Assembly (NCBI RefSeq): GCF_964204865.1
Contig: NC_135260.1
Coordinates: forward strand, 20,072,001 to 20,136,000
DNA length: 64,000 nt
Source of the DNA: Styela clava
Taxonomy: Eukaryota; Chordata; Ascidiacea; Stolidobranchia; Styelidae
Reading direction: 5' to 3'
Both the position numbers and the translations under genes were made by a program. Under the pieces are notes generated by a model. The model was not told where the DNA came from. It searched no databases and saw only the letters and a program-made list of their open reading frames with translations. Below, piece after piece: positions 1 to 64,000 of the stretch (position 1 is its first letter; every line of letters begins with the position of its first letter).

Positions 1-32
1 GATACATTGAGTTGCATTTACAAGTTATCACA
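1..32 (-). repeat. 3' LTR, inner end only
   Basis: Read on the minus strand it starts TGTGATAACTTG and is identical over 32 bases to the start of the LTR ending at 4256. The rest lies outside the window. A purine-rich stretch just inside it (about 33-50, minus strand) is where the polypurine tract should be. Confidence 0.9.
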
Positions 33-44
33 TTCACCGCCACT

Positions 45-2966
45 TTAGAGATTTAGTCTGTCTACGGTTCGGCGTTCCCTGGTTGATCTCCTTAGAATTG
101 GAGGAGATGGAGATCTAGAGACAATATTATTTTCAACAATATCTTCTTGCGTTTGAGTTTTATTGTTTCCTTGATTGATAGATGGAGACATAGGTTGAAT
201 CGAAGACTCGTCTCTAACGTGCAATGGTGTTTCATGTTTGATATCGTCCGTCCCTTGCTTATTCATTGAAATTTCGTAACCGACAGGGGCCAGATGTTTT
301 GAGGCCACAGTTGTTTCTCTGCCGTCTGGAAATCGAACATGAGCATATTGTGGATTTGCTTCCAGAAGCTCGACTTCATCTACTAAAGGTTCGGTTTTTT
401 ACTTCCTGACATATCTTTTCAAAAGCACTGGTCCCGGCGTTGACATCCAGGATGGAATAGAACATCCAGACGTAGATCTTCCAGCGAATTTGAAAACTCG
501 CTCATGAGGAGTCTCATTGGTGGCTGTACACAATAACGGCCGTATGGAATGCAAAACATCAGGCAAAACCTCTTGCCACAATTGAACAGAAAGACGTTTC
601 GATTTCAGCGCCAACTTCACCCCATTCCATATCGTGCCATTAAAACGTTCAACCTGTCCATTTCCTGCAGGATTATATGGTGTGGTGCGACTTGTTGCAA
701 TACCTTTGTCATTGAGAAAAGAGCGAAGTTCTTGACTCATGAAAGCAGAACCTCTGTCTGAATGTATAAAAGCAGGCATTCCAAATGTTTTTTGGACATG
801 GGAATGCAAACGGAAATCTCGAAAATTCATCGACTACGCACAGAAAGTATCGATTATTATTGTTTGACGGTAGAGGTCCTTTAAAGTCTATATTGAGACG
901 TTCAAATGCCTGTGTTGCTTTAATAAGGTGCCCGATGTCAGGTTTATGAAATCGGGGCTTGCATTCACAACCAACAGGACATGTTGAAATAACTTTTCGA
1001 ATGTCATCCATCGAATATGCCAAATTCCTGACTCGAATAAAGTGAGACATTCTCGTAATTCCTGGGTGACACAGAGCGTCATGAAGTTTATACAAAAGAT
1101 GATTTTCGGAATCTTGTACAGTTGCGCACGATATTCTTGAAAGTGCATCAGAGGGAATATTTTCTTGCCCAGGACGATAACGAATGTCAAAATTATAGCA
1201 ACAGAGTTCTAGTCGCCATCGCATGATTTTATCATTTTTGATCTTTGTTCTGTGATTTCGACTGAACATAAATGATACGGATCTCTGATCTGGTATTAGA
1301 GTGAAATGTTTACAAGTGAGATGTGACGCCAATGACGAACAGCCTCAATGATGGCCTTTGCTTCCTTCTCTATTGAAGGGTGTTTGAGTTCTGGACCTTG
1401 TAGCATGCGAGAGAAAAAAGCCACTGGTCTCCCACCTTGGTTTAGGGTTGCAGCCAATGCTACATCAGAGGCATCTGTTTCTACTTCAAAAGGTAAAGTT
1501 TCATCCACAGCTATAACGACAACAGATTCTACGAGTCGCTTCAATTCTTGAAACGCATGAATTGCCTGGTCGTCGAGAGGAAAAGTTTTCGCAGATGGTA
1601 GTGGTCTGATTGTATCAGAAAACTTTGGTATCCACTTTGAGTAGTACGAAAAAAAACCAAGACAACGCTTTAAAGCAGAAACTGAGGTAGGAATCGGCAA
1701 ACGCCGCAAAGGTTCTAGTCTCCCAGGATCCGGACGTATTTGGCCTTCCTCAATCTCGTAACCTAGAATCTGGAGTTTTCTGGTCGAAAATATGCTTTTG
1801 TTTTCGTTCAATTTTAGATTTCGTCGTTTAGCGGCTTCTAGAAACTTCTGCAAGTTGATATCTTGTTGAGTATGCCCACAAATGGTAATGTTATCGAGAT
1901 ACGCGAAAACACCGGTCAGGTTTTCTTCTTTTACCAGGTTCATCATTGCCCTCTGGAAGCAGGCCACACCATTTGTGACTCCAAACGGTAAACGAGTAAA
2001 CTGGAACAGAGCACCCGCAGCTTTGAAAGCAGTATTTCTGGTCTTCCTTTTCAAGTGGAACCTGATGGTATGCACTTTTCAAATCCACTGTGCTATACAC
2101 ACGATAGTGAGCAATTTCGTTGATTAGATCACTCGTATTAGGTAAAGGAAACGCGTCTGAGTAAATTTATTAATGGTCTGTGAATAATCTATTACAAACC
2201 TTCGTTTCCCATTTTCACCCTTTACGACGACAACTTGAGCTCTCCACGGAGATCTGCTGGGCGTTACAATTCCTTCCTGTAACAAACGGTTGACCTCCAT
2301 TTCAATAAACTTTCTGTCATCTTTGGAATACCTACGAGACTTTGTAGCAATAGGATGGCAGTCAGCAGTCAGATTTTTGAATGGTTCTGGTGGCAAACTT
2401 TTGAAAGTTGAAAAGCCACATACAGACATTGGAGGTCGATCGCCGCCGTAATTATAAGTTACACTTTGATGTTGTCCTTGAAAGTCTATTTCAAGTAAAA
2501 TGTCACAACATAGATCATCCATTACTCTCAATTTGAATTTTGGATAGTGTCGGCCCTGATATTCAATATCAGCTGCTGTGCAACCTTTTATAGGCATGGA
2601 ACACGCCAGAGAAGCCATTGCTACCTTGTTCTTAACTGTGTCCCTTTTGATTGGGAGGTTACACCGTTCTATGAGACTAGGGTGTATGAAACTCTGACTA
2701 CTGCAACTATCAAAAAGTGCGCGTACTTTGTGTCCTTCAATATGAATCACAGACGACGACCCTCTCAATGATTTTGGGGTATTGTCAAGAGCCATCCCTA
2801 ATATATACGAGTTAGAACATGCAGTGACTTCGTCAGGTTTTTGTGGGTTGAAAACGGTTCCTCTGCAGACTTTAATGAAATGTCCATTTCTTGACACTTG
2901 AAACAAAACACATTTCGGGCTGGACATTTTGAACGAGGATGTTTCTTTCCGCCACAGAAAAAGCAC
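45..2966 (-). pseudogene. Retrotransposon pol (protease, RT, RNase H, integrase), frameshifted
   Basis: Minus-strand pieces in order. Retropepsin lies around 2700-2400, with ALFDSCSSQ where D-S/T-G is expected, so the active-site glycine is replaced by cysteine. Reverse transcriptase spans about 2330-1600, with LPFGVTNG and the catalytic box YLDN in place of YLDD. RNase H lies around 1560-1250 (ETDASDVALAA). The integrase HHCC zinc site is around 1110-960. The integrase core spans about 910-600, with DFKGPL, HSDRGSAF and NGQVERFN supplying D, D and E. The C-terminal tail (308-45) is rich in arginine and serine. The reading frame changes near 2110, 2060, 1310 and 820, and a TAA interrupts the frame near 399. 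The product is non-functional as it stands. Confidence 0.92.
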
Positions 2967-3897
2967 GCGGGATTTGCAGTAGCAGATATTTTCTCGATAT
3001 CACACGATGTCTCATCGTTTTGAGCAGCCGCAGACACAGTAGAAGAATCGGATACTCAATAATATCACGGTTTATAGATGTTGCTACCGTGTGTATTGAA
3101 TCAGAAGACTCAGATTCCGGATTTGTGGTTTATTATGAGGCAACTTCACAGTTAAAACAGCAGAAAACAGAGAACACAGGAAAACACGTCCGGCCGCCAG
3201 CGAGGCGACCGGAGAAGAGGCGGGAAGCTCTTTTTTCCTCACGACTCGATGGTGATCGGAGTCCCACAGCAACCGGATGAGGTATATCCAAACCAAGGGT
3301 CCTCCAAAGGCATATAGGCAAATACAAAAAGCCAAACCAAATTAAAACACACGGATAATAAAATCCGTGACAATAAGCTTCAGAATTCTTAATTGCTACT
3401 TCTAAGCTCCTGGCTTGATCGTATGTCGTATTAAGATCAAGGTGTTTGTTTTCCAACAAACGCTGTCGTATCCATGTGGAGTTCAACCCCCGGATAAAAG
3501 CGTCTCGGACATAAGCATCTCGGTTTTGAACAGCAGATACAGCTTTGAAGTTACAATGTTTGCTTAACGATTTCAATGCTTGCATGTATTCGTCTACATT
3601 TTCAGATGCTTGTTGGTTCCTGGTTGCCAGAACATGCCGAGAATAAACTTCATTGAGAGGTTTGACATACATTGTTTTCAGAATCTCAATCGCAGTATCG
3701 TACGATTCTGCCTCCTCAATATATTGGAATATACGAGGAGATATGAAATTCACCAGTACACCTAGTTTATCAAGGCCTTCAGACGGCAAGGCGTTTAGAA
3801 AATTATCGGATGTCTTCTTCCAGTGCAGCCACTCACAGGATGCTTCACTAGAGTTAGGATCTACCTCTAGTCTCTCTGGTCTCAGAATCTTGTCCAT
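2798..3897 (-). pseudogene. Retrotransposon gag with CCHC zinc knuckles, interrupted
   Basis: The minus-strand frame starts at 3897 (MDKILRPERLEVD) and reads as a Gag capsid-like domain, with the typical stretch around YSRHVLATRNQQ and a tail suited to nucleic-acid binding. It runs into foreign sequence at about 3372 and resumes in another frame near 3120. The first zinc knuckle is CFFCGGKKHPRSKC (about 2960-2920). The second (CFKC then GHFIKVC) is split by a one-base frame change near 2895. The two knuckles identify this as nucleocapsid. It lies directly upstream of pol, as expected. Confidence 0.85.
3124..3372 (-). repeat. ~250 bp insertion in gag, solo-LTR-like
   Basis: This block separates two halves of gag and is more GC-rich in its centre (about 3190-3260) than its host. 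On the minus strand it begins TGTCACGGAT, forms a short hairpin with the following ATCCGTG, and ends near AATAAACCACA. It therefore has TG...CA ends like an LTR. No target-site duplication is evident, so the exact limits and the class are uncertain. It could be a solo LTR of another family. Confidence 0.45.
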
Positions 3898-3916
3898 GCT
3901 TCTACCAGAATACTCT

Positions 3917-4256
3917 TGTGAAATAATTTAAGTTGAATAAATTGTAATGAATGAGAAATATAGTACCTTGATATAAGGCTTTTTTCAACTTAAATTTAAA
4001 GCACTCTTAAAATGAATCTAAAGTAAAATATAACACAAATAAATGTTATTAAACACAAAAAAACAAATGCGTAGCGAATTGGTGATGCTAACAGTAAGGG
4101 GCTCAATAGTTAAATGAATAAAGTTGAAAGAATTAACACACTACATCTACAGCACAGCAATGATTGGTGTCTGATTTAAAACGCTACAGCAATTATCGCT
4201 GGGCTGCAGCTGTATAAACAAATAGATACATTGAGTTGCATTTACAAGTTATCACA
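3917..4256 (-). repeat. 5' LTR (340 bp)
   Basis: On the minus strand it begins TGTGATAACTTG and ends ATTTCACA, so the ends form a TGTGA...TCACA inverted pair. The right edge matches bases 1-32 exactly. The gag start codon (3897) is only about 20 bases beyond the inner edge. A primer-binding site is probably the TGG-initiated stretch near 3897-3906, but I could not match it to a tRNA. Confidence 0.85.
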
Positions 4257-4323
4257 GCTCGTTTATTCCCTATTTGTTATTTCACTTTTAATCGACATGT
4301 TTTTGTTATAGAAACCAACATAT

Positions 4324-7300
4324 CGTCAGACTAATGAAAAAATTGCCTAAGTCAAATTTTAACATTTTGAGTAAATAAAAAAAAACTTCATAACTTTCCC
4401 ATTTTTCAATCTATTTCAAATTTTTTTTTATCTAGATTTATCTTATCAAATTTTTAATTATTTTAGGATATCTATAACTTCCAAATTCTATTTTATATGC
4501 GCTAAAATTGACTTAGGCATTTTTTTATTCCCGCACCCTGAGTTAGGCAATATTATTCACATCTTCGCCCTATATTTTCTCTGTACATTCGCTTGACCTA
4601 TATACTTTGTAAGCGTTCATTCGGCAAATAATGAGAGAGTGACTTCCATTAAATTAATATGACACGAAAGCCAAGTCAAAAATTCGATATTCCTCCTTAA
4701 TCATAATTTGGCTTTGATGAACATAAGAATAGATGTCAGCCCACAGGCCAGATGTATTGTATTCAATTGATACAAGGAATGTAAAATTTCACAACTCAAG
4801 CAACAAACAATATAATAGAATCAAAACATAAATGACTTTTTTGAACCTAAAACATCAACATAAACAAACAACTGTAATCATGAATTTATAGTAGTATACT
4901 TCATTTAAGTTTGTATAATCTACTCGTGAGGAAGGTTGTCATAAAAAGGATGACAGTCAATTGGCATAATTGATTTCATTTCTTGAAGATCATTAAATTT
5001 CTTTGCACAAACTGGAATACGAGATCTGAACATTGGCACCCATTGACTTTGAACATTCTGTACACGGTGTGGTAGCGCTTTCCAAATTGCTTTCTCAAAC
5101 GAAAGCTTGTAACGAATACTACCATCACTTTCGTACTTCAGGGCACGCAAATCATGCACTCTGGGATCTCCTACTCTTTTTCCGGGTCTAATGCTTTGAA
5201 GGAACAATTGATTTATTCTTTTGAAATCAGTGTGCCTCATTTGGCGAACATGATATGGTGATGGATGGATTCTTGCGGATTCCATAAGTACGATCAAATC
5301 TCTTTCAGAAAAAATGTCGCCCACGATCTTTCGTTCAATGACGCTGTGCATCGAGTCACATTCCATTTGTGTATGTCCAGCCACCAGAAATTTTTGCTCT
5401 ATATCTATGTTGTGAGTTCTTGCCAGACTAGAATTTGCATTGGCTACCGTGCTATTCCTATTTTGGTAACCACATCCATCGCTCCAAACTATGATATGCT
5501 TCAGCTCGGGATTATTACAAATGATTCGCCTAAAATGCTCAAACTGCAAGTAAGCAAATACTTCACTAGAAAGATTGCCTTCAGTTTTATTCTAGACGTA
5601 ACAGTAACCTGCTTTTGATTTCGTATCATATAAAGTAAAATTGTGTACCTGTAGCTTAGTTCTGTAATATGTGGTACTAGCTCTCGTTCTAGGACATAAA
5701 AGCACGGTCTGTAGATCCATCGTCCAAACGGATTTATTTGCACTTGCAGAATCTTTGTCGGTTATTTTTTCTTTTCTAGCATCATCCTTCAGTTTGATAT
5801 GCAAGCTATACTCAACTGTACGTATGTTACCATGTTTGTAACCTACACACTTATCACACTGATCCTTTCAGGGAATGAAAACTGAGTATTTATATTTGTG
5901 GAAAATCTCGTTGAAATAAGCTTCACTAACGACCCTCCTGTTTTCTTCCTCTGCAACACTTTGGTAATGTCTGTGGAGGGCAGATATTGTGGTGCCTGGA
6001 TACAAAAATTTTATGTTTCTGCAACTTGGCAATTTTCTGCAATAATGGGAGTCTACAGTTGGTAGTGTGCTGAGCCACTCTCTTATAAACTCTCTATCCC
6101 TTTCACTTACTTTTGCACACTTTCCACTTTTCGGACCTGCTTGAACAACAGCTGTTTGGTTAGAAGAGGTTTTATCTTTAATCCAAGATGCCAAAGTTCT
6201 GCAAGGCATCTCAAACGTGGAAGCAAACATTTCTTTGCAGACTGGCAGCTCAGAATCATTCGAAAGCTTTAGTTTGAAAACATATGAAGATTTTCTCCTA
6301 GATACACCGGATGATCTTTGTTGTTTAACCTCATGTGTCCCAACCAGAGTATTTATGAATATTTTGCGTTCATTCCAAGTCGTCATAGACCAAAATTTAA
6401 TGAACATAGCAAGTCTTTGATCTTCATCTACAACGTTACACTGGCGAGTTTTGACTTTGCTACAGAATGCAGATCTACATGGTGGCCCTGGTTGACGATT
6501 GGGCACATTCTTTCCTTTCCAGTTTCTATATGATTTTCCACGGAGGCGCCTGATTTTTCCTTTATTTTGTTTCCATTTATCGTGCACTGGTCTCTTTTCT
6601 CGGTTAGGTGAGGGCTCGACATAGGTTTCAATAGTGCCATCTGATCTTGTAGAGCCTTCATTGGTATTGTCCGAAATACTCGTCGTGTCCAGATTATCGA
6701 GACTTACATCAATATCCAGTACTTCGTGAAACGGTAAATACCCACTTTCACTATATAAATATGCATCGGAATCCCCCTCGCAGCCATCGAGCTGAAGCTC
6801 TATAAAACTTCCAACTTCATTCACCTCATCTGTGATAATTAAATACGAATACATATGAAGATCGCTCGCTACTATCGCCGAATAAATCCGCATTTTTTGG
6901 CGTTCAATAACTTACCACCTGTGACAATATCATTTGCAGAAGCATTTCCAAGTAGAGCATAGTTTCCCAGCTTCCTGGACTCCATATTGTTAATATTCGA
7001 TCACTACAATTACTTGCCGGTATCGTCCAGATGTTGAAATATATATTTTAGTACACCCTACTTGAACCAGAAAGCGTTGCTAGTCGAAGAGTGTCGTAAC
7101 GACACCAGAACGTACAAAAACTGGATGCGAACAGGCGTGTTTAAATGTGCCTATCTCAATTATAGTCAGTTTAGGCAAAACCGAAATCTGCCTAAGTCCA
7201 CTTCATGAGATAGGCAGATTCGTTTTTGCCCCCTAGCGGCTGATTTATACCAGATATGAATGTTTAAATAGCATAGAAAGATAGATCTTTCCCCAACGAA

Positions 7301-7366
7301 TCCAGCGATACCAAAATCTCAAATTCGACAAAAAGTGACTTAGGCAATTTTTTTATTAGTGTGACG
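4324..7366 (-). mobile_element. DNA transposon with ~36 bp TIRs and DDE transposase
   Basis: The left end reads CGTCAGACTAATGAAAAAA and continues TTGCCTAAGTCA. The right end, reverse-complemented, reads CGTCACACTAATAAAAAAA and continues the same way, giving inverted ends of about 35 bases with few mismatches. ATAT flanks both ends (4320-4323 and 7367-7370). That fits a 4 bp target duplication, but in AT-rich DNA this is weak. The motif GCCTAAGTC/GACTTAGGC recurs inside each end (about 4512, 4541, 7170, 7190, 7329), as expected for subterminal transposase-binding sites. The only gene is the transposase on the minus strand. Confidence 0.85.
4920..6985 (-). pseudogene. Transposase of the TIR element, two exons, two in-frame stops
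   Basis: Exon 1 (6985-6916) starts MESRKLGNYALLGN and ends at a GTAAGT donor. An acceptor at 6830-6832 opens exon 2 at 6829 in the right phase. Exon 2 stays in one frame to 4918-4920 except for TGA at 5868-5870 and TAG near 5590, which look like simple nonsense changes because the flanking protein is continuous in the same frame. The protein has a basic N-terminal region, a KDQCDKC zinc-like pair just after the first stop, and an apparent DDE core: WTMDLQTV, VWSDGCGYQN and GHTQMECDSMHSVIE. This core resembles the DUF7869-like transposase-derived proteins common in invertebrates. I am unsure of the superfamily name (Sola-like is possible). Confidence 0.75.
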
Positions 7367-7508
7367 ATATATTATGTTATATATATATGCATATCGTAGC
7401 CTTTCCATATTTCCCAAAGCGCCTAATCGATAGGCCTACCTTTAGCATTTTATTATTTTTGAATTAATCTACTAGATTCAAAATCATTCATCGGGTATTC
7501 ACCTAGAG

Positions 7509-8053
7509 CAGGGTGGTCCAAGGTTGTCGGCTTCGGGGCCCACACTCTTATTTTGATATTGTTTGTGGGCCAAAATAATAGGTAAACAGTGTAATACAAA
7601 ACAAGCACTTTTATTGTCCAAATGCATTGATTTTTATTTGTCATTCATCAAGCTAAAACATGAAAAAATCTTACTATATCTACATTTAGTATAAGATTCA
7701 AACTCTTCATAACCGAAAGTGCCATAAAGAAAACATGCCGTTTCAGATTGTCACCGACACACCTTGGAGATATCAAGCAATCATTGTGGTATTTTCCCCC
7801 ATATCCAGACAAAAATCTGTTTGAATGGTCAGCTTTCTTTTCAAACTCAAGTTTACAAAATAACTTACAAATAACTGCACATTGATTGATTCCTGAATTT
7901 TACCAAATTTGAGATACAGGAGGATAAATACTAAATTTTCCGACATATGAGCAGCATTTTTTTTTATGGCGAAACAACACCAAATGCGATTTTTTATTTA
8001 CCATCTCGCGAATGCGACGCGGGCCACATGTGACCCGCGTTTGGACCACCTTG
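7509..8053. mobile_element. Non-autonomous hAT element (545 bp)
   Basis: The ends are CAGGGTGGTCCAAG and, on the other strand, CAAGGTGGTCCAAAC, the usual hAT terminal type. The flanks are ACCTAGAG (7501-7508) and ACCTAGGA (8054-8061), an 8 bp target duplication with two differences. The ends also carry the GGGCCACA/GACCCGCG stretches typical of this element type. There is no transposase gene. Confidence 0.85.
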
Positions 8054-8061
8054 ACCTAGGA

Positions 8062-8464
8062 TGACTGATATTTTTTTTTATTCCATGGACTTTTATTGAC
8101 GATAATTCCCATTTTCATTTTTTCTCAAAGTGCCTTCTAATACTACGTTTTAAACCTCATTATTGGGTTACTCATTGCATGTTCAACATTTAATTTGACT
8201 ATATGTATTTAACTAATTCATTATCTTTTTATAATTTATTACGCCCATTTTCCCTTTTTTTCGAAGTGCCTACCGGTACCAATTTGTTTGTCACGGACCC
8301 TGGCATTTCAACGATGACTTTGCAAGATCGCAAAAATAAGAACCACAAGTTAAATACAATCGGGCAGTTTACTGCACAATTTATGTTCGCATATTGTCGA
8401 AGTACTTTTAGAGCAGTAATGATTTTATTTTTACTTAAGGTATTATCTCGTGAAAAAGTCCATT
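8062..8464. other. Non-coding stretch, nothing recognised
   Basis: AT-rich sequence between a hAT element and a SINE. The open frames here are short, on both strands, and show no recognisable domain or codon pattern. Confidence 0.6.
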
Positions 8465-8735
8465 CTTTTAGGATGGGATTTGCATATTTATCAAGGGGGA
8501 GGAAAGACATTAAGACGGTCTAACCATATGGCGAACCAAAGCTTCTCGTCCGGTTACCATTCCATGTCGGGTATGGAATTAGTTAGTTATTTTTTGTTTT
8601 CGGAAGCATGGGCTTGATGGTGGAGGAAGCCGTAACCGACCAGCGGTTACGTGAACCCCTCTAGGGCGGCGAGGAGTCCAGCAATCCTCTGGCACATAAC
8701 CATTCCCGCATGGGATTCGAACCTCCGAAGTGTAT
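8465..8735 (-). mobile_element. tRNA-derived SINE, copy 1
   Basis: Shares its body with the copies at 8956, 15760 and 43072: AGCCGTAACCGACCAGCGG, the CGTCCGGTTACCATTCCATG block, and GGATTTGCATATTTATC at the tail end. On the minus strand the head contains GGTTCGAATCCCATGC, a good tRNA B box. The A-box part of the head is degenerate or missing. Confidence 0.8.
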
Positions 8736-8955
8736 ACCGGATCATAAGTAGGGTATGCAACTGAGAAATGAGCATGTCATATTGCTCGAAAAATAGAGAA
8801 GCCAGAAATTCAGTCCGAATATTCCTTAAATTCACGAAGAAATGAATTTTCACGCGGGTTCTCGATAATCAATATTAGTTCTAAAAAAATATACATATAA
8901 ATATGCTGCCGTGTGCGGCCGACCTGATATTTACAATATGTCGTCGTTCACACAG

Positions 8956-9130
8956 GATAGGATTCACAATTTTATCCACGGGGAGAGAAATGCCGATAAG
9001 ACGGCTTAATTATATGGCGAGTCACGGCTTCTGGTCCTGTTACCAGTCCATGTCGGGCGTGGGATTAGTTAGCCAGATAATTTTTTCAGATGCATGGCCT
9101 TGATTGTGGAGGAAGTCGTAACCGACCAGT
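8956..9130 (-). mobile_element. tRNA-derived SINE, copy 2 (head missing)
   Basis: Matches the tail and body of the same SINE family (GGATAGGATT, AAGACGGCTTAA, TTACCAGTCCATGTCGGG, GTCGTAACCGACCAG). It breaks off before the tRNA-like head, which is a 5' truncation on the minus strand. It sits about 220 bases from copy 1 in the same orientation. Confidence 0.75.
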
Positions 9131-9147
9131 CTTTTGAAAAGATAGAG

Positions 9148-9240
9148 CAGGGATGGCGAACCACTGACCCGCGGGTCACAAAGTGGCCCACCGCGTTTCA
9201 TCCGTGACCCGCCAAGGCACGAATAAAATTTAAAAAATGC
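9148..9240. mobile_element. hAT-like terminus fragment
   Basis: Begins CAGGGATGGCGAACCACTGA followed by CCCGCGGGTCAC and GTGACCCGCC, a pattern seen at hAT ends such as the element at 7509. I could not find the partner end, so only one terminus or a relic is supported. Confidence 0.4.
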
Positions 9241-12033
9241 TAACATATCAGTGATAAAAATTTATAAAACCGGTCTTGAATTAATTTAACAATTAATAAA
9301 CTATTATAATGTACCGTCAGTTGGGCAGTAGGGCTGCGATCGCTCATATTCAAATGTGGATTCAAATGGACGCATGTTTCAATGTCTGCGCCGCTGTGTA
9401 CCGTTATTCATTTATTGGCTCTGACATCGTTTATAAAATAACAATGCCATTAATCTGTTCATTTCTCGCAACGTCTTGTTTTTTTTTCGGACGTGCATCT
9501 GTATACTGTTTTAGGGGTTATACGAAAACTAGATGCTACTTTACATTTTATTAGTTTCTCGCCTACAATGCCATTGAGAAAACAAAATATTCCAAACTTG
9601 AAATGAAAACCTAGAAATCTGAAATAACAATTGGGCAGTGTAAAAGTGTCTTAATGTGGCTGAAAGCTGATCAAAAAATATAACACTATCAAAGTGGAGT
9701 TCCCTCCAACTCTTTGAAATAATTTGCCGTATAATCAAACGTTTTTGGTAATTCATATGCGTTATTTCGTACTCTAATTTCATAAAATCGAGTGTCATAT
9801 AAAGTCCCTGATAGAAGCGTTGCATAAGTAACGCCCAAAACTACACCAACAGAAGCTTATAAGATTTGTTCCAGAAGTTTCATAATTATAGATACAAACA
9901 TTGATTAAGTAACTGTGACCCACTCTCTTCTGTTGCACGATAAAAATATAATTTTTCCTCCTCCCCCCCCCCCCCCCCCGGGATAAATATGTAAAATCCT
10001 CCTCCTATAAATAAAAGGTGAACTCGAAAATTCACAGATTACTGACAGAAAAGATTTGAGTCACCCGAAATTTAATTGCGCAAATATCAATTCAAAGACA
10101 AACTGTACAATGTCATAACATTAGATAAGACATCAATAGAAGAAAAAATATGAACAAAACTTCCGATCTCACTGATTTGAATTGTTATCACAACAATCTG
10201 AATCCAGCCTGTTAAAATTCCGATGCTGGTGTTCAGTGCATGGTTGAGGTCCAAATTATTTCATTGTTTGGGTTAAAGCAAATATTATGATGGTAATAAG
10301 TGGCCAATCGTCACTAGCAGGAATCAGATTAGGTAATCATACTATGAGAATACTTCATCAATCCACAACTGGAATATGCCCATACACAACTTGGTGAACA
10401 AAAATATATAACACAGCAGCATAAAATCCATTTCAATTAAGTTAATTTTTACATTGTCCTTGTTCTAAAGAACTATTTACAAAAGGTGGCAACTCATTTA
10501 CTATTACTTATATTGAAATAAATATATAACTCAGCTGCATACAGCAAATGTAAACAAAAATAGCAGCATAATGTCAAATAACTTAATTAAGCAAAAATGC
10601 AACCTCCAAACAAAAGAGTCATAGCAGAACTTCAAATAAACTTCCTACAAATATGGAGTACTGTAACATGCTGTACAGTACAACAATACCTATATTAGAT
10701 ATGAATAAACAAACCTTAAATGAATGTATTTGACGAATATTGCTTTTTTTCTGTTGAAACTGATACCACAAATATTCTGTGGGACGTACTACGAGTTTTT
10801 TTGACTTGGGAATATGAAAACAACATTTTATCAAACTAGAGTCAATGTGGGAAATATGAACTAATCAACAACCTAGAATAAATTTTGTTCATGTCTCCTA
10901 TTGTTCCTGAATGTCAGAAATATAAACAATGTAATTGATACACAACATTTTTTGAAAATGAATTCTGTCAGGATGTCGGTTAGCTTTCCACTGAAAACTG
11001 TTCAATACGATGCCAGAAACACTCAGTACTGAACGTAGTAAATACTGTACGACGTCAACATGGAGTTCAGGCTACAGTTTTTCATTTCTCTGGCGCTTGT
11101 CATTCAGTTTTTCATTCCTTTTTTATCCCTTTACCAATAATTTAACTATAAAGAATACTGATTTCTTGTAGTAGATCCAGTTCTAGTCTGTAGGTCTTGA
11201 TGTGACTAAAGAATATAATTATATCATGAGCATTCTGACGATTAATCACCTTTCATGGGTTAAGAAGTTCAAAGTTGTGGGAAGTGATTAAGTGAAAAAG
11301 GTCGCAAAAATTTTTTATCCTATAGAATGGTTCACAAAATGACAGGTCAATATCACTGCTTTGAATACCAATAAATTCCATGCATTAGGTGGTGAATCCT
11401 CAGACTGGGTTCCCTCCCCCAGGGTAAATATGAATGCTATTTATTATCCGCTTTCCCAAACTAATATGCAGCCTACCTATAATATTTGTCAGTGGAAGAC
11501 TAAGATTATCAAATCAGATGGCAACCAGATTCTACTTAAGAGCAAGATATAGACAAAATCAGCATAATTATTATTCCTAATTCACAACAATACCTGATAT
11601 CCTAAAACGACTTTAGTAGGAAGTTGTAGTCTTTCTTTGTACTTTGTTCTTAAAAATAAAATGTAGAAGGTATTAAGGATAGACTGAAGAATTTCTGACA
11701 CAATGACTCAAAAAAATTCTTAATTCAAGTTATTCCAATCCTTAAATATCGGGTCGAGCCTGATGATTAATGAACATCTAAGCTAAAGGGTTTTCCAATA
11801 ACCTGGGTGCAAGTTGCAGGCCTAATTCTAAGGTGGAAAACCTCTTGATGGACAATATAACTAGCGCTGTTTGGTTAAACAAATCAGAATTACTTAATTG
11901 TAACTTTAGATAACTAATCAAACTGTACTAAGACAGTAACAGCATTAGTTGTTTATTTCTGTTTTCACACAACAATATCAAAAACGAACAACAGAAAACA
12001 CTTCAAAACTTTGAGAAAACTAAAGCCACATAC
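9241..12033. other. Intergenic / 3' region of eIF4E
   Basis: AT-rich. It holds a run of 18 C (9963-9980) followed by GGGATAAATATGTAAAATCC, which resembles the tail end of the SINE family in the opposite orientation. The last coding exon and 3' UTR of eIF4E should lie here or be lost. I searched by eye for the conserved C-terminal segment and did not find it. No other gene is supported. Confidence 0.5.
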
Positions 12034-14895
12034 CCTATTTTAAGAATCACATCACGTCTATGGCAATCTGATGTCCATACAGCAATCTTGTCTCCCTTGT
12101 TTCTGACTTGAACTACTGCACCATTAACAAAATCTGATTCTGCTTCAAAAGATTCTCCAATCATACAGAGGATCTTGAGAAAAAGATAATTTATCACATC
12201 ATTATTATGAGTATATCAAAAACTTTCTATTATTAATGAAATGTGCTTAAAAAACCAGGACCACAAAATGTCTTTCAAAAGCAAAAGCAATATGTTAAAT
12301 TTTGCGGTAGGATAGTTGAGGATTATCATGTCTATAAAAATATAGAGAAAAGATGACAATACAGCATATCATATAGTGAACCACAGCTTTTCATCCGGTT
12401 ACCAGTCCAAGCAAGGTTTGTAACATAAAATATCAAAAATTTATATAGGATAGATTTTATATTAATTTATATTGGGAATTAGAAATCTGGAGAATAATTA
12501 CGGTATATGGTTAGGAGCTGTACACTGAAATTTCTGATAGTCCCAGCTCCAGTTCTAACCACCCATACAAAAACCCCAGATAAAAAATCGTAAATGACAA
12601 TAGGATTTACAACTTATTATACTATATTTACAAGCCAAACTTACAGTTTCAAGCCACATTCTATCTAATTCTTGATATCTCTGTGTTTTGTTCAACTGAA
12701 ACAACCATCGTCCACCATTTTTATTTGCTTCATCTTCCCACATAGGCTGCACCCCATCCTGCATACAGTGCACATATTGTAGAGATTAGGAAAAATTACA
12801 AACAACTTCATGAAATTATTGTGATAAAAATTCATTTTAGAAATTCAGGCTATCAAGAGAAAGAATTACTTATTTGATTTATATTCTGACTTTTTGCACT
12901 TCACATCTGTGTTAGACAAATTAGCACTATGCTTTCGAAACACTGGACAGGGCATTACACACTCTCTTACGCCCTGATATGCTGGAGGGCCAGAGATATT
13001 CAACCTGAGATACCAATAGGTAGATCCAATGTCAAAAACGCTATAATGCTGTACATTATAATAATAGTAATATGCTGCACAATTTGAAAGCTGGAAACAT
13101 TGAAAAAAAAAAGGCGCCCCAAAAGTGTGTGAACCAATATGGAGGTATCTAATTTTGTTCACCTATTTTACATCAAGTTGTTAAAGGGACTGACAGCTAT
13201 GGACTGGGGGGGTATAATCACTTGGCTAACACACACATTCCCCGAACTCATAATAGATAGAGCTAAAATAAGGAAAATTGGAATAAAATTATGGCCTAAA
13301 CCTGGTACACACACTATGGGAGTACCGAAAAAAAACATAGCATTCCTGCAGGAACCCGCAGTTGAACTAAAAGTACTGCAAGTAATAACAACATAAAACA
13401 AAGGTTGAGATAACTTCAAACTTTAACATTAACAACTAACAAGGGAAGTTAGTCAAGCATTAACCAAAACCAACCAACACATAACTAAAGTCGCCCACAC
13501 ATTTAGAATTAGACTATGAGCAATGATAAATGAACATTTTCAGTAAGCATTCAGTTAAACCACAACCCCCAAGAGCCTTGTAATAGGTTCAATGTTTAAA
13601 AATGTTCTCAACGTTACAAAAGAGTCACAGCAGGATTACTGAGCAGATATATAGATATCAAAATGATATCAGTAGTATGACAATAACCATACCTTGAATA
13701 GACAATAGTCGCAGCCACTTTGCAGCTTACTAGAAAGTTGAATATGATTATAGATTCTGAAAATAGAAAACATTTGTGGTATAAAACAACTGATAACAAA
13801 TATTATAACCATTTTGTTTTGTATTTTCATGGGGGAATCGCCAATACTGAGTTGTCCCATAAATTATTTAATACAGAATGACAATTCTTGCTCCAGCTAT
13901 AAGCCTACAGAAGAAGGCAAGAATTACTAGAGCTATACACACTTTGTGTACTTTTACATCAGCTTGCATGTAGTACAGCAGCGAATTAAGATTCTTTTAT
14001 GTTTATTAGTATGTCTTTACATGAGGTTTTGATCCTCATGAATATGTCTTTAAATGAGAAAAACTACACAAGTTAGTGCATCAATGAAATAAAGAAGGAA
14101 ATATCAAAGAGAGACATTGCCAATTGATATTTGAGACAGAAAAAAACTATTTTGAATAAATAATCTTACCGGATAAAGGATAAACACTTAATGAAAATAT
14201 ACCAAGTAAAGATTATTCACATACTCAAATTTATTTTTGAAGTCTCTTGATTCAAATATTTCATTATAAAGCTTTGTTTTTGTATCCATAAAATTCTATA
14301 TTCACCAAATATCAATAAAGTAACGCTGAGTAGGAATTCTTATCACAGAAAAAGTCTTGGCTAGAAAATGTAATAAAACAATACTTACGCCCAAAAATCT
14401 TCTACAGTGTCAAATTTAGTTACTAATCTTAAATTATCTTCCCATTTTTTGCTTCTATCATTTTTGAAAAACCAGAGTGCCCATCTAAAAAAACAGAATC
14501 ATTACAAATGTATACTTGATCAAAGATCATTGTATTGGAAATTTCGTACACTTAACATAATGGTGACTAAAAATGTAATTCACTATTCCAAACAAATTTT
14601 AAAATTCTTCAGACTTTCGAATATTTTCTAATCATGCCATGAAAGCACAAAAAAGTCATTGTAGTCTATATTCAATAAGTACGCATACAAATTGTGCATA
14701 AAAATTAGGACAAAATATATCATTTGATTTCCTGAATTGTATAAGCAGCACAACATACCTGCTTTGCAGTGGGTGTTTGATAGCAGTTTCATCTTCTACA
14801 GTAACTTCTTTTGAATCACCTTTCTCTTGCTCTTTGGTTGCTTCTGGTTTTGCCGGTTCACCAGAGCTTTTAATATCAGCTTTCTTTTCGGACAT
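12034..14895 (-). CDS. EIF4E: Eukaryotic translation initiation factor 4E (five exons; last exon not found)
   Basis: Binds the mRNA 5' cap and recruits eIF4G in the cytoplasm. Exons, each with matching GT-AG phases: 14895-14759, 14484-14389, 13756-13693, 12758-12645, 12173-12034. Together they give about 183 residues. After an acidic/lysine-rich N-terminal tail (MSEKKADIKSS...), the fold starts HPLQSRWALWFFKNDRSKKW. Cap-stacking tryptophans are present in KKWEDNL and PMWEDE, the latter with its glutamate. The eIF4G-contact tryptophan is in EDFWAIYNH, and a further conserved one is in KIAVWTS. The last found exon ends in phase 2 after KIG, so one more exon of about 30-35 codons is expected. 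Exon 3 (64 bases) encodes the stretch IYNHIQLSSKLQSGCDYC. Close to vertebrate eIF4E-1. Confidence 0.93.
12365..12415 (-). mobile_element. SINE fragment in eIF4E intron
   Basis: The stretch ATAGTGAACCACAGC plus TCATCCGGTTACCAGTCCA matches the central block of the SINE family seen at 8465, 8956 and 15760. Only about 50 bases remain, in the intron between exons 4 and 5. Confidence 0.5.
13111..13330. mobile_element. MITE, older copy of the 46121 family
   Basis: The left end contains AAAAGTGTGTGAACCAATATGG and the right end CCTGGTACACACACTATGGGAGTACC. These are imperfect inverted ends that resemble the near-perfect ends of the element at 46121-46304 (GTACTCCC...GTGTGAACC). The centre shares TGGCCTAAACCTGG / AATTATGG. 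It lies in eIF4E intron 3, between exons 3 and 4. Confidence 0.6.
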
Positions 14896-15759
14896 AGTAA
14901 ACTAGTTTTCAAAGTTATATTATTTGATGCTATCCTAAAAAATATCAGTTGGTAATCAATGGTGCGTTTTGTAGATTGCGCTTCATTTTAGTTTATTGTG
15001 CAGTGCCAGTTGGAGACCCGGACTGTCTCGTAAAGGAGGGGTTCACACTAAATCTTATAATTGATATCTTTCCAAATTCTAAGAATGTCCCTCATTTGGT
15101 TCAATAAAACAAACACTCCATGTGTCTCACAAACCAAAGGTGTCTGGCACGCAGCAGATGCGTCATGCTTGTCTCGATAATGATCTAAATTAATCCCAGC
15201 CGTCACATGACCAAAATTGCCGTTTTTTGCTCAAAACTCTCGAATGCCACGGTAGATATTTTTTCCATCGGTAAATGGGAATATTTTTTCCCCGAGGAAT
15301 TCAATGATGACATTTTTAGATTGCCCTTCCTTGTGGTTTTTTGCTCAAATTCAATTTACTATATTTTAACTGATATTGGGGGACAACTATCGAACCATGT
15401 GCAGACGTCCCCCAGAGAAGCCGAAGGGGTGTCTAATGATCAGTAAAATGGGTCTCTATGAAACGAGACAATGTCGCTCGATCTGTATAGTGTGGTGTAC
15501 TGTAGTATGGAGGCTATTCTTGTAATCCAATATTCAGAGAACTGTGCCGAACTAATTTAAGTAATTCGCAATAGTCTAGTACCGTACCGGTACTGAGTAC
15601 AAGTTTTTCTAGGAAAACTACTTTTAGAAGCTCAAAGCAGTTCTCATCCTACAGTCCTACTGTAGACTACAGACCTTGCTTTGAACAAACTTATTAAAAA
15701 ATATCTACAGATCAAAGGGATTTTCTTACCTAAAAATGATACAGTATCCATGCATATTA
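14896..15759. other. eIF4E upstream region
   Basis: Contains the presumed promoter and 5' UTR of eIF4E (minus strand). No TATA box can be assigned with confidence. GTCTCGT-type motifs at about 15028, 15170 and (inverted) 15458 hint at a degraded inverted-repeat element between about 15022 and 15470. The ends match too poorly to call. Confidence 0.35.
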
Positions 15760-16111
15760 AGGATAAGGATAAGATTTACATATTTATCCTGGAGGAGAGG
15801 AAAGCCGATTTGACGGCTTAACCATATAGCGAAGCGAACCACGTCCTCTCGTCCGGTTACCATTCCATGTCGAGTACCGGTATGGGATTAGTTAGGTATT
15901 TGTTTTTCCGAAGCATGGACTTGATGGTCGAGGAAGCCGTAACCGACTAGCGGTTAGGTGAACCACCCAACGGTGGCAAGGAGTCCTGCAATCCTCTCGC
16001 ACATAACCATGAAGCATGGGATTCAAACCTGCGAACACACGCAGAGTAATTAGAGGTGCGTAGCGAGCGTACCGTATTCCTAACGCTTAGCACGATGAGC
16101 TACACCGCCTT
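15760..16111 (-). mobile_element. tRNA-derived SINE, fullest copy
   Basis: On the minus strand it begins GGCGGTGTAGCTCATCGTGC (A-box-like TAGCTCA...) and reaches a B box, GGTTTGAATCCCATGC, about 85 bases later, giving the internal RNA polymerase III promoter of a tRNA-derived SINE. The body continues with ACCGCTAGTCGGTTACGGC, a CGGACGAGAGGACGTGG block and GATAAATATGTAAATC, then a short tail repeat of CTTATCC units. About 350 bases. It lies roughly 0.9 kb upstream of eIF4E. Confidence 0.85.
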
Positions 16112-18026
16112 CTGGCCTTACTGCAGTACTGTATTACGGTAATGTACCATATTACATGACCCAAGTTCAATGACGTACAGGTACTGTAAATGTTTGTTGC
16201 GCGACTGCCTGAATTACAGCACAGGTAATCTACCGAATTACAGAATTAATTCAGTAATTACCGGTACCGTACCGTAGCGGCACGGGTACCGGTACCGTAT
16301 CATTACTGCATTACATGAATTAATTCAGTAATTGTTGGGATAAAATATCGTCTTACTTCATTCTCTCTTCAATCCTCACCAGTTTCAAACAACTAACATT
16401 AATAGTTTCCAAAACCTTAAACTTAAAGGCCAGTTAACTCAACCGATTGTAATTAAACTGTGTAATACTGCAATAACAGGCAAAGCATAGAAGTGAATAG
16501 AAATAAAACAGCATGTAATGTCACGTGACCCGGTATTCTGGTATCGGTTTTTTCTCGAGAAATGCACTTCTGTCTGGTACATTGCCGTGAGATGTAGCCA
16601 AGTAGTAGTAGAAGTAAATCAGTGAATGTTTGCATCGAAGCCTTTACGACATACCTGTGTGAAAGTGCTTTTGCAATTTTTTGTTAAATCGTGAATATAT
16701 CCTAATAATGTAATAAATTTTATATTCAATAATAACGGTAATCATTCACCTGGCTGATATCTCTTATTGGACACGTTTAGTGGCCATAACGATCGTTTCA
16801 ATATTATGTTGTTGTTGTTCTTTGACACGTTTTTAAAAAATCGCTTTTCTCTTCGAATACTGGACCAATTGCTTTGAAATTTTCAGTGGTTAAAGAATAA
16901 TTTCTTCGCTAGAAGGCTATTACTTTTATTTATTTCAAAATTTTGCGTGAATTCTATGAAATTTGATATTTCGTCTAAAATTTTGCTGTATTATTTTTTA
17001 TCCATGGGAACACGGATTTTAGTCAGTGTCATGACTGGCTGTACGTTTTGATTCTGCAAAATTCTTGCTACTGGAAATTCAGAACTTTTTTGAGGGTACC
17101 GGTAGCGTCAAAGGTACCGGTAAAGACTGATTCGCTCTGGTCTAACGTGTCCATATATTTGTGCGTAGCTCTTTTGTTTGAATAACGCTGCTAATCTGGA
17201 GAACAAAATCGGGGGTATTTTAGGCACAAAAACACTTATTGACGGGTCTACTGCATTTGCATTATCAAGACGTCATATGACAAACCAGGAGTCACTTGTT
17301 CGCTAATTCCGCATCAACATTCAGTATAACAAAACACAGATCAACAGGTGTGATTCGCTTCGGCACTGTTTACTTTACATACACGTAAAATGACCAACGA
17401 AGTTCTTGTCGAAATATTCAAAATACTATATCGGGAAATATTCAATGACGTTGGGCCTCACGTTTAACAGATCACAATGCTTGTTGTGATTCACAACAGA
17501 ATCTAAACGCACATAATGGTACACTTTGGTAAAGTAACATTCGAGAGTATGTTCGCTTTGAACATAATAACGCTCAAATATCAAAACGCTTCGCGCAGTT
17601 TTGTGGTACAAATGATTATTTGTTTATTCATATATAGTTTATTTTATTTCTCCCGAGATTATTTCATTACAATTGGGTATTCAATGTTCATGAAAGGCGA
17701 CCAACAATTGTGATTTTTTTTCACTGTAGGCCTACAACGGAGTCACCAGAATTGTTATTCAGTTATCTCATACTATCAGCCTACCCTCTTCACAAGCTAA
17801 CACTAAGCTGTTTTCCTGGCAATATAATATTAGAATGTTTAAAGTACAGTATCATATTATCCACTGGCGTCTTTCTTCAAATAGGGAACATTAAACCTCT
17901 GGGAAGCTAGCAGCAAAAAACGAAATTAAGACTGACAGAATCGCAGAAAATACCCACGCGTAAAATTTAATGTTCCCAATGATTTGTCTTGTTAAAATAT
18001 GGTAAACAAGCATAAAAAAGGAAATG
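16112..18026. other. Intergenic, with GGTACC/ACCGGT-rich patches
   Basis: No gene is supported. 16130-16320 is dense in palindromic GGTACCGGTACC-type motifs mixed with AATTAATTCAGTAATTACC repeats. A second patch lies at about 17097-17125. The remainder is AT-rich unique-looking sequence up to the giant element. Confidence 0.5.
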
Positions 18027-18050
18027 CCGGATTGAAGAAAGCAAAGAAAA

Positions 18051-21000
18051 CGGAGGAGGGACGGTTTTAAAATTTCGAATGAAAAATATAATCATAAAAA
18101 TTGTAAGCAGAAGCAAATGAATTTCTATCAGAAACTCAAAATTATGTCAATATTTATGGCGATTTTGGTGTTTTTCAAAGCCCAGCAGCATGTGGTTCCG
18201 GTCAAGAGGGGGTTGATTTTATTATTTTAAATTAAAGATATAGTCATATAGATTATAAGCAAAGTTTAATGAATTTCAACAAAAACTTATAAATTTTTGA
18301 ATTTTTCGATTGAATTTCGATAATCTGACGCAAAATTGACGTAACTCATATATGGCGATTTTGGTGATTTTCAAAGCCCAGCAGCATGTGTTTCAGGTCA
18401 AGAGGGGATTGATTTTATTATTTTAAATTAAAGATAAAGTCATACAAATTGTAAGCAAAGTTTAATGAATTCCAACAAAAACTTGGAATTATGTGAATTT
18501 TCCGATTGACTTTTGATAATCTGCCGCAAAATTGACATAACTCATATATGGCGATTTTAGTGATTTTCAAAGCCCAGCAGCATGTGTTTCCGGTCAAGAG
18601 GGGGTTGATTTTCTTATTTTGAATTAAAGATATAGTCAAACAAATTGTAAGCAAAGTTTAATGAATTTCAACAAAAACTTGGAATTATGTGAATTTTCCG
18701 ATTGACTTTTGATAATCTGACGCAAAATTTACATAACTCATATATGGCGATTTTAGTGATTTTCAAAACCCAGCAGCATGTGTTTCCGGTCAAGAGGGGG
18801 TTGATTTTATTATTTTAAATTAAAGATAAAGTCATACAAATTGTAAGCAAAGTTTAATGAATTTCAACAAAAACTTGGAATTATGTGAATTTTTCGATTG
18901 ACTTTTGATAATCTGACGCAAAATTTACATAACTTATATATGGCGATTTTCAAAACCCAGCAGCATGTGGTTCCGGTCAAGAGGGGGTTGATTTTATTAT
19001 TTTAACTTAAAGATATAGGCATACAGATTGTAAGCAAAGTTTAATGAATTTCAACAAAAACTTTGAATTATGTGAATTTTCCGATTGACTTTTGAAAATC
19101 TGACGTAAAATTGACGTAACTCATATATGGCGATTTTGGTGATTTTCAAAACCCAGCAGCATGTGTTTCCGGTCAAGAGGGGGTTGATTTTATTATTTTA
19201 AATTAAAGATAAAGTCATACAAATTGTAAGCAAAGTTTAATGAATTCCAACAAAAACTTGGAATTATGTGAATTTTCCGATTGACTTTTGATAATCTGCC
19301 GCAAAATTGACATAACTCATATATGGCGAATTTGGTGATTTTCAAAGCCCAGCAGCATGTGTTTCCGGTCAAGAGGGGGTTGATTTTCTTATTTTAAATT
19401 AAAGATATAGTCATATGGATTATAAGCAGAATTTAATGAATTTCAACAAAAACTTATAAATTTTTGAATTTTTCGATTGCATTTTGATAATCTGACGCAA
19501 AATTGACGTAACTCATATAAGGCGATTTTGGTGATTTTTAAAGCCCAGCAGCATTTGTTTCCGGTCAAGAGGGGGTTGATTTTATTATTTTAAATTAAAG
19601 ATATAGTCATATAGATTATAAGCAAAGTTTAATGAATTTCAACAAAAACTTGGAATTATGTGAATTTTTCGATTGACTTTTAATAATCTGACGCAAAATT
19701 TACATAACTCATATATGGCGATTTTGGTGATTTTCAAAACCCAGCAGCATGTGGTTCCGGTCAAGAGGGGGTTGATTTTATTATTTTAACTTAAAGATAT
19801 AGTCATACAAATTGTAAGCAAAGTGTAATGAATTTCAACAAAAAATTGGAATTATGTGAATATTTCGATTGACTTTTGATAATCTGACGCAAAATTTACA
19901 TAACTCATATATGGCGATTTTGGTGATTTTCAAAACCCAGCAGCACGTGGTTCCGGTCAAGAGGGGATTGATTTTATTATTTTAACTTAAAGATATAGTC
20001 ATACAAATTGTAAGCAAAGTTTAATGAATTTCAACAAAAACTTTGAATTATGTGAATTTTCCGATTGACTTTTGAAAATCTGACGTAAAATTGACGTAAC
20101 TCATATATGGCGATTTTGGTGATTTTCAAAACCCAGCAGCATGTGTTTCCGGTCAAGAGGGGGTTGATTTTATTATTTTAAATTAAAGATAAAGTCATAC
20201 AAATTGTAAGCAAAGTTTAATGAATTTCAACAAAAACTTGGAATTATGTGAATTTTTCGATTGCATTTTGATAATCTGACGCAAAATTGACGTAACTCAT
20301 ATAAGGCGATTTTGGTGATATTTAAAACCCAGCAGCATTTGTTTCCGGTCAAGAGGGGGTTGATTTTATTATTTTAAATTAAAGATATAGTCATATAGAT
20401 TATAAGCAAAGTTTAATGAATTTCAACAAAAACTTGGAATTATGTGAATTTTTCGATTGACTTTTGATAATCAGACGCAAAATTGACGTAACTCATATAT
20501 GGCGATTTTGGTGATTTTTAAAGCCCAGCAGCATGTGTTTCCGGTCAAGAGGGGGTTGATTTTATTATTTTAAATTAAAGATATAGTCATATAGATTATA
20601 AGCAAAGTTTAATGAATTTCAACAAAAACTTGGAATTATGTGAATTTTTCGATTGACTTTTAATAATCTGACGCAAAATTTACATAACTCATATATGGCG
20701 ATTTTCAAAACCCAGCAGCATGTGGTTCCGGTTAAGAGGGAGTTGATTTTATTATTTTAACTTAAAGATATAGTCATACAAATTGTAAGCAAAGTGTAAT
20801 GAATTTCAACAAAAAATTGGAATTATGTGAATATTTCGATTGACTTTTGATAATCTGACGCAAAATTTACATAACTCATATATGGCGATTTTGGTGATTT
20901 TCAAAACCCAGCAGCATGTGTTTCCGGTCAAGAGGGGGTTGATTTTATTATTTTAAATTAAAGATAAAGTCATACAAATTGTAAGCAAAGATTAATGAAT

Positions 21001-21450
21001 TTCAACAAAAACTTGGAATTATGTGAATTTTTCGATTGACTTTTAATAATCTGACGCAAAATTTACATAACTCATATATGGCGATTTTGGTGATTTTCAA
21101 AACCCAGCAGCATGTGGTTCCGGTCAAGAGGGGGTTGATTTTATTATTTTAACTTAAAGATATAGTCATACAAATTGTAAGCAAAGTGTAATGAATTTCA
21201 ACAAAAAATTGGAATTATGTGAATATTTCGATTGACTTTTGATAATCTGACGCAAAATTTACATAACTCATATATGGCGATTTTGGTGATTTTCAAAACC
21301 CAGCAGCATGTGTTTCCGGTCAAGAGGGGGTTGATTTTAATATTTTAAATTAGAGATATAGTCATACAAATAGTAAGCAAAGTTTAATGAATTTCAACAA
21401 AACTTCATATAATTTTAAAACTTTTCGATTGAATTTTGATAATTTGACGC
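18051..21450 (+). repeat. Left terminal array, ~196 bp unit, about 17 copies
   Basis: Each unit contains GGCGATTTTGGTGATTTTCA, then CCCAGCAGCATGTG, TTCCGGTCAAGAGGGGGTTG, TAAGCAAAGTTTAATGAATT and TAATCTGACGCAAAATT. The anchor CCCAGCAGCATG recurs at 18181, 18377, 18573, 18769 and so on, about 196 bases apart. Some units lack the nine bases GGTGATTTT (for example near 18950). The outermost unit (18051-18200) is the most diverged. No open frame runs through the array. Confidence 0.95.
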
Positions 21451-22041
21451 AAAATTGAAGTAACTCACAAATGACGATTTTTGTCATTTTCACCAGCAGC
21501 ATGTTGTCCAATCAAGAGGGGGCTGAGTTTATTCAAAATACGTATATGTTGTTAAAGATTGTAAGCGAAGAAGAATTAATGTTATCAAAATGTTGTAATT
21601 TTGATTATTATTTTGAATTGAATTTTGATTTGAATTTTGAATTTCGATTGAATTTTGATAATTTGGCGCAAAATTGAAGTAACTCACAAATGACGATTTT
21701 TGTCATTTTCACCAGCAGCATGTTGTCCAATCAAGAGGGGGCTGAGTTTATTCAAAATACGTATATGTTGTTAAAGATTGTAAGCGAAGAAGAATTAATG
21801 TTATCAAAATGTTGTAATTTTGATTATTATTTTGAATTGAATTTTGATTTGAATTTTGAATTTCGATTGAATTTTGATAATTTGACGCAAAATTGAAGTA
21901 ACTCACAAATGACGATTTTTGTCATTTTCACCAGCAGCATGTTGTCCAATCAAGAGGGGGCTGAGTTTATTCAAAATACGTATATGTTGTTAAAGATTGT
22001 AAGCGAAGAAGAATTAATGTTATCAAAATGTTGTAATTTTT
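21451..22041 (+). repeat. Inner 219 bp tandem repeat, ~2.7 copies
   Basis: The block starting ACTCACAAATGACGATTTTT repeats at about 21461, 21680 and 21899, almost without change. It contains CACCAGCAGCATGTTGTCCA and ATCAAGAGGGGGCTGAG, so it derives from the 196 bp unit plus inserted bases (GAATTGAATTTTGATTTGAA). It forms the inner border of the left array. The open frame it creates (68 codons, twice) is a by-product of the repeat. Confidence 0.9.
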
Positions 22042-23767
22042 AGTATTATTTTGAATTGAAAATATTATCTTTAAATCTATAAGCCAATCGAATGAATTTC
22101 AGCGGGTTTCTTAAAATTCTCCTCATGGTAAAAAATAGGATGGATATGAAATATTGAAAAAAAATGGCAATCACATCTTACGAAGGAATTTAAGCAAAAA
22201 AAAAACAAAATATCGGATTAGATACGTAGGTCGTAGTGAACTAAATTGAAAATTGGCTCTGATGTTTGAGCTGTGAAACGATCAAATTGGATTGGAAAGT
22301 ATTATTTTGAAAGCTGTAATAATACGAAATCGAATCACTGAATGAATTAACTGGTTATTGTTCCATTGAATACTTGAAATTGATTCTGTATCAAATTCTA
22401 CATGAAACAAATCAAACTTGAGATTTTTTAAAACATAAATGAATCAATAAAAATATTTACAAAGAAACAACACAAATTTTTTTTATGGTTTTCAATTTTT
22501 TACTTTTTTTAGTGAAATTTTTTAATTTTATCGTTTGAAAAATAATAAGTAAAACATATAAGACGAATAATAAGAAAATACAAGACGATTACATTGCAAA
22601 ATACACACTAAGTACAGTTCGTAGCGATCAAGTTTGTAATCGAGTTGGCCTATAACAGTTAGAAAAAAATTGAGCTTTGGTAAAATTACTAAAAATGAAT
22701 TCATTGAACAAAATTATAATAACATTTATAGTCGGATGTTCAGAAAAATTGCGTATACCTTGGCGCATCCTAACACATTTTGATAAATGACAAATAATGA
22801 ATTTACAATATATTAAGGATGGGCTCTCTTTTGTACTGGACTCACTAATACCAGCTTCAGTTTGACTCGTATTCAAAAAAAAAAAAAATACTAATGTGTA
22901 TGCAGGCCTTGTTTGTCTATTGGGTATGCGTTTCAAGCTCGCCATTGACTTTTTGAAATTACAACGTCGAGACACTCGAGAGTTTGAAAACATTACTCGT
23001 GCTCAAACTATCTCACATCAACAAAAACAAGCTAAACTCGAAACTCCACAGCCAATTTCCCAATATATACTGACAGGTAGCAGTATAAATTATAAATCAG
23101 TAAGAAATCAGAAATGACAAATCTGTTTGAATATTCAGTGTTGCTGTGTCTATCAGCGATAGCAAGACATGAAAATTACAAGATAATCGATAATAATATA
23201 TGTGTCACTTGAATCAGTGAGGACCATAACCGATGTATTAGACAATTTCTATATTTTTAATTTTATCAAAATCTAACAAAATAGAAATACGTAGTAAAAC
23301 AATTATAAATAAAACACATGTCAAGTGTGACATGATTGAAATTTGAAACTTTCGCTTCTGAGTAATAATAGATAATAAAATACATGATTAATTATGATGA
23401 CTTGCACCCTGTATCAGGCAAAAACAGGAATAATAGCAACTAGAACCGTAGTTTGAATTGTACAGTGAATTTCAAATCCTTAATGAGGACAAAATTTTTC
23501 ACACGGACGGCACTTTTCCTATCTCACAAGTATCCCCCTTCACGAGTTTTAAGCCACAATTTTTTTTATCGAAATGGTCGTAGGCATAGCGGTTGAATCG
23601 TGGTGGCAATGGCATATAAGATTGTAATGTCTCAAATCTTAAAAATTCAAACTATACCAACATACCGGACACCAGAACAGATGCAAAACTTCGTAAATCG
23701 CAAGTGATTACCGTGCATAATAATGTCAATTGAGAAGAGGAACATAGCGAAAAGAGAACAAATAATG
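22042..23767. other. Giant element, interior between left array and gene
   Basis: AT-rich and non-repetitive. It is the 3' flank of the large gene, so it should hold its 3' UTR and poly(A) signal; several AATAAA-like sites exist but none can be chosen. Open frames of up to 121 codons (22628-22993, minus) show no recognisable domain and are probably chance. Confidence 0.5.
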
Positions 23768-26700
23768 TCATTGTTTATAATTTTTAAAAAAATTGTCGAA
23801 AGTATCACAAACACCCAAGTTTTGACCCACATCGTGATATGTGTCATTGGTTTTAGACATGCGATAATAAATCAGTGCCTCATGAACCAGAACCTGCTTT
23901 ATGTAATTTTTTATATGCTGTTTACCTGATTCAAAAAGTGACACTAAATCACTTCCTCTTTTAAAACAATTAGATTTGTAAACTAACATTTTTGGGGGAG
24001 TGGGTATTTTTCTAAATCCCAGACTATAATTTGTATTAATTGCAATTTCACAGTACTTAGAATGTAAGTATTTTTCCATATTTATGAGAAAGATACCCTC
24101 ACCAAAAACCATATCTAATTTTCTGTTGATTGATGCTAATAGTCTATTATAACCCTGTAAAAACATTGAATGTCGAAACCCGGAGTACTCAATTCTGGCT
24201 CTTTCGAATGGAAGATTCACAGTTTTTTCGAGCTCTGAGCAAATCAAATCTAAAGTAGAATTTTTGATAGAAGACCAACTTTCATCAGACTCATAAATTG
24301 GATCAATCTTTTGTATTTTATGTTTTACCACAGAAACACGGTTGTTTTGCGACAAAGATGGGGGAACCCTGTACCCTTTTCGTTTGACAGTCTTGATAGT
24401 GTCGTGAACTGGGGAATGATCTATCTGATCTATTTTTTTATGACCAACTTTGACATAAAATAGGAGAACACAATTCTGTTTTATCAATTCAATACAGTCC
24501 ACGTAAGGCATGATAGAAATATTGATATCATCAAATACAGCAACTTGAGAACTTTGTGGTATAAAAGAGTACGTAACAAAATGACCACGGTCTACTCTTG
24601 AACCCAAATGGATAACACAGCTGTGTAATTCATATTCGTTATATGAAGAGGCAGAATCATCATACATCGTGATTTTATCTTGTAACTCAACCGGTTGCGT
24701 TACTTTTCCGTCCTCTGCACATCTGGCTACAGCAAAAGTCAACAATAGAGGAGTCAATATAAGTTTGCTATTACATTGAGCTCGTTGACCACAATTGTTA
24801 CAGAATTTATCACAGCTTAGTTGACGATCTATACAGACTTGGGGTGAAACATTGAAATCATTATTAAGTGAAATTTGAAAATAGTTAACATCAGTCATTG
24901 TTTGCGAAGTATTGTGACCACATGAATCACACACATTGGTCCAAGAAAATATGCAATTCGTGGTTATTCCAATATACTCCAATACACCTCTTTGTATTAA
25001 AAGTATTGCAAATTCGACCACATCATGATGCTCGCCAAGATTCCATCTAAACTCCTCACATACCCCCATTAGAACCGAATGCAATTTATCCTTTTCTAGA
25101 TTATTCCCGTCTTTTAAAATTTTCAAAATACCACATATACTCTCATTCAACCAGTTTTTAGCGGAACAACCTTCTACTTCTACATGTAATTTTGATAGAA
25201 TAGAAGCAAAAGACTGGAGGGCGGAATTGAACCAACAATTATTCCAATTATTGATCATTTTTGTATGCATGGCGTAACTTTTAATAACAACTTCTGGATC
25301 TGTTTTATCGCCATCTCCAAATTCGCCAAAATTGAGCAGTTCATAAGTTATGAAGTGACGGTATTTGAATATCAATTCTGAATTAAAAGCAGGTGGTTCA
25401 CTCAACGAGCACCAAACATCAGTAGCAATGCATGTACAGACCCCACAACTGCTATTGTCATTTTGACGAATCAAACACCTTTCATTGTATTTGATTTTTT
25501 TTTCAGCTGTGATGTTTTTTTCTAAAAACGGAATGAAGTGTTTCTCTATCCTTTCTTTGAGTATTTTGTTCACTTCTCCCAATGAATCGATAACGGTAAT
25601 ATTATGGGTTTTGATTGATAAAGCCATTAGAACAAAATGTGAATTATAAAGCACAGGAAATAAAACATATTCAATAGAAGACATGTTTTTTTCATAATGC
25701 AATATTCGTTGCAGAGTATTTTTAGGATTTTTAAATTGATAACCATTTAGTACCTGTCTAACAAATATGGTATCGGTACATGCAAAAATGACCCTATTCA
25801 ATGAAGCGTTATGGCGGGTAACAGTGCAATAGATGTAAGCGCTAACAGCATTCTCGGTTAGCTGGCCAGGTTCATAATCGATTTCATTGGCATGTTTTTT
25901 TAAAGCTGAAACAACTACTTCGTTCTCAATTGGGCATACAGAGCATACATCCATCCAAAAAATAGGGCCATATTTTATCTTGAATGCAATGTGTGATAGG
26001 GTCTCTAATTTGTTTGTCCAGATATTTTCTGAAAACGACATTATTTTTTGCATTTCGGTATTGTCAAGATTCCAAACGTAGGGAGCGCACCAAGTTAATT
26101 TAGATATATTGCAGTTATTATACGCAGTATCAATTTTGTCAGATGTTTTTTGCTGTGGTATATTGTTGTACTTTTTAACAAATTTCGCTAAAAGATGCTC
26201 ATTGTAGGCGCCCTTCCCACGACATTTTCTTCTTTTTTTGAACTTGGATTCAACCATTGGGCTCTTTTTGATAGTGTCTTTAAGTATATTTTTACGTTTT
26301 CTCAAAAGATAACCACGATGTTTGACCAAGTCACCAAATTGTTTTTCAATAATTTTCAGTTGTTCTATATATCGATAAGTGAAATCATCAAGTCCAGAAG
26401 CACGGGTGTTATTGAAAAAGGTTCGCTTCATGTATCCAAAATGCTGTTCAATAGCACCCTGTGTTCTGTTATCCGAAGCGATATTTTGAACAGGGCACTT
26501 AGACAAATTGGAATACATCTTGCTGAAATTAGCAAACAATTCTTTCTGTTTAGCATTAGAGGATTCTGTTTGATGTCGAGAAAGGTCGCCAATCATAAGA
26601 GCAGAAGTGGCAACAACCCTGCTCAGTACGTACTTGACAACCACCTGGCAAAAGTTTTCATTATAAAAAGGGTTTATTTCATCAGCAGTACCAATGAACT

Positions 26701-29269
26701 TGTGTGTTAAATAGGTTGGAGACTCAAAAAATTCGTTCAACATTGTAGCATATCTGGCATAAAAGGGAGATTCTATTTCTTGTTTCAAGTCCATTTTTTC
26801 GTTTGCAATGAGAAATTCATCACTGGATTTTTCAACCCCGTGTGATGAAATTTCACTCAAATTGATATTAGAACCTTTTCCTAAAACTAAATTTAAGAGC
26901 GCATTTTTTACATCTGTTGAATTTTTACGACAGTTCGTCACTACAAAGAAATTTGCAACTAAATCATCAAGCTCATCGAGCATTGTGCAATTGAAAAATT
27001 TGGACATCCACACCATACTATCTGTGACATGAGTGAAATGTTTAGAGCACATGATAAGAGCGGCTCGCATAGCATGGCTATAACAATTTTGAACAATTGA
27101 ATGATCCAAGTCTGAATGTTTTGGTCTGCCAATAATGATTCGAAAACATCTGTTGTAATATTCAACTCGAGTCTCCCCGCAAAACGATTTTAGGACACCA
27201 TTCCAAATAGCCATGGACCCATCAATCATAATTCTTAATGGCTTTCTACAATGGCCCAATTCTGCGACTTGAAAGGCTTGGACTTGATCAAGAAACGCAC
27301 TAATGTCAAGCGCCCTATGTCTCGATGTCACAAAAGACGCAACTGGTAGTGAGAGGTATCCCCGATGGGGGTTTCTCGCAAGCAAAGTGTAAATTTGAAA
27401 ATCACTACTGGAAGGATTGCGCCTAATGATACCTCCAGTAGCATCCAAATAAATAATGTCCTCCTGAGAGCGGGCGGAGTAATATTTCAACTGTGTTTTG
27501 CTCATAATTATTATGCTGGGTGGCTCTGCACCAATGAATCTTATGTAATTATCTCCCTCATATTTTTCCATCATATTTTTCAGATTCACGATAGAAAATT
27601 TTGTCTGCCTAAAGTCTTTTTTCTCATTTTTTATTTTCCGCAACACGTCACTTGAAGGGGCGTACGAGTGCGAACCAAATTCCCTCTCTTCCTGTGTCAG
27701 TTTATCGTAAGCAATATTATAATGAACAGAAGGTGGAATAAATTTCATTTCATCTCTTAGTTTTTTCCTAACCTCACCCCGTACATAAATGCTTCGCTTA
27801 CAGCCAATATTATGTTTGCGAAAGCCGGTGATTTTTATGCGACCCTCCAACCTACCAATTGTTTTGTAGAACATAATAGCAATATCAACGGAGCATTTGC
27901 AGCATTTTTGATGAGCACACTGCAGCTTTAGGTACCCTATTGGTTTCAAGATTTCAGTCAAAGGTTCAGCGACACTTTCTGGGGCATATAAATAGTGATA
28001 TCGCAAAGTTGGTACACAACATTTATACAATTTTTGCACTTCCGCAATAACAAAATTCTTAGCCACATAGATACCATCAGAGCTAAGTCTATGCTCCGTA
28101 CGATCACACATGATATGATTCCAGATCGTTGGAGATATTAAAAATACGCTACACAGATCTACTTGCACACATGTGCTATAGATCTGTGTTTCTTCACATG
28201 TATCATGTGTTTCAGCAACATTGCTCTGTACTTCTTTGCGAATATCCAAATCTGAAAGATTGCAAATTTTGTTGGAATAAGGTAATTCATCCGAATTTTC
28301 AGTCACATGATCAGCAGGAAAAAAATCTGTCTCGCTGCAATCCATTTTTTGTTCAGTTTGAGTGTCTTGTTTAGAGTGGTACGGAGTTTGAGTTTTTTTG
28401 TTGTCACTATGTGTAGAATGTTGAGGTATTGGTAACACACTTTTGTCGTGTACAAAAATGTACCCGCTTGAATTTGGACTATGAAAAGCAACTTTCGTAT
28501 TCGAGCATACGAGTAAAATCTTTTCCCATTCTTTATCATTCACATATTTCAAATACTCACTTTGGATGACGCATGCAGGGTGAAACCATCTTTTACATTG
28601 GTCGCATTCTATCATTATTTCATCTCCTTTCCACTCACTCTCGCAATCACAAAAAACTTGGCCTTCATAATCGGATACGTTAAATATATCACCTGTATTT
28701 TGAGGCGGTATCTCAAGAATGTTACTATTTTCAATGGCCTCAGCGGGAGGGACAAATGGAGCGCAATCCACTGGTTCCATCGAATCAATGTCGCGAATAA
28801 TTCTGAGAACATTTTTTTCACTCCGATCAAGGTGCTTTGAAGAAATTTCTTGCAGCGCTACTGCTCTCTTGTCTGAGCGCTTCAATGAATCATGGCAGGG
28901 CATGATCTTTTGAGAGTGAATGGGCAAGCATGCATTGCGTATTTCGTTTCCATGTTCCTTGAAAAAATTAATTAAAAGCAACTGTCTTGTCTTGTTAGAT
29001 CTCTTTTCCCAAAATTTATTCATACGAAGAAAGCTGGCTTGATGGTCAAAATCCGCAAAATCTTTAAGATTATTTTGTATTAAATATTTGGCAATAGCCG
29101 TACATATCTTTTTTATCCATTTAGAATTCCCTGAACATTTGATAGTTTTTTTGCTATTAGTTTTAAAATTAGAATTCATAACTTCTGTCGTTTCGCCACG
29201 TTTTTCCCCTTCAGATTCCAGTAGTTTTTTCGAATTTTCCAAAGAAAAATGCATACTATTTGATATCAA
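23768..29269 (-). CDS. 1833-aa transposase with PHD, DDE, Ulp1-like and USP-like domains
   Basis: One uninterrupted frame, no introns needed. Domains by residue. A PHD-like zinc finger spans about 207-260: C207, C209, C222, C225, H230, C233, C255. The last cysteine is missing (LVCSNTK). A transposase core spans about 600-950: YLDATGG (D609), IMIDGS (D683), CYSHAMRA (H732) and GAIEQHFGYMKR (E941), resembling DDE of MULE/KDZ type. A basic stretch lies at 985-1018. A Ulp1/C48-like cysteine protease spans about 1110-1290: H1211, D1228, Q1269, C1275 (RQNDNSSCGV). A C19 ubiquitin-specific protease spans about 1335-1605: Cys box NNWNNCWFNSALQSF (C1345), HHDVVEF, zinc pairs CDSC and CNNC, His box DRGHFVTY (H1563), then D1580-D1581. 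The C-terminal 230 residues are unrecognised. All key residues except the PHD cysteine are present, so it may be intact. M30 is an alternative start. Confidence 0.85.
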   Translation of the reverse strand: MISNSMHFSLENSKKLLESEGEKRGETTEVMNSNFKTNSKKTIKCSGNSKWIKKICTAIAKYLIQNNLKDFADFDHQASFLRMNKFWEKRSNKTRQLLLINFFKEHGNEIRNACLPIHSQKIMPCHDSLKRSDKRAVALQEISSKHLDRSEKNVLRIIRDIDSMEPVDCAPFVPPAEAIENSNILEIPPQNTGDIFNVSDYEGQVFCDCESEWKGDEIMIECDQCKRWFHPACVIQSEYLKYVNDKEWEKILLVCSNTKVAFHSPNSSGYIFVHDKSVLPIPQHSTHSDNKKTQTPYHSKQDTQTEQKMDCSETDFFPADHVTENSDELPYSNKICNLSDLDIRKEVQSNVAETHDTCEETQIYSTCVQVDLCSVFLISPTIWNHIMCDRTEHRLSSDGIYVAKNFVIAEVQKLYKCCVPTLRYHYLYAPESVAEPLTEILKPIGYLKLQCAHQKCCKCSVDIAIMFYKTIGRLEGRIKITGFRKHNIGCKRSIYVRGEVRKKLRDEMKFIPPSVHYNIAYDKLTQEEREFGSHSYAPSSDVLRKIKNEKKDFRQTKFSIVNLKNMMEKYEGDNYIRFIGAEPPSIIIMSKTQLKYYSARSQEDIIYLDATGGIIRRNPSSSDFQIYTLLARNPHRGYLSLPVASFVTSRHRALDISAFLDQVQAFQVAELGHCRKPLRIMIDGSMAIWNGVLKSFCGETRVEYYNRCFRIIIGRPKHSDLDHSIVQNCYSHAMRAALIMCSKHFTHVTDSMVWMSKFFNCTMLDELDDLVANFFVVTNCRKNSTDVKNALLNLVLGKGSNINLSEISSHGVEKSSDEFLIANEKMDLKQEIESPFYARYATMLNEFFESPTYLTHKFIGTADEINPFYNENFCQVVVKYVLSRVVATSALMIGDLSRHQTESSNAKQKELFANFSKMYSNLSKCPVQNIASDNRTQGAIEQHFGYMKRTFFNNTRASGLDDFTYRYIEQLKIIEKQFGDLVKHRGYLLRKRKNILKDTIKKSPMVESKFKKRRKCRGKGAYNEHLLAKFVKKYNNIPQQKTSDKIDTAYNNCNISKLTWCAPYVWNLDNTEMQKIMSFSENIWTNKLETLSHIAFKIKYGPIFWMDVCSVCPIENEVVVSALKKHANEIDYEPGQLTENAVSAYIYCTVTRHNASLNRVIFACTDTIFVRQVLNGYQFKNPKNTLQRILHYEKNMSSIEYVLFPVLYNSHFVLMALSIKTHNITVIDSLGEVNKILKERIEKHFIPFLEKNITAEKKIKYNERCLIRQNDNSSCGVCTCIATDVWCSLSEPPAFNSELIFKYRHFITYELLNFGEFGDGDKTDPEVVIKSYAMHTKMINNWNNCWFNSALQSFASILSKLHVEVEGCSAKNWLNESICGILKILKDGNNLEKDKLHSVLMGVCEEFRWNLGEHHDVVEFAILLIQRGVLEYIGITTNCIFSWTNVCDSCGHNTSQTMTDVNYFQISLNNDFNVSPQVCIDRQLSCDKFCNNCGQRAQCNSKLILTPLLLTFAVARCAEDGKVTQPVELQDKITMYDDSASSYNEYELHSCVIHLGSRVDRGHFVTYSFIPQSSQVAVFDDINISIMPYVDCIELIKQNCVLLFYVKVGHKKIDQIDHSPVHDTIKTVKRKGYRVPPSLSQNNRVSVVKHKIQKIDPIYESDESWSSIKNSTLDLICSELEKTVNLPFERARIEYSGFRHSMFLQGYNRLLASINRKLDMVFGEGIFLINMEKYLHSKYCEIAINTNYSLGFRKIPTPPKMLVYKSNCFKRGSDLVSLFESGKQHIKNYIKQVLVHEALIYYRMSKTNDTYHDVGQNLGVCDTFDNFFKNYKQ

Positions 29270-29275
29270 ACGCTT

Positions 29276-29770
29276 AGGAAACCTTCCCTCACTTCTTAGG
29301 AAGAGAATTGGACGTAATAAACTCGATTAAATAAACGAACACTTGACACCAATGCGTGCAAATCAAAACGACTTTCAAATGTCGGAAAGATATGAAAGCT
29401 CTAGGAAACCTTCCTCACTTCTTAGGAAGAGAATTGGACGTAATAAACTCAATCAAAAAAACGAACACTTGACACCAATGCGTGCAAATCAAAACGACTT
29501 TCAAATGTCGGAAAGATATGAAAGCTTTAGGAAACCTTCCTCACTTATAAGAAGAGAATTGGACGTAATAAACTCGATCAAAAAAACGAACACGTAACAC
29601 CAACGCGTGCAAATCAAAACGACTTTCAAATGTCGGAAAAATATGAAAGCTTTAGGAAACCTTTCTCACTTCTTAGGAAGAGAATTGGACGTAATAAACT
29701 CGATCAAAAAAACGAACACTTAACACCAATGCGTGCAAATCAAAGCGACCTTCAGATGTCGAAAAGAAAT
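29276..29770 (+). repeat. 126 bp tandem repeat, four copies, at the 5' end of the large gene
   Basis: TAGGAAACCTTCC recurs at about 29276, 29402, 29527 and 29653. Each unit also contains GAATTGGACGTAATAAACTC, AATGCGTGCAAATCAAAACG and CTTTCAAATGTCGGAAAGAT. It begins only seven bases upstream of the start codon of the minus-strand gene, so it forms its promoter or 5' leader. It is unrelated to the 196 bp unit. Confidence 0.9.
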
Positions 29771-30756
29771 GCGATCGATATTTTTTCTGCTACAGTTTAA
29801 GAAGTATGTTTGAACCACGCCGTTGATTATGACGCAGCAGTTACAGCGAACCGAGCAACGCAAGCGTGGAAAATGTTGCCCCGAGAATCGATTTTCTGAA
29901 CAATACCTCAATTATGACGTAGGCGAAGTGATTTGTCCTGCGGTCCAAGGACTTCTTTCGTTCACAGCCGTACACAGTTTTCAGAAATTAGATGTGAATC
30001 ACTAGTTGTCATCATGCCTTCCCGGGAGTTTTAGCTTACCAAATTTATTCAAATATAACGTGCACTCTCTAAACACGGTGTATTAATTTTGATTAAAAAT
30101 TGGTATAAATATTTTTCTACTTTACTTAATATACGATGTACTAAAAAGTAACTCAAATAAAAAGAGGTTGAAATGCTACTTGAAACATTTAACACTGACA
30201 TCTTATAACAGGTTTGAATTACGGTGGAATGCCATTTGAACATTTAGGAACTGACGCTTTTTAACAGTTACTTTTTTGATGCTGTCATGGCGAGAAATTT
30301 TACCTTAATTTTGCGTAACTTATTTAACACCCTGTATATTACGCATGTATTACGCACATGGCACATCCTTGGTTTTTTTGCATAATTATGCGCGGTATAC
30401 GCGAATAAATACGGTAATTGCAATATTCAAAAATTAGTCCCAGAAAAGTCATGATAGAATATTATTACCTGTAAGCGGTATGTATTTTTTTTTTCAGAAA
30501 ATAGATATTTAAAAAAAAGGAAATGAGTTTGTAAGTGCCAACTCTTCAAATCACTCAAAAATAATCATCAAAACTTTTGCAATAGTAAAGTAAAAAAATA
30601 TTTTTAGAGGGTTCAAGTGTCTAGGAAAAATGAATATGAAAAAGTGTTCTAAAGCGAAAGTTTTGGCTCTTAACGGATGATTAGTAGTCAATTGAATGGA
30701 CGTCGTGGGGAGGAGAGTTTGGGATGTATATTCGACATTGAAATTAGAATGAACAT
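29771..30756. other. Giant element, interior between 126 bp repeats and right array
   Basis: No gene is supported. Likely promoter region of the large gene together with spacer. The sequence becomes recognisably repeat-like from about 30757 (GATTTGACCGAAAATCGCC). Confidence 0.5.
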
Positions 30757-33700
30757 CATTGATTTGACCGAAAATCGCCATATACGAGTTACGTCAATTT
30801 TGCGTCAGATAATCAAAATTCAATCGGAAAATTCTAAAAGTTATAAGTTTTTGTTGAAATTCATTAAACTTTGCTTATATTCTTTATAAATACATCTTTA
30901 ATTTAAAATAATAAAATCAACCCCCTCTTGACCGGAAACACATGCTGCTGGGTTTTGAAAATCACCAAAATCGCCATATATAAGTTACGTCAATTTTGCG
31001 TCAGATTATCAAAAGTCAATCTGAAAATTCACATAATTCCGAGTTTTTGTTGAAATTCATTAAACTTTGCTTACAATTTGTATGACTTTATCTTTAATTT
31101 AAAACAATAAAATCAACCCCCTCTTGACCGGAAACACATGCTGCTGGGCTTCGAAAATCACCAAAATCGCCATATATGAGTTACGTCAATTTTGCGTCAG
31201 ATTATCAAAAGTCAATCGGAAAATTCACATAATTCCAAGTTTTTGTTGAAATTCATTAAACTTTGCTTACAATTTGTATGACTTTATCTTTAATTTAAAA
31301 TAATAAAATCAACCCCTTCTTGACCGGAAACACATGCTCTTGGGCTTTGGAAATCACCAAAATTGGCATATATGAGTTACGTCAATTTTACTGCAGATTA
31401 TCAAAATTCAAAAATTTATAAGTCTTTGTTGAAATTCATTAAACTTTGCTTATAATCTTTATAAATATATCTTTAATTTAAAATAATAAAATCAACCCCC
31501 TCTTGACCGGAAACACATGCTGCTGGGTTTTGAAAATCACCAAAATTGCCATATATGAGTTACGTCAATTTTGCGTCAGATTATCAAAAGTCAATCGGAA
31601 AATTCACATAATTCCAAGTTTTTGTTGAAATTCATTAAACTTTGCTTACAATTTGTATGACTATATCTTTAATTTAAAATAATAAAATCAACCCCCTCTT
31701 GACCGGAAACACATGCTGCTGGGCTTCGAAAATCACCAAAATCGCTTTATATGAGTTACGTCAATTTTGCGTCAGATTTTCAAAAGTCAATCGGAAAATT
31801 CACATAATTCCAAGTTTTTGTTGAATTCATTAAACTTTGCTTAAAATTTGTATGACTATATCTTTAATTTAAAGTAATAAAATCAACCCCTTCTTGACCG
31901 GAAACACATGCTCTTGGGCTTTGGAAATCACCAAAATTGGCATATATGAGTTACGTCAATTTTACTGCAGATTATCAAAATTCAAAAATTTATAAGTCTT
32001 TGTTGAAATTCATTAAACTTTGCTTATAATCTTTATAAATATATCTTTAATTTAAAATAATAAAATCAACCCCCTCTTGACCGGAAACACATGCTGCTGG
32101 GTTTTGAAAATCACCAAAATTGCCATATATGAGTTACGTCAATTTTGCGTCAGATTATCAAAAGTCAATCGGAAAATTCACATAATTCCAAGTTTTTGTT
32201 GAAATTCATTAAACTTTGCTTACAATTTGTATGACTATATCTTTAATTTAAAATAATAAAATCAACCCCCTCTTGACCGGAAACACATGCTGCTGGGCTT
32301 CGAAAATCACCAAAATCGCTTTATATGAGTTTCGTCAATTTTGCGTCAGATTATCAAAGGTCAATCGGAAAATTCACATAATTCCAAGTTTTTGTTGAAA
32401 TTCATTAAACTTTGCTTACAATTTGTATGACTTTATCTTTAATTTAAAATAGTAAAATCAACCCCCTCTTGACCGGAAACACATGCTGCTGGGCTTCGAA
32501 AATCACCAAAATCGCCATATATGAGTTACGTCAATTTTGCGTCAGATTATCAAAAGTCAATCGGAAAATTCACATAATTCCAAGTTTTTGTTGAAATTCA
32601 TTAAACTTTGCTTACAATTTGTATGACTTTATCTTTAATTTAAAATAATAAAATCAACCCCCTCTTGACCGGAAACACATGCTGCTGGGCTTCGAAAATC
32701 ACCAAAATCGCCATATATGAGTCATGTCAATTTTGCGTCAGATTATCAAAATTCAATCGAAAAATTCACACAATTCCAAGTTTTTGTTGAAATTCATCAA
32801 ACTTTGCTCACAATTTGTATGACTATATCTTTAATTTAAAATAATAAAATCAACCCCCTCCTGACCGGAAACACATGCTGCTGGGCTTCGAAAATCACCA
32901 AAATCGCTTTATATGAGTTTCGTCAATTTTGCGTCAGATTATCAAAGGTCAATCGGAAAATTCACATAATTCCAAGTTTTTGTTGAAATTCATTAAACTT
33001 TGCTTACAATTTGTATGACTTTATCTTTAATTTAAAATAATAAAATCAACCCCCTCTTGACCGGAAACACATGCAGCTGGGCTTCGAAAATCATCAAAAT
33101 CGCCATATATGAGTTACGTCAATTTTGCGTCAGATTATCAAAAGTCAATCGGAAAATTCACATAATTCCAAGTTTTTGTTGAAATTCATTAAACTTTGCT
33201 TACAATTTGTATGACTTTATCTTTAATTTAAAACAATAAAATCAACCCCCTCTTGACCGGAAACACATGCTGCTGGGCTTCGAAAATCACCAAAATCGCC
33301 ATATATGAGTTACGTCAATTTTGCGTCAGATTATCAAAAGTCAATCGGAAAATTCACATAATTCCAAGTTTTTGTTGAAATTCATTAAACTTTGCTTACA
33401 ATTTGTATGACTATATCTTTAATTTAAAATAATAAAATCAACCCCCTCTTGACCGGAAACACATGCTGCTGGGCTTCGAAAATCACCAAAATCGCTTTAT
33501 ATGAGTTTCGTCAATTTTGCGTCAGATTATCAAAGGTCAATCGGAAAATTCACATAATTCCAAGTTTTTGTTGAAATTCATTAAACTTTGCTTACAATTT
33601 GTATGACTTTATCTTTAATTTAAAATAGTAAAATCAACCCCCTCTTGACCGGAAACACATGCTGCTGGGCTTCGAAAATCACCAAAATCGCCATATATGA

Positions 33701-35970
33701 GTTACGTCAATTTTGCGTCAGATTATCAAAAGTCAATCGGAAAATTCACATAATTCCAAGTTTTTGTTGAAATTCATTAAACTTTGCTTACAATTTGTAT
33801 GACTTTATCTTTAATTTAAAATAATAAAATCAACCCCCTCTTGACCGGAAACACATGCTGCTGGGCTTCGAAAATCACCAAAATCGCCATATATGAGTCA
33901 TGTCAATTTTGCGTCAGATTATCAAAATTCAATCGGAAAATTCACACAATTCCAAGTTTTTGTTGAAATTCATCAAACTTTGCTCACAATTTGTATGACT
34001 ATATCTTTAATTTAAAATAATAAAATCAACCCCCTCCTGACCGGAAACACATGCTGCTGGGCTTCGAAAATCACCAAAATCGCTTTATATGAGTTTCGTC
34101 AATTTTGCGTCAGATTATCAAAGGTCAATCGGAAAATTCACATAATTCCAAGTTTTTGTTGAAATTCATTAAACTTTGCTTACAATTTGTGTGACTTTAT
34201 CTTTAATTTAAAATAATAAAATCAACCCCCTCTTGACCGGAAACACATGCAGCTGGGCTTCGAAAATCATCAAAATCGCCATATATGAGTTACGTCAATT
34301 TTGCGTCAGATTATCAAAAGTCAATCGGAAAATTCACATAATTCCAAGTTTTTGTTGAAATTCATTAAACTTTGCTTACAATTTGTATGACTATATCTTT
34401 AATTTAAAATAATAAAATCAACCCCCTCTTGACCGGAAACACATGCTGCTGGGCTTCGAAAATCACCAAAATCGCTTTATATGAGTTTCGTCAATTTTGC
34501 GTCAGATTATCAAAGGTCAATCGGAAAATTCACATAATTCCAAGTTTTTGTTGAAATTCATTAAACTTTGCTTACAATCTGTATGACTATATCTTTAATT
34601 TAAAATAATAAAATCAACCCCTTCTTGACCGGAAACACATGCTCTTGGGCTTTGGAAATCACCAAAATTGGCATATATGAGTTACGTCAATTTTACTGCA
34701 GATTATCAAAATTCAAAAATTTATAAGTCTTTGTTGAAATTCATTAAACTTTGCTTATAATCTTTATAAATATATCTTTAATTTAAAATAATAAAATCAA
34801 CCCCCTCTTGACCGGAAACACATGCTGCTGGGTTTTGAAAATCACCAAAATTGCCATATATGAGCTACGTCAATTTTGCGTCAGATTATCAAAAGTCAAT
34901 CGGAAAATTCACATAATTCCAAGTTTCTGTTGAAATTCATTAAACTTTGCTTACAATCTGTATGACTATATCTCTAAGTTAAAATAATAAAATCAACCCC
35001 CTCTTGACCGGGACAACTTGCTGCTGGGCTTTGAAAATCACCAAAATCGCTAAATACGAGTTTCGTCAATTTTGCGTCAGATTATCAAAAATCAATCAAA
35101 AAATTCAAAAGTTTATAAGTTTTTGTTGAAATTCATTCGACTCTGCTTACAATCTATATGACTATATCTTTGATTTAAAATAATAAAATCAACCGCCTCT
35201 TGACCGGGACAACTTGCTGCTGGGCTTTGAAAATCACCAAAATCGCTAAATATGAGTTACGTCAATTTTGCGTCAGATTAACTCAATCGAAAAATTCAAA
35301 AGTTTATAAGTTTTTGTTGAAGTTCATTCGACTTTGCTTACAATCTATATGACTATATCTTTAATTTAAAATAATAAAATCAACCGCCTCTTGACCGATA
35401 CAACATGCTGCTGGGCTTTGAAAATCACCAAAATCGCTAAATACGAGTTTCGTCAATTTTGCGTCAGATTATCAAAACTCAATCAAAAAATTCAAAAGTT
35501 TATAAGTTTTTGTTGAAATTCATTCGACTCTGCTTACAATCTATATGACTATATCTTTAATTTAAAATAATAAAATCAACCGCCTCTTGACCGGGACAAC
35601 TTGCTGCTGGGCTTTGAAAATCACCAAAATCGCTAAATACGAGTTACGTCAATTTTGCGTCAGATTAACTCAATCGAAAAATTTGAAAGTTTATAAGTTT
35701 TTGTTGAAGTTCATTCGACTTTGCTTACAATCTATATGACTATATCTTTAATTTAAAATAATAAAATCAACCGCCTCTTGACCGATACAACATGCTGCTG
35801 GGCTTTGAAAATCACCAAAATCGCTAAATACGAGTTACGTCAATTTTGCGACAGATCATCAAAATTCAATCAAATAATTCACATAATTCCAAGGTTTTGT
35901 TGAAATTCATTTGACTTTGCTCACAACTGTATCTTTAATTTAAAATAACTAAATCAACTCTCTCTTCTCC
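30757..35970 (-). repeat. Right terminal array, ~196 bp unit, about 26 copies
   Basis: Reverse complement of the left array: CAACCCCCTCTTGACCGGAA, ACATGCTGCTGGG, AAAATCACCAAAATCGCC, ATATATGAGTTACGTCAATT. The unit recurs about every 196 bases. Higher-order structure is visible: a variant unit with ATGCTCTTGGGCTTTGG occurs near 31334, 31910 and 34640, and another with CAGCTGGGCTTCG near 33073 and 34252. Blocks of several units have therefore been duplicated together. The outer units (35000-35970) form a distinct subfamily with ACAACTTGCTGCTGG and CGCTAAATACGAG. Confidence 0.95.
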
Positions 35971-35976
35971 GGATTG

Positions 35977-36521
35977 TAATGTTCGTCTGACGTCATTGTT
36001 GCTTTAGATTTCTTACCGTAGCTGATTTAGTTGAAATACAAATCCATTTTATGATGTCCACATTGTTTATAAAATTGAATAATATACGCTATGTTTGGTA
36101 TTATATATGGCCAAGTAAAAACGTGCTGCTACTGTTCTGGTATAGTGAAGTCGAATCTATAAGGTATCTGGTTTTCTCCGAATGTATCATGGGGCTGTCC
36201 TTATTGGCCGTTTTTGAGAAATCGACGTTCCAAAAATGATAATAATCTTGTATACCTGAAAAATAATTTTTAAATCACTTAGTCTTTTTTAAAACACTAT
36301 TTTGCAGTCAAATTCGTTGTATTCATTCAGTTTAGAGATTTTTCCATGTATTTCCGTGGTCAAATTTTACTTTATCAACCTTTTCAATCTTTATATGTAA
36401 CTATAAGTGAACTTATATGCGCGTGGAAACTATATTCAATATGTAAAAATATTCTGGCTGAAAATGCTGCTAGCTTCACAGTGGTGAACATTAACGTGAC
36501 AGGAGAGCGCAATATCTGGAG
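35977..36521. other. Spacer between giant element and next hAT element
   Basis: AT-rich, with no gene, RNA or repeat that I can support. Confidence 0.5.
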
Positions 36522-37213
36522 CAGGGTTGCCAGATCCCAGCGATGAAAAAAAGCCAAATCAGGATATAAAAAAAGCCAGAAAAAGCCAAAAATTTTACTA
36601 AGTACAAAAACCCCATAATTTGTCAGATTTTAAGCTCTTGGAACAATACTGATGATGATGTAGAGCCATCAGTTCATTCAGTGCGCCACACAATTGTCTT
36701 TTCCCATTGAAAGGTGTTTTTTCGGTTGCTATCATGGCGATTTCCACTTCAGCGGGATGAAGGGTTTATAAGTAAAAAGGATTAATTGAACGAAAGAACC
36801 AGAATCGACATTCAACACAACACAATCAAGGAACGGAATTTAAAACTGACAAACAACACGCAAAACTATAAAAACGAGGCAATGTTTACAACCCTGCTTG
36901 AACATCTGTCTGAGCGGCATCAGAAACTGCAAGTAACTCTTATTGGGTAGGTATGGTTAAGCGTTAAGGCAATAAACTGGGAAATCGACGCTCGGGGAAA
37001 GCCTAATGTTAAGTACCGTACCAGTACCGGTAATAGGCTAATGTTACACATTAAATATTGTATTTCATATGATTTTAATGATAGACACTAGACTGGACTT
37101 GAAAAAAGCCAAAAAAACGCCAAAAAGCCAAACGGAAATTCTGACGCCAAACGTGTTTGAAAAAAGCCAAAAATGGCAGATTTGGCGTTAAAAAAGCCAA
37201 TCTGGCAACCCTG
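36522..37213. mobile_element. Non-autonomous hAT element (692 bp), perfect TSD
   Basis: Ends are CAGGGTTGCCAGATC and, on the other strand, CAGGGTTGCCAGATTGGC. ATCTGGAG flanks both sides (36514-36521, 37214-37221), a perfect 8 bp duplication. AAAAAAGCCA is repeated many times inside both ends, probably as subterminal binding sites. No transposase. It lies about 120 bases upstream of the start of the coiled-coil gene. Confidence 0.93.
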
Positions 37214-37330
37214 ATCTGGAGCTCAACAACTAGCCTACTTGTGACGTAACAATAAATAAGTATCTATAAATCGAAAATTTTTTAAAGTAATTTTTTAAGT
37301 AATATCACACTTCAGCTTAATCCATGCGGT

Positions 37331-40300
37331 ATGGCTAAATCTCTTTTTATTCCTCCTTCTACAGCTGAGATGTTAGGGTTTTCCAAAGAAATTACTCCTT
37401 GGATAGGAGTCAATTTAGGCGAGTCTTACAAGTATACGGACCCATCAGCTGGATATAGCTTATCTCGGGTTCACACGTACATTCGACAAGTCCGAGTTGT
37501 TGTAATCGAACTTCGACAAAAGCTGGATTGCATAAATGAAGAGATCAAGGCTCTACTGAAGGTAAATGTAAGAAAATGCGCTGCCTTTAAAACTCCATGA
37601 TTTACCATTTTTTAGTGCAACGCTTACTGTAAAATCATTAGCTTGTAAATTTGACGGAACAAATCGTAAATATTGATGGATATAATATTTTTCGAGATGG
37701 ACAACTTGATAATTGTGATATATATTTTCATATTACAACCTGGGTGCAATTGAACAAATGCGCCGTGGTGAGTGATGAGATTTATTATAATTCCCAGATA
37801 ATAGTGTTTAAATCAATGAAACTGATTAATTTTGATACACCACGCCAGATTTTAGAAAAAAAAAAATTGTGATTTTTTTTATACATTTCCATCATAGTTT
37901 AAAAAGGGTCTGGCCAGAAGCCTGGATGATCTGAACGCTGAAATCCGTACAAAAACTCCCGAAGCAACTGTGAAACGTCCGAGGTTCATTAAAAATCGGG
38001 ATAAAGAAGCTGAAGCGGAATTGTATACCAGAGGAGTTGTGACTGTAAAATTTGGAAAACCGGGTACAAAAAGTGTCCTACATCAATTGCAAAATCAATA
38101 CAAAGTCGTGAAGGAACAGCTTCAGGTAGGAGTTCTCTTCATAACGCTGGGTATCGCGAGGCTTGAATATCAGTATGACTTACTATTTGCTGTTAATAAT
38201 TTGTTATTACAATCACTATTAATATACCCAGCTGCCCATACGAAATTTCAGGTTCTGGGCAACACAAGAAGTATTCTTTCAAAGGCAATAATGGATCGTG
38301 TGCGAATTCTTGATTTATTGCCATACGTTACGTCTGCATCCATTAAAGCAAAGCACCAAGAAGAAGATAAATGCCGTTCAATTGCTTACGTGAGTTAACT
38401 ATGAAATTGTTGTAGCAATACCTTCATGTTAGGGGCGCCACAAAGCACTATCCCAGGGGTGGCCAACCAGTCAGAGACCAATAGTCGCACTTTATAAACA
38501 ACAACACACATGAACATCAGATATTTATTGTTTAGATTGCTACTTAGTGGGACTCCTTGGATTGAACAATGCTCATTAGATTTGGCTTGTATGTCATTGT
38601 GGCCAATCGAATGTGTCAGTCCGAACGAATTAATGCTTTGATTTCAGGTGTTTTAGGGTAGAAAACACAGATTTGCAGACGTATGTTGACCCAAACATTG
38701 ACAATATCCTAAGCGCAACTCGTTTCAGATTGAGGTTTTTGTCCATTGGCATGCTTTTTCATAACCTAATGTTCCCCTCCCTTAAAGCGCATTTAAGTTG
38801 GTCTTCCTCATAAGCATCGACCAGCTTAAAACAACCAAGACGAAAAGAGCCGCATAAAACCGGCGCAAGAGCCGCATGCCGCTTGTGAGCCGCGGGTTGA
38901 CTACTCCTGCATTATCCTAATAACTGATTTAACAGGAGCATTTACAAAAGTGTTTGAATGGAATAATACTCTACTTTTACTGCATATATACGTGTTTTTA
39001 TAGCAAAATTCATCACTATCATCATTTATAGAAATTTTATATGAATCACCCAGTGACGGATTTAGACGATAAGAGGCACATGGGCTATTTTATTTCTAAC
39101 GCCCCCTTCAACAATGACGTCACCAAGGTCATAGGCCCATTATGAAGTCATAATATGCTTAGAGTATTAAGTCAAATTATATGATGTCGACATAAACGAA
39201 TTTTTATATTGTGTAAAATACGAAAGTTCAGTTGAAGGCAATATACGTACGCTAATAAACCTAATAAGGCATTATTAGGCATAATAATGTCACTGTATGT
39301 AATTTTTAACCTTGTATACCAGGCCTGCACAACTCAAATTACCACGAGGGCCGCAAGCATAAATCTGAATGCCCGGCGGGCCCAAACTTTGCCACATAAA
39401 TATTTCACAAGATGAACAACAAATCAAAATAATATTGTGAAACAGTTAAATTTAATGAAACACTTTCATTACTGGGGAGCTTAAAAATATGAAGAATCTT
39501 ATTTACCTAAGTAAAAACAAGGTACAGTATTTTTGCATATGAGATGGCAAATATGTATTTAGGGCAGTGTTTCCCAACCCGAGTCCGCGGAGCGTTTTAC
39601 GCGTTTGTTTGTTTGCAGACCTTGACAGACGTACGTACCTTGAGTCCGCAAAGATTTTCGCCGGTGAGAAAATAGTCCGCGACCAAAAAAGGTTGGGAAA
39701 CGCTGATTTAGGGGTTCATCTACCTTATAAACCCACCCTTCATTTTCAATATTTCTTCTTTATTAGAATTAGGTATTGCGTGTTGCAGTATAAACTGATT
39801 GCAAAAAAATAATTTTCTCAGGTTCAGTTTTGTAAAATCGTCCCAAATATTTGTATGACAATTTATTTAGTCATATCTACCATTATTGAATATTTCCATT
39901 GTAGGCTGGACAAACATTCCATTTAGTAGCAATAGATATTCCTCTGTTGTATTTTTTTGACTGTTAAATTACATTTTTCTACAAAATCTGCCCCAATTTA
40001 TTTGAAATTTCACAGTAAATAGCTTTTGTGCGAGAAATTCTGCACCATTCATAAATGAAGGAATTGTTTTTTAAATTCTAAATTTGAATAAAAAAAGATA
40101 CTTCAGTTTCATAAACTGCTAGCAAACGGTAATGGGGGTTATTAATAGGTTGCTAATATGCACTAATGGGTGTGAGATTGTATACCGTTATTGTTTTAAG
40201 CGTGATTCAGTCTGAATACTGAGATATCTAAATCAGGGTTTTCCAAACTGGGGGGGGGGGCGAGGGGTCGAGAGACAAATTTCAGGGGTTGCGATGGGCG

Positions 40301-43300
40301 CACCAGTTTCACACAAAGTTCGATATTTATTGAAACTAGTGCAAAACATAAATCTCACGATTTCGAATATGATCCGGGTAGATGCGCGCTTGCATGACAA
40401 TGCCGGCTTTGATTGTTAGACCCGAGAAGTGGCGTGTTTCCAAATCACCCGCGGGCCGCACAGAAGTATCTAGCGGGCCGTATGTTGTGCAGGCCTGTTG
40501 TATACAAAGAAATATTTTCAAAAAGACTTATTCCTAATGATAAATCCGGCACTGGAATCACCACTGGAAAGGACTGAAACTAACACATACGCATGAGGTA
40601 ATCTAGTTCAGAGTGTGGGTATGACGTCTTCAAGTGGTTTTATATGTCCTGGCCAAATCTGGTACTTTGTAAGAAAACATTATAATTTACTTTTCATAAA
40701 AAGTATATTATATGCTATGCACAATTCCGTCAGTCAGTCAATCGTTTATTGGCCGTCACAAAAAACAAATGCACAAAGATTGGTACAGAAAATAAATAAA
40801 CTAGTAGCGTTAATTGTGCGACAGGATTCGCCAGGGACCTGGTTTTTAATCAGCGACACCTGTAGCGTTGTTACTGGTTTGTTTAGTGTGAAAAATAATT
40901 GCATTCGCTACAAACATTGTATATGCAATAGTCATGATGGTGAACATTTTTGGGAACTTAGGAGCGAGCGCAACTTTGCTAACATATATAATAAAATTAG
41001 TAAAAGAGACAAATCGAGAGGAACTTACAGCCAAAGCAATTTGGAAAAACCATGTAAATAATATTTAGATAGAAAAAAGGTAGTAAACTTTAGAAAAACC
41101 TTCTAACAAAGGCTATTTAGAAAATCATATAACGTTTATATGTATGTATAATACATTGTATATGAAATAGCTATAAATCTTGTGAAGCGGAGGTAAGCAT
41201 CTACGTCTATCGAGTTTAGGCATATCAGTGTGGCGGTTACACCAATGGTTAACAATATAAGGTTGCTGGATAGTCTAGAATTGCTACAACCATTTATATT
41301 ATTCAACATACTTGTAGATAATTTGTATTCAACACTTGACAGGCGGAGAAAGAAGCAACGCGTGCACAAGTCAGAAAAAACATTTTAGCCAGCCGAAATA
41401 AAATTGCTGCAAATACACAAAGCCGTGAAGATCTTAGAAACTGTAATGTGCCTGAGAACATCACCAAACGTTCTAAAATTCGAAAGTTCCCGAGTACAGG
41501 CCAGATTCCAACATCAAAAGTGAGCAATTAACCTCGACTTTTAAAACATAAAATAAAGTTAGAATTCATATGAATTCTGTTGACTTGTGTACGATAATGC
41601 ATTCCGAGACTGCTGGGTCATTTTTTTTTTTCAAATAACGAATTAACCGGTTCTAGGAAAATTTGTCGTCGGAAACCTCTGCAGGAAATTTCGCCGCATG
41701 AGCATTTTGCTGTAAAACAGGTATTTGTGATAAAAACAGTTACGTTTTTGAAGTACCTTTTTATTTAAAAAAGATTCGTCATTCAAGAGCATACCTTAAC
41801 CGTATGAATCTAACTGTTTTTATCACAAATACTTGTTTTACAGCAAAATGCTCTTGCGGCGATTTTTCATGCGGCCAATTTTTCTATTGGGGGAATTTCC
41901 TGCGGCGAATTTTCCGGAATGAATTAACCAGTTGCGTCACTATTTCTCATTTACATATCCAATTTGTCTCGTACTGAAATGGAAATCTATACGATTAACA
42001 ACAATGTTTTCAAGTATATCGATTAGTTTATTATTATACACACATGAATAACAAGTTTAATGTTATCACCTCGATTAGGCCATAATTCGATAATATAAAT
42101 CCAAAATATTGTGTCTCTAATAGGCTCGAATGGACATTGTGTTTTAGTTAGAGCATGTTAGGTATGCCCAAGGGTTCTGACGCCGGATTGAACGTAATGT
42201 AGGAAGAAACAAAACACCTCGCATGCTAGCTTCTGCGTTCAAATGAACAAATCGCAGTTAATTACAGATTATACTTTCGTCTTATTCACCATTATGTAAC
42301 AGAGAGCAAACCGTATCAATGAATTGATGGTAAGAACGAAGTCTACTCCGGTGCCGGTGGGTTTACAACCCCGACCACAAAGAAGCAACGCTGACTTGGC
42401 AGTGAAATACTGGTATGTACTTGTTACTGACCCAGAAAAATTTCATTTTCTATATTCTTTTCCTTTATCGCAACTTAGAGGTTTCGATATTGTTAGATTT
42501 GAAATATTATTTTATGGAATATATATATATATATGGTAAAATAGAATGGCAGTTGCGTTTCATGAGCCAGTAGCCCGATGCGTCAATCTCAGTAATTGCA
42601 CACGGAGTGGACCCGTGGATCATTTTAGTATTGTTGTTGGTGGTGGTATTCTTTCTCTCGTTGCAACAAAAAGTGTTTTCCTCCGACTACTGGACCTATT
42701 GTTTTAAAATTTTAGTTCAATGTAATGACGTAATTTATGGATGACGTATTCAGGTGGGGTCAGGAATGACACAAAATATTCACGCCACGCCCACTAGAAG
42801 TACCGTACTCATGGTATTAAACTTGCGTTCTTGCGTAAGCAATAAGTTCCTCTAAATAACTGCGCAAACTTGTTCCACTTGGTACATAAAGTAAAGTTTT
42901 TCAATTCGACAGCAATCCTCAAGAGGTCACACTAAAGTGTTTTTGTGATGCATCAAAAAGGGATATCTGCCGACCTGGTATATGTCCTGGCTGTAATAGT
43001 TGCTTGCCGAATGCTTTGACAAAAGACTGCAAAGTTGCCTTACGGACAGCTTCCGAGGTAATACGTAATATAGGATAGGATTTACATATTCATCCCGTGA
43101 GAGAGGAAAGCCGAGAAGGCGGCCTAATTATATGGCGAACTACGGCCTCTCGACCGTTGTTTTCGGGAGCATGGACTGGATGGTGGAAAAAGCCGTAACC
43201 GACCAGCGGTTACATAAACCACCCTACGGTGGCGAAGAGTCCAGCAATCCCCTCGCACTCAACTATCCCCGCATTGAATTGGCGAAGATATCTTTTCCGT

Positions 43301-43667
43301 GAGTTTCTTTTTCAGTAAGCTAATGCTAGAAATCATTAATCAAAGTAGGCTACTTTCGATAACCCTTTTCGTTCAAATATTTTGGGGTTAGGATCCAATT
43401 TTGAATATCCCAGACCTCGCCATTATTAAGAACGGCATCGCTTTATCGCATTTTAAAGAGAATTTATTTTACCAGATTCATGGCATATCCAGACGGACAC
43501 GGTCCTCTGTAAAAGACGTAGTAAAGGAATGCTTCACACTCGAACCGTTTGAAGATGAGAAGGAATTGTCCGAATATAGAATTTCTGATCCGAGCAATCA
43601 TAGAACGAATCCATATCAAGCCTACTACAAAAAATCTAGTTTTGCATCGAAATCTCAAACTCGTTGA
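37331..43667 (+). CDS. Coiled-coil protein, seven exons, possibly tektin-like
   Basis: Exons with consistent phases: 37331-37561, 37898-38125, 38252-38389, 41343-41519, 42303-42412, 42913-43057, 43392-43667 (stop TGA). About 434 residues. The N-terminus (MAKSLFIPPSTAEMLGF) is followed by amphipathic helices rich in R, K, E and Q (IRQVRVVVIELRQKLDCINE; LHQLQNQYKVVKEQLQ; RSILSKAIMDRVRILDLLPY; EKEATRAQVRKNILASRNKI). This spacing and length recall tektins and tektin-like microtubule inner proteins, but I see no clear tektin nonapeptide. RPQRSNADLAV is only a loose candidate. Exon 6 adds a cysteine-rich patch (CFCDASKRDICRPGICPGC). Exons 1-4 are convincing; the acceptor of exon 6 was chosen by phase. 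Identity is uncertain. Confidence 0.65.
38454..38909. mobile_element. Non-autonomous hAT element in intron 3 (456 bp)
   Basis: Ends are CAGGGGTGGCCAACC and, on the other strand, CAGGAGTAGTCAACCCGC. Flanks are CACTATCC (38446-38453) and CATTATCC (38910-38917), an 8 bp duplication with one difference. GAGCCGC-type motifs lie near the right end. Confidence 0.87.
39320..40497. mobile_element. Non-autonomous hAT element in intron 3 (1178 bp), perfect TSD
   Basis: Ends are CAGGCCTGCACAACTC and, on the other strand, CAGGCCTGCACAACATAC. TTGTATAC flanks both sides (39312-39319, 40498-40505), perfect over 8 bp. Subterminal GGGCCGCA / GGCGGGCCC motifs are present. No transposase. It hosts a smaller element at 39565-39705. 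Another hAT-like start (CAGGGTTTTCCAAACTGG) followed by a G run lies at about 40233 without a visible partner. Confidence 0.93.
39565..39705. mobile_element. Nested hAT MITE (141 bp), perfect TSD
   Basis: Ends are CAGTGTTTCCCAACC and, on the other strand, CAGCGTTTCCCAACC. ATTTAGGG is repeated exactly at 39557-39564 and 39706-39713. The internal GAGTCCGC motif is repeated. It lies wholly inside the larger element, so it inserted later. Confidence 0.93.
41653..41920. mobile_element. Foldback element in intron 4 (268 bp)
   Basis: Two arms of about 40 bases, GCATTTTGCTGTAAAACA... at about 41702 and its reverse complement at about 41812-41852, differ by one base and form a long hairpin with a ~70 base loop. 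The outer arms contain CGTCGG / GCGGCGAATTTTCC inverted motifs. GAATTAACC followed by GGTT or AGTT flanks both sides (41640-41652, 41921-41933), a direct repeat of up to 13 bases with one mismatch that looks like a target duplication. Confidence 0.8.
43072..43284 (-). mobile_element. tRNA-derived SINE copy in intron 6
   Basis: GGATAGGATTTACATATTCA, AAGGCGGCCTAATTATATGG and AGCCGTAACCGACCAGCGG match the family at 15760. A block around the CCATTCCATGTCGGG segment is deleted, and the tRNA-like head is degenerate. It lies between exons 6 and 7 of the coiled-coil gene, antisense to it. Confidence 0.78.
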
Positions 43668-45935
43668 TCTGTTTATCAAATTGTTCAATTGAATTGCTAA
43701 CGTCGAATTTAATAGAATAAATTGCAAATTGAAAATATCCACTAATCAGGCCTAAGAAGGTTACAACAGGCCAACCATAATATTTCACGGACGCTATTCA
43801 CGAGGAATATATATTATTTCGCCCATTTCATTTGTTCCAGTTTGATGCGGCATAATTGTTATTGTTAACTGTAGCGAACCGACACGTTGGTTCAAAATTG
43901 GAATGGATTTTCTGTGTTATTTCTAGTACAGTAATTGTGACACCACAAATGGGAGGAAACCTGACTGCATTTTATCTTCTATCCAGTACAGGGCTACTCA
44001 ACTCGCGGACCTATTGATTATTAAATTTGGACCGCAGCTGCGTTTGACTTTGAATGCACCATTCATGTTTATTTCATTTTGACGATGTAATGCATTTTTT
44101 CGCTAAACCACTCAGGAAAAAATTGTCATAGCAATAGAAGGTTCTCAGTACGTCGACTCACTTGCCCAGTCTCCTAGCATTGGCTCATAAGCCAGATGCC
44201 AATGGTTGTGTAGCAACTGAAGTTTAAACGGCTGCTTGGATACGTTTTCCACAATTTTTTAGACATCGTGGTGAATATTAGATTGCTTTTGTCTTTACAT
44301 GCTATTTGTAAGTTTTTAGTTGTATTTTCGAAATTTAAAAATAGATCAAATACCCCGATTTGCAAAATAGAATACTCCAATTTCATAGAACCACGATTGG
44401 AATAATTGGCAAAGACGGTGAAAAAATTTCTCAGACTAACGATTGCCAAATAAATTTTCTATTGGACAAGAAGTCGGCTAATAAATAGTTTCGCTAAAAT
44501 TTGTGGTTGTTCCTAATATTGCGTGGAACTAATCGTTCTTCTCCGCAGCTGATATATATATTCCAAATATTTAGTCTTAAAATAATTCAAGTCGCTGGAA
44601 GACTTTTTACGGGTGGTATGGAGGCGAATATTTTACATCTTTTCAGAAAAGTCGGCGAGGGTCGGGCTTCAATATATAGGAACCAAAGATTCGAATTTAG
44701 GGAAGTTTCGCATAGGAAAAATTCGCATTACGACAAGGAAACAGGCCTAATTCGTCGGAGGTAAAATTTTATCCTCGTCATTAAACGTTTATCATTTGTA
44801 GTAAGCACAAAACTATAATTTTTCATTTTGCGCTGTTGTAAAAGGAAATTGAATGTCACACATTTTTACATATTACCTGCCAGTGTACTATCATTTAATT
44901 CAGCAAAATTTTTCGAACGTGTGGCCAACTGGATTTTTGATCCATTGCTGGTTCCCATGAATAAAATCTAACAGTACATTCACCACCAGAAAATACTCTC
45001 AGCTAAGTCCCCTCATCCCCATACAAACAATGAAATGATCAAAACTTCAAATTATGAAAGTATTTTATGAGAATACTTTTTACTCCAACAGGAGCAATCC
45101 ATTTGTATATAAAAAAGGCAAAATTTAGTAGTTTTCAGATACAAGAGCATAAAAAAACGGTTCACAAATTGAATTCGATTCCAATGATATTAATTGTATT
45201 CCATCATCGACCAATACCCTATTTTAAAGTAGTGCACTCATGGGTCATGGCAATATGAAAGTACTGTAAAAACTGTATTTGATAATTGAACTAGTGAAAT
45301 CCCAAGCAAAGAAAAAGATGATTCTCATATAATCAGGACGTTAAAAAATGTTCACTCAGATAATATAACAATTGGAAGGACACGAAATCTAGATTTAACA
45401 TTATGCATGGTAAAATTATGTATTCTGTCACAATTTTTAGACAAACAACTATCCTTGAAAATTATATATTGAAGGTTGAAGTTCGCTATATTCATTGCAT
45501 GAAGTTTTTGCTTAGAAAATGTGTACAATTGTTTGTGACATGGCTTTGAAACGTGATTTGCATAAAAGGTTGACAAATTCTCTCCATAATTGCACAATCT
45601 CGTTATTTTCAATAATTCCAAGCAATGAAGGGAAATTAAACTAAAACGAGGAACACTTGCTAATCAAGCAGGTAATATTGTTACTCAAGCAGGTAATATT
45701 TCTAATTACGGTAATTTCTAATCAAAACTTTAATAACAAAAGCTTACACTTACTTATTGATTAGGCACAACTAGTTTGGCCATAGAATATAAACAAAATT
45801 GAAGAAACAAATGAATTAGCTTTAATCTCTGTTGGAATAAACAAATAAAACAGCACAATGTAGGCAATAGCACCATAACATGGCATTTCATTCACTACAC
45901 TTTCTATTATTATCTTTCAATTACATTTTCTTTTT
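43668..45935. other. Intergenic between two convergent genes
   Basis: Holds the 3' ends of the coiled-coil gene (plus) and the erlin gene (minus). A hAT-like terminus (CAGGGCTACTCAACTCGCGG) lies at about 43988 without a clear partner. GTAATATT and AAGCAGGTAATATT repeats occur near 45665-45710. No gene is supported; open frames up to about 90 codons (e.g. 44501-44764) lack recognisable features. Confidence 0.5.
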
Positions 45936-51522
<5,587 letters not shown>

Positions 51523-51777
51523 TCAAGTTGTTGACTAATTGTTAGAGTTAAAAGTATTTATTACTGAATTAATATTTAAAAAAATATTGTTACATGAGGC
51601 ACCGTGATATATGTAAGGCAGTGACTGAGATGCCACTTCTATAATGCAAACAAATTAAAATTGAGAATTCTGAAGAGCGAGCAAAACTTTTAATAAAGTT
51701 TAGGACATGAGAAATATCATGTGCCCATTCACCAGCCCACATATTCCCAACAGGGGTGATAACTTTTTTGTGGCTTT

Positions 51778-51917
51778 GGAGCCAGGCCACACAAAAGGGG
51801 CCAGGCCACGGAGAAAATGGGGCCAGGCCACAGAGAAAATGGGGCCAGGCCACAGAGAAAATGGGGCCAGGCCACGGAGAAAATGGGGCCAGGCCTCAGA
51901 ATATTCGGGGCCAGGCC
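51778..51917 (+). repeat. 22 bp GC-rich minisatellite, ~6 copies
   Basis: Unit GGCCAGGCCACAGAGAAAAT plus GG. The left flank TTTTTTGTGGCTTTGGAGCC also borders the inverted copy at 57829-57960, so repeat and flank have moved or been copied together. It lies about 250 bases upstream of the erlin start codon. It is open in several frames on both strands, which is an artefact of the repeat. Confidence 0.9.
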
Positions 51918-53627
51918 AGCGCAATGGTAATGTTAAGACATCCGTATTTGTTTAGTTATATTTTTGTTTATAAGTGATGTGGAAACTGGTAATGTTAAGA
52001 CATGTACGGTACCGTACCGGTACTTGTACATTTGAACCGTATCGTATGTTACAACCAGGGAAAATGCTGTATTCGAACACTTACTCATTACAAATGTACC
52101 GACTCCATAATCAGCAATAGAATAGAAAATAATAGATAAAAACAAATGATAAAGTAACTGATTATAGAATCGGGAAAGCAAACAAAACCTCAAGTAAAGT
52201 TTGAAGCCTACATATTTCAGATGGAAAGGTATTGATAAAAGAAGTAGTACGTGTTCGCTCACCCAATGTATTACTTATGTGAGGGGGTATATTGCGAGCG
52301 ATACATTATTGTAGTGTTTCTACTGGTCACCGTACATATACATTTATATTCCTCCCCGCATTCATTGTCTTTTTACTGTAGCGTGAACTGGTGCCTATAT
52401 GTTAAAAAAAACTCAGTGAAATAAGTTATATTTATTGCTTGTTGCATACCTTTTTGTGATTGTTAATTTTTTTTAGCGAATATGTGTTATTTAATTATTT
52501 TCATACAATACATGGTTAATAGATCATGGAATAATTCCACCAGTGACTCAAATGCTATTATTAAATGAAGTCCGTACTGATAAATTGTGTAGTTCTACCT
52601 GTATTGCATAGGCAATTGACAGGGGTTTACACGCTAAGATGTTTTAGATTTGTAATACAAATTGCAGGCACAACATATCGGTAGCTGGTATACGCTATCA
52701 CAACCACTAGTATCCCAATACTCAACATGCAAAAAAGACTACTCTTCTCAGTTATACATTATCCCAAACAGAAAACAAGATCCATGCATACCAGTTGATA
52801 AAACTGTTTCATTTATTGAAAAATATGCAAAAAAAAATTGCAAACACCAGATTGGCAGGATTCCAACATACTCTTTTTTAAAATAAGATTCATCTCCGAG
52901 GGAGTCCTTTTTGTTAGCATCTTAAGACTTTCCTATTACCGATAATTACTTCAATTATATTCAGCGTAATGAATATCAGGGATAAATGTTCAATCATAAG
53001 ACTGTTTTTTCAATATAAGTCATCATAGATATATCGGAAAAGTAACAGTAGTACAAACGCATATTAGATAATCATAAGCAAGGAAATTGTAAGACTCTTT
53101 TGACTGGAACTGGTTTAGAGATTCAAGGGAAAATTCGCAAAATTCAATTTGGTATTTTTTCAAATTTGTTTTTAGCAACCAGTATCTCCTAACCAGTATT
53201 GAGTATCTCCTACACAATATAAAACCAAAATTATATAGAGTCCGTATTGTTGTCATCATAGCAGACACCATGATATAATTTCTTCTCTCCAAGCTATAAA
53301 ACAAAAAAATTATGCTAAAATTCTTGATGACTTGAGTGGTTTATTATTTTACAGTACTGGGAATCAAAATACCTATTTCACCAATAAATACTTTTTAATC
53401 CTGCACACCATTTTGAGAATACAGGTAAAACGTAAAATTAAATGGTAGTGATATTAGGGAGTGGGGTTTTATGGCACGGTTGTTAGCAACAATATGGGAT
53501 GAAATTTATCTAACAGAAGGAAGTATGTAGGTTTCATATAGAATTATTACATCATTTTTATCATTGTCAACTATTCAATCCAAATCTAACGAAGATTCAA
53601 TAAAACATGGTGTTTATTCGACTAGAC
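51918..53627. other. Intergenic, nothing recognised
   Basis: AT-rich. A GTACGGTACCGTACCGGTAC patch lies near 52000-52021. No supported gene; open frames are below 110 codons and lack domains. Confidence 0.5.
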
Positions 53628-54100
53628 CAGGGGTTCTCAACCTTTTTTCTGCAAAATACCCCCCCCCCCCCCCCCCCCAGGCACGAAACAATCAACGTGA
53701 ACCCCCAGTAATGTGACACCGAACAAAGTTGTGATATATCGATTAACAATTTGTTGAAACAACAATTTATTGACCGGATAAAACTAAATTTAATTTCCCT
53801 GTTACTAATATTGCCCTAACTAATAAATTCTTGAAATCCCTTTCAAGTTTCAATAAGGATATCACTTTCTCCAGTGCTCGCAGCACGCTGTATTTTCTGT
53901 GAATTTCACATTGTTTACGTCACAATCACAACAACGCAAGATCAGGGAAAATCTATGTTTCAATTGGCATCCAGTTACAATCGGCACGCATTTTCCTCTG
54001 GTAGTAATAAAGGATATTAAAAACAGCAACACGCAAAAACTCGACTGCCATCCAAGTACCCCCTGAAATCTTTTCGCGAACCCCAGGTTGAGAACCCCTG
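53628..54100. mobile_element. Non-autonomous hAT element (473 bp) with C20 run
   Basis: Ends are CAGGGGTTCTCAACC and, on the other strand, CAGGGGTTCTCAACCTGG. Flanks are GACTAGAC (53620-53627) and GACTAAAG (54101-54108), an 8 bp duplication with two differences. A run of 20 C occurs at 53659-53678, and CCCCC-containing copies near the other end. No transposase. Confidence 0.85.
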
Positions 54101-54108
54101 GACTAAAG

Positions 54109-55640
54109 ACTGCTTGGTCCATCCCTGATTTGTATACATCGCAGATCACTTCATTATCAAAAACTCATTAAGTTAGGAAACAAATGGAATGGGCCAATTT
54201 TTATATTCTATTCTGTTTTTACTTATTGTTGCATGTCCTGCTATAAAGCTCAGTACAAACAATACGTCAAACTCACATTGAGGTACGTAGAATCTGAATA
54301 AATCTTCGAGCAATCATAATACCACACTTGCCAATTCCACGTCATTCTATTGTTTTATGTACGCGATGTTTTGGAGAAGCAAAATCAATAACATGGAAAC
54401 TGCGACAACTGTTTGCATGTCGTTACGACGTGAGCACCTGAGATTATGTTATTTGTTAAAGCCATACTGAACAATTTTTTATCATGTGATACAATTAATA
54501 CATATTAGGCATTACATGTATTTCTTTACAATGCTTAGTGATTGAGGCGATATTTAAAAATGAAACCAATAGTGGCAAAAAATTCACATCTTACACTTTT
54601 ATAAAAAAAAGAGTGCTTAATAGGGAACACCATTTGCAAAAAACATCTTGCGAGAACATCTCTTGACAATGAAATTTTTCCAAATACAGCATAAAAATAG
54701 CAAATAGTCAAGAAAAATTGTGAAAGAACTTGCAAATGTTATTTTAGGAAAACAAATGTACAAAATTCAGACTCGACTATTAGACACAATCTTGACTGGA
54801 ACAAAAAAATATAACCATGGAGATTGTATTCAGGTCTCATCTGTACAGTTATTGTTACAATGATGTGATCAAGGCAAATAATACCAAATCTTACCATCAT
54901 ACTATTCCATCTATTTTAGTATTTAATCTTTGTAGTGGAATCTCGTTCGGAATATAGTTCTTCTCGGAAAAACTTTTTCGCTTGATTCCTGTTTTCATTA
55001 TCAATTTAAACAATCCCTGAAAGCAGATCCAATTATGTATGTAGTAGTAATCATCACAAGAATATAATACAAATATGTTATGCATGCTTCAGTTGGATAT
55101 AAAAATATAAGGAATATTAATAAGTATTTCTAGCTTTGTCACAACCGTAAAACATTGCAGAACAATCTCAAAAACAAATATATACTTAAATCTCCACTCA
55201 AACCATTTGAATGACTAACGAATATAAAAGTGTGAATCAAAGCTTCCCCCAAAACCAGTCTCAAATGAAAAATCCAGTGCGCCAGCTAATGTTATCTAAT
55301 AAATAATATACATTGTAATATTAGGCTAAAATGTATAGTCTGATATGAGTATTACTTATAAATAGTTTGAGTAAGATAAGCTTGAAATATTTTTCCCAAC
55401 CTGGTAAATGTAAACTACAAATTAGCTTTCATATTCATAATCTATGATCAAATTGATATGATACCAGCTTCTCACAGCCTAATTCTTGTATACATTCCTC
55501 AGTTATCGTATAGTATCTGTTTCACTGCGATCATTACTCATATCAGCATATATACTGAACAAAAAACATTAATTCCCCAAAAAGTGAAACAAATCTTATG
55601 GTACTATTGTTGTAAAGTAACTTAACCATCATTACAAACC
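54109..55640. other. Intergenic, nothing recognised
   Basis: AT-rich sequence without supported genes, RNA genes or repeats. From about 55640 the sequence turns into a diverged unit of the tandem array that follows. Confidence 0.5.
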
Positions 55641-55899
55641 TGTTATATGAAATAAAAACTATGACTATTCCACTTCCGACAACATTCAGACATTGCGTCC
55701 CCGAATCACCTCGCTGTATGAATCCACTTTTTAAACTGCACTTCCCGGCAACAAATTTCAAAGTATTTACTTTTCAGACAGTCAAACATGATTTCATACT
55801 ATTATGGTTACCTGTAACTTGAAGATCTTTACTAACCTGTTGAAAACCATGAAAAAAAAAAATACAAAATCATCTCCATAACAGAAATCAAGCATGGCT

Positions 55900-57820
55900 C
55901 CATATACAGATATACCATGTTTCCCCAAGAATAAGACTGGGTCTCATTTCAATTTTCTTCCGAAAAATAACACTAGGGCTTATTTTCGGGGGATATCTTA
56001 TATTTTTATTTATTAAAAACAAACTTAAAAAGTAGAGAATTACGAGATTTTCAAATATACAAACTATGAACCTATATATATTATAACCTATATATGAACC
56101 TCGGTTAAATGTGATTCAAGCGAATTCTTTTCACTAATAAGGTTTGCCTGTACCTTCAAGATCATCACTAACCTGTTAAACACACAAAAAATAAGACTAA
56201 TCCACACCTCATAACAGAATTTGAGTGTGGCTCCATATTACTGAACTGCTCAAGTCTGTGGCTCCATTTTCTATCCTGTATTTCCAGGCAATAAATTCTC
56301 GGTAAAATGCGATTCAAGCATATTCTTTTCACTAATAAGGTTTGTCTGTACCTTCAAGATCATCACTAACCTGTTAAGCACACAAAAAATAAGACTAATC
56401 CACTTCTCAAAACGAATTTGAGTGTGGCTCCATATTACTGAACTGCTCTAGTCTGTGGCTCCATTTTCTATCCTGTATTTCCAGGCAATAAATTCTCGGT
56501 TAAATGTGATTCAAGCGTATTCTTTTCACTAATTAGGTTTGCCTGTACCTTCAAGATCATCACTAACCTGTTAAACACACAAAAAATAAGACTAATCCAC
56601 TTCTAAAAACGAATTTGAGTGCGGCTCCATATTACTGAACTGCTCTAGTCTGTGGCTCCATTTTCTATCCTGTATTTCCAGGCAATAAATTCTCGGTTAA
56701 ATGTGATTCAAGCGTATTCTTTTCACTAATAAGGTTTGCCTGTACCTTCAAGATCATTACTAACCTGTTAAACACACAAAAAATAAGACTAATCCACTTC
56801 TCAAAACGAATTTGAGTGTGGCTCTATATTACTGAACTGCTCTAGTCTGTGGCTCCATTTTCTATCCTGTATTTCAAGGCAATAAATTCTCGGTAAAATG
56901 CGATTCAAGCATATTCTTTTCACTAATAAGGTTTGTCTGTACCTTCAAGATCATCACTAACCTGTTAAACACACAAAAAATAAGACTAATCCACTTCTCA
57001 AAACGAATTTGAGTGTGGCTCCATATTACTGAACTGCTCTAGTCTGTGGCTCCATTTTCTATCCTGTATTTCCAGGCAATAAATTCTCGGTTAAATGCGA
57101 TTCAAGCGTATTCTTTTCACTAATTAAGTTTGCCTGTACCTTCAAGATCATCACTAACCTGTTAAACACACAAAAAATAAGACTAATCCACTTCTAAAAA
57201 CGAATTTGAGTGTGGCTCCATATTACTGAACTGCTCTAGTCTGTGGCTCCATTTTCTATCCTGTATTTCCAGGCAATAAATTCTCGGTTAAATGTGATTC
57301 AAGCGTATTCTTTTCACTAATAAGGTTTGCCTGTACCTTCAAGATCATTACTAACCTGTTAAACACACAAAAAATAAGACTAATCCACTTCTCAAAACGA
57401 ATTTGAGTGTGGCTCTATATTACTGAACTGCTCTAGTCTGTGGCTCCATTTTCTATCCTGTATTTCCAGGCAGTAAATTCTCGGTTAAATGTGATTCAAG
57501 CGTATTCTTTTCACTAATTAGGTTTGCCTGTACCTTCAAGATCATCACTAACCTGTTAAACACACAAAGAATAAGACTAATCCACTTCTCAAAACGAATT
57601 TGAGTGTGGCTCCATAATACTGAACTGCTCAAGTCTGTGGCTCCATTTTCTATCCAGTATTTCCAGGCAATAAATTCTCGGTTAAATGTGATTCAAGCGT
57701 ATTATTTTCACTAATAAGGTTTGTCTGTACCTTCAAGATCATTACTAACCCGTTGAACACACAAAAAATAGGACTAATCCACTTTTCATACCAGAATTTG
57801 AGTGTGGCTCCGTATTACTG
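55900..57820 (+). repeat. ~197 bp tandem array, about nine units
   Basis: Anchors recur about every 197 bases: CTAACCTGTTAAACACAC (56171, 56368, 56566, 56763 and on), AATTTGAGTGTGGCTCCATA, CTGTGGCTCCATTTTCTATC and GGTTAAATGTGATTCAAGCG. Units come in two alternating variants (ACTAATAAGG and ACTAATTAGG; GTCTGTACC and GCCTGTACC), suggesting two-unit duplication. A diverged unit at about 55640-55900 precedes it. It is unrelated in sequence to the 196 bp unit of the giant element despite the near-equal period. Confidence 0.93.
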
Positions 57821-57828
57821 CATAGCAC

Positions 57829-57960
57829 CATGGCCTGGCCCCGATTTCTCCGTGGCCCGGCCTCAATTTCTCTGTGGCCCGGCCCCAATTTCTCCGTGGC
57901 CTGGCCCCAATTTCTCCGTGGCCTGGCCCCATTTCAGTGGCCTGGCCCCAAAGCCACAAA
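57829..57960 (-). repeat. GC-rich minisatellite, inverted second copy
   Basis: The unit GGCCTGGCCCCAATTTCTCC plus GTG is, on the minus strand, the same GGCCAGGCCAC(A/G)GAGAAA-type repeat found at 51778. It is followed by AAAGCCACAAAAAAGTGATC, the reverse complement of the other copy's flank. It abuts the end of the 197 bp array. Confidence 0.88.
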
Positions 57961-58752
57961 AAAGTGATCACTCCCTCTCCATATTCCAGCATGGTTTATC
58001 CTAAAGTTGTATATCGCAATTGATTTCAGACATTCTATATGAAATGAACCTGAAGAAATTCATAACATGAATCATGGTTGTCTGATCAAGTATTTTTACG
58101 AAATAAATAGTTATTTGGATTTATAGTATAAAAGATCCCAACCACTGAACAATGATTAGTAAAAGTATTGAAAAGCTTGATTAAAACTTGTAGTAGTGCC
58201 TACAATAATGTGATTTTACACATTGAACAGGCTAGTATGAAATTATTTGACAAATTGGCTGGTAACATTTTTTACTGCTAGGATGTCGGAATGTTGACAA
58301 TAGTTTCTCTAAAACCCCACACTAGCGTTTTCAAGCATTTTTCAGGCATAATTATCCTGTCCGGGTTTATTATTTACAATGATAAAATATGGCCGAAGTA
58401 CAAAATCAGAAAACTATAGGCACATTCAGTATGATTGAATTGGTCAAAAACAAAAAAAAATATAATTGGTAGAGAGGTCTCAAAGGTAACAAACACTGGA
58501 CTTTATTTTCAACTTAAAGTTCGCCATATTTTCCATACATGATTTTCCCAATGCATCACAATTGAATTATATATAAACAGGTGATTAAAACTGTTCATCA
58601 ATGAAAGCCTAGCTTTAGGGAGATTCCGTTCTCGGCTGGTACCAATTCAATTACTGATAGAGATATGAAGAGTCGTTTCTATATCTGTACCAAACCACCC
58701 GCACCTCGAATTACTGAAGTGTAACCGACAAAGTTCATAATAAAAACCAATT
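57961..58752. other. MGMT 3' flank
   Basis: AT-rich; should include the 3' UTR of the minus-strand MGMT gene. Nothing else is supported. Confidence 0.5.
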
Positions 58753-59310
58753 TCATGCAGGAAATTTCTGTTCAAAATCAAGAAGCCATTTCTTGATATT
58801 GTCACCCTTTCCACTCATGTAATGTCCTGCAGTTCCATTGCTTGCAATCACACGATGACAGGGTACAATTAGGGGTATCGGATTTGCCCGCATAGCTTGT
58901 CCGACAGCTCGACATGCCTTTGGACTTTCACACATTTCTGCCAGTTGCGCATATGATACAGTTTTACCATGTGTAACATCAGTCGCCAAGGTTCTCAATA
59001 CTTTTCCAGTAAAATTATCTTTTGAGTAAATCTCATTGTCTATCTTGGGAAGCCTTGACATAGTCTTTCGTTTGTCACCCTTTGCAAAAAATAATTTTAT
59101 CCAATCCACTGTGCCATCTGTCGACTCATGCCATGGACCATTATAACTTAATACAGATACATCAAAATCATCATTCTTGAAATTTATTATTCCATCGAAG
59201 ACATTATAATCTCTGTCCAATATTATTTCCTTCACACCTAAACATGACTGAACTACTTTGATTTTTCCAATGGGAGTTTGGAGAAACGAAACACACAAAG
59301 CAGACTTCAT
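58753..59310 (-). CDS. MGMT: Methylated-DNA--protein-cysteine methyltransferase
   Basis: Repairs O6-alkylguanine in DNA by moving the alkyl group to its own cysteine in a single suicide reaction, in the nucleus. 185 residues from one uninterrupted frame, close to the size of human MGMT but without introns here. The C-terminal domain is complete: Y120 in GKTVSYAQLA, the arginine-finger helix KACRAVGQAMRANP (R134), the active-site IPLIVPCHRVIASNG (C151), then GHYMSGKGDNIKKWLLDFE. The N-terminal part (TPIGKIKVVQS) fits the ribonuclease-H-like domain of the family. The human zinc-binding residues are not obvious. A hAT transposon ends 131 bases upstream of the start codon, in what must be promoter or leader. 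Confidence 0.96.
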   Translation of the reverse strand: MKSALCVSFLQTPIGKIKVVQSCLGVKEIILDRDYNVFDGIINFKNDDFDVSVLSYNGPWHESTDGTVDWIKLFFAKGDKRKTMSRLPKIDNEIYSKDNFTGKVLRTLATDVTHGKTVSYAQLAEMCESPKACRAVGQAMRANPIPLIVPCHRVIASNGTAGHYMSGKGDNIKKWLLDFEQKFPA

Positions 59311-59441
59311 TCCTTTTTATGTAAAATGCGGTACCGGTACGATAACCTATAAGTTAAGTTAGATAGTAGATAGTTATTCATTGTGTACCGTAATCATATA
59401 TCATACAGTACATTTTATTAACATATACGGTACGGTACCGG

Positions 59442-62400
59442 TAGTGGCGGCGCGTGGTCATTTTGACAACCGGGGCAAGCTACTGCGGGACCAAGTCACC
59501 CCCATCTACGGGGACAGGATGAGCGCTGTAAGTTCTCCCATCATTTTGTGAGTATAAAAACCATTCCATCGGTAACAACCAATCGGCAAAAGCGACAATT
59601 TTTAACGATAAGAAAGTGTCTTTAAAACCGGTCCAAGTCAAGGGATTAATAAATATAGACATAGTTTATTTTGAAACCTCTTTCAAAAGGAAAGGCAATA
59701 TTTACCAAGATAAATACAATGGCATATTAACAGAAACTTCGGGAAAGCAGACAAAACCTAAAATAAGGTTTAAAACGTTACTATGAAGAAAGGAAAGTAA
59801 TGCAAAGATAAGGACATGCGTCGCTCACTCATAGATATATATGCTGCTAGACTTCTACTGCTTGAATATATATGCAACACGCCGCGGTTTCTTGGAAGCA
59901 AAATGCTCAATAACGCGCTGATTAAAGTCATGCATCCCAGAAATAACGTCTCTGTGAATGGATAAAACAGCCAAGGAATTTAATCTATCTTGCTTCATTG
60001 TGTTTCTGAGATACGTTTTAATACGCTTCAGCGTGCTGAATGTTCGCTCTGCGTCGGCGGAAGAAATAGGCGTCGTCAAAATGATGTCCAGAAATTTTGC
60101 AGACGCCGCAAAGGTAGTTACTAGAGTGTTATCTATGAGGAACACATAGAACGCGCAAGTTGATGTGATGTTCAAAAAAGTTCGATTGGTGTATATACAT
60201 CGCAATTCATTTTCCAATTTACCCACGTTTATCATGGGGTAAAATTTGGAGACAGTAGCCAACAAATGGATGGGAAATTGACGTGCAAATTTTGAAAAAT
60301 TTTTGGGGTTCATCAAAGAGAACGCGGCAAGGTGTTCAGTGCGCAGACGATCGCCTATTTGATTCACCAGAATGTCACAGCATTCCTTTGCAGACAAAAT
60401 CAAACGCTGCGTTGTTTGCCCGCGGCGTAAAGGAGCACTCCATGTGTCGTCGTATTTTATTGTTTCCCGGATACGAGATACAGCATCGCAGAAGTCTGGA
60501 ATACACGACTGCACAGACGCTCCATCCATTAGCCTTGACTGCAATGCGCCGTATAATACATCCACATGATAGAATATTGTGGAGAAAAAAGCGAGAAAAA
60601 ATGAAAACTCACCATCTTCTAGCAGACGCTTTAGACCTGCCGCCTCCCTCACAGAGCGTTCGTCCCAAACCGGAGAGCTCTGAATGCCATTAAAACACTC
60701 AATGAGCTCAGACCTAATTTCGGACACGCCCTGCACCACGCGTGATTGGAAGTTCCAACGTGTTGGTGCACAAGCTGGGAGACGGCGGCTACATATCTGG
60801 CGAAGGAGGTCAGAGCGCTTCGGCGAAACGGAAAAAAATGAAGAAAACCCCGAAACATTTGCAAAAAATATACGGACGAGAGGGGTATCAAGACACATAT
60901 TTTTAATAACGAGGTTAAATTGGTGTGCATAACAATGTAAAAAATGCGCATGAGGAAAATCTTCTTTTATATAAACTTGAACACCATGTTTCGACCCACT
61001 CATGACTGCCGCGCCGTCATAAGTTTGAGCTATCAATTTTGACTTCGCGTTGTAAGGCTGTAACACTTCTTTCAGTACAGCCGATATCCCGCAAGCCGTG
61101 CGATCAACGATTGGTACAAAGCTGTGAAATCTCTCGGTAGGTTTACCATCTTTCACAAACCGAAAAATCACAGCCAGTTGGGAAACGCACGTGATGTCAG
61201 TTGTCTCGTCAGACTGAATCGAAAGGAACTGGCAATTCTCAATTTCCAGAGCCAAATGTAGTAAATAAATTTTATACATTGAGTCGAGCAAATCATTTTG
61301 GATATCCTTAGATGTCCCTTTCGAAACAGTTGCGGCATCAAGATGATCTCTCAATACTCGAATACTGTATCTAGGGATGCGGTGTATTCCACCATATCCA
61401 AAAATACCCCTCTATTAGAAGAGCCAGCCCGTTCATCGTGCCCGCGGAGGGACAGCTCGTGACAACCAATGAACTTCAAAACATCTATCAATCGACCGAG
61501 AACATGGCGGTTTTTCTCGACGTTTTGGTTGTGCCGACGAATAGAAACTGCGCGTCCTTCATCCAACTGTGCTGCAATATTAACATTTCCGAATGTTCGG
61601 TATTTTACTGCATTGTCCAGATGCTCCATAGAAGATTGATGATCTCTGGCACGCTCGAAGAGATGTTTATGATCTCTAAAACCAAATTTACACCAACGTG
61701 AGTCACGGGCGGTAGCAAAAAGTAGGCAATAAAAACAAAAAAGTGCATTTTTGTCCTCGCTGTAACACAACCATTCGTGTTTTTTATACCAAGTTTCTGC
61801 GCAGAATGTACGCCGACGCCTTCCTCCGTCATGGGATTGTTCCAGTGAACAATTTTTTGGTTGATAAGGCCCAAGACGTTGTACCTCTAATTTTTGTTCC
61901 AGCGGTAGCTGAGAAAACGGAGTGCGAAGTAGTACATCAACCTTATTCATTATGAGGTCTAAGGCTAAGAAATGCGAAGCCGGAAAGAAGTGAGGAGCTC
62001 AAAAGGAATGTGGAAAATCGAAAGCAAATGGACTAATGGTCTCTAACTGATTCAAATAGCGAAACAAGCGACAAAAACGAAGGCGAGGAAACTATCAACT
62101 CTTCAAGCAACCAACGAACGAGAAGGAATGCGTGAATATGTCAACACGTTGTTGTAAGAAACGTCGGCATTGTGTCGTCATAATTTCGGTGCTAGCCCCG
62201 ACCGGCCCCGATGATTTAGTAAAAGAAACAGAAAACAAACGAGACAAACGCGGCGAGTGGAAGATAAAAGAGAGAATACGATATACAATGAGCAACCGGG
62301 GCAAAATCGGCGTCGCCCCGTCGACGTTCGGCGAAGGCTTTGCGAGCGAAAAATGAACCATGTCGGGAGAATATGGCTAGTGTAGACAGTCTGTGCAACC

Positions 62401-62490
62401 GATATTGAGGTATTTTTCGAATATTTTTTATTATACCGAAAAAACAACCGGGGCATTGCCCCGGTTGGCCCTATTGACGCGCCGCCACTG
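59442..62490 (-). mobile_element. hAT transposon (3.05 kb), perfect 8 bp TSD
   Basis: Ends are TAGTGGCGGCGCG (59442) and, on the other strand, CAGTGGCGGCGCG (62490), a 13 base inverted pair differing only at the first base. GGTACCGG flanks both sides exactly (59434-59441, 62491-62498). Subterminal ACCGGGGCAA motifs occur at both ends. It encodes one transposase on the minus strand. The good ends and a single coding lesion indicate recent loss of activity. Confidence 0.94.
59855..61950 (-). pseudogene. hAT transposase, ZMYM1/TTF-finger type, one frameshift
   Basis: The N-terminal part (61950-61351, about 199 residues) starts MNKVDVLLRTPFSQLPLEQK and carries a TTF-type zinc finger (CFYCLLFA, FRDHKHLFERARDH with C and H ligands). 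The second frame (61354-59855) continues the protein at once with RDHLDAATVSKG. It holds hAT core residues in IQSDETTDI and AQTYDGAAVMSG, the HCYAHQFNLVIKN segment, and the C-terminal dimerisation motif SSADAERTFSTLKRIKTYLR. The frame changes at about 61355-61375, where the first frame meets TGA. The overall order matches animal hAT proteins annotated as zinc finger MYM-type 1-like. Confidence 0.92.
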
Positions 62491-62639
62491 GGTACCGGTA
62501 ATAAAAAAGAATAAAAAAAAACAGTACAATGATATTCAGACAAAATTTATATTTACAAAATACCTGTACCTCCGGAGTGTCGTTTATACTTGAGTGTGCA
62601 TGTACGGGGCAATTGTACTAACATACATATTATCCGTAT

Positions 62640-63050
62640 CTTGGAGCGATTTCTCGTCACTCCCACTCTTTGTGAAAATTTTTGCTTTTTAGTGAAATTT
62701 CCGTATCGACACAACTCAAGCGTATATTTCCCGTTGCTTCCGTTTTCTAGTGCAATTTCTTCTAAACATACTCTGAAATGAGTATTTCCCGTAATTTAAA
62801 GCGATTTGCCGTCGTTCCCGCATTTTAGATAAATTTTCACGTACATACACCCCCAAGCGTATATTTACCGTTGCTTTTGTTTTCTAGAACAATTTCCCCT
62901 AAACATACCCCAAAATGAATATTTCCCGTACCTTAAAGCGATTTCCCGTCATTCCCGCTTTTTGTGAAATTTCCCGCTTTTTAGCGAAATTTCCCGTAGT
63001 TCCCGCATTTTAGTTTTTGCAATTTCCCGTCGTTCCCACAGTTCCCGCAT
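62640..63050 (+). repeat. ~138 bp tandem repeat, 2-3 imperfect copies
   Basis: CGTATATTTCCCGTTGC / CGTATATTTACCGTTGC recur at about 62721 and 62859, each followed by GTTTTCTAG, CTAAACATAC, AAAGCGATTT and TTCCCGC. A partial copy starts near 62640. Many TTTCCCGT and TTCCCGC words run to 63050. It lies just 5' of the LINE fragment and might be part of it, but shows no coding pattern. Confidence 0.75.
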
Positions 63051-63105
63051 CCATAATGGTACCAAGCAAGGGAGTATATTAAGTCCATATTTATATGCTG
63101 TTTTC

Positions 63106-63725
63106 ATGGATGACCTTTCTGTTAAGTTGAATCAAGAGACCATTGGATGTGTAGCAAATAACAATATTATCAATCATATTTTTTATGCTGATGACATGTG
63201 TTGCATTTCACCTCAGGCAAAGGTCTTCAACGTTTACTTAACATATGCGATAAATACTCTATTGAACATGACATCTTGTACAACTCGAAAAAATCTGTTT
63301 GTATGTGTATCCAGAAGAAAAAGTTTAGGCTGAATAATTGGCCTGATATCAAACTTTGTAATTCTGTATTGACTTATGTTTCGTCCACTAAATATCTTGG
63401 TGTTTTCCTATCCAGTGATCTTAGAGATGACCTTGACTTGAAACGTCAGTATAAATCAATTTATTTTATAGCCCATACAATTTTGAAAAAATTTGTCAAT
63501 TGTTCCACTACTGTGAAAAATCTTTTATTTAGGACGTATTGTTGTAGCATTTATAACTGCCAGCTCTGGTTGTTTTTCAATAAATATAATTATAAAAAAG
63601 GTAAAATTTCATATAATAATGCTTATCGCGTAATCCACTGTGTCTCTAGATCTGAGAGTGTCCGTCACAAAATGGTATCTGGGAACATTCCCTCTTTCGA
63701 AGCACACCATAGAAAAAATCTGTGA
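63106..63725 (+). pseudogene. Non-LTR retrotransposon reverse transcriptase fragment
   Basis: The first frame (63106-about 63220) has FMDDLSVKLNQ and the catalytic box FYADDMCCIS. The protein continues in another frame from about 63215 (GLQRLLNICDKYS) to 63725, with NSKKSVCMCIQ and TKYLGVFLSSDL, the RT thumb region typical of LINE ORF2. Only the RT C-terminal half is present. Upstream palm, endonuclease and ORF1 are missing, so the copy is 5'-truncated. Frameshifted at about 63220. Sequence to the window end is its probable 3' UTR. Clade is unclear (Jockey/CR1 group likely). Confidence 0.88.
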
Positions 63726-64000
63726 TTGTTCATGACGAAATGCAGGAACTCCAATAACATTCTATTACAATCATTATTTGATTCCCAGATACTGTTTGTT
63801 ACGGGCTATCTTAGATTCTATACCTCACTTTTGGTCTCTTGAATTGCTATATTATAACTCTTTTTTGAGACTTACTGTGAATCTGATTGTCATATCAGGT
63901 ATTTTATGTCTTTATTGCGTTATTTTTGTTTTGCTTATGTTTATTTGTTGTGTTGTTTTTATGTGGACTACAGTGGTCTGGAGTAACAAACGAATTGAAT
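63726..64000 (+). other. Probable LINE 3' UTR
   Basis: Non-coding, T-rich sequence following the RT stop codon. It ends with AACAAACGAATTGAAT at the window edge, which may be the start of a short tail repeat but is cut off. Confidence 0.4.

Follow-up and report, generated by a model that had tools for sequence, protein, structure and literature searches.

A recently mobile, probably Rehavkus-type transposon in Styela clava encodes one long protein with C48-like and C19-like protease domains

The window, meaning the whole 64,000-nucleotide stretch of Styela clava contig NC_135260.1 (assembly GCF_964204865.1) that was analyzed, has a transposon of 18.6 kb, with a single long frame between two inverted arrays of tandem repeats. 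Its features, with residues numbered along the 1,833-residue frame, are as follows.

17887..17895, no strand: left 9-bp target-site duplication, GAACATTAA, same as 36486-36494; its boundary is the end of identity to the second copy on contig C8
17896-36485: whole transposon, 18,590 bp, ends set by comparison with the second copy on contig C8
17896..17915, plus: left terminal inverted repeat, 20 bp, matching the right end at 18 of 20 positions
18155..21533, plus: left array of 196-bp tandem repeats, 17.4 copies, with longest arms 93% complementary to its right-hand counterpart
21423..22060, plus: 219-bp tandem array, 2.9 copies
23768..29269, minus: transposase frame, 1,833 residues; start-type codons begin with the TTG at 29269, and the first ATG is residue 6
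23771..24274, minus: conserved C-terminal domain, residues 1666-1833; FRHSxFLQ is common to the database protein P0004
24425..25288, minus: Peptidase C19 (USP/UCH), residues 1328-1615; C1345, H1563, D1580; Cys pairs 1447/1450 and 1490/1493
25316..26047, minus: Peptidase C48 (Ulp1/SENP-like), residues 1075-1318; H1211, D1228, Q1269, C1275
26435..27532, minus: DDE-like catalytic core, residues 580-945; D609, D683, E941; C729-x2-H732
27800..28156, minus: zinc-type domain, possibly WRKY-like, candidate DNA-binding, residues 372-490
28499..28660, minus: PHD finger (PF00628), residues 204-257
29262..29771, no strand: 126-bp tandem array, 4 copies, covering the frame start and upstream sequence
30771..35926, minus: right array of 196-bp tandem repeats, 26.6 copies, in the opposite orientation to the left array
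36466..36485, minus: right terminal inverted repeat, 20 bp
36486..36494, no strand: right 9-bp target-site duplication, GAACATTAA

A preliminary description of this locus, made from the sequence, had reported an uninterrupted frame of 1,833 residues at 23768..29269; its coordinates and length are right, and the strand, which it left unstated, is minus. Read from stop to stop, the frame covers 1,852 residues (23768-29326). Given the position of the 126-bp array, the 5' leader or promoter of the transposase frame is itself a repeat array.

The ends of the element are defined by two insertions. No repeat longer than the 9-bp GAACATTAA flanks the element in the window. The copy on contig C8 has the same termini and is flanked on both sides by AAAAAAAAC, an A-rich site that also permits a shifted 10-bp reading. 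The termini common to the two copies are ACCTCTGGGAAGCTA... and ACCACTGTGAAGCTA..., and the element terminus sequence is ACCNCTGNGAAGCTAGCAGC. Past ∼20 bp of direct terminal match, the two ends are unlike in sequence and then run into the inverted arrays. The C8 copy, at ∼21.1 kb, has longer arrays than the window copy, and the 8,706-bp cores of the two differ at five positions (99.94% identical). Their outer 255 bp and 506 bp are without any difference. In the 5,556-nt frame, three nucleotide differences lead to two residue changes, at 1014 and 1314, and both frames are intact. Because the copies have different flanks, each with its own target duplication, they arose by transposition and not by segmental duplication, and their near-identity indicates that transposition was recent. 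The element is most likely a cut-and-paste transposon of Rehavkus type that moved recently, seems to be autonomous, and encodes one long protein.

Other parts of the window also contain repeats and frames of mobile-element type. Units of a 22-bp minisatellite lie inverted at 51777-51918 and 57831-57951, ∼6 kb apart, and the right-hand one adjoins an array of 8.7 copies of a 197-bp unit (56100-57820); the pair resembles the inverted minisatellite ends of a further element. An MGMT-like frame at 58753-59316 (minus) has a 6-O-methylguanine DNA methyltransferase domain (PF01035, 92.7 bits). It is followed at 59855-61998 (minus) by a hAT transposase, of which the frame at 59855-61411 matches PF05699 (38.9 bits) and, below the cut-off of 32.1, DUF4371 (30.6 bits), and a second frame, reaching 61998, resembles by eye the N-terminal part. 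Also by eye, frames at 45-3927 (minus) resemble a broken gypsy-type retrotransposon pol, those at 62968-63725 (plus) resemble a non-LTR reverse transcriptase fragment, and 4920-6911 (minus) looks like another transposase-like gene. In the latter, the frame at 4920-5591 is weakly similar to DUF7869 (20.3 bits, against a cut-off of 26) and the one at 5868-6911 shows no similarity.

The N-terminal half of the long protein combines a histone-reader-type finger with the putative catalytic core. The PHD finger scores 22.7 bits against PF00628 in the window protein (P0001), just under the cut-off of 24, and 25.9 bits in the homologue P0004; its best PDB phmmer matches are PHD proteins (5.6e-6). Read by eye, the finger has all but one of its eight ligands, the missing one being the seventh Cys, and F206, M219, D223, and W228 occupy cage positions. 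In the core, D609, D683, E941, and C729-x2-H732 are identical in all 20 aligned rows that span all of them, and the D-D-CxxH-E pattern, as examined for membership in Mutator-like elements (MULEs), is present. Among the Pfam matches at E ≤ 1 of 11 scanned members there is no transposase family, no PDB sequence matches the core, and its predicted structure is of low confidence. The label DDE, already used in the preliminary description, thus draws on motif and conservation.

The C-terminal half carries the two protease domains. The preliminary description had proposed one transposon protein with C48-type and C19-type domains and had named H1211, D1228, Q1269, C1275, C1345, and H1563, all of which are where it placed them. 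The C48 segment alone matches PF02902 at 28.7 bits (cut-off 20.7); PF02902 is not among the Pfam matches of the full-length protein. For C48, a single-sequence phmmer search gave SENP1 only (E = 0.014), a 13-sequence profile reached SENP2 at 2.5e-7, and 8 of the 13 aligned C48 members match PF02902 at E ≤ 1. The UCH profile of C19 scores 33.7 bits in the full protein and 40.7 bits in the segment, and matches 11 of 11 aligned members. When residues 1070-1640 were modeled as one (mean pLDDT of 65.1, middling confidence), the matches listed by a fold search were filled by the C19 part; the best match by Z for the predicted C19 fold is USP12, at 18% identity. The domain assignments are thus borne out by profile and fold for C19 and by profile only for C48. 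In C48, Phe follows the catalytic His, and the position that we take to correspond to the tunnel Trp of SENPs is occupied by Gln in the window copy and closer relatives, by Cys in P0005, and by Trp in other lineages, a variation that bears on any SUMO specificity. USP12/USP46 and SENP1/SENP2, which the C19 and C48 segments, respectively, match best by profile, are cellular enzymes, unlike the transposon protein here, and to our knowledge are not parts of mobile elements. Judging from sequence, both domains are probably active proteases.

Relatives of the protein are numerous in the same assembly and extend to other database entries. In the 376.6 Mb of the assembly, the protein has at least 42 match rows, a lower bound from the scoring of 26 of 244 candidates. 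They include the near-identical second copy and five broken loci, with main pieces 97–99% and lesser pieces 81–98% identical, and two older broken loci at 66–90% identity to the window copy. More divergent lineages are at 49–55%, 35–38%, and 27–30% identity; long open frames predominate among them, and some contain stops. In the public database, three long homologues (P0002–P0004, of which P0002 ends within C19) are 25–27% identical to the window copy over the whole alignment. Five others (P0005–P0009) are shorter. P0005 has a C48 domain and reaches into the beginning of C19, and P0008, named Styela clava, is 100% identical in the alignment to the assembly loci L009 and L010. Homologues with the same domain order, which the preliminary description had suggested looking for, are found both in the deep lineages of the assembly and in P0002–P0005. 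Profiles of the two protease segments, searched against 28 proteins or longest open pieces that included all seed sequences and left out duplicate loci, found C48 in 23 and C19 in 21, some of them partial. The misses are P0009 and pieces that end before the domains (L003 and P0006–P0008; L004 and L020 for C19). P0009, a transposase-like protein from a metagenome, has a motif like the USP Cys box a short way past the core but lacks a C48 match. It could be a C19-only arrangement; it ends soon after the motif and was missed by the C19 profile.

Active-site residues are retained across this diversity. In an alignment of 23 rows, four pairs of which are near-duplicates (L009/L010, L016/L018, L017/L019, and L021/L022), the His-Asp-Gln-Cys set of C48 is complete in 18 of 19 spanning rows, a count that leaves out P0007 and P0009, where only stray letters align. 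The exception, L019, is a broken copy with Arg for His. In C19, all 18 rows that span the Cys retain it, as do all 15 that span the His, P0009 not counted. Nei-Gojobori dN/dS ratios in 12 informative pairs, which are non-independent and include L013 and L015 from copies with stops, are 0.12–0.30 for C48, 0.23–0.58 for C19, and 0.17–0.30 for the C-terminal domain. Those of the DDE core are 0.11–0.17 (8 pairs), those of three linkers 0.17–1.22, and those of the N-terminal stretch up to 1.15. Three near-identical pairs give unstable ratios (C19 1.01 in L017/L019; C48 0.51 and C-terminal domain 1.90 in L016/L018; DDE 1.59 in L009/L010). The ratios point to genuine purifying selection on both protease modules, though of lower strength than on the DDE core, because both modules overlap the range of the linkers, C19 more than C48. 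In maximum-likelihood module trees of nine shared taxa, the C19 tree agrees with the DDE tree at six of six splits and the C48 tree at five of six; the odd C48 split has a support of 61, and supports in the C19 tree are 46 to 100. Most likely, the modules were already joined when these lineages diverged and have descended together since.

The element resembles published descriptions of Rehavkus. As described in the available text of PMC6446971, Rehavkus transposons have a 9-bp target duplication, one ORF, a PHD finger in the transposase, and a minisatellite, and Rehavkus-1_TC has 164-bp units in inverted termini (PMC10218199). The element in the window has the same features as the Repbase entries Rehavkus-1_TC and Rehavkus-1_HR: PHD, one ORF, 9-bp duplication, and minisatellite. 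This placement was made from published descriptions, and the inverted arrays are those seen at the window copy. There are also differences. The element is 18.6 kb long with 196-bp units, its direct terminal match is ∼20 bp whereas Rehavkus terminal inverted repeats are tabulated at 26–400 bp, and its host is a tunicate whereas the hosts given are insects and annelids (PMC6446971). The preliminary description, although supported in the two protease-type domains that it recognized, was incomplete, as the PHD finger, the inverted minisatellite ends, and the 9-bp target duplication were absent from it.

Each protease family has precedents in other transposases. Ulp1 (C48) domains are recorded in Ginger1 and MULE transposases, as the preliminary description had stated for some MULEs, and Ginger1-9_HM has both Ulp1 and PHD (PMC2836005). 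In Ginger1 and MULEs, C48 is C-terminal in the transposase, as it is here, but the transposase class and ends are different and the consulted portions of that paper mention no accompanying C19. The preliminary description knew of no transposase with a USP; the Trichomonas protein XP_001314237.1 combines transposase_11 and Peptidase C19. It is a transposase-C19 fusion like the one here, but of the Transposase_11 (PF01609) type and with no C48 or PHD mentioned in those portions (PMC2836005). In the available text of PMC6446971 and PMC13359780, the terms Ulp1 and ubiquitin have zero occurrences, and C48 and C19 are not mentioned for Rehavkus. A transposase with both C48 and C19 was not found in our searches of the open-licence literature. 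With each domain already on record in other transposases, the combination would be what is new here, unless Repbase Rehavkus entries carry both. If they do, the element is a new member whose domains are newly recognized.

The identity and domain architecture of the element and its protein are, in our judgment, highly probable as described. Our preferred explanation of the whole, to which we give a probability of roughly 0.55, is that a Rehavkus-type transposon encodes a self-contained transposase, one that strips ubiquitin-like modifiers off itself or off target chromatin. The preliminary description had suggested that cleaving two modifier types could protect the protein or counter SUMO/ubiquitin-directed silencing of transposons; both roles are putative. 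The PHD finger, a chromatin reader, would dock the protein on H3K4-methylated open chromatin, the zinc domain, perhaps WRKY-like, is a candidate binder of the terminal repeats, and the DDE-like core would perform strand transfer. Both proteases would be active isopeptidases. C19 may deubiquitinate the transposase or chromatin close by, thereby stabilizing the transposase, and C48 may strip SUMO or another ubiquitin-like modifier placed on the transposition complex by host silencing or repair machinery. Confidence descends from cleavage of ubiquitin by C19, through cleavage of SUMO or another ubiquitin-like protein by C48, to action on the protein itself or on proteins at the site. Deconjugation in cis, as the role of the protease domains, is held tentatively, at somewhat short of an even chance. 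A fuller version, possible but on the unlikely side, is that the protein erases two modifiers: PHD would read H3K4 methylation while ubiquitin is removed from histones or the transposase and SUMO from silencing factors, such that the protein locates open chromatin, avoids being degraded, and relieves silencing of the element that depends on SUMO. If so, counter-defense against two modifiers would be built into the transposase and kept through the deep lineages of the group.

The same domain evidence is compatible with proteases acting in trans, with PHD bringing the protein to chromatin, where removal of SUMO and ubiquitin from heterochromatin or from factors of the piRNA pathway would relieve the repression of every copy. 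In worms, silencing directed by Argonaute and piRNAs is linked to SUMO, according to the available text of PMC8131101 and PMC8131105, but protection in cis takes fewer assumptions, and we consider general anti-silencing rather unlikely. Somewhat less probable still is that one or both domains are kept mainly as modules for binding ubiquitin-like modifiers or for structure. Gln at the supposed tunnel-Trp position in one clade and the upper C19 ratios (0.58 in informative pairs, 1.01 in L017/L019) would fit such a role. However, nearly every row retains the active-site residues, in lineages 27–38% identical to the window copy as well, and binding alone does not require the Cys.

In some viruses and mobile elements, precursors are processed by proteases of the C48 clan, and an adenain-like C48 could in principle cut the 1,833-residue protein into transposase and DUB parts. 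We regard this as improbable, as no Gly-Gly is conserved between modules in the 10 frames examined: the window copy has one, at 612 inside the DDE core, and among these frames only L009–L012 and L014 have one in the linker before C48. Self-processing at Gly-Gly is thus predicted to be unlikely. MULEs tend to acquire fragments of host genes (PMC6446971), but that the protease domains are functionless passengers recently captured in this way is hardly credible given their same order in deep lineages and in P0002–P0005, largely congruent trees, purifying selection, and intactness in both near-identical copies. The chance of an assembly or annotation chimera, which the preliminary description had named as a way in which it could be wrong, is negligible. 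The frame is real, as a full-length second copy on another contig differs by just the three nucleotides, and divergent paralogues and database proteins have the same fusion and domain order; we reject the chimera.

Proteases of ubiquitin-like modifiers have previously been met singly in several transposases. Here, two protease families and a histone-reader-type finger are kept together across lineages that are ∼30% identical, with active sites intact. Ubiquitin and SUMO pathways have already been proposed to be involved in transposition (PMC2836005, in the portions consulted), and this old guess that transposons manipulate them is now directly testable because the window copy is both complete and of recent origin, and a single Cys-to-Ala change would uncouple each protease from transposition. 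By inference, the published reach of the little-described Rehavkus group, given as insects and annelids in the available text of PMC6446971, would extend to a chordate.
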